From Ectocarpus siliculosus (lineage: Eukaryota; Sar; Phaeophyceae; Ectocarpales; Ectocarpaceae), in contig FN649730.1 in the NCBI GenBank assembly GCA_000310025.1, positions 1,937,986-2,001,985 on the forward strand: a stretch of 64,000 bases of DNA, in the 5' to 3' direction. Position numbers and translations under genes: made by a program. This document shows, piece by piece, positions 1 to 64,000 of this stretch (position 1 is the stretch's first letter; every line of letters starts with the position of its first letter). The notes beneath the pieces were generated by a model. It was not told the origin of the DNA. It saw only the letters and a list, made by a program, of their open reading frames with translations, and searched no databases.

Positions 1-1749
1 ATTTCAGCGGGACCAGAAATAAAAACAAGCTTAACTCATGCGTGGTTAGCGCACACAGACGACAGACAATGAACCGCGTTCTGCACTCGACAAGTTGATC
101 GTCGGATGCGAAGCTTTGAAAATTTTAAGCTTGAAAATGACCTCATTTGATTTCAATGGTTAACGATTACTGCTGCGGGCACAGGCGTGGTGGCTAAGGC
201 TTCCGGTGGCAACTCAGAAGCCGTAGGCAGTTTCGGGTTTCTTGGCGGTACAACGTAGTTAAGAGGTAGGTGTAAACATGACGATATGGTTAGCAGCAAT
301 ACCGCCACCCGGCAGTTTGGCTGCAAGCACTTTCTCGGCGGTATCGACTACGGAGGGGGAGGTGGTCATGTCGAAGCACGGCGGTAGGCTGTTCTGCGTT
401 TTTCGGTGGTAACGGTTTCGGCGTGGGAGGTTGAAACAAAACTAGCGGGAACTATTCAGCGGGTACCGTAAGAGGGGAAGAGATGACATCGGATGGGATC
501 GGTTTGTCGGTTTTTTCTTGCCCTTTTTTTTTCAAGTGTGCGTGTTCTTTAGTTCTTCTGATGGTTCTAGCATTCTTGTTACCACGGACCGAGTCTTTGT
601 GCTCGATTTTGGGATTTAGCAACTGGCACAAGATTAATGTACTAAAAAAGGAACGTTGCAAGAGAGTTCCATATTTCCGACGCAGTCCGTAACAGCAGTA
701 AATAAGTTCGTGAAGATTCTTTCCAGGCACCCCTCCCTGTGCTATCTTCCGATGGGTGCGATGCCCTCTCAAATACACATGGTGGCCCTCCTGGTTCTAC
801 CGCGGTGTTGTATGCACGCAGCCCGGTGCAATCTCGCCGACCGGTGCCGTACCTCTGCCTTTACGGCAGATCAGTACATAACAACCGTTTAGATCGACAT
901 GAACGCACTGCATTTTCAGCCCGGGACGCCAGAACAAACAGAACAGTCAGTACAGAAGCCGTTGCCTCGGTATTGGGCGGCATTCGCGATAAATGAATAC
1001 CATAGTTTATTGAGGAAATAGAACAGGGAGGGGGTACGCATACCCTATTCCGACTTCCTCGATTGATTGCATACTTTATCCAACATGTTTACTTAGCAGA
1101 AAAACTCTGCGAAGGCTACTGGGTTTTGCTCGATATAGTTTGCATGTTCAGCTGTCTACTACCCAGGTCTCGGCCTTTGATGAAGAGAGGCGAGGCCCGC
1201 ACACCGGTTGAAACTGGGTGCTGGCTAGAAGGACGACGATGAATAATATTTGTCTTTGTACATAATATATAAATGAACTGCTGTCACACGGTTACGAAAA
1301 ACATTTTACCGACAATGCCTTACGGCGAATTGCGCAAACTCAAAGAATTATGGAAAAATGAATACACACACAGAGAGAATACCCATTTGAGATATATCCA
1401 CAAACAATAGAAAGGTGCTGCTCATCACAGTCCAATATCGCCTCGTAGACGAAAGTGTCGGGGGAGCGAAGTTGTTGGCGCAGAAAAGTACTGTTCGGTC
1501 TCGCAAGGACGCAGACCCTGTTGCCATCGAGGGTTCTCAGCTATGCCTGTGGTTTCCTCCCCTATCTCCCCATCACCAACAACACCAGAGCCTTTGACCG
1601 TGCGGGGTAGTTCCATCCGCACTATGAGTGCAAGTAATCACAACACATCTGCCCGTGGCCGGGGCATCTTGTCTGTTTCTGTCTGTACTATAGACTACAT
1701 ACAGCAGTAGCGTGCACAAATTAATGTTGTTGCGACTTTGACAACTCAC
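1..1749. other. gene-free left edge
   Basis: No convincing exon is visible. Open frames here are short, lack family motifs and have no consistent splice signals. The stretch lies downstream of the minus-strand Notum/pectin-acetylesterase-like exons, so the missing catalytic exons could have been expected here. No Gly-x-Ser-Ala-Gly-Gly coding signature was seen on the minus strand. Confidence 0.4.
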
Positions 1750-2590
1750 TCAAGGAGAGCCCTCCCCCGGAACTGCAGCTGCCCGTCGTCTGATTGCGTG
1801 TCGAGCAGGAACATGTCGGCCGTGCAGTGGGGCACGTACACCCGGTTGAACGTGCTGAAGAGGGCGTTTTCTGCAGCGTCTCCCGAGAGCAGGTTATGTC
1901 CTAGAATCACCTCACGCTCGGAACCGGTGGTTATTATTTCCGCGCCCTCAATCTGCCGTTCGCAGAGTGTTGCGTCGTGTGCGCAAGACACTGACCCCGC
2001 CTGAAGGAAGAAGATGTAGTCGCTTGAGGACGCGTTGGTTGCCATATGAAAGTAGCCTTGAGACCCATCAGCGCACGTCGCTGTTTTAGTTTGGATGTCG
2101 TCGGAGGAAAGCCACAGCGAGAGTAGGCAGACGGCCAGATAGTGGTGAGAGATCGATGCGGAGAAACATTGTGATCCTCGCTGTGCAACGAAATGGCGCT
2201 GAGATGAACCACATATGTATACAACTTCGACATGATGGCGCCCGCACCGCACATGACCTCGTTAGACGGGTATGTCGCGCAGTTGCCATGGACAGGACGA
2301 TGTGGCGAACGTTTGTCCGCGTTGCTGGTGCTCTACAGATTGAGTCGCATTTGTTGTTCACCTGCATGAACATGTTTCAGTGTGGAAGGTCAAAGCCTTT
2401 ACTCGAAGAGCCTGCTACAATTTACGCACGGAGAGTGCGCACCTGATGGCAGAAACTGTCTGGTCAGATAAGACCCCGACCCTCCTCCCGTGGAGCTAGA
2501 CACCGAGGCCAGCCACGCGAACAGCAGCAGCCGCCACCTCCTCAGGTGTCTAGGGCGTTTTATGGTCCCCATTTCCGTAGACAAACACAC
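1750..2590 (-). CDS. Notum / pectin-acetylesterase-like hydrolase, 5' exons only
   Basis: Two minus-strand exons are visible. Exon 1 (2590, or the second Met at 2572, down to 2443) encodes a basic stretch and a hydrophobic core (LLLFAWLASV) typical of a signal peptide. It ends at CCATCAG|GTGCGC in phase 1. Exon 2 (2080-1750) begins after AAAACAG with the matching phase. It carries CADGSQGYF, a Cys-rich loop (GSVSCAHD..LCERQ), LLSGDAAEN and NRVYVPHC. These correspond to the family motifs CLDGS-Y, GGG-C-C-R, GILS-NP and N-VYVPYC of the Notum/pectinacetylesterase (PAE) serine esterases, which remove acyl or acetyl groups from secreted substrates. The exon ends at a GTGAGT donor. The catalytic Ser exon (GxSAGG) is not seen in the remaining 1.7 kb, so the gene is either truncated or continues beyond the left edge. 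Family call fairly sure; integrity unknown. Confidence 0.62.
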
Positions 2591-4126
2591 CCAGAGCAGT
2601 CAACGAGCGAATGGCCGAATCACAGCGGAGGCGTTGCCTTTCTGTCGCTTCCCCACACACGTGAATGGCGCTGCCCTGTCTTTATACGAAGGTCGTTCCC
2701 TCGCGACCTCGCCTGCATCCGGTTTCCAGCTGTGAAGGGGGCAACGTCTATCTATGTTCAATACCGGCCTCACTCTTTGTGTTGCAGGATTGCTTTCCTC
2801 TTTGTGTGCTGTCTAGACTACTGCAGTATCGCAAAGATCTATCTGTTTAAATCTACCTGCACCGATCGTGAGATCCAAAGTTGAGTTGTTTGTAAATAGA
2901 CCGTGCAAGGGTTCAGTGTACCGGTAGGTCCAGGCCCAGTACCTGGCAGGCCTCACGGACTTTTTTTCGTATAACTTGGATATGTACTGCTGTACAACAA
3001 CATCCATCTCCTCGGAGGGAACTGGTGCAACCCAGAACTGATTTTTCTCGGGCGGTCGACATGTGACGCACACACAAGCATCTCGTCTATTTAGCTGATA
3101 CATGCATTCAACGCAACGGCCTAGCACGGTCGGCTACAGGCTCCTGGATCTACAGTGCCCATTTTTCGCTCTTCTTCTTGAAGCCAGGGGGTAACTACAA
3201 CAACGGTCCGCTTCAGCGAGAAGCGTCCAAGACGTGTCCATCGTTTGTTGGTAGACAACAAAGTGTGCCTTCATCTGAGGTGGTTCGCCGTCGCCTCCGA
3301 GATACCTACAGGCCCCATTCAGGCCAGCTGAGTGCCGTGATACAGAGACGGCACAGCAACGAGAGGGAAGCCCACCATTTATTCGAATCATTTCTCATAT
3401 ATTATTGGAGTGCGTGACATCCGACAGACGCGACTCCTCCTGTGTACGTAATTTTAGTGCTCTTGATCTCTTTTTGAAAAAGGTAGAGAACGAAAACGAA
3501 TTTTCACATCTAGACTACTTGTACTACTACAACGGATCTCTCGGTGTGCTGTACATTCTTGAACCACATCGATCGGTATAATGCCATGACAACAACACCA
3601 ATCGATGTGCGTATAGACTATAGTCAGCCTCGACAAAATACTCGTCGGGAGGTGCTGCCTCATCTCGCCGAAAAACTCCTCCGTCCTGGAGAAATCGGCT
3701 GTCGGCTCCGTTCACATGCGGCGATGTTGCCTCGTCTATAGGTTGTAGATTTTTTCGGCCCTACATGTACGTATCTGTGAGCTTGCGGCATCTACGTATG
3801 GCTGGTCTACTGTAGTTTCTCTACGTATGGATAGTCTACTGTAGTTTCTCTCGATGAGAGTATCGTTCTTTGATTGTACGTACATTTTCTAGATATATAT
3901 GCATATACACCTAACTGCAGAACAGTGTACAACCTCGGCGTGAATAGACACCCCGGGTGCGGTTGTGCCAATTGCCCGAAGACAAGCAGAGGATGATGAG
4001 ATGATGAGTCAGTCCAAGGAATGCGGCGTCGTACAAGTCTAATGCCCTCACCAAAGAACTACGAAGCACACTATCCTCTCACTACCCCTATGATAGCACG
4101 GGTGAATGTGAGCAAGCACTCGTTGA
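2591..4126. other. intergenic stretch between PAE-like gene and transposon
   Basis: No supported gene. The only structure seen is a short tandem duplication around 3790-3852: a roughly 30-bp unit containing TCTACGTATGG and TCTACTGTAGTTTC occurs twice. A 104-codon minus-strand open frame at 2813-3127 has no recognisable motif or splice context and is not called. Confidence 0.4.
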
Positions 4127-4128
4127 TA

Positions 4129-4151
4129 CAGTGCCGGCCCGCACTTAAGAA
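4129..4151 (+). repeat. left terminal inverted repeat of the pogo-like element
   Basis: Twenty-three bases matching the inverted right end (7297-7319) at 22 positions. It starts with CAG directly after the TA target site at 4127-4128, the usual outer end of pogo-type elements. Confidence 0.85.
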
Positions 4152-4364
4152 CCTCCTATTTTAGGCGAGGCTCAGTTCTTATTGGCTGCCCCAACCCGAG
4201 CACCAGTTCTTATTTGCCAAGTTATTATTTCGTAGTCCATTCTTCTCCAGAAAGGGCATTCTTGTTCTTATTTCAATACCGATTGCTCTATTGGCGGCTG
4301 TCAACCATGAGCAACACTACTGCTGTTGTCGGTACAAAAACACCAAGGCGTGGAGCAGCAACTG

Positions 4365-6721
4365 TCAACCTTCTTGGTCCACGAGGGTGACGTTGGTCCT
4401 GCGCACCCTTCCCGATCTACTAATGCTCTCAAGCAAGACCCAGGAGCCTACAGCCGCATCCGAATCTCCGCTGTACTTGTCTAAAGGCAACTTCATCTTG
4501 CGCGTACTCTGGTCTACCTCCAGCTGCACACAGTAGTCGTACAGGTGGCGAGTGTCCTTCTGAGATTGTTGAGTGATCAATACTCCAAACCACCCCATGC
4601 CCAGCCTAACGAGCACTCCACGTCGCAAAAGCAATCTGTCGAGAGCAACGGGTTTGGCTTCTTGAATACTAAAGCCTGCCGGGATCTCCATTCCCTGTAT
4701 CTCATCCTCCGGGTCTTGTGGGTCCATGCTGTCGTCGTCGTCTAGAAGAGCTAGCTCGTCGGTCTGAGGTTCAGAGATGTCTGCGAACGAGGCACCGGGG
4801 AACACAAGAAGTTAGGGTGTCCGTCGCCAAACTCAACATGACCCTATCATCATTTTTTGTAGTCGTGCACGGAAACAGAACAACCGCAAAAAACACAAGC
4901 TCACGTCAAGATGAAGAACATCGTCATCCGCAAAGAATGACGAGTGGGTCTTATGCAAAACAAACTTACCGCCGTCGTCTTCATCGCTGGAGTCAGCGCC
5001 CTCCACGAGCGTCTCACGTCCTCCATCGCCCTCCTCCCCCCGCCCCTCAGGCTCATCGTTGCCGTTCTCCGAGCTGTGTTCGTCGTCGTTACTGTCTTCA
5101 TCGTTCGCGAAGGTATACGGCTTGTCCAAACCTTCCAAGGTGATTCGATGATCGCCCGAGCCGTCCACGGTCATAGCCATTCCGCACTTTTCGAAAAGAC
5201 GGTGTCGGTACGCTTGTTGGTTGTTGAGTCTTGCCATGGCCGCTCCCATCCACTGAGCGATCAAGACCCGCCGATCAGAAGCTGTCAGCGACGCGGTTTC
5301 CCACCTCTCGAGGTTGTCCGACTGCTCGAGCCATATGTCCATCTGCCTCCCGACTTCCACCTTGAGAAATCGTCCGGCTCCTGCATCAACTGGCTGCACC
5401 TCATCCGTACACTCCGAAGGGCCATACCAGGCGAGAGTGTTGCAGTGCTTCGCAAGATACTCCTTGAATCCGTCCGTCGTCTGCGCGTGCAAGTTGTCCA
5501 TCATAAGAATGGACCTCGCCTTGGGGAGCTCACCCCGCCCGCGCATCAGGCCTTCGCGGTAGGACCTCTTCGCCCACTCCATGCAGAACTTTTGGTCGGC
5601 CCACGCATTCTCCTGGAAAAACACGTCTACGTCCTCGTGATACGCTGCTTTCTACACCGACGAGATCCGCTTTCCCGTGCCTCGGAAAATCACTGAAATG
5701 CGCATGGTCTTCTCACCGGGACCAAAGATGGCTTGCATCGTGCACTGCCTTTTCTCTAGGCCAGCAAAGGGCTGCGAGATTGCTACCCGCAACGCACCTC
5801 TCTTGTCCCACGTGTCGAGCAGCCCGTTCACGAATGCCAAAGGCACTTGATCCACATTCCAACGCTCCCAGAGCTGGAATTGACCGTACTGGGGAACCCT
5901 GGACTCTCTCTCCGCGACAGTCGTGACTGCCGACACGTCCGACTCATCGGGCGCCCTGTACCGCACCGGCTCTTGCAGGAGCTTGCGAAACAGTCGGTGG
6001 AAGCGCTGGATCTTTGGTAGCCGCTCTTCGACAGACTTGTTCTTGAGGTTGGTCCGGCGTCTTTTGGACAGGTTATGCCTCTTGGCCCATTTTCGTGCCC
6101 ACCTGAAGGATGCGCGGAATGATGCCGCCCGTTGATCCCCGGGGTACATCTCATGAACGAGCTTCCGGAACGTGATCGTCAGCCACAGAGCCGACACCTT
6201 CAGCTTTCTCTTCCGCCGCTCCACGAACCCCCTGTACAGTATTTTTTCTGCCTCAGGAAACCACCGTTCAGGCTGCTGTTTTGCGAGGAGGCTCTTCTTC
6301 ACGTCATCGGCTGCCGCCGCGATCAATTCCCTCTCGTTCTGGGCCCACTTCACAATATTGCTGTAGGAAATCTTGAGACGATCCTCCAAGTACTGAAGAG
6401 GCGTGCGTTCCTCCTCCTTCCAGAGGTCTTCGGCGTTGTCCTGGAGGATGCGCAGCTGGTTGACGGCGTGAGCTTTGAACCTGAAGTCGTATCGCCTGCG
6501 CTTGGGAGCTCCACGAGTTTCCTTGGTTGGCGGTTCATAAAGCCGTCGCCATCCAAGTCGAGATCGAGAAAGCGCTTCCGCTGGAGGACAAACGAAGCCG
6601 CCCCCGTCGAATCATCGACCTTCACGTGCCAACAACGCCCAGGCCCGGCTGCTTCCCACGGCAGGACACTCCCTTCGACATCCTTCCGTAGCATGCGCCG
6701 CAGCTGCGCGCCGTTGGACAT
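4365..6721 (-). pseudogene. pogo-like DDE transposase, interrupted by in-frame stop
   Basis: The transposase cuts and joins the transposon ends in the nucleus. The main frame runs from about 6530 down to 4970: a basic start (KRRRYDFRFKAHAV), a CENP-B/HTH-like region (KISYSNIVKWA; RASFRWARKWAKRHNLSKRR), then the catalytic core. The three acidic residues are visible: Asp in NVDQVP (5850-5852), Asp in MMDNLHAQ (5496-5498) and Asp in VQPVDAG (5385-5387). The last two have 36 residues between them (DD36D). A TAG at 5652-5654 breaks the frame between the first and second Asp, while homologous sequence continues in the same frame on both sides. An acidic tail is interrupted by an intron (4781-4969, GTAAGT donor, GCAG acceptor, matching phase) and ends at 4365. 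An upstream frame starting at 6721 (MSNGAQLRRML) may be the N-terminus joined by a frameshift near 6520; this is uncertain. Confidence 0.8.
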
Positions 6722-7296
6722 GTTGGCACTGCTGTGCTGCGTTCGTTCTCACGTGGATCCCAAGGCCTTGCTCGTTGGTTCACGAAGGTCATGGGACAGT
6801 GAGGGCAAGATCGGCGGGACTCCGGGGCCGGAGGTGGGAAGCTGATGCCGGATATGGGCTCTTTCACTCCACCGTGAGTCCGCTCAATCTGCGCGGCACG
6901 GTGGAAGAATGGCGGAATGGGAAGGGCGGAATGGCCGTTTAGGTGATTGAACGAGCCATGTCATGTATCATTCGCCATTGAGTGTGGTCCTGTCGACCTC
7001 ACACTTCCGTGGATGTCGCTGGCAAAAGATGTCCATGTATGTACTCCGTACAAATATAATTACCCAAAAATAACCTGACCCCTCCCAAACCCAATACATA
7101 TGTACTTCGATCACCCTCCCTCTTCCCCTGCCTCCCCCCTACGAATACACTTATCTGGCAGCCGCCACATTGCTGTCGTTCTTATCTGTAGCAGCAGTGG
7201 TGCACCTCTGGTGTGTGTTCTTGTTCCTAACAGGACGTGCAGTCGAGCACGTGTTCTTATCCGCAAATTCTTAACTTTTGGAATTTTTGTGCCATA

Positions 7297-7322
7297 TTCT
7301 TCAGTGCGGGCCGGCACTGCTG
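7297..7322 (-). repeat. right terminal inverted repeat of the pogo-like element
   Basis: Read on the minus strand it is CAG followed by the same 23-base repeat as the left end, so the right end carries one additional CAG unit. It abuts TA at 7323-7324. The extra triplet may reflect slippage at the terminal CAG or imprecise end processing (inference). Confidence 0.8.
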
Positions 7323-7324
7323 TA

Positions 7325-8510
7325 TCGGTTTTCGGCGGCCGTATAAAATATTTTGGCTCCGGCGTTGCCGGCGTGTAATGAGGTTATTATTATTGTTTTT
7401 TTTTTTCTTAAGACACAACGAATCCATCTGTATCATAGAAAAGAGTCTGAGACAGATAAGCAATGAATGCATAGCGTCAGAAAGTACCTGTATGTCTACG
7501 GCTTCCCAGACAGCATATAGGGACATCTCCCCCGTGGGTACACCCGGGACCGTTTTTTTTTTTTTTCCTTAAAGCTCGATTACGCCCCGACGAAGAGGAT
7601 GCAAACACGAAACGATGCATTTTCCGAGAGCTCTCGACCAGGCGGCTTCAACACCATCATTTTCCGCGCCGTGACTCTGCTGTTGAAAAATCGAGCTTTG
7701 AAAATCGGTCCGAGGGTTGTGTTATCTTGGTGTCGTAGAGGTAACCGCCATCTGGCTCGAAGAGGCCCCTCTGGCCTCCCAACTCTGCACCAGACCCTCC
7801 GCAGGGAATTCCGCCGCATCGCTGCATCGTACACATCGCCGTCTCTTCAGCTGCTGGGCTCTCTTGCCGAACTCCGTGACGAACCATGTGGCTGCTCCTG
7901 GTATGCTTTGGATCGATAGGGGTTGAGGCCTTTACCACTTCGTCCTCTCTAGGGCTACGGGCTTCGTCTGCATCATTCGCAGCAACAGGTGCGAGAGGCA
8001 GCAACAAATACCAACACACACACCGGTCTGACTCCTCTCCCCGTCGGCTTGGGTCTGTATTTTGTGCACAGGTGGTCGCGCTGCGCTCGTTGGGAAACAA
8101 CTACCGCGCGCGGTTATTTTCTCTAGTGCTGTAAGCCTTGTGTTGGGTATCATCCGCCCCTGAGGGAAGGCTTTTCTGCATGTTGGCAGACCCATTCAAA
8201 CATGCAGTGTCTTCATGTGTTCCGGGCGAAAAGGAGACTTGCTGTCGTGGTTCAAATAATGCTCGGCCCCACGGATTCGAGGAGCTAATGTAGTGTCAGC
8301 CGCACTCCGACGCGGACGGCAGTGAAGTGTGTTCCGCCCAACAGAACACTACGCTGGGCCCGTGTTGGCATCCGAATCTGAGGAAGAGATGAAGAAAACT
8401 TTCGGATGCAACCAACGAATGTGGCCGGTATGTACTCGTTCCGTGTGCAAGCGGAGGCGTGAAACCGCAGCTTGGAGTCACCAAAGGGATCTGCTGTACG
8501 TACACAGCTG
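7325..8510. other. intergenic stretch with a dispersed repeat copy
   Basis: No supported gene. Bases 7411-7560 belong to a dispersed repeat family (separate entry). Poly-T runs lie at about 7397-7407 and 7554-7566. The remaining open frames are short and motif-free. Confidence 0.4.
7411..7560 (+). repeat. dispersed repeat family, copy 1
   Basis: Shares an ordered series of blocks with 62415-62560: CAACRAATCCRTCT, CATAGAAAAGAGTC, AGCAATGAAT, AAGCGTCAG, TCTACGGYTTCCC and ATCTCCCC.GTGGGTA. The pair is clearly homologous although diverged. A third partial match (TTTCTTAA..GACGCAACGAATCCATCTGTATC) occurs at about 61141-61180. It is preceded by a T-rich stretch in two copies. It is probably a remnant of a non-coding mobile element; no coding capacity was seen. 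Confidence 0.6.
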
Positions 8511-8695
8511 CATCGAATGTGTTTGATGAAATACGCGCCTTTCTCTGCGATCATGGGGCAGGAACGACTCTTGGGGGTCATACAATGTACGTGTTTTCAA
8601 AGGCTGCAAGGCTCAAAAATCCAACTTGTACACTACAAGAAGACAAGAAGTAGAGCATGGTCGCGCGTACCTGTCAACGAACGCAACGAGAGTTT
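8511..8695 (+). repeat. 185-bp direct repeat, copy A
   Basis: Matches 10325-10509 over 185 bases with no gaps and four differences, in direct orientation. It begins CATCGAATGTGTTTGATGAA and ends AACGAACGCAACGAGAGTTT. Flanking sequence is unrelated. It could be a solo end of a retroelement, a SINE-like element or a MITE; there is no coding potential. Confidence 0.85.
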
Positions 8696-10324
8696 TTTGT
8701 TTTTTTTCGAATTGCCTTGATTAATATTTCTGTGGCCTACGGAGGGAGACATCCCCCGTACCACACGTTCCGCACGGCACAAAGCCTCTGCGGTATCCTA
8801 ACGTGTCTCTGCTTCTAAAACGCAAAAACTCCCTCCGAGTACTACCAGACGGGACGAAACTGTTGCACAGTAGCAGTCTCGGACGATTGAGCCTCCCAAT
8901 GGTACGCACTATTATACCATTCAGAAAACACCCAATTCGAAGTCGTGCAATATCTGCTTCGGGATACAACAGTACAACCCGTCGGGTCGTCCGATGTCGT
9001 GCATTACGCTTATATTACCAACACAGAACCGTGCGATACGCACCCTGCACGCAATTTGACCGCGAAACGGGACGGCACAGCTCAGCCGTTGGCCTTCGTG
9101 ACGCGCCGCCCGCCTAGAAAATCCCCAAATCGGAGGACTCAAAGAGTTCCTCCACCAAGAAGCACAACGGCGAGCGCTACGCCAGAGAGACCCTAGTCTG
9201 TCTCTCGGCGGTGGCGTGCAGTACCGATAGTCAGCTGTGGTGCACTATGAAGCGCTAAGTATCGTTTGCCTTGCCCTTCTTGATCGCCATGTGCCCTGCG
9301 CCGTATGGTGGTTTCATGGCGTTGCTTGCTTCCCGCTGTATCTTTGAGGTTCCCGCGAAAAGGTCCGCATGATGCCTGGGATATCTCACTACACGGGAAA
9401 ACATGACGAAAAGCACGAGGCAGAAAAAGAAAAGAAACAACAGAACAAAAGCGACAGGGCTGCGCTGTCGTGCAGCCCGGGTTTCCAATCTCGTGGGTAT
9501 CCGAACGTAGCCGGGACAGGTTGCATGGGATCAAGCGACGCGCGAGGCACGGTATCGTTTGTTTGTTTATTTGTTTTTTATTGGGGGGGGGGGGGGGGGT
9601 ACGCGGCGCCACGCTGAATTCCTTCTTGCGGTTCGACTTACGGCGCGGCCCATGGTAGAAAAAAAAACAATGGGACCGTACAGCCTGTGGCTTCATCATA
9701 GGAAAGAAATAAAGTGGCTTCGCCGCGGTTGTCTCTGCAGATATCGTCGAGCGTCAATTATTTGGCGCGCATCCGATATTCCCGAGCAAGCTGACCGACG
9801 AGCACATGACAATGCCGACCCGAGGCATTTCAACCATAATTGTCCCCGCCCGCGACATGGTTCCATTTGAAAGACGCGCTATGAATGGCGTACTTTCTCG
9901 AAGTTCCAGACAAGGAGAATTCCCGGTGTTGCTGCATACTACGCCAACCGTGGTGAGAACACAGTTATTCCTACCATCCTAACCGTGTTGGGGGAGGGGA
10001 GAGGGCATGTAGTTCGAACTTGACTCTGCGCTCTCGCCGCTATGCATCGTTCAAGACATGACCAAATATTATGAGAACATTCCCGGGTATATTTCACCCG
10101 CAGTAGATCGATTCCAACCATGCGACCGAAGCGATTTAGGTGGCCAATGCCACTACACTAGTAAAGTCATGTTCGCGATCATCGATACCTGACGGATTAA
10201 AGTTTCTTTTACACACACGAACGTGCATGTGCACACGCACACCATTAACAACAAAATGTGCGTGGCGGAGCTGTTGCATCGCTGAAAGCAGCCGTTCGGA
10301 AACATCACACCGGGAGATACTGCT
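8696..10324. other. spacer between the 185-bp repeats
   Basis: No supported gene and no reverse transcriptase or integrase motif, so the two flanking repeats do not look like LTRs of an intact element. It contains a run of 17 G at 9583-9599 within a T/G-rich stretch. Confidence 0.4.
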
Positions 10325-10509
10325 CATCGAATGTGTTTGATGAAATACGCGCCTTTCTCTGCGATCATGGGGCAGGAACGACTCTTGGGGGTCATACAAT
10401 GTACGTGTTCTCAAAGGCTGCAAGGCTAAAAAATCCAACTTGTACACTATAAGAAGACAAGAAGTAGAGCATAGTCGCGCGTACCTGTCAACGAACGCAA
10501 CGAGAGTTT
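10325..10509 (+). repeat. 185-bp direct repeat, copy B
   Basis: Second copy of the repeat at 8511-8695, same orientation, 181 of 185 bases identical. The high identity suggests recent movement or local duplication. Start and end are sharp, because sequence on either side does not match copy A. Confidence 0.85.
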
Positions 10510-10745
10510 ATGGCGAAAAAAGACCAGGCAGGGGGCACGCAGACCCTAACCCTAGCTTTACCGATTCTGTATTTTTTCCAGTATGCTCGCTCACTTAGAA
10601 AAAACTGAATAGACTACTGGGCATCAAATCCTCCCTCTCTGTCTCTCTCTGCTGCTGTTTCTACCCCCTCGCCCCTCCAGGACTCCCCGCTGGCGCGGTA
10701 GCATCAAGGTCGACATCATGGCGCAACAATAAGATAAGGCCCCGG

Positions 10746-10828
10746 ATGGGTACCGAGTTTGAGGACGAAAACGCGAAGGAGAAGCTCAAGGCCATGCTCA
10801 ACCGGCAGTTCGGGATCGGAGACGTGGG
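10746..10828 (+). CDS. probable coding exon, possibly the 5' exon of the UPF0301-like gene
   Basis: An ATG at 10746 opens a charged, coding-looking stretch (MGTEFEDENAKEKLKAMLNR) that ends near QFGIGD with a GTGGGT donor-like site. It points the same way as the UPF0301/AlgH-like exons at 13.0-15.6 kb and could be an N-terminal exon of that gene. However, the intron would be over 2 kb and the phase does not match the next recognised exon directly, so an intermediate exon would be needed. No domain is recognised in this piece alone. Confidence 0.35.
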
Positions 10829-10829
10829 T

Positions 10830-13003
10830 TTTGAACATCTCGATTTATGTTTTCATCCAGCGTTTGGTAGAAGTGTGTACTGGTGTATCCATGGATACAT
10901 CTGTGATGTATTTGGGCCTGGAGGGATGAGATGAGAAAGCCTCAGCTCCCTCGTTCAACCCTTCTCTACCTACTGTATCTAGGCAACGACGAGCTCCAGG
11001 AAGGCGGCTAGTGGATATGTATGCAGAGACGGACGCTGGCTTTGTTTCAAGTGGGAGGCCACGGTTGTGTAGCAGAGCGTGAGTGTACCTCTCCCTCGCT
11101 TGTCTGTGTAGCTCGTGACACAGACGTGCACGTGACCGCTCTCGTCCTCAAACACGCGCCCAGTTTACGGTTGGTAGAGAGCTCCCGCAGGTGTCTTATG
11201 CGAGGGTTGTGCTGTGGTTGCTGAGTGGCGTTCATGCTAACCCGCGAGCAACGGTGCCGGCTTTCCCAGTAAAAATGTGACAATGCAAACTCGGCTAGCG
11301 ACCATCACTTTGTCGTTCCCAGCACACGCGCAAGCACGCTCAAAATTTCGAACAAACGCTCGAGAAACCCACTGATGAGCGAACTTCGTTGCATCGGCTT
11401 CACCTTTTCTCGTACGCACCCCGAAGGTCATCCGCTTCCCTGATCTCCGTGGCCCCCGCCACCCACCGGCCCTTGCGTCAATGCGCATAGGAGCCTCCGT
11501 GTGGCAGAACACACGGACCCAACCGTTTGCCTGGACGCATTCCAACCCAACCAAACTTTTACTAGTATGACACCTTTTCGTGGTGCTTGCAGGGCTCGAT
11601 GTATACACATTTCGGGCCCCACTGTGATATATTGAACCTCCACTTCCAAAATTTTGGAGCTTCGAAACGGGTAAGAGTGGTTACGTGTCTTGTTGCCCTT
11701 GTGCCACGCCACCAACAGACTTCGCGTCCGGACGAGTGGTGCAAGCCCACGGATGTTCTTCAGACCGGGACGGTTTTGCTGGCGGACCCGAAAGCGTTCA
11801 CCACTAGGAGTCATCCAAAGTAAGTTAAGGAGAAGGGCCCGAGTGGGAGCCAGGAAACGCCCCCAGGCTGGGCGGCAATTTTGGTCTTATGGGGGCGGGT
11901 GAAGGGTGTATTGGACTTAGTGTGGAAGAGGAGACCGATGTAGCTTTGTGGAAATTATGTGGTAGTGTCACCCATGCATGATTTATTGTATTGGATTTAG
12001 TAGGAAAAAAGAACTAGACCTCGGTCGGTCAGATATATGATTTAGAATGCGATAGTAAAGCCGCTAGGAAATAGTATTCACCCACGCACAATATGGGCTT
12101 TAGTGTGCTTTTTCTTAAGGACCTATTGATTGTTGACTCCCCTTTCGGGAGTTTGGTGTCTTGTCTCCCAGGGGCGACGCAGAAAGACATGGCCATTGTT
12201 TTTCACGGTTTGCGGTACTTCTCTCCCCGTTTGGTAGTCCTGGTTTCCATACAACTTAGTGTTTGTTGGTTTCTGTTTCTGTTTTTGTGCTCCGGAAAGC
12301 CTCCCCGCAAAATAGAGCCAGGTCGTGGCGACTTGAGATGTCGAGTACACGTGCCACGGATGACTTGTGGTCCTAAGGCATGCGCGGTAATGTACCGGCG
12401 AGCCCCCTGCGCACTTCTCAGAAGGAAGCGCAGGAAAAAGGTTCGCTGCCGCGAGAGGAACATACGTCAACGCACGAAAACATCGAAAAGTTTAATTTAC
12501 AACTAGTATGGCCATCCATAAGACCTATACACACCCGTGCTATACAGCGGGGGGAAAGAGTATTTTATGGGCTCTATTATGCGATACTAAACCCAATACA
12601 ATGGACAGTACAACGGATTTGCTGCTGTAGACACACTAATCCGGTACACCAAGCTGCTTCAATTGTGCCATGCAACGTGGCGCTATTCTGGGTGTTAATT
12701 TTTGTCCCGGGATCGGGGTGCTCCATGCCTCCACTAGGCCCCCCCCGGGCCGGAAAGAGCAATTATGATGTGCAACACGTCATTTTTCTACTTTGGCGAG
12801 CCCAGTTGCTGCCGCCGCTGGGTGTTTCTGGTAAACTTCCTTTCTAGAAAACCGATGCAGCTTCACGGGGAAGCCGTCAACAATTGCCAGAGCTACGATT
12901 CGGTTTCACAGAGAACATGGCCTTCGTGCCACTAACTATTTGGTGACAGGTTGTTTTGGCGCTTGCCTGACCTGCCCTCTTGTTCATCTCGATCTTCCGG
13001 CAG
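10830..13003. other. long intron or intergenic stretch
   Basis: Nothing with a recognisable motif. Open frames on both strands around 11.2-11.9 and 12.1-12.8 kb are compositionally ordinary and lack splice context. Confidence 0.35.
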
Positions 13004-13004
13004 G

Positions 13005-15551
13005 ATGTTGGACAAGTTCGGGCTGGCGCAGCCGTTGCCAGGCAGCGAGCAAATTCCACCCGACAGGTATGAACCTCCTCTGGTTCGCACGCCCTTTGTT
13101 TCAGTCGTAGTCGAGCTCGTCGTGGAACGGATATTGTGTCTTTGATACGACAATGATGTGTGACTTTTCCGCAGCGTATGCGCTTTCCCGCAGCGTATGC
13201 CCAGTATTTTCGTTCAAATGTCGTGGGAGTCGCTTTAAAAAGTCCAGTCTTTTTTCAGTATTCACTGTGCGGTTTCGTGCCTTCATCTCTTCCGCACGGC
13301 GGTCTCCTTTCTCGCGTGAACTGCTCTCGCTCCAAATCACTCCAACATCCACCTTACGGCGTTCCACCCTCGTCCCCTTAGAAGCAAACCGACGAATGTC
13401 CTCGGCTATAACTTCATCCACAACATGGCCCACAAGCAAATGAAAAGCGCCTCACAGAGAAAGCCGTCCCACATGCACAAGCAAGGAGTTTCGGTATTAT
13501 ACGGCGTACATTTTCCATCGTTGTTGAAAGATGACGTTCCCATCGTACTTTTCAACGGTTCACAAGGTTATTGTAGCACCCGCCTCCCCCAACTATTGGC
13601 CGCTCATGCTTCACTGCCGCCGGTGGGTCATGTAATCTACTACTTCGAAGCATATACTTACATGAAACCACGGGTTGCCCTGCTACCAGAGAGCTACCAA
13701 CTCAGCAACAGCTGCGACAACTGGGAAAAGCTGCGCAGAAATGTGTTTGTTGCTTCCGTTAGTTTCGGATATTGATGCGCTCAGCGTGGAACCCACCTCC
13801 TAACCCCCCGTCGCTATCTTTCGCAGGGCCGCCGATCTCTTGCCAGTTGTTCTGTTGGTCGGAATCGACGCCGGACGGACAATTGGCCTCATGCTCAACC
13901 GAAGGACGGGGGTGCTGATGGGAGACCTGGGAAATGATTTCACGTCGTTCATGATACAGGTCAGGACCCAACGCCACAGCGGGCAATGAAAATCCTTGGA
14001 GAAGTGGTCCCCCGATTTGTATTCTAGCCTGTGGGTCCAATGAACATTATATCTTCCGTTTTGTGTCCTGGCCACTTAACCGAAGCCCGTGTGATGCTTT
14101 GCAAACGTACTGCGTTTGAATCAATCGGTTCCATCAGCCGCTGTGGCTGGGAGGCACACAGGGTGAAAACGGGATAACATTCATACACACGTACCCCGAG
14201 GTCGAAGGAGCGCAGGCAATCTCAGAGGAAGAAGGGCTGTACTTCTCGGGTAACATGGAGTCGGCCTCAAAGGTCGTCACCGATGGTCCCGGGTCTGGAT
14301 TCAACTTTCGCTTCTTCGCCCAGGTGAGGCCAGGACAAACCGTGGACGGGGTGTGCGTCTGTTGGCCAGGCGAGGGTAACGACCTGATTAACTTTTTTTT
14401 CAACCTGATTTTCTTTTTTCCTCGAAGTTGTGTTTGGTGCGTGTGATACTCCCAGCTGTGCTGTTCTTCTTGTATGCCTGATACGCTTGGGGAGGGGGGC
14501 ACGTGGTCCGCCTCGAACCGGCAGCGGGGGAGGCTGGTTGCAGCTTCAGCTTCTTCGGCCTGCCATAGGGGCGGGACGTGTTGCGCGTCAGTCCTCAGAA
14601 TCATGACAAAAAGAACAAGCGCATGGGAGAGGCTGAGCTTATTGCGTTACTTGGTGGCTGGCGCCTGGAGAAATAATTAGAGGAGTCTGTTGTCTTTCTG
14701 CAGCTGTTGGTTGCTACAGGAGTTGATGGAATTAGGTGCGAGTAGTTTCCCCTTTCTCGCTCTGTGTTTCTGGTCTGATTGGTCTGATTGTCGTTGGCTT
14801 CCATATTTCGGATCAGAAGCTTTCCTTCGGGTAACTTGTTTTTGTCGCCAAGCTCGCTTGGGCTGGGACACCTGGATTATATACCGGCAAGATGACTTGG
14901 CGTGCCAAATGAGGTGCTGTAAGTCAGCGTGCGTGTTTAGTTACGACAACTGCAACAGGGTGTTGACAGCGTGGTATGCCGCATCGGTTTAGGCAGTATC
15001 GATGCAGCGTTTTTTTCCAGTGAATAATAGTGGCCACTTTGAGTTGATTTTTGCTTATTAGTTTCGTGGCAGATACCAGGGTTGTATGTAGCGCCGACGA
15101 TTTCGTTCCGATATCTGAGGACATCCCCGCGCACACAGAAACCGCGAGCTTCCGTCAACCTATGAAGCAAAACCCTCAAGAGCGATCTTTGAGTCCGATG
15201 CCAGCAACAACCGAGTAACCTTCAACTTTGTCCAGACAGTCAGCAGAATGACCCTGGGTGAGCGCCAAGCGAATACCCACCCCCACCCCTCGCGGCCACG
15301 GCCTGTTTCGCCCTTGTGTTCCGGCAAACTGTTGTGGCGCCAATCCGTTCCAGATTACCGTCTGGAAAGCTGGTGAGCTCGAAGCGGAGGTAGACCGAGG
15401 GCTCTGGCGTCCGGTAGTCGCCAGCAAGATGGCGCTCCTGCGGGTCAGAGATCGAAAGGGTCCCGACGTCGCCAAGCCCATGTGGGCGGATCTGTCACAG
15501 ATGGCCGGCGGCGAGTACCTCGCGGCGATGGAAGAGTTCTACCGTCGATGA
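13005..15551 (+). CDS. UPF0301 / AlgH (YqgE)-family protein
   Basis: Four exons with agreeing phases: 13005-13066, 13827-13959, 14138-14323 and 15354-15551 (stop TGA). The joined product carries the UPF0301 landmarks in order. First is a hydrophobic strand and N-R motif (VVLLVGIDAGRTIGLMLNRR), then PLWLGGTQGENGITFIHTYP (family: GGPV...LH), EGLYFSGN (family: dGlyls.d) and the C-terminal WKAGELEAEVDRGLW (family: WgaGQLe.Ei..g.W). UPF0301 proteins occur in bacteria, and plant homologues are often plastid-targeted; their molecular role is unsettled. The first exon is preceded by CTTCCGGCAG, which looks like an acceptor, so ATG 13005 may not be the true start and one or more 5' exons (perhaps 10746-10828) are likely missing. 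Family call is confident; the 5' end is not. Confidence 0.8.
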
Positions 15552-18396
15552 CGACACGTTTTTTCTTTGGTATCACCGAACGCTGACAGGGCGACTGCTT
15601 CTGGGCGTGTTCTTACTAGCCGTCTTGGATTTTTTGCGCTTTTTTGGCCTATGTCGGTGGGTGCGGTGGTGGGCGCGACGCAGCGAGAGGGAACGCTGGT
15701 GGATAGGATGTCAAGCAGTGGGTTCACGGTGGTTTTTCTTCAGGGTGACGCAGGACCTGCATCGCAACGTATACCCGGGTCTGTCCGCCTTTGGCGAAAG
15801 GACATGGCAGCTGGAGAGGACCTATTGCCGCCGGCGACAATCTCGCGCCAACACCAACGAACCTCTTCCACGAACGAGATGTGCTCCGTGCAACGGCGAG
15901 AGGGATAGCTGACGAGAGAGCGTGGGAAACACGGATCGTGGCCGGTCTGGGGCATTCTAGAGGCCGTAGTCCGTGCAGCATGTCATGTGACAGAGATCGC
16001 GTCCAGAAATGACGGGTCCTAAGCGCGAGTCGATGGGCAGCAGATGTAGCAGCTCTTCTTTGCGAGTTGATGCACTAGTGTATATCATGTTTCGGCAGGG
16101 CTTGTTGTTGGGGTCAGCTATGAAATGCTGGTGCACGCGACAGGTTGAAGCTGATAGCCGTCTTGCCATCAGGTGCGCAGACGTATCTGACCGGTAAGAC
16201 CTAGATCGATGTATTTCCTGCCCCTGTTATGACGGGGTGAGAGAGCCAATAATCCGAACACTATCGTCATGCATGAGACACGAGTCCCGGAAAGGTACAG
16301 CCTACTCTCATACGGCCTGCTGTAGTCCGCCGTCGTTAGGATGTTGGCAGTTTGAGGCCGTCGTAGGGCGCGAGGGGCCTGGGGAGTCACCAGCGGTTGG
16401 TTGGTGGTATCTGTCGTGTAGTGGATGGTATCCACACACACTTGAACTCCTTCAACGCGGAAAGGACATACTGGTTCGATCCGACGCTGGTTGTTGTTGA
16501 CCTTTCGCAGCCCTGGAATCGGAGCTGCAGGCATTTCAGTGCATAGCAGATACAGGATGGCTACCAGGAGCCTGCGGCGTTGATGTTTACCTACTCTGGG
16601 TCCTCGAAAGCAAAGACAGGGTCCTTGATTGGAAACGTCATCATTTCCACCCTTTCAACCGCTCTCGCAAACCTGAGTGACAATCTCATTACTGGTGGCA
16701 GGGATCGCACAATGCAGTCTGCGAATGGAAACTAGGGCCACCTGTCAAGTACGTATTTATTTGCCGTTTGAACTATCTGCAGATCCCCATCGGTTCTGTG
16801 CTCTACAGCAGTACAAAAGTTGTCTACGGTAGAGTAAATGTACAATATTCCACGTTTCGTAACGTCTTGAGTATTCTTATCGTCGAGGTCACACTGGAGA
16901 AAGGAATTGTCTACGTATGTCGTGTCTACACAATAGTTCGTGTTTTGCTCCCGCCGTTCCTCCTGCAGTGCTAAACTGAACAAAACAAGGATTTGCATAG
17001 CCCCCGTTCCACTGCAACGTAGCTACTGCAACGGCTCGCGTCCATATTCAAGTAGACTACGTGGCGCTACTACATAGCTGTGTGCTCTTTTACTCTTGTT
17101 GTACATCGTCTATGTCGCGGCTGTTTGTTTCTGCACAGAGAGAAAAAAACAGTAACCTTGTTGCGCAAATGAGAGGTTGTTCTGTAAGTGGTGGGGCACA
17201 GACTGCCTGCTGTGACGGCTAGCAAGAAAACGTCCCGTTCGACTGTGGGTATATCTCGAATGGGTAGTCTTTCTGTGTGTGTTTTTATTATTCCTTAATT
17301 AAAAGAGAGAGGGGGCAAAGAAACAATCACGTTACGTCGCGACGAAACGGGTCAATTACAGAGGATCGCAAGCGGCATTGAGGGATTGCGGGTCTATGCC
17401 ACACTCTTCCGCGGAGACAACGCTCGGATTGAAGTCTTGCTCTCACATGTGGCGCTGCTCCCTGCTCCGTTTCTTCCTAGTCGCGCTCTCCTTTCCCCCC
17501 TCAATCTCTGGCCACACACTCCCGCTTTCTCCAAACACCAAGAATTCGAATCTCCCCCTCGTCTCCTCTTGACGTGCCAACGTGCTTGAATTATTTTTTT
17601 GGTCGTCCCGAATCGGCACAATTTTGACCGCGTGTGGTGCGTGCGGTGTGCGCTGCCCCTGATGTTGCAGTTTGGCGGGGGGCAAGAGGTGAGCCACAGG
17701 GACGTAGAGTCGGAGCGGAAAGACAGGTGAGCGGTTGAGAACGTGTGGCAAGAAAATGTGGCAAGTGCATAGATTACGAAACTCCAGCGTTGTTCATGCG
17801 CCAGCAAGCAGTCGCTTGTCAGATGTGCCAACGATCGGAGAGAGAACGGGTTCCATTCTTGAGCCCCACATACGGCGGTGCACGGCAATTCACCAGACCA
17901 TCACATGCTGACGACTATAGCTCACGGATTCTCGTACCTTGGTCCTCTCTCTGGTGCCTACAGTATCTCTAGCGTGGGTATTTGTCACCGTTCCCCCAGT
18001 GCAGGTGCGCGCTTGCCTACTCTGTTCGGCTAGTCTCCTGCATACCCTATGATGAAATAGATCGGTGCACACCTGCTGCTGCTGTACTCTTCCGTTCTGG
18101 AAATACCATCAACAGTGGGCACACAAGATTATGGCGCCATTTCGTGGATGGAACCTCGATGCAGTGGATAACTAGTGCTACCTTTTGAGGGAGTCGAGCT
18201 GCCATGTGCTTTGAGAAACATCCGATGCGTGATCATCAGCCTTCACAGATTCACTTGCACGGGCATTTTTTTCAAACGGAATCATCAACTGGCACTGCTG
18301 TCGCCCAAACTATACTGCTCTCTCTATCTCCTTGACTCGCTCCCTGGTTTCTCGGAGGCTGCTGCCTCTCATACCCTACAGCCTAGCGTTCTTATC
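15552..18396. other. intergenic stretch
   Basis: No supported gene. Open frames of 60-164 codons occur on both strands (for example 17394-17888, minus) but none shows a family motif or splice signals. Confidence 0.35.
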
Positions 18397-18520
18397 CAAG
18401 TGGTGGGTTGTGGAGATGCATCAAGAGTTTCTGGTGATACAGGGCTCCTGCAACAGGCGTGTCATGCTGGTGGTGCTGATTTGTTTTTTTTCCCACAGCA
18501 GTCTCCTGTCGTACCGCACA
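18397..18520 (+). repeat. interspersed repeat, copy 1 (partner at 21028)
   Basis: Shares ordered blocks with 21028-21157: CAAGTGGTGGG, GTGGAGATGCATC, GATACAGGGYTCCTGCAA, AGGCRTGTC and GGTGCTGATTT, followed by a T-rich stretch. Same orientation, clearly diverged. No coding capacity was recognised. Confidence 0.6.
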
Positions 18521-18900
18521 CCCAACCCACCAGCCCCCGAGAAAGTTTTATTTCTCTCCTTCGTGGGTACATTTTTATTCAGGCTTTCTTGGCTTCCTCC
18601 CTCTCAATTGCGTGTGCTTGCGCTTGCGTGTGGTTACGGCACATGTGCACAAAGGATCTTTTGTTTGAAATTTGATAAGTTTGACAGAAATCTTACTGTT
18701 GTACCGTCGTAATCCGGCGCCGCAAGAAGTAGAGAAGTACTTCGTATCATGCTCCGATGGGCTGGGAACACTTGATGCAGTTGGTTTTCAATTCTCGAAG
18801 TGTTAAGCGCTTGGAGACAACCCTCCAACCTACAAGTAACAGACCTCATATCTTCTCAATGCTTCCGCGACAAGTCCGCGACATGTTGGCCTTGGGCAAA

Positions 18901-19966
18901 TACCGTAGTAGTCGGAGAGATGGCACCGGTCGGGAAGATGGCACCGGGGTGCGCAAAAAAAAAACAAGAACGTGAGGACACAGGCTTCCCTCGTTGGGGG
19001 GAGGCCCAGGTCGCAGTAGTCTTTTCGGGTCTCTTGCGGATCAACCATCAGTAAGATCCTCCGTTCGGATCGTATCTTGGTCCTACTTTTGTATGTGCAA
19101 CAACAATGGTTACAACATGTCATCTACATGATTTGATTCGACTTACCCACCGGGGTCGGTGAGATCGCACCGGGTGCGATCTCATTGACCCCCAAATCCA
19201 AGATTGAACTCCTGTCAGCTTCCGGAATGAGGTACACGCGCGTATCTTTTGCACGTGGGGACGGTGTCAGCGGAGCGCCACTCCTGTCCTCTATGTACGT
19301 ATACATGGTCGCGGATCACGCGGGATGCCAGTTGCCAACCGTACACTCAACCAAACACACGACGTACAACCCACACCCTACCCCACATTACACAACACGA
19401 AACCATTGTAGTACTGCTGCGTATATATGTACTGGTATCCGTAGGAAGACCGAAACGAAACCGGAAGACTGCCTTATACCGTACGTACCGGTGCCCCAGA
19501 TGGACAACACACGTTTGTTGTCCTTGTCACGCCATAGCCAAACTCGCCTTCCAACACAAGACCACTCGCTGTGCATGGAAATCTGTTACGTACCAACCTA
19601 CGTTGCCGTTACCGGTGTGCTTCCAACCAGCAACAACGGTGCCAACAACTAGCGTGGTGTGTCTTTACTATTAGCGTCGACCGCGCTAACAACCGTGTGT
19701 GTGGGTATGCCTATATACTGGTATCAATACTATCGTACCGATCGGGGAGATGGCACCGGGGTGCGTGCATACACCTGTGTGCATTTCATTGGGGATGGCA
19801 CCGGCCGGACAGATCGTACCGGGTGACTTGAAAAAACTAAACGAAATGATTTCTTTGCATTTCCGCAGCGGGATCGGAGAGATGGCACCGGGGTGCGATA
19901 AAAAAAACGAGGAAAACATTCAAAAAAACGACCGCACCCGATTCCATCTCTCCGACTATTACGGTA
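18901..19966. repeat. inverted-repeat-bounded block with GCACCGGGGTGC motifs
   Basis: The outer arms, TACCGTARTAGTCGGAGAG at 18901-18923 and its inverse at 19944-19966, match at 22 of 23 bases. Inside and next to the arms a short motif recurs at least five times: GAGATGGCACCGGGGTGCG or a variant (about 18917, 18938, 19158, 19748, 19879). The core GCACC-GG-GGTGC is itself a palindrome. The block looks like a non-autonomous transposon or a nested composite of related ends. No clear target duplication was found. It contains no recognisable gene. Confidence 0.55.
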
Positions 19967-20559
19967 TGGCGAAAAAACACAAACGAAAAACACACCAGGA
20001 CCAAAGGACAAAAAAACACGACCCATCGAAACATCATCAATCCAAGATTACCCAAACAGGTAAAATTATACCGGAGAAGGGCATCAAGCTGGCGATGAGC
20101 CTACGGCGACGGCATCACCTTTGCGACGTGCATCACCAGTATGCATACACAATTACAAATATTCGCCGTGCGTTTTACTTATTATTCACTCCCGAAGCCC
20201 TCCCTCAAGAAGAATAAACCGCGGCTTCTTCAAGCTCTTGCGTCGAGCGCCTTCGCACTCCCTCCTCCTTCCCCGTCCCCACGGACACTGTCCTCATCGT
20301 GACCACTCTTCTTGAGACTCCCAAGCTATCTCCCTCTCTCTTCTGCTATGGTACCGTCGGCTGCGGTACATATAAGCTCGCCCAGGGCTACGTGGATTGT
20401 ACTACCCACCCCCGTGCATGAAATATGCCCCCTATATATAGGATTCACTATAGGCTTGTTGTAGAGTAGGAAATTGTATGGTGTTCGGGGGGGGGGGCCC
20501 CGAAGAGGTATAAAATAAGGTGTTGGGGATTAGGTATCGGGAAAAATCATTCTGTGCGT

Positions 20560-20940
20560 TGCTCCCGGAGTCGATTTTTGTAGTGATACCCAACCTTTCA
20601 TGTTTCATCTAAAACGTCAAACCTTAAGATGCAACCCTTGTGCAAATTCTCGGCATCCACAACATTTACCGCTTTGCCCATCTCTCGATCAACCACGTAC
20701 AACCTACGTACGTACCTGGTAGATTATTTCCGAGAGTAGAGGAATGTATGTCCGAGGCAAGCTATTGTTCGATTTATGCAATTAGAAAACCATACGCCGA
20801 AACATGAAGAGGCGATCGCCCAGCCAAAACTGACTGTTGAGAACCTGTTTTCGATAGCAGTGGAGACATCATTGATGTGTGTATATGTAAGGGTGACAAG
20901 TCAGCCTTGCACCCACATACTTTATCGACCGAGCACACCA
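20560..20940 (+). repeat. diverged direct duplication, copy 1
   Basis: Aligns in order with 21170-21600. Shared blocks include GAGTCGATT, CTAAAACGT, CTCTCGATCAACCACGTA, CATACGCC.AAA, CAGTGGAGACATCAT, GGGTGACAA.TCA and CCTTGCACCCA. Together with the 21028 repeat these make up a roughly 600-bp repeat unit present once nearly complete and once partially. No coding capacity was seen. Confidence 0.6.
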
Positions 20941-21027
20941 ATACAGTAACATGAGGTCTCCGTGACTCACTCCGTGGTACCTCGCAGTTCGTTCACTCTC
21001 ATACGCTTCAACCAAAGGTTTAAAGTT

Positions 21028-21157
21028 CAAGTGGTGGGCAGTGGAGATGCATCCTCACGAGCGCTTAAACCTGTCCTAGCGATACAGGGTTCCTGCAATA
21101 GGCATGTCCCTACTGGTGCTGATTTCAGTTTTTGTCCACTTGCAGCACCGTTCGCAG
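21028..21157 (+). repeat. interspersed repeat, copy 2 (partner at 18397)
   Basis: Second copy of the block described at 18397-18520. It lies directly upstream of the 21170-21600 repeat, suggesting both belong to one larger repeat unit. Confidence 0.6.
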
Positions 21158-21169
21158 AGTCTCATACCA

Positions 21170-21600
21170 GAGTCGATTATTTTTTTAATGAGGATTCCGA
21201 ACTTTGATATTTCTTCTAAAACGTAACTTTTCAAGGTGGGACCCTGCAAATCCTCGACATCCAAGCATGACAGGCAGAATTTCCCGCGTTGTCTATCTCT
21301 CGATCAACCACGTATAACCTGCACGTAGAGGTCTTATTTATAGCCGGTTTGGCAAAACCATTCCCGAGGGTAGAAGTATTATAGAAGATATTGTTGAATA
21401 TTGCATATCTTTTTCGGCTGCGTCTGTCTGCAACCAGAAAATCATACGCCAAAATGAGTAATCGATCTCGAGTCAATACTTTTTACAGCCTCTGTTCGAC
21501 AGCAGTGGAGACATCATCAATGTATGAATGTAAATATTGTGTGTAGGATACAGGGGGTGACAAATCAACCTTGCACCCATGCGCTGTGTGCACCGAAAAC
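21170..21600 (+). repeat. diverged direct duplication, copy 2
   Basis: Second copy of the 20560-20940 block, same orientation, with insertions relative to copy 1 (for example about 21340-21420). The intervening 20940-21170 joins the copies head to tail. Confidence 0.6.
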
Positions 21601-21879
21601 ACGCGATACAGGGAACGAAATGAACGCTCTCATATACCCTACCGTATGCATGCGTCATGGTGGCTCTCTATCATTCACAGCCATGCATGGAGCACGCCAT
21701 TTGACTGGACACAGCACCGATTCCCGATAGCACGACGCAACTGTCACCTGTGTTTGAAACATGGCGAGCTAGCGACGATCGCTCGTGCTAACCGCTGGCG
21801 TCCGTTTCGATGCTTGACACACGCCATGTCAACAAATACCAGGATAAGAGCGCATCGCCACCAGGCGCAACGCGGATGA

Positions 21880-24800
21880 ATGTGGGCTCCCCGCCCCCTG
21901 GTGTGGCGGTGGGTAGCAACAACGGCCCATTGTCTGCTCCAGGTAACGCTATGCTTGCCGCGGGTTACATCAACAGCAACCGCAGCACTCACTATCGAGG
22001 TCAAAGCTGAGCAGCAGAAGAGAACGCTTGTCCCTCCCCAGGCGTGCCAGGAGCTCTCCCACCAGCAAGATATCGCCGCATCAGAGCACGACACTGTCAA
22101 GAATCGTAGTACTAGGGTGGCACCGGTTCCTCCACCTTCCTCGCCGTCGCCGTCCTCGTTGGACAGCTACTGGTCGGCGTCCGACTGCATGGACGTTTGG
22201 GCGTCTTGGACGGCCACCTTGCCCGCTTCTCTGCAGCCTACCTACGCGAACCGACAGCTATTGCAAGATCGCGCGGCGGACATGCGGGCACGAGGTGTGC
22301 GGGCACAAGATAGTAGCACCATGAATATGGACAGGAAAATAAAAACTAAAAACTGGAAGACCTGGTTTTCGGCGGAGATGTAGTAGGTGGTTGCCCCGCA
22401 CGGGCAGAGAACTCCCAGTCGTACTCTGTCGAAAGGGCTTGTGAGTGTGGTGGAGTCGTTCGTTCAGGGCCTCAGAAAAGCGGAAAGCCACCCCGGTCTA
22501 GCCATTTTTCGACTTGAGTCTTTCCGGGGACAGAGTAGTAGACACCTCGCCCCACACGGTGGGTCTCGTGTTGGCTGAACTCCTGCCTATGCAAGCCAAC
22601 CTCAATCCTCATGCCGATAAAAAAGGCCGACGACAACAAAAACCAGCAGGAGCAGTAAATATACAAGCGTCTTTGTTCCGGCCCCCGCGTATTTCTTCAT
22701 TGCAAGGATCGCCGTGTCTGGTGGAAGCGATAGTGAAGGCGGACGGAGTCGGGAGCATGACAATGCGACATCTTGCCGCAAAAATATTCGCGGAAGAGGT
22801 GGGGTGCGACTGGCTAACCCCGTCGCAGTGGGGGATGCCAGTAGCAGGAGACGGGAGCGGGGCATCCGTGTACTGCCATTCGGCAGCAACGTACGACGAG
22901 CAGCGTAGGGGTTTCGGAAACGCAACCAAGGACGAAGCGGAAATCATGGTTCATCGATGCTCCGTGGTGAACTGGCCGGAGTACTTTAACCTCAACGCTT
23001 CGTCGGTGGAGCTGCCGGCGAACTGCACGTTTCGCGTAGTGGAGGTGTGGTGCGGTATTGTCTAGCACGGTTGGTTGCATGTTTAGCATGCGCGATAGAT
23101 GCATGAGTGGGTGGCTTTGAGACAGCCGAACGGCATACGTCCGTAGATCAGGGACAGCATGGGTCCGGGGAAGGCGGCAGCTGATCGGTCGCTCGGATTT
23201 TCGACAAGTTGCAAGTCGACGACTTGGAACACCCCAATACCACAGCGGTTTCAGTCCGAACTGGGGTTCCGCCTACCCAAACAACGTGCATGAAAACGCA
23301 ATGCTTGCCGGATCGTGCGTGTACTTTGTTGTCAAGGCGGACACGTCCAGGAACCACGATCTCGAGATGGCCCTCAAAGAAACGGATGCCAACGGCTTCG
23401 ACAATCTCGGTTGGGATCGATTGAAGATTGTGCTTCGACAGCCGCACGCCAGCTCCAACTTCCTCGCAAGTCTGGGCTCATGGGACGGCTGGAAGCGAGA
23501 GGTCGTCCGTAAGGTCTTGCGTCAATTCAGGGAGAACTTCCACCAGTCCCCACGGCCATGGTAAGGCACGGGGCGGTGCAGTAGCGTGTACGAAGTACAT
23601 CCGGTTAGAAGTGGGCTTGAATTTGCTGTTTTCGTTGGATTAGGGTTTGGTTGCGCAGGATGGACAGCAGCGGGACAAGTGCCTGCAGCATAGACACGTG
23701 TCGGTGAACATACCCAAGGATGGGTCACGTTCAAACTGATTGCTTCGAAGCGTTTGCATGGGTGAATGCGTGCGGAGACCCCGTATACTGCTGTCGCAAA
23801 CACGTTGCTGTGGGGGTTGTTCGATACCTCCAGCTCATGATGTTTGGTGGTGCCCAGAGTTTAGGCCACACTCGTGAGGCCCAGATACAACAATATCCAA
23901 CTCGGCTGATACAGCAGCAAGAGCATCATCCCGGCAACACGACAACAACAATCACGACGGCGAGGCTTATGATGATGTCCCCATCGGAGACAAATCGCCA
24001 AGAAACCGCACAGTCTTGCTTTTACCGCCGAGAGACCTTACATATAGCACGGAGGCACGGACATATCTTGCTTCGCAAAGAGACCTTTGTGGGACTGAGA
24101 CCGTCGTGAGCACTGCTAAGAGCGAGACATGCAACACCTCGCTCTGTGAGACACATGCGCACGCCATGCGTTCATTCGTTTGCTACTTTTGGGAATCTAT
24201 CAGGTATAACGACGAACCGGAGTGTGGATACGAGGAGTCCGAGCTAAACTTTGCGCTGCACGTGCGCATGGGAGATAGACGAGAGTTGGAGGGGGTAACC
24301 CCCGAGTACTTCTCCCTGCTGGAAGGCTTCATGGCGACCGTAACGCAAGCGGTCGTGGAGAGAGAACAGGCCGCACCGATGTTTCACGTTTTTTCCGAGG
24401 CCCTGTACCCGTGCCCCTTCCCAGAGAACGCAACGTTCACTGAGTTCCCGTTTTGGCCGGTAGAGCGCGACCAGGTGAGCATGGCAGGGCAAGGCCTGAC
24501 CTTGGTAACACGGACGGGACGAATAACACGGACGGGACGTTCCGTGGAAAAATTGTACCTGGAATACTTGTGATCTCACGTTAGGACATTTCTGTGTAGA
24601 TCTAGGCTTGTCGACTTTCTGTATTTTCAGATTTAAGGGTAGATGCCGCTTGCTGCGTTGATCACCTGTAAACACCCAACCAAGCCATCTTTCCAACGGT
24701 ACCATGGCGCCAATACCAAAGCTTCCGCTATGATACAGTACTGTACCCTTGATTCGGCCTTTTTTGTAACCTGGCGGATCGGGTAATCCGGTCGACGTCA

Positions 24801-25406
24801 ACGTCAGACGCATGATCCGCTATCCCATCCACAAGAGGAAAACGATTGTTCTCGTCGATCCATGACGCACACGTAACCTCCCCATCTACGTCTTGTGAAG
24901 CGGGCGTGAGCCTTGTCGACGCTCTTCTGCCGGATTAGGTTGATGCCAACATGTCGCTCCACCGACTTTTCCCGGTGTCGCACGGAAAGGTTTCCGTCTG
25001 CCCGCGGAACGCGGCCGAACAAGACGGCCCGGCGTCGCGACCGGACACCTTTCGCGTGGAGGGCAGGCCCGTCCTCCTTCACCTCGGACGCAACGCCGCC
25101 GAGGCGCTGTCGTGCATGGTCCACGCCGACGGCTTGCTCATGGGGTGCTCGACCTTCGGCCAGCTGGCGGGGGTGCTCAACGGAGACGGGATCTCGTTCT
25201 TCTCCACCGAGTGCGGGGGGCACGGGGCCCCGCTGCAGTCCAAGATGATACCCCCCCTGGCCGTGGCAGAGAGGGGGCGGATGTGGGTCCCCATCGCAGG
25301 GTCTTGGCGAGATCCCGTTCTCAGGGCGAAGCACGTTTTTTCTGCGGTCTTGGATGAGCTGCTCAAGCGCAAGCAGGGCAGCACGCGGGGTGAGTCTCGC
25401 GCGTAA
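21880..25406 (+). CDS. type II membrane glycosyltransferase, fucosyltransferase-like
   Basis: Five exons (21880-22294, 22707-23044, 23181-23560, 24204-24474, 24990-25406). Every splice phase agrees and the total is 1821 nt, about 606 residues plus stop. After a short Arg-containing start there is a hydrophobic segment (about residues 12-38) that fits a Golgi signal anchor, then a Ser/Pro-rich stem (PPPSSPSPSS). The catalytic region shows GVGSMTMRHLAAKIFAEEVG early, LNFALHVRMGDR (the HxRxGD motif of alpha-1,2/1,6- and O-fucosyltransferases) in exon 4, and MVHADGLLMGCSTFGQLAGV in exon 5, matching the ADxLixSxSxFS donor-binding motif of that superfamily. It would transfer a sugar, probably fucose from GDP-fucose, onto cell-wall glycans or glycoproteins in the Golgi. 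Donor and acceptor are inferred. The start Met is chosen because it gives the signal anchor; the exon 5 acceptor is the least certain junction. Confidence 0.7.
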
Positions 25407-25894
25407 ATGTGCTTGCTGCCCCAAATTTTACAATGGTTAAGCAACCAAGAGGTTTCGCTGGTGTTCAGCACCGGCAGTTTTACGTTGTCATTGTTGGCGC
25501 GGCAAGCGAACAAAAAATACCAAATATATATATATATATATATGCGTTTCTGTCATGTCAGGCGAGTATCACCTGATGTGAACTTTCCATAAAATTGTGG
25601 TCGCCCTTGCATATGCACCGGCGTTTATATGTGCCATGTGTTGTTTCCACCGTTGTTTCGGTTCACGACAGGTTTCTGACTTTCGAGGTTCTGCTTTCAT
25701 GCTACAACAACTTCGAAGCAGCAGTTTGAATGGCAGGGAGACGTGTCACAGTCGTCACTTGTTGTTCTCGTCGACTTTTCAGCAAGGTTTGTTTCTTGTG
25801 GTGCCGGGGAAAATTATCTTCGCGAATCACTTGTTTTCTTTTACTTGGACTGTACCGATTGTTGGATCGGAGGACCGAAGTGTTGAATAGCGGT
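25407..25894. other. 3' flank of the glycosyltransferase gene
   Basis: No supported gene. A (TA)n microsatellite lies at about 25524-25542. Confidence 0.45.
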
Positions 25895-26175
25895 CGGTGT
25901 CGTGCGTATGGCATGGGGTTGCAATTGTTAGGGAAATATGGAATAAAGGTATGTCATGGATTTTAGTTTACGCCCAAATGCCGCCGGAGGAGTGACAGGT
26001 GGGGGTTGCAGTTGTTGGGGAAATAAGGAAAAGGTAGGTCGTGGATTTAGTTTACACCGTCACGGTGTCGAGCGCATGGCACGGGGTTGCAATTGATGGG
26101 GAAATAGGGAGAAATTTATGTCTTGGGTTTAGTTTACATCCATGCCGGCGAGGAGTGAGAGGTGGCGATTGCAAT
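25895..26175 (+). repeat. minisatellite, about 82-bp unit, roughly 4 copies
   Basis: The phrase GGGGTTGCAATTG starts near 25915, 26002, 26083 and, degenerated, 26165. It is followed by GGGAAATA, then a purine-rich stretch, then TGGATTTAGTTTAC. Spacing is 87, 81 and 82 bases. Copies are diverged. Confidence 0.7.
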
Positions 26176-29100
26176 GTTGGCACCTTGATGAAGAGTTTCA
26201 CCCCGTTTTTCATTTGAAAAGTGATACCAGAAACAAGTAAATACAACTGGCTCTCAACCACTGAAACTTGGTTCGGTTCGGAGAGGAGCGTTACATGCGA
26301 CTTCCTTTTGAGGTCAATGTTGTTGTGTGTCGTTTTCCCATACCTGTGCGCATATGGCACAGCCATGATTTTTTAGCACAGTTACGTTTCTTGCATTTTC
26401 TTTGGAGCATTACCATGGGAGCAACAGAGGAAGGTACATCGTGTGATACCGATCTACTGAGGGTTTCGGGGTTCGAGGGTTGGGTACGAGGCCTTGGGGT
26501 CCATGCATCGTGCCAATTGACAGTTGGGCCAGAGCCTCCCCTCGATGGAGGACGCTCATGCTCACTAAGACGATATGTATATGATGTGAACGTCAGAAGT
26601 GTCTTGAGTCAACGCTTCCTTGCGTCGATCTCGTGACAAAAAAATGAGGGCATACGGGCAGGAAGGTTTATTCAACGGTTTTTGTGTTGGGACCTTTGCA
26701 GTGTGGGCCGTGTTCAGTCTGTCCGTGTGCGATCGTTGAGTTTTTTGTCGATACGAGGCAGGGAAAGGAGACTGGAAATGTTTTTTTTTGCGTGGTAGGT
26801 TGTTCTCTCTTTCACGAAGCATGCTGCACAGGTGCCTGCATGTACTTGCTGCCCTCATTGTCGCTGTCTGTTTGGTCTAGATTTAATTGATGTATTAGTC
26901 TAGACCCCACCTTGCAATAAGAAATAGCCTATAAAAGATACTAATGTACACTGCTGTTGTTATGAAAATGCCGACGGTAGAGTTGCTTGTTGTTTTGTTT
27001 GCCTCCTCGCCTCCTCTGTCCTCCCTTTGTGCGCTGTTTTCATGTCCGTACACTATATTCACTCCAGCAGCATCACCCCCCCCCCTGTCCCACTCTATGC
27101 CAAAATGGATGGTTGCCGACTGCAGCTTACTGCTGTCTGGAGTGCGGTCTGTATAACACCATGGCATGTACAGCAGGCACGGAACGAGAAGTTGGGCACG
27201 AAGCTACCTGCTGTCTGAAGTGCTGTCACAATGCCCCCGCGGACAGTGAAAAAGAACCAACCAAAGCCATCATTGTATTTGACTATCGCCCGAATCGATC
27301 CGATCGTCTGTGTTAGGCACAGCAGTATAAACATCGACACTGGCTACTGTAGCAATCGTTCCACATTGAAGGGTTCTTCCACGACGCAGGTACCCAAATG
27401 AGGCGCGCGGGGTATATATGGAGATAATGTAAGGAAGATGAAATTGAGCAACCATGGGGTTTCATGCAATATCGACGATATGTATGCCAGACTTTATTTT
27501 GCTGCTTCCCGCGCGCGTGATGTCACTTTACAAAAGGATCAGACTTCCCTCGCAGCCTCGCTTCCCGCCCCGTTCATTGACTGGGGGGCGGGGGGGCAAT
27601 CATTCCCCCTGCAGTTGTAAGCTACGGATCATGCGCCAACCTACACCGCAGGATCAATGTAATTCCGGCGGGAGGAAATTTATGATGTGGCGTTGTGTCA
27701 AACCATCGCGGCAGAGACCGCAGTATGATTCCCGGTCGATTCTTGACCCACCTACAGGGATATGGTCCTCTTCGGCGAATCGCATTCATTGTAGGCGTGA
27801 GCCGCAGCGGCGCTATCGGATCATCGTTGTACATGACCTCGCGACCTATCGTCTAGTCTATACGGAGTATTTATTTCCGGCGTGTGCGCGTCTAATATAA
27901 CGAACAAACAGAATCTGCAAAAAAATGCATATTTGCCTCCCACCTGACTCGGCCCTCCTGTCTTTGGTCATTGTGTCTTTCTGAAGCACATACTGCTGTA
28001 GGAGAGTCTCAGTTCTCGGACTCTGCCACACGCATGTGCGCCGCATCCGAGTTCCAACAACCACCGTCCGCGTTTGCACTCTATCTACTGCACTACTGTA
28101 TGTACAGCCACGGAGTTTATATGTGTGTGTTTATCTGTCCATCTATTCTGGCGTACGTACCAACTGGTCAGTCACACAAGAGGAAGGTCAAGCACTAAAG
28201 ATTACGATTTCGCTTCCCCATTACTTGTTTGCACAGGCTACAGCAGGTACAACTGCTGCTGCTGTGAAACAAAAAGGAACCCAACTCGTTCTTTGGAGGC
28301 CACAGTCAGTCCCAACAACTGCAAACGTCCAAGATTTCGAAAACCCGCCTTGTTCATGTGCGGGGAGAACTTGCACAGAAAAGATACCCCTTCTTTCTGG
28401 CAATTTCTGGTCAATCGCCGGAAAAATAAATCTGTCCGTCGCGTGGTCGGACTAAATATGTGCATCGTTCAGTAAATAATCTCGGGATCGACGTTAGTCC
28501 GATTCGCCCGATCTCCCATACATTTGGGAGGTTTGATAGTTCGCCAATATGCGCAGCGCCCACCCGCACCGGTCACAACTGAGCTTACACGTTCCTCTTC
28601 CCCTTTTCGAAGGGGGTGTCTAACGCATCTCCAACGTGCTAAACGAAACCGACCGGGCATACAGCAGTCAGTGTAGTTTACTTCGAGAGGGGCTTCGGTG
28701 AAGGGCACTTTGCTGAAACCGTTTCTACGGCATCTACGGTACCTACCCGCGCACGACCCGTCATATCTTGATATACAGTACCAAGAGGTCGACGAACCAG
28801 CCTGCGTTGGAGCTTGCACCAACGCTCCGGAAGGAGACAACGGTCTTCCTTCTTCGAGAAGGTGAGGACGCGGTATCTATTGTTCGATGCATGCGTACTT
28901 GTGACCGCAGCTACAAGCTAGAATATGAGTTCTACGAAGTGGACGAGTCTACTCTGCTAGCTTGCACTGTATTAGTGGCTCTGCCTCCTACTTTCTCGTT
29001 CTCACACGCTGTTTGGCTTCCTTAAAAATCCATCTGCAGTGAGTGCCCAAGAAATTGATGTTGTCACACCCACCACCAACCTTGTGGACCACTAAACGGA

Positions 29101-29471
29101 GACAGACGGGCAGCATAAGGTAGAAGGGGTCACCGGGAACAGTCGAAAGTACTCTTTGTTCAAGTGCCTGCGGTGCGCAGCGACAGGAGAATCAGTCTAC
29201 TGTACCTCTACGCTGGCGCCCTGTTGCGCGCCGAGAGGAAACTATAATACTGTACAGTCGATGCATTTGATGCGATCAATCGTACGAGCTCATCGGGTTA
29301 TATCCCACGAACAAGTCGTGTACGCCTTGTTTTGCCACCCACGCACTCCATTGACTAGCCTACACCATAAATGTGCGGCGGTACGCGCTGACCGGGATCT
29401 ATGAATACGATCGATCGTCCCGCTTTCCCTGTAACTTTACCTGACGGCGACGACGAGCCGAGGGAGACAAG
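26176..29471. other. intergenic stretch upstream of the synthetase gene
   Basis: No supported gene over 3.3 kb. Open frames are short and motif-free. The 5' region of the synthetase gene, including its promoter and any non-coding first exon, should lie in the right part, but no promoter element can be assigned from sequence alone. Confidence 0.4.
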
Positions 29472-32400
29472 ATGACCCCGGTTCCCAGCGACGGCCGCGG
29501 TGGGGATGACTCCTACCAGCACGTGAGTGGAGGGCCGTGAACAAAAGTGTTGTCGTGCAAAAGAGCTTTCCGCACTCAGGTTATGACCGTACGTGCAGAT
29601 GTTCCCCGTTGCGGTGGTACGTACGAAATGGAAAGCCGATCGTTGTTCAACGGACCGCTCTCGCTACTACCCAGGTATCCACGCGGAGCTCGGGTACCTT
29701 TCTCCAGGCGATCGCTCGATCCATCAACAAAATACCCGAAGATCAAGTTTTCGGCCGTTGGTACAACAGCAAGGGACAAGTGGAATCTACTCGAACCTTT
29801 CATGGCGTCTGGGTGGCAAGCGGCGAGGTGATACTCCTGTCAATATATGTACATCACTGTGAATCATACCACGATCACATGCACAAGGTTTTTACTTTCG
29901 AAAGATATATCAAAATCGAATCAAATGCGACGATCATACACGAGGTTTTCACTTTTGCAATATCAACTTTATGACTCACTGAAAAATCCATGGCATTGTG
30001 TGCGAAAATGCCATTAATTGCAAATTGGGCGATGACACAAATTTGTGACCACCTACTACGTTGGGACAACCCCTCTATCCTTCGGTGTAGTCAAGTCCTC
30101 GGAGTTTAACTTTCGTGCTCTCACGCGTAGAGATACGTGGTTGTATGTGCTCTTCCTCATGCGGATGTCCGGCGGGTGCACGAGAGGTCGATTCTCCGCG
30201 ATCCCGTTTTTTCCAATGAAGCAATGCCTTGCCTGCACGAATCGAATTTTACAAGGACCAACGTGTGTCCTTCCACTCGAATGGTGACCAACGAGGATCA
30301 AAGAAAGCTGTCGACATGGGAATGAATATTCGAGGAGATGGATACGTCCCGAGGCCAGCCGTTCTAGGTTCTTGAGTACAAAACAAATCTACCTGGTGCC
30401 GATAAGAGTTGCTGTCGTGCCGGTAGGATACCTTCTTCGCTCATTTTCAGGTTGACTTTCATTCCGGTCGACCATGCGCTCTCAAAGACTTCGGTTTCGG
30501 AGATACGAGTGCAAGCGAAGTGGATACTGTGTGAGGATTGGGGCAGAATATTTCTCGTCGTTCGCTCGCCAGGTCTTTGTATCCTGCTTGAGTACAATAG
30601 GAGCCCGGAAATAAGAGACGTCAGTTTCAGGTCGACACCAGAAAGGGTCGTTTCCCGGGAAGAACCTTTTCCATCGACCCCCGCCCGTGCGTAGTTGTAG
30701 GTATCCTGGGTAGCGAGGCCCAAGCTTTAGACCGTCTCTATGGTTTCTTCTTGCCCCCCTCCCTCAGATTGCGCATCTCCTTCGAGTGGAGTGGGGCCTG
30801 AGCAAGGGCGACCGAGTCGTGCTGGCGTTCGATTTCGGCCTGCGCTTCTTCGCGGTCTTCCTTGGCTGCCTGAGAGCCGGCATCATCGCCGTGCCGGTGT
30901 ACCCGCCCAACCCGGCCACGCTCAAGAGGTCTCTCAAAAAGCTGCAGCTTATCGTCGACAGCTGTGCACCCAAGATGGTCCTCGTGTGCCCGCTCGTCAA
31001 CAAGCTCCGCCTGGCGTCGAAGCTGCGGGCGGTGGCGACGGGGAAAAGCGGCTGGCCGGACTTGCCATACCACTGCCCCGACGTCAAAGAGGAGAATATT
31101 CCCACCGGTGGCATGTCTTCTGCTACCGTTGGGTGGAGGAGTGGTGGTGGCAAGTCGGCGGACGTCAAAAGGACGCGGCCGAGCTTCGACGACCCGACCA
31201 TCAAGCCGCAAGACGTGGCCTTCCTGCAGTTCACCTCAGGGAGCACCTCCGATCCGAAGGGGGTCATGCTCACGTACGGCAACCTCACTCACAATATCGG
31301 AGTCATCGTCAACTCCTCGAACGCGGTGAGACACTAAGAAATCAAATATCTGCGCCTTGCTATGTACGATTTCATGTACTCGTGAAATCCGCAATGTCCG
31401 TTGTTCACTACCCGAAAAGAGGAATAGAATGCCTGACCCCTGCGCCATCCAGTCGATCGAGCGAATGAATGTGGTTGGGCACACCGAAAGCGAGTCTTGT
31501 CTGGTATTATCGAGGCTGTTTTGTCTTCTCACCGATGTATGCTGATGGCCTATCGCGCCTGTAGTGGTAAAGGCTTGCTATCTAGCCGGTGTTCAGCGGT
31601 GTATCGATGAGAAAACGTATTCAAGTCGACTTTTTCCGGGAAAAGCCCAGAAATCGCGTAGTAGAAGGAGTTCAGGAAGATGGGCCTTTTCGATCGCGGA
31701 CTCCTGGTCATTCTTTCCTTCTCTTGTCCTGCAACACTGAGTTTGAGCGAGCAGCACTCGCAACTTCTTCGACGTTCGCACCCGAAATCCCCACCTACTA
31801 CGCCGCGCGCCGTGCAGCAAATCGCCGAACGAGGGGGGGTCGCGGATGGCCAACGTACCTGGTTCTCCTGGCTGCCGACCTTCCACGACATGGGGCTCAT
31901 CCAGGGAACTCTGACGCCATTCGTCGCCGGATGGACGGCCGCGTACTGCTCTCCCATCACCTTCATGCGACGGCCTCTGGTTTGGCTGGAACTCATGTCC
32001 AAGGAAAAGTCGCAGATGACGGCTGCTCCAGACTTCGCGTTCCGACTCTGCGTGCGGAAGTGGTGAGAGATATTCAACTGAACATATGTTTATGAGGCAA
32101 GAACACGGCAGCAAGAGTGTGATATTTTCGCAGAAGAGCACATCACCTGCCGACAAGTGACATGGTTTCGACCAGCAAATGCATCGCGACCGGGTGGAAC
32201 CGTTGCAAGTGTATTTTCCCTCGTTTTCCCCGAACTGGAGGTGCGGGAGCGTTTTTTTTGTGCCGGAGACGTTTCGACTGTCAGACTTACGTTCGTCGAT
32301 CGTTCGTCCCCCCGCTTCACCCCTAGGGAGGAGATGTCGCCAGAGAACCGGACGGCACTACACCTGGACCTGAAGCACATCATGTTCATGCAGAACGCCG

Positions 32401-35400
32401 CCGAGCCCGTCCGCGCTAGCACTGTAAGTGTGACCGATTTGTCGGCGACAATTGGTGGTACCACCGTTGGCTCAGCTCGAAAATTCTTCCCTCGCTTCAA
32501 GTCCTGCAGTGCCCCCTATCGTTGTTGTCGTTGTCGTTGGTTGTTGTTGTTGTTGGTACCAAAATCCTCTAGGGCTTTTATCAAGTACCTCCTACTGTCT
32601 GGCCTTGCAAGGCAAAGAAATGGACCTCCTTCGTCACCCTTCGTCCGAAACAAGGCAGTTACATAATCACGACAGCAACAGCGACCCTGAATCAGAGTTC
32701 GAATACCGCACAGGAAGAAAATGAGTGAATTCCACAGCAACTGCACAATATCAAGACGAGGGGTAGGCAAGGATGAACCCGACAGTACTCCAGCATGTAT
32801 ATCCCTCCGCCTTAAATTGGCGTCTAACCGTCAACAGAATCCACACCTTAGGATGTTACACAGGAAGTCAAAAGAAGCACACGAAGCTGTACATATTTGT
32901 TTTCGGCATAGGGAGCAGCTACACGAAAACGAAAACGACAGGGCGAAAGCGAGACGAATCCCCAACAAGCACCACAACAACTCATTCTTGATCCGCTCCG
33001 TGGAAGGTTCGCGACTTCGCCGAAGCCTTCGCTGCCGTGGGCCTGCCGGGATACGCCTCCAATGCGGCGTACGGCCTCGCCGAACACACTGTCGGATGCG
33101 CGTCCTCCAGCTCTAATCCGGGAGGAGGGAGCTTGAGACACATACCTGACGAGCGGCTGCAGGCTTCCGGGGATATTCACTTCTCGGCCGGCCTCCACAT
33201 GGATGTGAGACCTAGTCAAAGCGTTTGTCTTCAACGTAATGCCGCCCTTACGAACGTTGGCGGTAGATAATGCTGTTACTTTTGTTGCCGTAGGTTCTTG
33301 ACGTCTCTATCAAGGGCATAGTAAATCCAATCTTTTGGTGTTAGGGGATTGGGGAACTGGGAGATTTTGAAGCACTTTCTCGGGGCTCAAGCAAGAAGGC
33401 GGGCAGACTTTGGCGTGAAAACGTGTTCTGATTCGAAGCGCATGCACAGGGCCGCAACATATGGTACAAGACATGCAAGCACGAGTACATGCAGTCTCTG
33501 CGGAAGTCACACAACAATGACTACCGCTGTTCATCCTTTGATGTCGTCTATAGCATCAACATGTAGCTCTTTTAACAGAAAGGGACAACCGTGGACTTGG
33601 CCCGGTTTAGGTTTCAGTTTACTCCCGTGTTACCTGCCTGCACACCAGCAGGCCCGTCCACACCAGCGTTGTAGCCATCTCCGCCCTGAATCCCCGACCG
33701 TCCCTGACAATGAAGTACAGAGTCCTGACCAGACCATGCCTCTCGTCCGCCCCGGAACGACCAACGGCACTATGTGGGGTGGGCCTGGTGCTGTTAATCT
33801 TTCGCGTCTTAACAGATCAAGATCGTCGATCCCGAGACCTGCCGGGAAGTTCCCACTGGGGAGACGGGGGAGATGTGGGTATCGTCGGACTCTGTCGCTG
33901 CGGGCTACTGGGGCAAGCCCGAGCTGACCCAGGGGACCTTCCGTGCACGGATCAAGTGTGACAGTGCCGACGGGTGAGGCTATATCAGAGAGAGCAGATT
34001 GCCACAGCCTTGGCGTTGTTCCCGTCTCACTCTGAGGCAGCCATACTTGTTGGGGTACACAGCACGAGTTCGCCCATACATGTATCAATACCTGTCTGTG
34101 GATATATAGAACAATATTGCAAAATCTGTTCTATATGGAAGGCCACGATCGCTTGCCGGTGTGCGGGGTGGTTGCGCTTGCTCATATCCCGCAGAGCTCG
34201 TTTCCCACACCACATCGAATCCCAGGTCTCCTCCCCCTCCGTGGGCCAATTCGGAGTTTCTACGCACCGGAGACCTATGCCGTGTCGACGCCGAAGGCCT
34301 TCTCTACGTCGAAGGCCGCCTAAAAGACCTCGTCATCGTTGCTGGGCGCAACATCTACCCTCAGGTGAACGTAGTCCAGGTTGTGAACATATACGTATAC
34401 GTTGATTTTGCGTTGTTCATGGATGCACTGCGTCTTGAGTGTCGCTCGATGATTTTTCCCAGTCAACGTGCTCTTTCTGCATTCAAGTTCAAGGCCGAAA
34501 CATTGATGGTGTTTCGGTAGACCCCCGGCGTTCCTACGAGCGCGAAAGGATTTTCTCGCAGTTGTTGCAAATATCTCGCCGGCCGCCCCCGATTATGGAT
34601 ACCATCCTACACCGTTGCTCTGCGTGCAGGACATTGAGTTCGTCGCCCAAGATGCGTCTCCTCTGGTCCGCCCAGGTTGCATTGCGGTCTTCTCGGAGAC
34701 AGAACTCGGCGGCGGCTTAGAGGTGAGTTTCAGGCTATTGACACGACGTGTTAGGGCACCGGAAGGGGTGTCTTGTTCCACTCCACTTCGGGTTTGGCCT
34801 AAAATTTCAACGTGACTGCACTACTAATGTAATCTGCATCACATTGCTGTGGCTGAAACATGAGGTAACTTCAGGGGGCCAAGACACTTATACCGGTTTG
34901 TTGGGGCGGAATGACCTCTGATCCGTGAGCCAACGGTTTTGATTTGCTGATTCACAGATCGTAATGGAGGTGCGAAGCGTGTCCAAGAAGAACACACATG
35001 CGGTCACGGAAGCGCTGGAAGCCGTGCGCCGCAGCGTCATGAGCGAATCGGGACTCGCACCTTCCAGGGTGGTGAGTGCATTGTTTTCGTCGCAAAACAA
35101 GTGGTTTCAACATTCATCACATGTAGTTGAGGCAATCGAAAGAGTCATTACACACGAAGTGGCACGGGAATACTTGTCGAAATGCGTAGTTGATACTGGA
35201 CTAACGTCGCAAACGGATCCCGCCGGAGTTTAGCTGAAGTTGTTTGTTCGCGTCTACGCACGAACGGTCACGCTCAATATCTTGCCAGCGAAACACGCGC
35301 CTGCCCCCTGCTGCATCGCTGTCCGTGTTCGCCACAAAACGTGGAACAGGTCGCCATCAAAGAGAGAACGATTCCGAAGACTACCTCCGGAAAGATTCAG

Positions 35401-35631
35401 CGACGCAAGACGAGAGCGGCGCTCCACGCGGGTGCCCTAGAGGTGGTGCAGGAGCTTCGTTTCGATCCCGTAGAAACGCCCCCCCCTGCTGTTCGTGGCC
35501 CCACTCCGCTGAGCGACCGTGAGGAGTCATCGTCCACAGCACCCACTGCCGTACCTGCTGCAGAAAGGGCGCTCCATCGTGCGTCCTCTTCAAAACTCTC
35601 GCCTCAAACGGCTGACGGCAACACGAGCATG
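29472..35631 (+). other. adenylation (FAAL-type) part of the synthetase
   Basis: Eleven exons, nearly all phase 0. Motifs in order: an N-terminal TFLQAIARSI helix; VYPPNPATLKRS; the ATP-binding loop FTSGSTSDPKGVMLTYGN (31231-31284); WLPTFHDMGLIQG; PITFMRRPLVWLELMSK; NAAEPVRAST; YGLAEHTVG; GEMWVSSDSVAAGYWGKPE; FLRTGDLCRVDAEGLLYVEG then RLKDLVIVAGRNIYPQ; and IPKTTSGKIQRR, which carries the C-terminal catalytic Lys. HDMGLIQG, the LRTGDL...GRLKDL...GRN-YPQ block and KTTSGK are typical of fatty-acyl-AMP ligases rather than acyl-CoA synthetases. The domain should form acyl-AMP and hand the acyl group to a carrier instead of CoA (family knowledge). The start ATG 29472 gives a short polar leader whose phase fits exon 2; a further upstream exon cannot be excluded. 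Confidence 0.9.
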
Positions 35632-38600
35632 GTGCGTTTTTTAAGAACGAGGGTCGAATTTTCCGAACAGAGGGCCCACCTATAGCTTTACTATTGTGTA
35701 TTAGCACTGGGGTATGAGCCCCGCCCCCCTGTTTATGTCGGCAGACGACTTAGAGGCGAGAGGTGTCCATGCTCGTGCTGGTAGTCCCGTGTTCCATGAT
35801 TGTTAACACACTTTTCGACGGATGTTCCGTAACGCTTGTTTTCGAGGGGTTTGTTGGCGTTAGCGTCCTCCGGAAAAAGTAATGTAGACGCCAACCGGAA
35901 ATGCTTGCAATGTTGCCCAACTGTTCACATTGCGGTGCCGTTAAGCACCAAACTCTGTTTCCGCGTATTGATGTACTCCCGAACAGGCCCCCAAGAATAG
36001 CAGCGACGCTGAAACTCCGCGCGGCAACACAGAGCGGCCTCCCGAACGGCAAGCGCCGGCCGAGTTGTGTGTCAAAGACGTAATCGACATCGTGCAGTCA
36101 GTGAGTACTGCTCTGTGTTGTTTCCTGCCGATGTTGGTGGGGGCGGTGAGATGCATTTTCCCGCAGCTAGCGCGAGCCTTCTGTCTATGATTAAGCTACT
36201 GTAGAATCGAAGTGGCGAAACAATTTTCATGGCAGCGCACAACCAGGGGACCTCGACGGGGCAAATACATATTCTTCCCTGTCGCTTGAACATGAACGCT
36301 TCCTATGATGGCAAGAAAGGCGGAGGATTTTGCAAACCATCTCGACTAGGGCTTGTTGAACTGAGACGATGCGTGTGCAACCTTGAAAAGTGTAGCATAG
36401 AGGGCGTGGTGCACATTCGCCACCATTACGAACGTTCATGACTATCCTTGATTCGACAGTCTTCGTTCGGTGGTATCCAATAGTTGCGGAAACAGTGGCG
36501 AACATGGCATCTTACCCATTGTCACAAAACACTCCCCTTTGCAAATTTCGACCATTTTCAGGCCACCGGGGTTAGTTGTATTGGAGAGTCCGACGACCTA
36601 CTGGACCTCGGCGTTGACTCTCTCATGTCCGTTGGAATCAGCAAAGTGAGATCACATGTTGTTGTCGTCGTCGTCGTCGACGTGATCGTTGACTCTCCGA
36701 TGTCTGTTGGAACCAGCAGAGTGAGTTGACTTGTTGTTGTTGCTGTCGCGTCGCTGCTTGTTGTGGTTCATGCAGTGATGTTTGGTGGTACTGTTAAGAG
36801 CTTCCGAGGGCTTCCACGAGCTGTCACACACTCGGAAGCAGGACGATCGATCGCCCAGAAATTTGTGTCTAAAACTCGGGTCATAACTGTAGCCTCGAAG
36901 CACACGACAACGGCGTGAGACCCCGACGACAGCTTGTGTTGGTCTACTACTTCCATGGTCGTTCGTCGATCATAAACATGGCGACAGTATTGGGCTGCGG
37001 TAGCTCCGCGTCTAACGCCTGTGGTACCCAAGATGTCCTGCGACGTGACTTCCCCTCTGATTGATGACGTATCCTCTGGTGAGCAGGACTTGTCTGAAGC
37101 TTCCGGATGCGAGCTCCCACAGGAGCTCGTCTTCACGCACCCCACGGTGACCCTTATCGCGGAGTTCATTAGCTCTGCCGTTCAGAGTCGTCAAGCCTCC
37201 ACTCGCGCCAGGTGTGCACATTCGTTGTCTATTGATATCATGATTCGTGACGTTTTCTGCTGAAGCGTTCGACAGTTTTGAGCCAGTTCCGTGGCGTCGC
37301 GATACGTTCTGGACGCTGACCGAGCGGGCAGTTGAAGTGGCAACCAAGATAGGGTGGCTGCAGAATGACTTCGACGCTGTGGAAAGAAGACGGCACTGTT
37401 GGTAGTTAGGACAACGAACCCAACGTTACCATTTTGGCAGGGAGGCTCGAGCTTACACCAAGGCCGTGATGGTAAACGCAAGTTTCGAAGACTAACGTTT
37501 ATCATGACCGATCTGCATTGCCGACTTCCGCCGTTGAAGCTTACGTAGCGACCTCAGTGCGGCAGGCGTCTCCTCCATGCCCACACACATGGGTGGTTTG
37601 GACTGCCCGGGAGGCTCCCACCTGAAGGACCTGGGCGAGCAGTGGACGACGGGTCCCATGCAAGGATGGGCGTTTCGCCTATCTCAGGTGAAAAGACCTG
37701 ATACAGACATCGTGACATTGGCATATCTGGTCAAGACGGCATGGTTTGTCGTTGGACTTGTACGCGTTTTAAAAAATCTTGCCCCCGCCCCCCCCTCGCC
37801 ACTTGTTCTGCTTTTGGTAACAGACGATCCTACTAGCATTGGTCCTGGTCCAGATATTCGTTGCACTGCAACCGGCCCGTCACTACTGGCGGTACATCAA
37901 CGAGTTGGCCTTGACAGGGTCATTCGGTGGGTACAACAAGCAGCCGTGGCTCTACGTGGATCTTCCTGTCTTCGGAGGAGGAGGAGGAGGAGGAGGAAGC
38001 GCAGAAGGCGAGCGAAGAAACGTTCACATGGGACCACGAAACTCTCCTAGGTCGCCTTGGTGGAAAAACTTGCCGTGGCTGCAGCGGTCGTGACGATTGA
38101 TTTTGCGCCTTACCGACGAACACCTTGCGATTCGTTTCGTTTACTTGGCACCCGACAGAGTCTTCCAAGATGCGGGTTCTCGGGCTTCTCGGAGCGCTTT
38201 CGCCCATCATATGGTTCGCGTGCTTCACGGCGATCGTCATCGTGACAAAGCTACTGCTGATCGGTGGGTACCCTCAAGTGCGCGTCCCGCTGGGCACGCG
38301 CGCGTACCTCTCCTGGTGGTATATGAACACCATGCTGAACGTGTGGGAGTCCGTCGGTGGAACGTGGTTGCTCGATACGAAGCTGATAATCTTCATTTAC
38401 CGGTGCATGGGGGCACAGGTGAGCAAATCACGCCTTCCTTTCTGACTCTCATCTTGAAAGAGTTTCTTGTTCAGTGGCGGACAATCTTGTCGTTGTCGGA
38501 AGGCATCCATTCTTGCGGTACCTTCGGCTGTGTGGCGTTATGAGGACGATCCGCGCGCTCGCGACCGCACCCCAAGCCTTACTCGCGGCACACACACATC

Positions 38601-41600
38601 CACCACGTGCAGATTGCCTGGACCGCCAGCATCAGCGTCTTCGTTCGCGAGTTCGATTCGGTGGAGGTCCAGGAAGGGGCGAAGGTGGATGGCAACCTGT
38701 ACGTCCGGCGGTTCGAGGCTTCTTACATGGACGTGGCGCCCATCATCATTGGCAAAGGTGCCGACATTAGAACCGGGTCCGTGGTGTACGGAGGGACAAG
38801 CGTCGGTGATCACTGGTGAGATGTGTGCCAGAGAAACACGGCAGCACGAACGTGATCCGACAGGCAGAGAATAGCCTGGATACCCACACGTACGACGAGC
38901 TGTATCTTTTTTTTCCTCCCTAGCATTGTTTCACCGACGTGGTGAATTCTTTGACGTGGGCTACCCTTCATGCACGTGCTCACAAGTAGAATGCAGGCAT
39001 CCTCTGCAAAATGCAATACTCCCGAGTATAGAAGTACACGACTTCCACCCAACACGAATCTTCAACTCTTCCCCCTGTCGATGGGAGGCGTTGACATGCC
39101 CACCCTATCGGGCCCGGGTGTCAATGCATGACCAGCTTGTCGGGACACACTCAACCCCGATGTCGTTGCAGCCGCGTAATACATGTGGTTTGTCGACGAC
39201 GAGACCTATTAGTGCTGGCGCTCTTTGGCATCGACCTCTCAGCAACCCGTCCGCCACAGTTGCGTAGTACTCATGTTCTGCACCCATCTCTCGTGTTTCT
39301 CTCTCGTATCGGACAAGCTCTCCTCCCGCTTCCCCCTGATTCTGACCACATCCGCCCCTCCCGTGTCTTTGATCTCTTCGCTGGGGTCCCCGATCCAGTA
39401 TTGTCGAGCCCCTTACCGTCATTCCGCCATCGTCGAAGCTTGCGGTGAGGCGACGCGGGGTCGATCTGGTCACCCGAAATTGTGTTTTGCGGGGACTAGT
39501 TTGGTTAAACTCAACACTTTCAACAATGCGGACGCTATCTCGTGGTTTTAGACGCTCTCTTGTGGTTTTGTATGTGCCCTGTATGGGTTTAGAGCAGAAT
39601 GTCACACACGCTTGAAGTATTGCCTGCGCGAGAGGTTCTGGCTCCGCCACAACGCTCGAGCGCCGAAGCATGAACAAGGACAGCCCAGTTGAGATGGTAG
39701 TGAGAAAGGCGACTTCCGTCGTCGACCAACACCCACTTGCTCTATCAGCCCACCGGCAAATTGGTTCTTTTGTGCGTAGGGCTGCCCTTAGGATGGCGTA
39801 TTGTGGCATTGACAGCTCTATCACCGACGGTCGCATCGTTCGCTTTGCCTGCACTCAGCCACACTCCACTTGGGAAGGTCACCCCGCGAAGGAAACTAGC
39901 CAAGCCCATGACAGCATGGTGCTGGATGTCCCTGGCACGCGTGTCACCACACTCTGTCTGACCGAGGTAAGCTGACAGTACATGCAGTTCCAACGTTTGC
40001 AGTTGTGGGGTCTGTTATTCGTCCAAGCTAGCTCTAGTATTGTTCATAATTCAGATGATATCCCAGCTGTGCGGGAGAAACGCACCAGGCAATCGACGGG
40101 AGGAATATTTTGGTGGCCAAACGTCACAACCCGTTCTTCACAGCAGAACAACGGCCGGTTCTTTGTCTTCCAGCTCCTTTTGCGAACTCCCGACAACAAC
40201 AGCAGCATCAGCCCCTAGGAAATGAAGCGCGGTGGCACTCGATGATCGTGGCTAACGTCGCAGGGCAACCCCTACTAGGTGACGTATGCCATACCTCACG
40301 CCACGAAAGCTAACATCGTTATGTCCCCACCCCCCGTGGGCGTATCAGTTGGCGAAGCAAATCTCGATCCTGTGCACCCTGGTTGCTACGACGGCAATGA
40401 CCTACATCCCGACCATCCTCTATGAGTCTACCGGTCTATCGGAGAACTTCCGCTACGCCCTTCTAGTCGAGGTTGTTTTTCTCGTCGCCGGAGTACCGAG
40501 CCAGCTAGCTCTCTACACCGTTCTGCTCAAGTGGGTCCTCGCAGGTACGTTGCTTTCTTTCGCCCTCTTTAGTGCCGCTATGGTATGTGTGCAGATCTAT
40601 TTTGCTAGCACTGGGTCGAAGCTTGTCTGCCGGTAGGTGGGCTTCGGCGATATCCCGTTGTTTGCAAGATTTCGCTGTTTCAGAACCAGCCTGTTGAAGA
40701 CAACAATCAAACGAACGGTCTCTTCGGCAAGGATTCATGAGCATATTTTTCGAACTTCTTGTTGTTCGTTATGTTCTGACAGGTCGCGTGACAGAGGGCT
40801 CTTACAAACCGAGCGTCTTCCAGACCTGGCGACGCTGGTACCTCGGCAGGCTTAACACGTTTGTGTTCGCCTACTTGCACGTCTTCAACCAGTGAGTCAA
40901 TCTGTCGGGCATCGCCCAAGGTAGTGAAGGCCTCCACCTTTCACTAGAGGGCTCAGTTCGTAAGACGTCCACACAAGCCAAGCCAAGCCAACCTAGAATC
41001 GAGTTCTTCAAGACAGCCATCGGCGAACCATCAATGTGCTACGACGTATTGCGCACACTCTTAGAGGTACATCAGAAAATGTTGGCGATAGTCCTCCATC
41101 GCACGTCTAACTCTGACCGTGCGATGCGATCATCACATCATGGGCCTCCATCTGCTTTGGCACCTGTTGCAACCGTTCGTCTTAGTGCGACCCCTTGCCA
41201 CTACCCTCGCATGGATGACAGGTGTCCGAGATACGAGTGGTGGAGTGCCGCGCTTGGCATGAAAGTGGGGCGTGGTTCGGTTGTCCTGCTGGAAGAATTC
41301 AACCCGGAGGACGCGCACCTGATTCAGGTGGGGCCTGACTGAAAGTAGGACGAACATCTCGCTAAACCTTGGCAACCCGAGTCCTCGGACCAGTATCAGT
41401 ACATTGAGATGCAACTCATGACCACCGGGGACATGAATGCTGTGCAGAGAAGGCAGGCATTCTTTGTGTTGGTTCGGTACGATGTCCTCTGTGAGTCGCT
41501 CACCGGACACGTGTCGGCGTTTTTGACGGGAGAGCAAGAAGTGTATGCGTGCTTGTATGCGCCAACCACACTGCAGGTTGTTACATAGCTGCCCTTCCTA

Positions 41601-44600
41601 ACCCCGTCTTCGACATTGAAAGCACACCCGTGCCTGCGGTACGTGTCCCTCCTGCAGATCGGCTGCCGATCCCACATCGGCTACCCGCGTCTCTCCGTCG
41701 ACCGACCGACCGGACGTGGAACTGAACGCGAGAAGAAGGCAATATCGATCGGATCGAAGGCGTTACTCGGGTTCGGGGTACACATCGGCGCGGGCTGTAC
41801 CGTCGGAAACGGTGCAATGGTGAGTCGATGGTGATGGTGGGCTCCGTTGATTTTAATTGCGGTTTTCATGATCGGCTTCTGGGCGCAAATTCCTTATGAT
41901 GGACGCGACTTGCTCCAAACTTCCAACACAAGAAGCCCCGCTGGGGTTTGTGTGCGAGCGTTACCACGCCTTCATGATCGATCTGCAGTCGGTCTACAGG
42001 TGCATGCCATGTCTTCGCATGTAGATGGATGCTGTCGATCATCGGTACACAGCAGTCTGTGGCTTCGTGGCATGGAATTGTTTGATTGTTGGCGTTCTCC
42101 ATACAATGCATCACAAACAATCAACCGTTTGTCTGTTGCTCATATTTTTTCTGGTGCAGCTTGGCGGATACTCCAAGCTAAGGCCTGGAGAACATCTCAC
42201 CGACGGGTCGGTGACGATGTGCGACCAGCAGAGTGCCTTTCAATTTGGTGGTTCTGCGCCTACCTCGGTCCCAAGGGATATCCATGACGGTGAGTGCAGA
42301 AGTCTCGACTCCTCTCTCCCAAGTAGACAAATTTGCCTCAACGCTAGTATTAATAGGCGAAACGTGCGAGCATACCGCTGAAAACGACACGGGCCCCTCA
42401 GCTATTCCCTCTTGCGGGTGTTCTGTTATGAGAGTCTTCCCTCCGAGAGGAAAAGAAAGATGTCCCCAGAACAACGAATTCCACACTTGACCCAAAGATG
42501 CTTCCTTACCGTGAAACCCGCTACGTATGTGCTTCACCGCTGAAGATCCCCGCGAAACTGTCAAGGCGAACGTCATCGACGCGGCGTGCACCCTGGGGGC
42601 TTGCTCCCTCAACATCCTGGCCTTGGTGGCGTCTTTCGAGGCGACCAAGCTAGCAGCATCTCTGTGGTCGAGAGGCGATTCCATCGACACCAGGGTTGTG
42701 GTGTTGTCGGCGGTGGCCTTGATCGTGTGGGCGTTGGCCTCGGCTGTACTTCTTGCCGTCTTTAAGTGGGTGTTCGTGGGGAACTTCCGCCTCATGTCAA
42801 CCGCAGGTGGGCGGCATGCATAGACCTACTGACTTTGCTTGATGAATATGGTAGATTCAGGAATGATTTCCTCAATGAGTCAAAACCGCTCTTGTGAGAG
42901 CTGATCATCGCACTGTTCGATTCTTTCTGAGAGAGGGGTTTCTCTCCCCCCTCTCCGCAGGTTGGTTTGTGCAGCGTTTCGCTTTGATGTGGTTTTCAGG
43001 CTGTATACCCATGAAACTATCTTGTGTTCGGAAGCAAGCCGGTAAACCGGACTGTGGCAGAACAAATGCTTGCTATTGGAGGAGACGGTGGTGGGCATGG
43101 GGCGGCTTTCGATGTAGAACGGCATCGCCTTCCACTTGTTTGATACTTTCACAGAGCATGAAGCTTTCCTCCATCGTACCCCGCTGTAGGACTGAACGAC
43201 ACCACGTACGAAAACAAATGCTAGGACCTGAAGAAGTCTTCCGCAGTGCGTCAATGTACAAGTACAGCTTCTGCCCTGGGCAGAAATATTTTGTTTCATG
43301 TTGAGATAACCGGCAGCATGAAACTTATTGAAAATATTATGTAGGCTACAACGATTCCTAGGTGTGGCTGGAGATCGTGTTTGAAGGTGTTCGTTTCCTT
43401 GGGTGCACACCGCAGTATACGACTTGTACATACCCCCGGCCCACTCACACCTACGAAACACTGTACGCCTCGGAGAGCGGAGATCTCTATCGTGGAGGCA
43501 CGTTTCTTCTTCGGCCTTATCGTGATTTTGGAGGATGGGCGATTTGAACTAGTGGAACCATTCAAACGAACATTCCCCAGCTACGGCCCAGGTTGGAGCG
43601 TTCGGTCATCGAAAGAAATTGTCGCATGTCTTCAGGCGGAACGTTTCTTCAAAAGCCGTTGCGTTATCGAAACTTACAAGGTAGAGCACGTCGGTGTCGA
43701 AACTCCCCTTGTTATTGTTAGCCAAAATTCACCTTGACAATGAGAACGCCGGGAATACTGTAAGCGAATAAGGCCCTCATCAATTGTAGGGGCTACCCTA
43801 CCAGCAGGCGTGTACGACGAGAACTGCGGATGCCCTCCTCGCTCGTATGTTCACCTCGGTGAAAAACGGGTTCCGGGCTCGTTGCATCAGCCACGTGTTT
43901 CTCATCGTAGGCACGTACTGCTTCGACAGGCATTCGGAGTATATCGTATTTGTTCCTTGACAACCGCTCCGTTGGCGCCCGCATTGCTCCCTGCTCCTGA
44001 GCAGGCACACAAAGGGAAATCTCTGCCCGAGTTGGGCCACGTTCAACGGACATCGAGAAGGGGTCCGGGGGAGGGCAACAAGAAGGCCAGCGGCGGAAGA
44101 CGAACAAACTCACGGCTTCGCAGGTTATGCGGTGGCGGTGGATGCAGCGCTTCGTCTACTTCTCCCTCTTCGAGCCGTACATTGTCAACACCGTCCTCAA
44201 AGGCACGTGGCTGCTCAACGTCTGGCTAAGGCTCATGGGTGCAGACGTTTCCATGGGCGCTCTGATTCTAGGCAAGGTGTCCGATCACGGCATGGTGAAG
44301 GTAAGACAATGGATGCGTCGAGCAGGGTTTAGTGACGCCGTCCTCCGATTCCTACTGATGCGCCTCGTGGTTAAACGTGATGGCTACTACAGGGAAACCT
44401 CAACCATCGCCAACTCAAGCCTATTCTATCCCCTTGTTTCCCAAAGACCGCCTGTGTTCGCCCCATGCATTCGACGCCCTCCTCCCATGACCACCACGTA
44501 ACCACCACGATGCGACGCAGGTTTGCAAGGGTTCCGTGGTTGCTGGTGTTCTATATGGACACCGCGCTACCTTCGTTGACGGAATCTGGTCCCTGGAACT

Positions 44601-44649
44601 GGCGCCTGCACGTGTAGGTATGTGGGCGCAGATTGTCTGTACCGCATGA
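29472..44649 (+). CDS. FAAL–carrier–Pls-type membrane synthetase, about 30 exons
   Basis: One gene of roughly 1500 residues. Coding exons with matching phases: 29472-29522, 29675-29827, 30768-31325, 31818-32062, 32327-32423, 33007-33204, 33816-33973, 34226-34364, 34630-34722, 34958-35071, 35350-35631, 35996-36100, 36562-36645, 37087-37211, 37540-37687, 37824-~37926, 38159-38418, 38613-38815, 39399-39444, 39859-39966, 40349-40544, 40783-40891, 40997-~41035, 41222-41327, 41658-41819, 42160-42289, 42546-42806, 44124-44300 and 44521-44649. Domain order is adenylation (fatty-acyl-AMP ligase type), phosphopantetheine carrier, then three pairs of membrane segments each followed by a left-handed beta-helix region. 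That C-terminal layout is known from bacterial poly-epsilon-lysine synthetase (Pls) and the NRPS terminal domain. Inferred role: activate a fatty or other carboxylic acid with ATP, load it on the carrier and transfer it to an amine or alcohol at a membrane. Weak points: junction 37211/37540, the ends at 37926 and 41035, the link between 42806 and 44124, and whether the last exon stops at TGA 44647-44649 or splices at GTAG|GTATGT. Confidence 0.88.
35996..37211 (+). other. phosphopantetheine carrier (PCP/ACP) part of the synthetase
   Basis: Three exons. 35996-36100 ends in CVKDVIDIVQS (helix 1). 36562-36645 carries LLDLGVDSLMSVGISK, where the Ser of DSL (codon 36619-36621) is the phosphopantetheine attachment site. 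37087-37211 carries CELPQELVFTHPTVTLIAEF, the usual helix 2-3 end (P.tlvFdhPTv..iA.fi). A Pro/Glu-rich linker precedes it. Directly after the Ser exon, a partial copy of the exon end and its donor is present in frame (see findings), so two donors 75 bp apart are available. Confidence 0.88.
37540..44649 (+). other. Pls-like C-terminal region: six membrane segments and three beta-helix domains
   Basis: Membrane segments: 1 in exon 37824 (LLALVLVQIFVAL); 2 in exon 38159 (SPIIWFACFTAIVIVTKLLL); 3-4 in exon 40349 (ILCTLVATTAMTYIPTIL and LLVEVVFLVAGVPSQLAL); 5-6 in exon 42546 (ACTLGACSLNILALVASF and VVVLSAVALIVWALASAVLL). Each pair ends in a K/W-G turn (TKLLLIGGY, LKWVLAGR, FKWVFVGN) and is followed by soluble sequence with hexapeptide-type repeats. 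Domain 1 has PIIIGKGADIRTGSVVYGG plus CIVEPLTVIPPSSKLA plus HSTWEGHPAKE. Domain 2 has WWSAALGMKVGRG, AISIGSKALLGFGVHIGAG and LGGYSKLRPG. Domain 3 has LLNVWLRLMGADVSMG and VCKGSVVAGVLYGHRATFVD. Three tandem soluble domains separated by membrane pairs is the Pls-type architecture, in which this region performs chain-length-controlled amide bond formation (known for Pls, inferred here). Confidence 0.8.
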
Positions 44650-46084
44650 AACATCACTACACTATGGGAACATGTCGGAGAGAAATCGACTCAACCCACC
44701 CCCTTCCCTTGTCCGTATGACTGAACTTCTACACACGATAATAATTCGGGGGGGGGGGAAGGTAGGGAGTTTGGTATGGCTCAACACTCCCTAACATTGG
44801 TCGCGAAAAGGGTACGGAAACTAGGGACAGCAATTTCCCCCAGAATGATTGGTCCAACCCTCCTAGTACTGGAAGCCCAAATGGGGATACCTTTGGGACA
44901 CAGCACTCAAAGGCCTAATTTCCACACTGTAGCCAACATGGGCTCCGCTGTGTGCAACGCACTAGAGAGCCCTTGGTCTAACACGCTTGGCTGAGATGGT
45001 ACGCTGTGTGATATGCTGTGTGATGCCTCTCCTGGGCCTCTAACTGGCTGTACACATCTCTCAACCCGCGTGCCCCCTGTGTGGTAAAACTGTACATGAC
45101 CTAGCAATGGAAAAATTTGCTGACGTGGCTTCAGTATGAAAAATGTTCCCACGTGTTTTGGGGACACTTTTCATACTGAAGACAAGTCACCCTCTGTCTG
45201 GCAAAGAGCTCAGATTCTGTGGAGGGACTGTAGCCCCTCGACCAATGGCTGACAAATATGTTTTCGTCAAATTTGTTTTTGCGGAGGGACTGGGTACTAC
45301 AGGAGGGTTCACCATGAACTCATTTTCTCAGGTGTATTTCTCTGCGTGTCCCAGTAACAATTGTATTGCGTCAGATCTTCACCTTGGCCCCCTCAAACTG
45401 CTTTGGTGTATACGTCGTTGGGACCAATACGGCGATATAATTGCCAGCGTTCACACGGAAAAACAGCCGAGAAGGAAAAGGGGGGGCTTACACTGTCGTT
45501 TGCTGGGCGATATGCCGCCAAGGTCCCGCCGCGCTGAAAAGTAGGACTTTTCTGGTAGTGTCTTGCGGCCGACGTGAGAATTGAACCCCTTTCCCCTTCA
45601 ACACGAAGGCAACCTTGGAATAGCGATGCACCACGTACTATCTCGCGAGCATCATTCTTTGACCGCAAACGCTCGTAACACGAATTCTATTGACCGCCAG
45701 CGGGCGCTGGCGGGTTTTGACTACCTCGGGCACATCTCCCTCACTCGCCGCCACATGCCGACACACGCGGGACTTGATCGACTTTTTCTCCAGGTGAACG
45801 TGGGGTTGTGCATGCCCACACCGGGAGCTGGTGCACGGAGATGGGGGCTGGATCAACTTTGACAGCCGGTAGCGCCACACTTAGCGGACAGGTTTTGCAA
45901 GCCGGGGAAGTGTTCGGGGGTCGTCCTCCTCAGAAGCTTTGTGGAAGTTGGGCGTGGTAACGAGTCACTTCACTTGAGAATAGTCCACCAGGCCGTAGGC
46001 AGGTGCTTGGCCCAAGCATGCACAAAAAGGATAGGTCAGGTCCCCAAAAAGATTTAGCTCTGTTGAAGAGTGTGTCTCTCGTGG
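44650..46084. other. intergenic stretch downstream of the synthetase
   Basis: No supported gene. It contains an 11-13 base G run near 44748 and a perfect-loop foldback at 45129-45181 (separate entry). A GGTTCAATTC-like tRNA T-arm resemblance near 45570 (minus) does not fold as a tRNA. Confidence 0.4.
45129..45181. repeat. short foldback (hairpin)
   Basis: CTTCAGTATGAAAA at the left is exactly complementary to TTTTCATACTGAAG at the right. The stem extends inward with a few mismatches (ATGTTCCC against GGGACACT) around a short ACGTGTTTT loop. It could be a MITE end, two abutting transposon ends or a chance hairpin. Confidence 0.5.
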
Positions 46085-46430
46085 TCGGTAGGATACGGGT
46101 GATGAGGTTATGTTTGCCCAAGGTGATATGAAATACATGAATGATCGGGGAATGCTTGCTCCAAGGTGATCTGAAGGACGTCAATGATTGGAATACGTTT
46201 GCCCAGGTGATGTGAAGAACATCGGTGATCGGAATACGTATGCTCGAAGTGATCTGAAGGATATTGGTGATTCGTGTATGTTTGCTTGATGTTGATCTGT
46301 TGGACATAGGTGATTGGTGTATGTTTGCTTCATGGTGATCTGTAGGACATTGGTGATCGAGGTACGTTTGCTTCATGGTCATTGTGATCGGTGAGTGGTT
46401 GCCCATGGTCATCTGTGGGGCATAGGTGAG
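46085..46430 (+). repeat. minisatellite, about 42-47-bp unit, 7-8 copies
   Basis: Imperfect tandem units built from TACGTTTGC or TATGTTTGC, then an interrupted GGTGATCTGAAGGAC or GGTGATCTGTAGGAC, then ATNGGTGAT. Because several unit lengths are close to a multiple of three, a minus-strand open frame (45930-46412) runs through the array. Its repetitive peptide is better explained by the satellite than by a gene. Confidence 0.7.
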
Positions 46431-49296
46431 CTAGGCCAGGCCATGAATGATCCATCCTATGTGTAGAAGCTTGTACCAATGGCAGGCAGGCGCTGGGGAG
46501 ATCCATTACTTTATTAAGGTTAACCTGTAACCTTTGGTTTGGATGGGGAGTGCGACAGTCACAAGCGTCCGGAAATTCAGCGTACAGTCCCTATACGGTG
46601 CGATCGTCGATGGAGAGTTCTCGGGTCACGGTGGTCCTAGAAACAAACCCGAACTGCCCTGCATTTTCGTCCGGGGAGATATCGATTACTTGAATCTTGC
46701 GTTCTACGTTGCCTGGGCGACGTCATGGAGACAGCAAGTCTGTACATTCGGAGTTGGGATTCGGCTGACCGGAAAGCGGGGTATCTCAGGCCGCCTGGTC
46801 TCGAAAGGGCGCACGACCCACGTCCCAGTTGGTACGCGCGGGGTCGACAGCGGCCCTAAACGCGGAAAAAGGTTTCCACTCGAGTAGCAGGCCCAACTCC
46901 GGGAATCGAGCGATTATTACCGTTGCGTCGACAATCGGAGGGATTGCTACCGTTCGAACGTATAAACGCTCGGCAACGTTGGGTATGTTACATCATTTGT
47001 AGGGCATTCATGTGCCTGAGTCATCGATGGGGTTACGGATGGTACAACCGAACACGAAATCGGGACATATATGAGTGGGAGGTCGATGGAGTCGCGGTTG
47101 GTCCGTCTTTCGATGCTGAGAGAAGGTTGTACCGAGACTTCGATGCACAAAGCGTTCGCTTGAAGTGAGACCAGGATTTGCAGCAGCGGCAGCAGAACTG
47201 CCTGCCGCCACCCACGGCGGCAACGAAACATTGTCCAGGTATTACTCCCAAGACCCCGTCACGCGCGCAAACCGAATCTTTCAAGTTCGGCTTCTCTTTT
47301 TCGGGGGGGGGATTGGGGAGATTGTCGTTTACCTCTGACCCTGATACAGCCAGCACGACAATGTTGCGAGCAAAAACACGGGGCATGGGGTGCGACTCCT
47401 ATGCGCGGTCCGATTTCTCACAATACACGATGTATGATTACCGGCAATGAACATTCCTTGGCACAATCTCAGGGAGGGAGAACATTCCAAGCTTCATCTT
47501 GTGCAAGTCCGACGGCCGGCACACAATCCGAAGAACAAGACGGCCACCACGGTGTCTTGACCTACCTGTTGTACCCACAGAGCTGCCAATCACTCTTCTA
47601 TGTAACGCGAGGACCTGCAGGGATGCCGGTAGGCCGTTTCCGACTCGTGAACCCATCTCGATGTTTTTAGATAAGTCCGTGTTTTATCATGAAGGAATGT
47701 AAAATAGGGCAACGACAGTCGTCGGGCATACAGAACATACATGCTCCACTGAGTTGGTCTGTCGCGAAGGGTGGGTCCAATACAGCCTCGTCTGCCACGC
47801 GACACTTGAGCGCTAATACTCCTGTGCTTGCGACATGACGTCCCGACACCACAGTGAGAAGCCTAAGGGTGAAATTGAAATATACGGAGGGAGTACTGAC
47901 GTGACTGGGAGTTTGTCCACTTGGCGTCTCAACGGGCGCTCTTTATGCATTTAATAACTTTTGACGGCTAGGGCGGCCCATTAGTCTAGACGATTGTCAC
48001 GTCCAACGAGAGTCCCATGGGCGGCCTTCTGTTGCTTTACAAGGGTTCGGCGATGGTTCGGCGGTGTGATGTTAACAACCGCAGTAAGTTGACGATGGCA
48101 ATCTGAGAAGTTGCTTTTCTCTGCCGTTGCAGTTGAGTTCGGTTCGGGTTGACCTCATGGGAAATGCATTTATTTGTAGTATGGGAGTATGCATACAAAG
48201 ACGCGCTCACTCTCAAGCAGTCTCATCGATACAAGTTGCAACTACTGTATACTGCGGTACATATGCATTCAGGCGCCGAGGCTACTGCAGCTGCTGTACT
48301 ACACTGTAGTTCCGTGGGATGCAACAAATAACTCATGACGTTGCTGTCGACCGATGGCCTCGGGGATGACACAAAGTGATTTTTTGATCTTCAAACGGTC
48401 CAGAGAGAGGGCTGCTGCAACACCGTCAACCCTTGTAGGATTTCCCCCCCCGAAGATTCGCCATCGATCTGTACATATCATCGTGTCTCGTCTCCGTTCG
48501 GTGTCTGTATTCCGCGGCAGTTCCGTGAACTTTCAGTACGTAAGGAGTCCAACACGTCCCCGCATGTTCTGATGGAGCGCGCCTTCGGTTGATGACATGG
48601 CTGAATCCTTCCTTGCCTGAGTGCCGTTTTGGGGCGGGAACTTATTCACAGCAGCAGCAGAAGCAGCACGTGGCGCGGAGATCGCTATCCTCAAAGAGCA
48701 TTGCTGTCTGCCGTAGCTGAGCAGCCACAGAGCCCAAGAAACCGTATCTTTTCAGTATCTTTACTTGTACAGATAGATAAGAGGATCATCGGCGCTGACG
48801 CGCTGACTGAGTAGTCTTGACGGATGGATCAGCTTTTACGCCCGCTCTCCCCAAGCAGTCGAAGCCGCAGCAAAGAACGGCAGCAGCAGCGGCAGCAGCA
48901 ACGGGTACTGCTGGTAATGGAGAGGCACTGTCAACTGTGGGGTGAGGACGCCCCCAGCACCCAACCTCTAGCGGCACGGCTGTTAGCTGCTGTGCTGTCT
49001 AGTGCTATCAATAGCTGTGCTATGCAGTGCCTTGGCAGAGGCTCATGTAGACTTGAGGCTTCGAGGTTCGAATATGTTTCTTTACTTCTTTAAAAGTACA
49101 AAAAGCAGCTGGTTCCGGAGGCGTGTTGGGCTTGCTGCTGATTTTGTGGCAGGTCCTTTGGTCCGTCGCTTGTAGCGAACATGTGTCACACACGCGCCGC
49201 ACGGCAGACTGGACAGCTGGACAGGCACACGCTGGTTCGTTGCATGCTGGCAGACGAAGACGACGATTACGGCGTGGGTGAGGGAGAGTGCATGTG
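46431..49296. other. intergenic stretch
   Basis: No supported gene. Open frames at 46534-46887 (plus) and 46923-47168 (plus) have no recognised motif. Around 48650-48900 there are CAG/AGC-rich runs. Confidence 0.35.
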
Positions 49297-49801
49297 ATGG
49301 AGTGGGGTACGGTTGGCGGAGGTAGTATTAGTAGGCGCGCGAGCTTGGTCCGACCCCGCCGTGGGGCGGAACGGCGGCTGCTGGAGGACGAGGATGTCGC
49401 CGCCATCGCCGACCACATGGACCAGGCGGACAGCGAGTTCGTCGCCAAGATGTGCATCGCCTGTGCCTTTCTATCGTGCCTGTTGGTGTGGCTTGCCTGG
49501 TCCTCGTGGTGGGATAGAAATGGGCGGAAGCGGGCAGGTGGCCGCCACGGTTTCCGGGTGCAACCCAGACCACCGTTACGGACGACGAGCTCTCTCGACT
49601 CTCTGTCAGACAGCGCCAGCTCTCCCATCCAGGGGGTGGGGGCAGCGGATGGGTGCCACAGGGGTGCGCTCGCGACTGACAGAAGCCAGCCCCGCCAGCA
49701 GCAGCAGCAGGACGAGGGCGGAAATCAGAGCCAGCGGCAAGACGAGATAAACGAGTTTTACAACCCGTTGTGGGGGCAGCGAGGAGCATCCCGTTGTTGC
49801 G
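49297..49801 (+). CDS. possible single-pass membrane protein exon, unrecognised
   Basis: ATG 49297 opens about 168 codons. An Arg-rich start (ISRRASLVRPRRGAERRLLE) leads to an acidic stretch (DEDVAAIADHMDQADSEF), one hydrophobic segment (CIACAFLSCLLVWLAWSSWW, about residues 53-72), then a Ser- and Gln-rich tail and INEFYNPLWGQRGASRCC. It ends at a good donor, TTGCG|GTAAG (phase 1), so at least one more exon should follow; none could be assigned with confidence. Composition, the membrane segment and the donor favour a real exon, but no family is recognised. Confidence 0.4.
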
Positions 49802-50123
49802 GTAAGAGCTGGCCGTAGCACGACATTCCACTACAGCAGTAGTTTTCAAATTTGCACTCTCGCAGCGCTGTGGCATGCGGGCAGGCAATCTCGTGCTCAT
49901 CAAACATCACGCACGAGCGCTCGTTTTTGTTCTCGACCAAGAGATAAGAATGGTACTATTGACTGACTTACAGTATACCATTTGTAGGATGCAGCGATAG
50001 AGGTCAAATTGTAAAAATTCTACTGCTGTAGCCCAAATTCGGCACGATATTTACGCATGCGCAGCCGATCATTGTTTTTCTCCCGACCGTGAATACGAGA
50101 GGACTCCGGTGAAGTACGCGTTT
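49802..50123. other. stretch after the membrane-protein exon
   Basis: No coding signal was recognised. It may be intron if the 49297 exon continues downstream. Confidence 0.35.
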
Positions 50124-50603
50124 GAAAGAGGCCAGGAACAAGCGAACCCGACGCCCCCCACGCCGTCACCGGCGCCAGCCCCAGCGCCTGCGCCACGTGC
50201 GTCGGCTCGTCTCGCGAATGCCTGAACGCCGCGGTTGGCGCTGCCGTGTTGTTGCACGGCGGGGTCAATGGGAGCGGCGCCCTCCCTGGACCTGAAAAGG
50301 GTCATCTGACCTGATGGCTCTACGGCGGACGCGGGCGTCCCGTAGGGCCAAGTTGGGTCTGAGAACCCTTTTCAGGTCCAGGGCGGACGCCGCTCCCAAT
50401 GACCCCGTCGTGCTATGGCACGACAGCACCTACCGCGGCGCTCAGCATTCACGAAACGAGCCGACGGCAGCAACGGTGGGGGCTGGCCCGACGCCCCCAC
50501 GCTGTGGGCGTCGCCACCGGCGGCGCTGGCGCTGCGGCTGGCGCAGACGCTGGGGCTGACGCCGGTGACGGTGTGGGGGGCCCCTTGTTCCTGGCATCTC
50601 TCA
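50124..50603. repeat. inverted duplication, arms about 180 and 240 bp
   Basis: The left arm (50124-50305), read in reverse complement, matches the right arm (50364-50603) in order. It runs from CCCTTTTCAGGTCCAGGG, GCCGCTCCCA and TGACCCCG through CGCGGCG and GAGCCGACG to CGCCGGTGACGG, GTGGGGGGC and CTTGTTCCTGGC. A 58-bp spacer separates the arms. The right arm holds an extra GC-rich insertion of about 60 bp (about 50481-50535). Both arms are very GC-rich and keep parallel open frames (TLFRSR..AAP.DP), suggesting duplication of a once-coding or conserved unit. Confidence 0.7.
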
Positions 50604-53600
50604 GTTTTTTCTTTTCCCGGTGGTCTCTCGTAACACGGTAGGGAGATAAACAATAACCAGCTGTAGGCATATATCAACATGTTATCTGGGCCGAAGCGTG
50701 CATCCATTTTTGATGCCAAATTTGGAAAGGTCTGTGGCCCATTTTGCCTTCTGTATTCGCAGCTTGCGCCCGCCGTAGGCCACGATAATACAACGACTAA
50801 ACGCACGAAAGGCTGGGTGACTCAACCTGGCTCCAGGTCAGTGGTAGAGGAGAAGACACAGCCAGGGAAGAAAGTGGGGTGGAACCAGAGGCCGGAGCTG
50901 GAGGCCTAATCGAAAGGCCAGGAGCAATAATACAACTAGTTGTTTCCTCGCGCCAAGACCACAGGCCCTGATCCCTGCTCCCCGACCTCCCACGTTGCCG
51001 TACCCAAAAATGGCAATCCTTCCCAACATCTGACTTCCCAGCAGAACAGATACGCAGATGGCCACCATATTTTCTTGGAGATATCGCTTTACAGTACGGA
51101 CTTGTAAATGAGATACGTAGAAGTCGGGTCGAGGCTCCGTTCCTTATTTCATCGCCACTGCTGTCGAGCTCAGGTCGTTAAATGGAGTGTAGGATAGGGG
51201 CCACTGCTGACGTGTGTTTCTTACTCGTATTTTCTTGTTTTTCGTTTAAATTCGAGCCTCTGTTTCTTGTCAAAATACTTTTCTTTCTGCGGGCCCAATC
51301 CTGCTGTATGCTGCTCGGGAATCATAGAAACACAGGTAGCCTCGTCTACGCTATAGACTCACTGCTAATTTATTGTGGATTCTCATCTGTTGATTGTAGA
51401 GACGGGTTTGTTGTGCTATATTATGAAGGATGACACCAATATTCTGGTTAGGTAACGATTTGACCCCAGAGTCGGGGGCGAGACGGCGATTCCGCAGGGA
51501 CCGAGAAGAACTTAATACTTTCGCGGAGAAGGACCAACAACGGAGTTAACGTTGTACTCTAGTTGCCACACACGGTTCGGCGCCGTCTTGCGTAGTGGAA
51601 GTGTCTTTTTTTGCAAGTGATTCCTCAGGAGTGGTCTCGTGAGAGCAAGAGTGTTTTTAAGGGGTGATGCAAGATGGGAATAGAAGCAGGCAGCAGGACC
51701 AACTCACAGCTGACTGCCAGTTGGGGTGCAACGTTTCCCAACTTCAATAGCTCGCACAGCTGATGTGTTTTTGACTCGAACAGCCCAGCGAACCTCAAAG
51801 AACCAAAGAGAAAGAAACATACATCTGTACATTGTCTTACTGCCTCGACTCGGGGAACACCCATTCTTCGGGGGAAAAGTTGCATCCTACCGCGGGTGGC
51901 TCTGGGACTCTCATTTTCCTGTAATATCGCTGACTATCCCTGAGTCTTACCCGCGTTAGTTGTGAAGCTGTGAGCTTTTTTCATTTTTTCTTTTTTGAAG
52001 TGTATAACTATTGTAGGGGACACACCTCTTCGGTGGAAAAACCAAAAGGCAGGAGCGCTGCGGACCCTTTTCCGCACGTGTGTTGGTGATATTTCGGTTG
52101 AGTCCGAGAGAGAGCGTTGATGCACACATCAACAGCCTACAGTATGTTGATGATCGATCGCGCAGGTCCATCCCACACTCTTCGGTAACAAGTTGTACTT
52201 TCCAGCCTGCCCATTTTTGTTTTTTGCATGGGAAGAGTCGCGTCCCCCAGGAGGGGGCGAGTTGAAACCTAGAGCTCGAAATAAGGCACAACTGTTTGGT
52301 GCGGCATGCGCTACCCTAATATTGCGCGTACAAGTTCGAGCGAACTCCAAGAGAAGGCGCGCTATCCTTGCCCTGTACCCAACGGTGCAAAGACACGGTT
52401 CTGACCTTGTGAAACCACCTCTCTCTCCACCTCCGAATATGGTCAACCGTCGAGTTCACGGAACAAGACACGCTTCTTGTAGCCTCTGGGGGTTCGACTC
52501 GTAGCAACAAGAAGGGGGTTGCGCTACTCTTGCCCCGATGCCACCCGTGTGCGAGCCTTTGACACACGAACCCTCTCCTCCCCTCCCCGTTTCATCCGTG
52601 TTGCCCTCACGCCCATCCAGCCGGAGCAATCGCAGCTGATGGGCATCCTGTTTTCCAAGGCATACCTGCGTCTCCTCATCGGGGCATTGAGCGGGACTCC
52701 CGTGCCGGGGCGGCGTCGACGTGCCCGCAGGAAAATTCTTCGAAAGTCCCCGGGGCAGCTTCGCGTAAGATTCAGCAGCAACAAGAAGCATCTTGCAACG
52801 ACACCGTCAAGAAACGGACTGACCCTCGCCTCAGCGCCGACGGGTTTAGCCCAGACGGAGGAGGCCTGTGCAGGGACGACTGGTGGGAGGGTAAGAGACG
52901 GGGAGGAGACAGCGATAGCCCTGAGAGAGAGACGGAATGGGTGTGAAGCGGAGGCACGAAGGAAGAGCAGGGCGATAAGAGATGAGGCCGATTGTGTTGG
53001 TCGAGGAGAATAGGTGCGCTACCTAAGAAGGCCTCCGAATAGTCATGCGATCACTGTTTTTGTAAATGGCCGGGGTGCTCCTACTTGCTCTATTTGGTGT
53101 CGTCTCGTGTACGATACAAGTTTGCCCTGGTCCCGTAACAAAAGCATTTGTAGTTCGGGGGTTGTCTGATTTTTTTTAAGGAGTACGGGCGGACTTGTGT
53201 GTTAAGGCCTTCTGTATTATTCTGCTTATTTTTGCGGTGCTTTCAGCGAGAACGTGATCGATTGTTTTTGCAGCGGGACGCCCTGCTTACTGTGATATGA
53301 ACAAGTATACAGTTGAATGGTTCGAGCCCGCGTGTCGGTGTTTTACGGCATTACGTGCTATGCCGTTGTATCGTATCTGCATGATCCACGCCGTGCAGCC
53401 GGCTACGTCATGCGCCTCGTGAGCCTTGTTGCGAGCATTTTGGCCAGCAGTAGAGATGTATGCACCACCAGTGACGTTAGAACCAGTCCGATTCGTGAAT
53501 GGACTCCACGCGGACCGGTTTGTTTGCAAACCCCTGGGGGGCTAGATTGTATTGGGGGGGAGCTTGTGTCACCCTCTTGTTAAACCCTTAGTCCACACGC

Positions 53601-53974
53601 GTCAAGCTCTTGCAGCCTGTATACCGTATCGTGAGTCGCACTTGAGGACAAAGTCCGTTATTTATACTTTCACGCGGCACTGTGGATACCATCCTGTCAC
53701 ACGTTGTTTTTGTGTTCTTCGTGGGTAATTTAAGGCCGCTACGCGTTTGATCGAATTTGATCGAAGGGCGCCACGCGTGGGATTTTGATTGGTCGAGGCT
53801 CTCTTGCTGGCCGCCTGTACTTTTTTTTAGCTGCCCTAACGAAAGACTGTTACTGTGTTGGTGGTTGTAAGCTGGATGTGTCACCGTGCAGGGATTTCTT
53901 GCGAAAACGATTCGTCCGCGGCGGTGTTGCTCAGTTTGATGGAATGGTTTACGAAGAAGGGTTGCCGGGAGCAG
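50604..53974. other. intergenic stretch
   Basis: No supported gene. A plus-strand frame at 52639 begins MGILFSKAYL and resembles an N-myristoylated small-GTPase start, but the sequence after it does not continue as one. The rest is motif-free. Confidence 0.35.
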
Positions 53975-54450
53975 CTCCTCTTGTCAGGATTTCGTGTTAT
54001 TGCGATTATTTTTGTTCTCGGTTGGATTGGTTGTTTGAGTCGGACCGGAGTCGGACCGGTCTTATTTTTGTTGTAGCTCCGTAGCTCTGTAGACATCAGT
54101 AAGCATTATGGGACCCCGCTTGACGTTTTGCTCCTCTTGTCAGGATTTCGTGTCGTTGGTTTCGCCGCCAAGTGTTGCGGATGATTTTTGTTTTCTATTG
54201 GATTGATTGTTTGAGTCTTACACGGTGTTTGTTGTAGCTCCATACGGTAGCTCTGTGGACATTGCTAAGCTGCATGGAGCCCCGCTTGATCGTTTGGCTC
54301 CTTTTGTTAGGATTTCGCGTTGTTCTTGGCGCCAAGTGTTGCGGATGGTTTTTTATCTGTTTGAGTCGGATCGGTCTTCTTTGGTGTTTGTTGTAGCCCC
54401 ATAGCTCTGTAGACATCGCAAGCAGCATGGGGCCCCGCTTGATCGTGTTG
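53975..54450 (+). repeat. tandem repeat, 150-167-bp unit, three copies
   Basis: Units start with CTCCTYTTGTYAGGATTTCG at about 53975, 54131 and 54298. Each carries TTGTTTGAGTC or TGTTTGAGTCGGA, then TTTGTTGTAGC, TAGCTCTGTAGACAT (second copy GTGGACAT) and GGNCCCCGCTTGA. The units differ by small indels. Confidence 0.75.
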
Positions 54451-56284
54451 CCAGATGCCCTGCCTCTCCTCATGAGACATTTCGTTTTCAGGATCAGGGC
54501 GTGTAGAAACTGTATGTCTTCCCTGTTGATCGATAGTATTGCTTGGTTTTTCCGGCAGTTTTTTTGCTCGGGAGCCGGCCGACCAGTCTACCGAATCGGC
54601 ATGTTTTTCTAAGTCAGTACCACAAGAGACGAGTTTGTTGATTTCGATGTGCCATTATTGTCAGCCAATATCTAAGCGTCCGCTGCTGTTTCCTACCTGG
54701 AGTCTTGCGATAGTCGTCACACGGGTAGTTGGACCACGTGCTACTTTGTCAGCGTGCGACCAAAGATCCGTGCACGATCGGCACACGTACCGATGGCTGG
54801 ATTCAAAACGCCTTGTAGGTCGTGGAACGCGCACGTAGAGCATTGTAGGCTTGAGACTCGACTGCCCGAAGCTAATACATTGGCCCGAAAATTGCCCCTC
54901 TCTAGGGTTGGGCGTGGTCACCAGGGATCAACAATGAATGGGAGCGTGGCCTCCGCGAGCCAAATGCTCTAACCGTGTACATACATACCCGAAATGACCT
55001 CGCAACAACGGACAATCCTGCAAGGGCAAGTCTGCTCGGCCGGTAGAGGATGGACAGCTTTTCCCCCGAAGGGACTGAGGCCGTGGCGACCAATGACCGT
55101 TTTGCTGCCTAGCCGTCGCGGTGATGGCTCGGGGCGCCGATGAAAGTCCAGTCCAGAAAGTCTTTCGGATTAACAATGCGTTTGATCCACAGCAGTACTA
55201 GATATCGTATATTTTCCATCCAAGGGTCATGTCGCTTCTGTCTCCGAGAATAGAAGACCTCAAGTGTTCAGCACGGGTTTCGAATTCACACGGCTGACTA
55301 CACTGTACTGCTGTGACTATCATGGCAGCTCGTGGAGCAGGTGTCTTCATCATGCCCCAAGTTGCATGCCCCAAAAAGTTGTATTAGCGAGATCAAACGA
55401 TCATTTGTCCACAAACAAACACCTCCTCCATCATCGTGTGATCTCGTCAGCAGTTGAGGCTTGGATAGCATGCGACGCCCGGAAACGGCTGAGGAGCTTG
55501 CGCAGCTGTCAGTTGGCTGCGTACTTTGTCCCACATGGTGAGCATTTTTGTTTCTACTGTTTTATGTTTGAAACCCTGCGACCATCGTCAACTTGAAATC
55601 CATGCAGAAATGTTGACCACAGCCAGATAGCCATCACCTGTCATTCATGTGCATTGGGTACTCGGGATCGATTTCCAACGAGACCCTCATCTCCGCGCAC
55701 ATATCTAGGCGGATATGCCTGCTGCTCGAAATAACTGCTGTAGTGCATAGAATGGAACCCGTGTGTTCCGTTTGACGAAAAGTCGGTCAGCATCGAGTCT
55801 TATGGGCGCATTAGTCTTCAGAACGGTGGCCTCCGCACATTGTAGATTATGTAGACTAGTCTAAGGCCTACTGCCTCTACCAGCCTCATTGGTGGGACAC
55901 CCAACCGAATGGCAACAGTTTCGAAACTTCGGGGAGGGGGAGGGGAGAGAGAGGCGCCCAGAAGTCATGGCTGCAAGCACCTGATCGAGGTACATATATA
56001 CTGGTGGGAACATGATGTTCGGGCTACGGCTGCACTGGGCCGTAGACTGCTGGTGTACAAGTCTATACGCGCTTGAGATATATATATGGTATGTACAAGT
56101 AGTGTCATCAGTGTCATCGTTCGTGAAAGAGCAGCTCTGTCCCTGCCTGTGCTCACCGGAGTTTTACTGCGTTGTTTCCAGCAGCTGTGCCACGTGTGGA
56201 AGGTGGTTGGTATACTCTTCCTGCTACCGAGTGCGGTTGGCATGTTGGTTGATGTCATGTGAAACGGAAGATCTTGTCCTTGGA
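54451..56284. other. intergenic stretch
   Basis: No supported gene. Open frames are short and lack motifs. Confidence 0.35.
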
Positions 56285-56293
56285 CACTTGGAG

Positions 56294-56489
56294 GGGCGCG
56301 AATATTTGCAATCCATGGATTATAGAAGAGAACCACAGTCCAAACATCCATATGGATCGAAACCCCGGGAAACCGCCCGGAGTGTCCCCGAAGAGGTTCT
56401 TCTCCCTCTCCTATAAAAGCAGCGATAATCACGGCGGCGGAGAGCTGTGGTTCTCTTTTATAATCCATGGATTGCAAATATTCGCGCCC
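56294..56489. mobile_element. Mutator-type MITE, 196 bp
   Basis: Terminal inverted repeats of 45 bases (56294-56338 and 56445-56489) match at 44 positions and begin GGGCGCGAATATTTGCAATC. The 9-bp sequence CACTTGGAG flanks it exactly on both sides (56285-56293 and 56490-56498). A 9-bp target duplication with long inverted ends is the hallmark of Mutator-like (MULE) elements. The interior of about 106 bp has no coding capacity, so the copy depended on a transposase elsewhere. The intact duplication and near-perfect ends suggest recent insertion. Confidence 0.85.
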
Positions 56490-56498
56490 CACTTGGAG

Positions 56499-57373
56499 GG
56501 AGGGGGGCTCCGTGAACCGGGATCAATGTACAACAAGTGCAGCTCATCTCCGCAATCTACGAACATTTCCAGATTATTCGGCAAGAGTTTTCAGGGTCCT
56601 CCAAACACGAAAACCAAGACAGAATTCCGTACAAGTGCTGTGTACACCAACATACACATACACGCGTTTCCCTTGAACAACTGCTATCGACCGCTGCTGG
56701 CTTGGAGGCGCTTTCATCCAGTCCCGGACTCGACAGGTTCCCTCTTTCGTCAAGGCGGTGCTGTGCTGTTCGCGCGTGCTGCTGCAGAGGAAAGGGCATT
56801 GGGAGAGATCATCAGCAGAGGCCACCGTGTCGAGACGGATTAATTGCTGTTTAGGTGCGCGAGTCAACACCACCCACCCGTGTCCGGTGCAAGAGGGCTG
56901 TCTCGCGTGGGAGAAAGGGCCGCGCCTTCACGAGTAAGGTGAGAGAAACAGGCGAACGCCGGCAATTCAACCAGTGTGCCTGCAGCAGTGGGCAGCAGCA
57001 GTAGGGTGGAGTGAGTTTTGTTGAGTTCGCCCGATTAGTCCATAACCTCCCTTCATCAGACCGAAGTTGAAACGGGGGACCCTGAGCTGTAGCAGTTTTG
57101 GTGCACCCCTCGCTCCTCTTCTGGATGTGTCGCCGACTTGTTGCTAGTGCTCATGAACAACCAGCACACTCACGCTGGCAATGTTGGTGCAGCCAAGAGG
57201 TGGCGAGTTGCAACGCAAAGTCTCTGCGCATGAGACGCAAACGCACGCGTCTCTTTTGACAGCCGTGCTTCTTGCAACAACGTGATCTTTCCTTTCCGCC
57301 CAACCTATGCATACAAATAGCGTGAGGTGTGTGCCAGATATTTCCAGGGTGTGCTCCGTTCCTCCTACTGCAG
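56499..57373. other. intergenic stretch after the MITE
   Basis: No supported gene. Confidence 0.35.
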
Positions 57374-57761
57374 GAGGGCCACGAAATCGCCTATCCCAAC
57401 GTTCCGCAGGTCCCGGAATTGCTTTCCGCCATGGCCGTCGTGAGTTTTTCTCAATTACCGGCCTTGGAGGCTGTGTCGCCATTGGGCATGTTCTCACGAG
57501 TGCTTTTTTTTTTTCTTCGAATTTTGGTCAAGAACAAGGGAGCGATCGGCACTTTGATGCGGCGGACACGCGACGTGTTCGATTATGTATGTACTCTTTG
57601 AATAGCAAATGTTTTCCCGCACAGTGCAGCCCGCCGTCGATAGGCGGAGAGACAAGAGTCTAAAGTTCGCGCATTTTTGCAGCTCCCAGATTGCTGCGGC
57701 GTTTGCTCAAAATTGCTGTCGTCACCGACTCAACACCAACCACTTCTCTGTGGGAGCCACG
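57374..57761 (+). CDS. possible small exons of an unrecognised gene
   Basis: Two short stretches have good splice borders and phase 0. 57374-57439 (acceptor CTACTGCAG, donor GTGAGT) encodes GHEIAYPNVPQVPELLSAM. 57533-57586 (acceptor GTCAAG after a long T tract, donor GTATGT) encodes NKGAIGTLMRRTRDVFDY. A third candidate, 57683-57761, lies between TTTTTGCAG and CACG|GTAAGG, but its frame is ambiguous. No domain is recognised and neither the start nor the end of the gene was found. The pieces could be 5' parts of a gene ending before 58.6 kb. Confidence 0.3.
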
Positions 57762-58669
57762 GTAAGGGTTTAGTTCAAGCGCGTGCGTGTGTGCAAGGAA
57801 AAATTGCGACCATGGAAACTAGTCAGTCTAAGACCGCCCCGTGCTACGTGATTGAACGGGCAGGTATCACCGCGCATCCTCTCTGCCGCTGGCTCGTTGC
57901 TCTGTATCATACATGCGTCAATCGGCGAGTCTTCGCGACAGATCTGTTCAAGAATAGAGTAGACACCGTAGTACAGCAGTAGTAGTAAACGCATCCGCGG
58001 CCCAATCATAACGCTGCGTCTGTCTCTCACTTGGTAGGAACGTTTTCTGAGGGGGCGATTAGCAAGTGCTTGCACATTAGGTGCGTGGAACTTTCGATGG
58101 CGCCCGCCGCCATACCATGCAGTCCCACGCTGATAAATATTGTGTCGGTTTCAATTGCTCTCCCCGCAAGAGTTTTTACATGCGCGCATACGTGCCTGCT
58201 GTCAAACCGCGGCCATAAGAACAGAATGATACCGCATCTGTCCGTGAGCAACGAGAACGGAAAGAACAGCCCCCGGCCCGCCACGCTTTACCATGGGCCA
58301 ATGAAGAGGCCGTTTACCCGCCAGAAGAGGCGGAGGACTACAACCTCCTCCAAAGAGACAAACCAACGAACCTAACCTATCTGTGTGATAGGTTTTCGTC
58401 CTACTCTTTGTTATGACGACAGCCCCCTCATTTTTCCACAGGGAAGAAAGAGTGTCACGACGCTCTCACTGCTGTTGGCATGTGCATACATAGTAGACAC
58501 TATCTCACCGTGCCGGCTCTTTTTTTCCCTCTCGCGACCTTTCATGAGGAAAAAAAAAAAAAACGAACTTGTCCGGCCCTGCAGCAGCATTTAACCAACC
58601 CCACCCACGACCTCTGACTCATGTTTTCTTGTGGTGTTTGCCCCCACGTATTAGAGGAGGTTGTTGACC
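57762..58669. other. stretch upstream of the beta-helix gene
   Basis: No firm gene. An open frame 58031-58375 ends in a basic tail (RPFTRQKRRRTTTSSKE) but has no recognised domain. The last part should include the promoter and 5' UTR of the beta-helix gene; an A-run lies at about 58550-58562. Confidence 0.35.
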
Positions 58670-61600
58670 ATGCCGGCCCGCGGAGGAGCGTTCTTCGGTT
58701 TCGCGATAGTAGTGCTGGTGGCACTGGTAACATGGGGAATCATTGCGCTCGTCGAGGTCGCCGAAGACAACAACAGCAGCTCCGACAGCGGTGACTTCGC
58801 CGACTCGAGGGACGTGGATAGCGACCTCCAGGTAACGAACAAGCGTGAGCGTGTGTGAGGGTGGGTTGGGTCTCTCGACCGCGCTCGACCATACCAGCCC
58901 ATCGCAGTAACAAGGACGGCCTTTGTTCTTGGTGGGTGTGTAAGTTGCCCCCCAATTTTTCGCAGAAAAGATACTCAAGAATGGGCTACCCGTTCAAGAT
59001 GATCCCACAACAGTCCAAGGAGATTTATCGTGAACGAGCAAGCACACCATCTTTCAACGGAGAAGGAAGGTTCACGCTAACATTGAAGCGCTCTTCACGC
59101 GCTGACACGCTTGTGCTGCTATGCTACAATGTAGGGTGGATACCCAATGTTCTGTCTCCGTTCTCCCCCGTGTGCTTTCGGTTCCTATGTCTCTGCAGGC
59201 GTTGCTGGACGATGCATCGCCAGGGGACACCATCTACATCCCGGCGGGCACGCATGACGTCAGCTTGACTACGGTGGTAAGTCTTCAGAACGTGGTTTTT
59301 CATCGTTGCTGCTGCTGCTTTGCTTTGTTGTTGTCTGCGTCGGATTGCGACGTGGTTCACCGCTCTTGTCATCGGCGCCTTAGGCGCTGATATGATACGA
59401 CCTTTGACAAGCTTGGACCAACGCTTCCATAGCGAAAACACGAGCCTCTCGGCATTCTGATGTAAGCCAATGCTTCCAGTCTCAGGGGAATGCGTTTATA
59501 GCGGGGGTTGAGCTTGTTGGCTCCCTCGTCAACAACCTGGCAGTGACCTCACCGCAACGGTGGAATTTTCTGATGCCATTTCCATGGGGTCTTCGCCGTG
59601 GTATCTGCTGCTGTACCTTTTCGTGTCGTTTCAGCCTGCCGCGGCCACGTTTCTTCATTTCGGTTGGAACTTACTAGTGCGTGTTCCCGCCAACCATCGG
59701 CACTCTACAGCCAGGTTGAGACCGGTTTAGTACTATTCGGGATCATGCTAGTGGTGATAATCTTAAAGAGGGCTTTGGCTGTGCCCTGAGGTTTTCCAGG
59801 TATGATACCGGCACCGGCGCTATGAGCCCGCCCCACTGCTTGTACATAGCACGGATATACCGTGATATATGAAGGTGTCAGACCAACTAGGTAGCCCGAC
59901 GACAAAAAAGCATCCGCCGACGGCAATGAAACACTTTGTGATGTGATGACGCAGGTGGATGGGACGGAAGACGAGCCGATCACGATCAGGAATGAGTTAG
60001 GGACGTCCGCAGAGGACTGCGTGCTGAGAGGGGATGACCGCGCGAGGGTCCTGGAAGTCTTGCATAACCACTACATCATCCAGGTGGGTGGGTGGCAGGG
60101 GGGTCCCCCTGGTTGTGTTGTGCGTCGGGCATCTTGGCACACAAGTGTCCGTACTGCCAAAGAGATAACGGTATCGAATTTCGCCATCTAAAGGTTACCG
60201 TCGTTACTTGCCGTACATTTGTTTTGTTCAGGGCTTCACGATCGACGGCGACGATGGTTCGGGCGACTACAAGGAACAACTCCTCTACATAGAAGGTGAA
60301 GCAAAACAAAACAAAATACTTACCGCTGTTCTTATTACACAGGGTAAGCAGAGTAAGTCTTTGTGTTTTTGTACGAAAAACAACAAACACAGCAACGCGG
60401 TTCTTATGATAACAGGGTGAGCAGAGGAAGTCTTTGTGTTTTCGTACGAAAAACAACAGAAACGACAACGGCGTGTTGTACAATGATGCTTCTCTTTTCC
60501 CCCAATGGCAGTTGCCGTTTTCCCTCGGCCGCGACTAGCCATCGGTGATCGGTCCTTCCCCTCGAGGATGCGTGGTCAACGTTCTAGCGACTACGGCATG
60601 CGTTTACATTAGCATACCCCCCCCCCCCCTCCCGCTCGCTCCAATGATGAATGGACCCTCAGGTTCGCGGGATCCCAGTGAAGTCGACGGCGTCGATTCG
60701 TCGATTACCGGCGTCAACGTCCAGGGGATGGTGTTGAAAAACGCGGGCAAGGAGTGCTTGAGGATCAGGTACTTCGCCACGAACTGCGTTGTCCAGGTGA
60801 ACGAGATCGGCCCCTGCGGGATACAGGACTTCCAACAGGACTCGGACGGTTCCAACGGAGAGGGCGTTTGTGAGTATTAACTGTGTCTTCATCGTTTTAT
60901 AGGTTTAGGAAAGGTACGAAAACGGTTTACTTTGAAGTTGATTTTTAGGAAATATACATGTGGTGCGACTAAAGACAGAGTATCTACCCGTTAGATATGA
61001 AACCAGAGTCGAACGGGATGGGGTATTTTACACACAGCTCGAGACAAATATATCGTTCTTGTTGGTACTTTGTCATGAGTCTTGTGTTGGACAGGTACCA
61101 TGCGTTCGTTCGGGAGTGTTTTTCGTCTTGTATTTTTTTTGTTTTTCTTAATATGACGCAACGAATCCATCTGTATCTGCAGCAAATTCACGACACCTAG
61201 AAAGAGTGTATCGTTCTTGTCAGTGCTCTTTTTTGTCAGGAGTTTGCTGCTGGACAGATGCGATGCGATGCGTTTTTGTTTTGATGAAGAGTCGAGGTCG
61301 GCGAGACTGCTGCATTTGGGGGTTTTGGGGGTTTTGTACCTGGCGCGGTTGTGTGTTGTGTGTGTTGTAAGTGGCCTAGATACATGACAGTTTCTTCCGT
61401 CGCCGAAACATGCGTTACCAAGTTTGTCTCCACCCCGGGTTTTCTTTCGAGTTGGCCAGAAAAACGCCTGTGCTTGCTTTTTGAGGCGCTCCGCAAGAAA
61501 TTTAGAGAGCAGAGTCAGCGGGAGAGAGAGAGAGAGAAATCATGAGTGTTTATACGGCGAGGCCCTTGTGCTCAGGCACGCGTGAGGCATTCGCTCAGAC

Positions 61601-64000
61601 TGTCGGGACACGGACACAGTAGTTTAGTCGATGCGCGTCAGCAGCGAATCCCTTTGCTGCTTCCCCGAAATGTATAGTACAATGTTATTCATGTGCTGAC
61701 TTTACAGTAGGGAATGTTTGACGATAGGCTTTTTTCCCCCGCCCCGCCCCCCGCTACCGATGGCCTCTGCATCCCTGTGTCGGGACGACAGATATCGGGA
61801 CGGCTTTGAATCAGATCGATGAGAAGAACGGGGACGACGTCGTGGACGAGTGCACAGGCATCGTGGTCATGAACAACGAGATCGACACGCAGGCATGTAC
61901 CATATACTAAGATAGCATGCGCATGTGCTACATGTGTTGTATGGTAGACTCCAGTGTTGAATGTCTTCACCCATTTGTTTGTGTTTGATACGGTACTGTA
62001 AAGGTTCCGGTTTAGTGCCAGTATGTGCCCAGAGAGTACAGACCGACTTTGGTCATTCCGGCTCTGCCTGCCGAAAACGCGGCGCTGTACCTGCCACCGG
62101 CCCTGTTCAACCGGCGCTAAACAATCCCCCCCCAATGTAGTTTTGTCTGTTTGAAACCGTATCCGCCCGTCCTTGTGGTGATGGGGCAACGCCGGCCAGC
62201 CAACCAACCCCGATCTCCTCTGCCAATTTCGCGCTCTCCTTTTGGTTGCGCAGGGTAGCGAGGGTGTTGACATCAAGGAAGGGTCGTACGGTAACGTGGT
62301 CTACGGCAACACCATCAGGGGGCAGATGGACGAAGAAACCGGGGGTAAGCAACTAGCAAGCAGTTTCCTCGTGTCTATTCTGAGTCGCCGCACAGGCCTG
62401 TTTTCTTATTTTCTCAGTATGTCTCAACAAATCCGTCTCTTCTCATAGAAAAGAGTCCGAGATACATCAGCAATGAATTCAAAGCGTCAGCGGAAGCTAC
62501 CTTTATCTCTACGGTTTCCCGAGGAGCACACAGCGATATCTCCCCTGTGGGTAACAGGCTCAACAAGACAGCTTGGTGGCCGTCTTGCGTATCTATCTGG
62601 TACTTTGTGTTTCTTCCATTCCCTGTCCTCTCCTCCCCTGCCCTTGGCACAACCGTCAATTCCACCCATGCATTAAACGCTACGACAGCATCGTTAACAC
62701 CCGCACGAAAGAAAGTCCAGGTTTTGACAAGACCAGTGTTTTTCTTGGTTCCTTAGGTCATGCTGCATTCCAATGGCCGCTATACATGTAGGTTTTTAGT
62801 GTGGGAGTTCTTTATCGAGCTTTCGGGGACTGCTACAGCAGCACGAAGTAAGAACCTTCTTGAGTATTTCAGGGCTCACTTTTCTTCACTGCCATGAGGG
62901 GCGCGAACAGTAGATACATTTATTTGCTACGGCGTCGTTACTCGTCAACGAACGTTCCAGGGATCAGTCTCCGCGGAGACGAAAACATCGTCGTCGACAA
63001 CCACGTCATCGACGGCTCGGGGACTTGCATCCGGGTCGGGGGCTTCGAGGAGGACGGCGTGCAGTACGGAGAAGACAACGAGGTAAATAAGCAAGAGACG
63101 TGACCCAAGCGTCCTTGTGTTGAATGCATGTCGGTGACGCAATGCGGAGAAGACAGGAAGGAGGAAAGTGTTGTTGAATGCATGTCGGTGATACACTGCG
63201 GAGAAGACAAGACAAGGAGGAAAGTAGAGCAAAAGAGGCGTGAAAAAGTTCCTGGTGTTGAATCCATGCGTGTCCGAGAGAGATGCGTGGATGCGATTAT
63301 TTTTTTAGGTACCCACCCCTTCGTTTCATTCTGAGCTGTCGGTTGCCCTTGAGCACGTGCACGAATGGAGTCGAGTATGGTCGGTGGTACTGCCATATTG
63401 CTAGTGACGGTTTCATCCCCTCGCGTGCGAGAAAAAAAAATAGAAGGGGTCCGATCGGGATGCCTTTTTTGTGTTCGTTATTGGCCGTGGTGCTACTGTG
63501 ATGGCTGACCATATCATGACACCGCTAGTTGTGACGTTTGCGGGTTGACCTGCTTTGTAAATGGCTGGCAAAATGATGACACCGCTTCGGACGTTTGCTG
63601 ATCGACACTGACACTGACCTGGTTTCGTGTTGCCTGGGACAGGTGTACGAGAACACGCTGGACGGCTGCCTGAACTCCGCCGTGAAGGTTAACGAGAGCC
63701 CCCAGCTTATCTGCGACAACACCGTCATCCTCGCGGCCGACCCCACTGACGACGAACTGGTGAGAAACATCGGTGTCACGCACACAAGAATTGATTACCG
63801 TGGGGGTGGCATCATCTCATGTGTTGCATGCCTTACCGGTTAGATCATTGACCACCATTCCTCGAGAGAACGGAGAGCACTGTCCCCACAGGACCAATCA
63901 CCCATGGTGTTCTACTTTGCCAATGGCACGGGGGGGGGGGGGGGCACCCCTTTGTTGCTTGGCGTATTCCTTTGACCCTTGACCATGCGTGCCTTTCGAG
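58670..64000 (+). CDS. membrane-anchored right-handed parallel beta-helix protein, partial
   Basis: Exons with agreeing phases: 58670-58831, 58966-? (second exon, end uncertain), 59199-59276, 59955-60083, 60232-60295, 60663-60869, 61792-61892, 62254-62344, 62961-63082 and 63643-63759. The gene then continues past the window. The start GACCATGCC is followed by a basic residue and one hydrophobic segment (FFGFAIVVLVALVTWGIIAL), giving a signal anchor, then an acidic linker. The body reads DDASPGDTIYIPAGTHD, EPITIRNELG, HNHYIIQ-GFTIDG, GVNVQGMVLKNAG, GEGVYIGTALNQ, GIVVMNNEIDT, GVDIKEGSYGNVVYGNTIRG, ISLRGDENIVVDNHVIDG and VYENTLDG. That is the G-(I/V)-x-(I/V)-x-x-N-x-(I/V) rung pattern of right-handed beta-helix proteins. 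This fold is shared by polysaccharide lyases and alginate C5-epimerases. An extracellular or Golgi polysaccharide-modifying role is plausible, but no catalytic signature is in view. The intron after 61892 starts with GC. Confidence 0.82.
60328..60470 (+). repeat. 72-bp tandem duplication in an intron of the beta-helix gene
   Basis: Two head-to-tail units (60328-60399 and 60400-60470) share GTTCTTAT, CAGGGTRAGCAGAG, AAGTCTTTGTGTTTT and GTACGAAAAACAACA. They lie 32 bp after the donor of exon 60232-60295, and each unit contains a CAGGGTRAGC donor-like string. Confidence 0.75.
62415..62560 (+). repeat. dispersed repeat family, copy 2 (in an intron)
   Basis: Second long copy of the family at 7411-7560, inserted in the intron between exons 62254-62344 and 62961-63082 of the beta-helix gene, same orientation as the gene. 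Shared blocks are listed under copy 1. Confidence 0.6.
63119..63227 (+). repeat. 54-bp tandem duplication in an intron
   Basis: Two units starting GTTGAATGCATGTCGGTGA at 63119 and 63173, each with TGCGGAGAAGACA and AAGGAGGAAAGT. A degenerate third start (GTTGAATCCATG) is at about 63258. The GGAGAAGACAA string also occurs at the end of the exon just upstream (63068-63078), so the unit may derive from that exon end. Confidence 0.7.
63501..63605 (+). repeat. about 59-bp tandem duplication in an intron
   Basis: ATGGCTGRCMAWATSATGAC, ACACCGCT and GACGTTTGC occur twice (starting 63501 and 63560), immediately before the acceptor of exon 63643-63759. Confidence 0.65.

Follow-up and report, generated by a model that had tools for sequence, protein, structure and literature searches.

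In a 64,000-nucleotide stretch of the Ectocarpus siliculosus genome (the window), a fatty-acyl-AMP ligase (FAAL)-type domain, a carrier domain and a membrane region like that of poly-epsilon-lysine synthetase (Pls) lie one after another. Do they form a single gene, and what reaction could its product carry out? A preliminary description placed one gene with about 30 introns at 29472-44649. Reconstruction from the window DNA gives a single gene on the + strand, 29472-45960, with 29 exons and 28 introns, encoding 1604 residues. The FAAL-type domain, the carrier and three units, each a transmembrane (TM) pair plus a beta-helix, share one splice-compatible + strand frame. The described start, the ATG of exon 1 at 29472, is retained. 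The end moves 1.3 kb beyond 44649, to 45960, because exon 29, kept in both paralogs, completes the third unit. The gene is intron-rich as described, with a slightly lower count. The exons are listed below with their evidence ("paralogs" refers to loci C30 and C8, A3 is a profile).

29472-29522, +, exon 1 (aa 1-17), start codon ATG; GT donor, ATG and exon kept in paralogs C30 and C8
29675-29827, +, exon 2, FAAL N-terminus; GT-AG, phase 0, kept in paralogs
30768-31325, +, exon 3, FAAL including P-loop FTSGSTSDPKG (aa 223); Pfam AMP-binding 3.2e-27 on ORF 30714-31337, NCBIfam FAAL models, paralogs
31818-32062, +, exon 4, FAAL including WLPTFHDMGLI; NCBIfam fatty-acid-AMP ligase 5.3e-24 on ORF 31665-32063, paralogs
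32327-32423, +, exon 5, FAAL; phase match, paralogs
33007-33204, +, exon 6, FAAL including YGLAE (aa 390) and FAAL-type insertion; alignment to 47 FAALs, paralogs
33816-33973, +, exon 7, FAAL; paralogs
34226-34364, +, exon 8, FAAL including LRTGDLC and GRLKDL; acyl-CoA synthetase and FAAL models on ORF 34110-34520, paralogs
34630-34722, +, exon 9, FAAL C-terminal subdomain; paralogs
34958-35071, +, exon 10, FAAL C-terminal subdomain; paralogs
35350-35631, +, exon 11, FAAL end including PKTTSGK (aa 611), then variable linker; paralogs, linker dN/dS 0.54-0.87
35987-36100, +, exon 12, linker and carrier start; PP-binding match starts here, paralogs
36562-36645, +, exon 13, carrier with DSL serine (DSLMS, aa 753); Pfam PP-binding 7.4e-11 on joined part, paralogs
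37087-37211, +, exon 14, carrier end; PP-binding match, paralogs
37558-37687, +, exon 15, link to membrane part; A3 1.1e-13 on ORF 37538-38047, paralogs
37824-37967, +, exon 16, most of TM helix 1 (aa 845-863), donor uncertain; A3 9.2e-25 on ORF 37821-38090, DNA comparison with paralogs
38170-38418, +, exon 17, TM helix 2 (aa 908-926) and unit 1 start; TIGR02353 4.6e-4 on ORF 38101-38442, A3 8.9e-47
38613-38815, +, exon 18, unit 1 beta-helix; A3 9.3e-35, paralogs
39399-39444, +, exon 19, unit 1 beta-helix; AG acceptor and phase common to both paralogs, A3 alone only 0.1
39859-39966, +, exon 20, unit 1 end (WEGHPAKE); A3 2e-14, paralogs
40349-40544, +, exon 21, TM helices 3 and 4 (aa 1102-1120, 1134-1152); A3 1.3e-31, hydropathy
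40783-40891, +, exon 22, unit 2; A3 5.3e-19, paralogs
41222-41327, +, exon 23, unit 2; A3 2.7e-16, paralogs
41658-41819, +, exon 24, unit 2 beta-helix (hexapeptide repeats); Pfam Hexapep on joined C-part, A3 7.6e-26
42160-42289, +, exon 25, unit 2 end; A3 5.1e-20, paralogs
42546-42806, +, exon 26, TM helices 5 and 6 (aa 1341-1359, 1382-1400); A3 3.6e-45, hydropathy
44005-44300, +, exon 27, unit 3 start; A3 1.9e-50, paralogs
44521-44617, +, exon 28, unit 3 including LYGH...VDG; A3 1.2e-14, paralogs
45794-45960, +, exon 29, unit 3 end and stop codon, beyond 44649; A3 2.2e-26 on ORF 45778-45957, paralogs

All 28 introns are GT-AG with matching phases, which is no independent test because the splice sites were picked with that aim. 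Independent tests came from the paralogs. The genome contains three copies of the gene, in the window and at C30 and C8. All 29 exons are colinear at both other loci, and the joined frames contain no stops, in agreement with the proposal of one intron-rich eukaryotic gene. Separate genes for the parts would have contradicted that proposal; in genomic DNA, FAAL, carrier and membrane part occur together at three loci. The least certain junction is that between exons 16 and 17 (37967|38170). It replaces an earlier version, 37926|38159, because the donor of the latter is absent from C30 and C8; the spliced-protein profile scores (TIGR02353, NCBIfam FAAL, Pfam PP-binding and Hexapep) and the plasmid tblastn used the earlier junction. 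An extra exon near 41000-41070 was dropped, as its phases do not fit and the unit equals unit 1 in length without it. A GT-TG intron ahead of exon 19 was also dropped when an AG common to the paralogs was found. A microexon sought in the window sequence between exons 6 and 7, where the alignment is ambiguous, was not found.

Every domain is under purifying selection. In all three paralog pairs dN/dS is 0.22-0.31 in the FAAL, the carrier and the membrane part. The same comparison gives the higher values listed for the linker after the FAAL.

By phylogeny and by its residues, the A domain is a FAAL, as the preliminary description had it, and not an amino-acid-activating domain. In the tree, 34 bacterial FAALs and six algal rows form a group (SH-aLRT 100), and 19 Pls A domains and the EntF A domain are set apart from it (SH-aLRT 99). 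The tree has 64 rows and was built by a quick method; long outgroup branches were flagged, and the order among FAALs is mostly weak. Of 128 columns that at least 90% of 47 FAALs share, the domain keeps 105; of 38 comparable columns that mark amino-acid A domains, it has 2 (the window piece ends before nine more). The insertion after YGLAE is present; the V-x-C-G strand that follows aligns ambiguously, and its Gly is found in 47 of 47 compared FAALs. The suggested AMP-binding search gave the Pfam match on the exon 3 ORF. The best NCBIfam model is the fatty-acid-AMP ligase PRK05850 (1.1e-94, versus 1.8e-35 for AA-adenyl). The domain is not placed in PRK05850, FadD32 or other narrow NCBIfam FAAL subfamilies because its scores lie below their curated cut-offs (317.8 versus 775 for PRK05850, 269 versus 975 for FadD32). 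Its best PDB matches are entries named polyketide synthase (7r7e-g) and Saframycin Mx1 synthetase B (3kxw), both of which we take to be FAAL structures, together with FadD23 and FadD32. Within the algal clade of this domain, a sister FAAL from the same genome (C198) is followed by KS and AT exons that share its strand. No membrane part was found in the DNA around the C198, C1 and C3 FAAL genes. According to passages of one study, FAALs have a blocked CoA pocket and a FAAL-specific helix, use holo-ACP but not CoA as acyl acceptor (PMC8460268).

A single carrier with an intact DSL serine, Ser754, follows the FAAL, as described. It matches Pfam PP-binding with 42.6 bits against a cut-off of 20.8. 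Two PPTase-type (ACPS) matches in the genome exceed their cut-off.

The C-terminal part has six hydropathy peaks and colinear profile matches, supporting the three-times repeated membrane-pair plus beta-helix region with six predicted TM helices in three units. It is colinear with Rhizobium Pls at 25% identity. TIGR02353 matches the spliced protein (122.8 bits, 1.4e-35) and misses its curated cut-off of 423.1. The label Pls-type thus holds for homology but not for family membership. TIGR02353 gives no match across the whole genome, yet it matches one exon ORF and the spliced part; this is because the genome was read exon by exon. On alignment, the membrane part is homologous to Pls/PosA but diverged. 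Compared with 32 bacterial Pls, it keeps 22 of the 51 conserved columns overall and 3 of the 16 conserved polar residues (85% limit; a His in unit 3, present in 27 of 32 rows with gaps in the rest, falls just below and is uncounted). Unit 2 lacks the nearly invariant Pls residues E401, S403, T404, D425 and N455, and unit 3 lacks D696 and Q713. With so few of the polar residues kept, the capacity for transfer may have changed or disappeared. A Pls-like polymer is not implied, because the membrane part is under the family cut-off and most Pls polar residues are missing. No acceptor site is recognisable in its sequence. Its PDB profile matches are to hexapeptide proteins, and gamma carbonic anhydrases (3.1e-7), not acyltransferases, come first; LpxA-type acyltransferases rank lower (1.5e-3). 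In passages of PMC10522769, the Pls C-part is required for polymerisation, the authors' model of the PosA C-domain has three beta-helices packed as in sugar-nucleotide acyltransferases, and the triple beta-helix membrane domain was, as of 2023, without structural information.

No case of a FAAL fused to a Pls-type membrane part appeared among 34 bacterial Pls that have an A domain (46 loci examined) or among 80 bacterial FAAL loci. Passages of the Pls and FAAL literature do not describe such a fusion. In a plasmid tblastn with the whole protein, none of 1707 matching records (40 of them listed) reached 80% coverage. The membrane part matched 11 records, and the annotated ones under the match were named Pls or PosA. 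A 513-residue piece of it gave no pattern match in viral contigs. The architecture is a new arrangement of known parts, outside the polycationic polyamino-acid synthetases.

We propose, with evenly balanced confidence, that the protein is a CoA-independent, self-loading, membrane-bound acyltransferase that would combine activation, carrying and transfer. The FAAL domain would adenylate a free fatty acid with ATP. The same domain would then load this acyl group, without CoA, onto the phosphopantetheine of the protein's own carrier. The C-terminal pseudo-trimer, its three units forming a putative Pls-derived hexapeptide acyltransferase scaffold, would act at the membrane, taking the acyl group off the carrier and passing it to an acceptor amine or hydroxyl. 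Such a pathway may represent a new biosynthetic route.

One unlikely alternative is a lipid polymerase: hydroxy- or amino-fatty acids would be loaded by the FAAL and joined by the Pls-type part into a polyester or polyamide at the membrane. The order of parts is that of Pls, whose C-part polymerisation needs (passages of PMC10522769), and the three units are retained, but the near-invariant residues listed above for units 2 and 3 are lost. A role of the membrane part in scaffolding or anchoring, with the FAAL-made acyl-carrier serving other enzymes such as PKSs in trans, is rather improbable. The position of C198 before PKS exons and the loss of Pls polar residues would fit; the membrane part, however, has a dN/dS resembling that of the FAAL, and all three paralogs retain its units. 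With 28 introns, one uncertain junction (exon 16/17) and a gene model built from genomic DNA, the reading might have merged several genes or taken a decayed one for intact; this is very improbable given colinear full copies at three loci, no stops, matching phases and low dN/dS. An ordinary Pls with a misread A domain, making a poly-amino acid, is largely refuted by the tree, the amino-acid-specific columns and the TIGR02353 score far under cut-off, despite the overall architecture and the existence of fungal Pls (passages of PMC7179176).

A broader scenario is possible but doubtful. In it, the amino-acid A domain of a Pls-type synthetase would have been replaced by the FAAL-carrier starter unit of the alga's own PKSs. 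The resulting membrane-bound enzyme, independent of CoA, would polymerise or conjugate lipids and open a route to a polymeric or conjugated cell-surface acyl product not known elsewhere. A Pls-type scaffold behind a FAAL indicates that pairing with lipid substrates is possible, and the alga keeps three selected copies. The fusion suggests a membrane-based mode of fatty-acid attachment that has yet to be studied. It provides a concrete protein to express when asking how CoA-free acylation of surface or storage molecules might proceed in algae, and what chemistry the triple beta-helix membrane part performs, a matter that Pls research has yet to settle.

Like Pls/PosA (TIGR02353; bacterial Pls, fungal Epls and PosA), the algal protein has an A domain, one carrier and three TM pairs, each with a beta-helix unit. 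Unlike them, it has a FAAL in place of the amino-acid A domain, and its C-part differs in profile score and conserved polar residues. It resembles FAAL-ACP didomain proteins and the FAAL loading modules of PKS/NRPS, as described in passages of PMC11837247, in that the FAAL is fused to its own carrier, and C198, which belongs to its clade, sits ahead of PKS exons in the Ectocarpus genome. In those systems KS or C domains follow the carrier, whereas here a membrane beta-helix part does. Beta-helix repeats and, putatively, acyl transfer are shared with hexapeptide (left-handed beta-helix) acyltransferases such as LpxA/LpxD and maltose O-acetyltransferase; the algal protein differs in having three units in one chain, TM helices, and a covalently attached FAAL and carrier. 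The same membrane fold unit occurs in single-unit TM-pair/beta-helix proteins of Myxococcota, Gemmatimonadota, Calditrichota and Planctomycetota, ORFs of 257-396 aa in which, unlike the algal gene, no A domain or carrier was detected. The predicted structure of one such bacterial relative matches maltose and galactoside O-acetyltransferases.

The fusion gene occupies 29472-45960 on the forward strand of the window (C5:1937986-2001985). Its exons were initially picked by eye among six-frame ORFs and tested afterwards. The final model contains 29 exons and 28 GT-AG introns with consistent phases, and encodes 1604 residues with a single terminal stop; the GT and AG sites were chosen on purpose, and their count by itself is little proof. 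The preliminary description ended the gene at 44649, short of its last exon:

45794-45960, forward strand: exon 29, supplying the end of the third membrane unit

The exon 16/17 junction was reset to 37967/38170, phase-0 sites common to all three copies of the gene, with no stops. The exon 16 donor in this model is weak and its position is uncertain by several codons. By eye, short stretches in the intron between exons 6 and 7 (33205-33815) and at about 4008-4218 of L001, a fetched locus related to contig C30, are alike and seemingly duplicated in C30.

The genome (G000) comprises 189.5 Mb in 492 contigs. It belongs to a photosynthetic eukaryote, because it has 72 matches to light-harvesting proteins (PF00504, E up to 1e-8) and the control genomes have none (0/14). 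On C92, C232 and C488 these matches are clustered with identical E-values (7.0e-35), which suggests recent tandem copies. An ORF at 4833-5651 on the reverse strand of the window matches a DDE superfamily endonuclease (PF03184, 2.6e-7) and is likely a transposon remnant.

A genome search with a draft of the first 879 residues returned 53 matches; the exon series is complete at C30 and C8 and partial at C198, C1 and C3. All 29 exons were placed colinearly at C30 and C8, and the joined frames contain no stops. In automatic models of these two paralogs, most exon boundaries are exactly as predicted. The exon 16 donor is 48 bases off in both, C8 exon 21 has GC at the donor place with no GT within 60 bases, and the remaining shifts are at most 9 bases. 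Nei-Gojobori dN/dS over the three pairs of copies is 0.230-0.259 for the FAAL domain, 0.280-0.312 for the carrier and 0.222-0.299 for the membrane part; these close values indicate similar selection on all three parts. The linker gives 0.54-0.87. All 42 matches of the membrane part in the genome lie at C5, C30 or C8.

The A domain is a FAAL. Its top NCBIfam model is the fatty-acid-AMP ligase PRK05850 (1.1e-94; 317.8 bits, below the cut-off of 775), and the amino-acid adenylation model is far weaker (1.8e-35). By name, its best solved relatives are a polyketide synthase (7r7e-g), Saframycin Mx1 synthetase B (3kxw), FadD23 and FadD32. We built a 64-row tree from bacterial FAALs (32 of 45 extracted, plus 2), Pls A domains (19 of 33, plus EntF), 4 further E. 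coli adenylating enzymes and 6 algal rows. The algal rows fall among the FAALs (SH-aLRT 100), apart from a second group made up of the amino-acid domains (99); the method was a quick one, long outgroup branches were flagged, and branching order within the FAALs is mostly weak. Across 47 FAALs, 128 columns are conserved in at least 90% of the sequences, and the window has 105 of them. Another 47 columns set the Pls A domains apart, being conserved across 33 of these and uncommon in FAALs; 9 of them fall beyond the end of the window piece, in the carrier region of the Pls rows, and the window shows 2 of the 38 comparable ones. A FAAL-like insertion is present after YGLAE. The V-x-C-G strand following it is not cleanly aligned, possibly because a microexon was missed, residues are truly deleted or the alignment is shifted.

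The carrier matches PP-binding (7.4e-11) and has the DSL serine. Two PPTase-type (ACPS) matches above cut-off are found in the genome, one with a stop codon within the matched stretch, which may mark an intron.

The membrane part is related to that of Pls and has diverged from it. TIGR02353 matches it in two stretches (1.4e-35; 122.8 bits, the cut-off being 423.1, with the first exon 16/17 version), and a Rhizobium Pls aligns along its length at 25% identity. Hydropathy analysis gives six peaks in the membrane part (845-863, 908-926, 1102-1120, 1134-1152, 1341-1359 and 1382-1400) and two overlapping ones within the FAAL core (85-113). Among the best 60 of 107 matches of its profile in the PDB are hexapeptide proteins, with gamma carbonic anhydrases ranked at the top and LpxA-type acyltransferases further down. 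Compared with 32 bacterial Pls, some ending at contig or fetch limits, the window keeps 22 of 51 columns conserved at 85% or more, some perhaps misregistered at such distance. The polar ones (R, E, S, T, D, N, K, Q) are kept in 3 of 16 cases, K587, T668 and R676 in C-part numbering; R125, S356, R390, E401, S403, T404, D425, N455, T510, R521, E525, D696 and Q713 are lost. The others, mostly Gly, Trp, Pro and hydrophobic, are kept in 19 of 35. Bacterial unit 3 has LQTHL(Y/F)EDR or a near form, with the His in 27 of 32 rows and gaps in the remaining 5; the algal copies have LYGH...VDG. A hand alignment with a short insertion can keep the His and Asp, which MAFFT placed otherwise. Unit profiles do not assign the algal units to particular bacterial ones: for algal units 1 and 2 the unit-1 profile gives the best scores, with the single-unit profile nearly equal.

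Three further FAAL-type genes were located:

C198:35117-41542: FAAL gene whose exons are 38-71% identical to those of the window FAAL
C198 about 43771-51403 (772-8404 of fetched locus L006), same strand, downstream of that gene: KS and AT exons
C1:2602984-2612691 and C3:874919-877743: two more distant FAAL-like genes

In the 64-row tree, the C198 FAAL branches as the sister of the FAALs from the three fusion genes (SH-aLRT 100). Together with the KS and AT exons it is a probable FAAL-started type I PKS, perhaps in a single gene. No membrane part or KS match was found in the DNA fetched around the C1 and C3 genes. In a simple reading, this lineage fused one of its PKS starter FAALs to a Pls-type membrane part, after which the fused gene was copied twice.

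The gene, its domains, the selection on them and the divergence from Pls are observed. The window protein is best read as a self-loading membrane acyltransferase, a chemistry that we infer: the FAAL would load its own carrier, which would pass the acyl group to an acceptor. Polymer formation is possible and is not favored, because polar residues conserved in Pls have been lost.

A FAAL-anchored scan of genome contigs confirmed at least 579 relatives, of which 80 loci were kept. In these, tblastn queries with the C-part of the alga or of Rhizobium had no match at E up to 1e-3; several loci end at contig ends and the run had no positive control. The C-part profile matched in 6 of 30 FAAL-bearing genomes (30 of the 80 loci used). 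By phylum, as named in locus titles, it matched in at least 3 of 339 Cyanobacteriota, 21 of 398 Pseudomonadota, 22 of 396 Actinomycetota, 7 of 195 Myxococcota, 10 of 246 Planctomycetota and 5 of 301 Chloroflexota genomes; limits were 1e-10, 1e-15 or 1e-20, and with 2-5 candidates scored per genome at most, the counts are lower bounds. From 71 genomes with a C-part match, 46 loci were fetched and classified, the other 25 genomes lying outside the classification. An A domain, whole or in part, is present in 34 of the 46, and in every one of these the Rhizobium amino-acid A domain is a better-scoring match than two FAALs. It is absent from the DNA fetched in the remaining 12.

Stand-alone proteins with a single TM-pair and beta-helix unit (L095:4346-5251, L096:75-899 and L131-L138, all fetched loci) form a bacterial family that is related to the membrane part of Pls. 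One His and two Asp are invariant in eight aligned members. In Foldseek, a model of one (mean pLDDT 79.2, pTM 0.68) retrieved maltose and galactoside O-acetyltransferases, with a best E of 6.9e-9 and query TM-scores of 0.30-0.40 among the top six rows. ORFs of 861-876 residues matching the Pls membrane part also occur at L129:655-3237 (reverse strand) and L130:2572-5199 (forward strand), with no A domain detected nearby in the DNA fetched.

Literature searches for FAAL with brown algae returned one paper, by title on cyanobacterial antifungals, and those for FAAL with Ectocarpus returned none. For searches that combined Pls with terms such as FAAL or acyltransferase, the listed titles and abstract openings, mostly the first 12-20 of many, contain no such fusion. 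In excerpt, PMC11837247 records FAAL sequences from algae and stramenopiles, and PMC7073580 one Ectocarpus ‘Other(A)’ protein with an A domain, a carrier and another domain, which could be a relative. Excerpts of PMC10522769 report Pls-type homologues in bacteria, archaea, fungi, Metazoa, ‘Alveota’ and Amoebozoa, treated through amino-acid binding codes, and those of PMC13291983 place a Pls/PosA-like domain behind an A and PCP module in a PUFA-type cluster.
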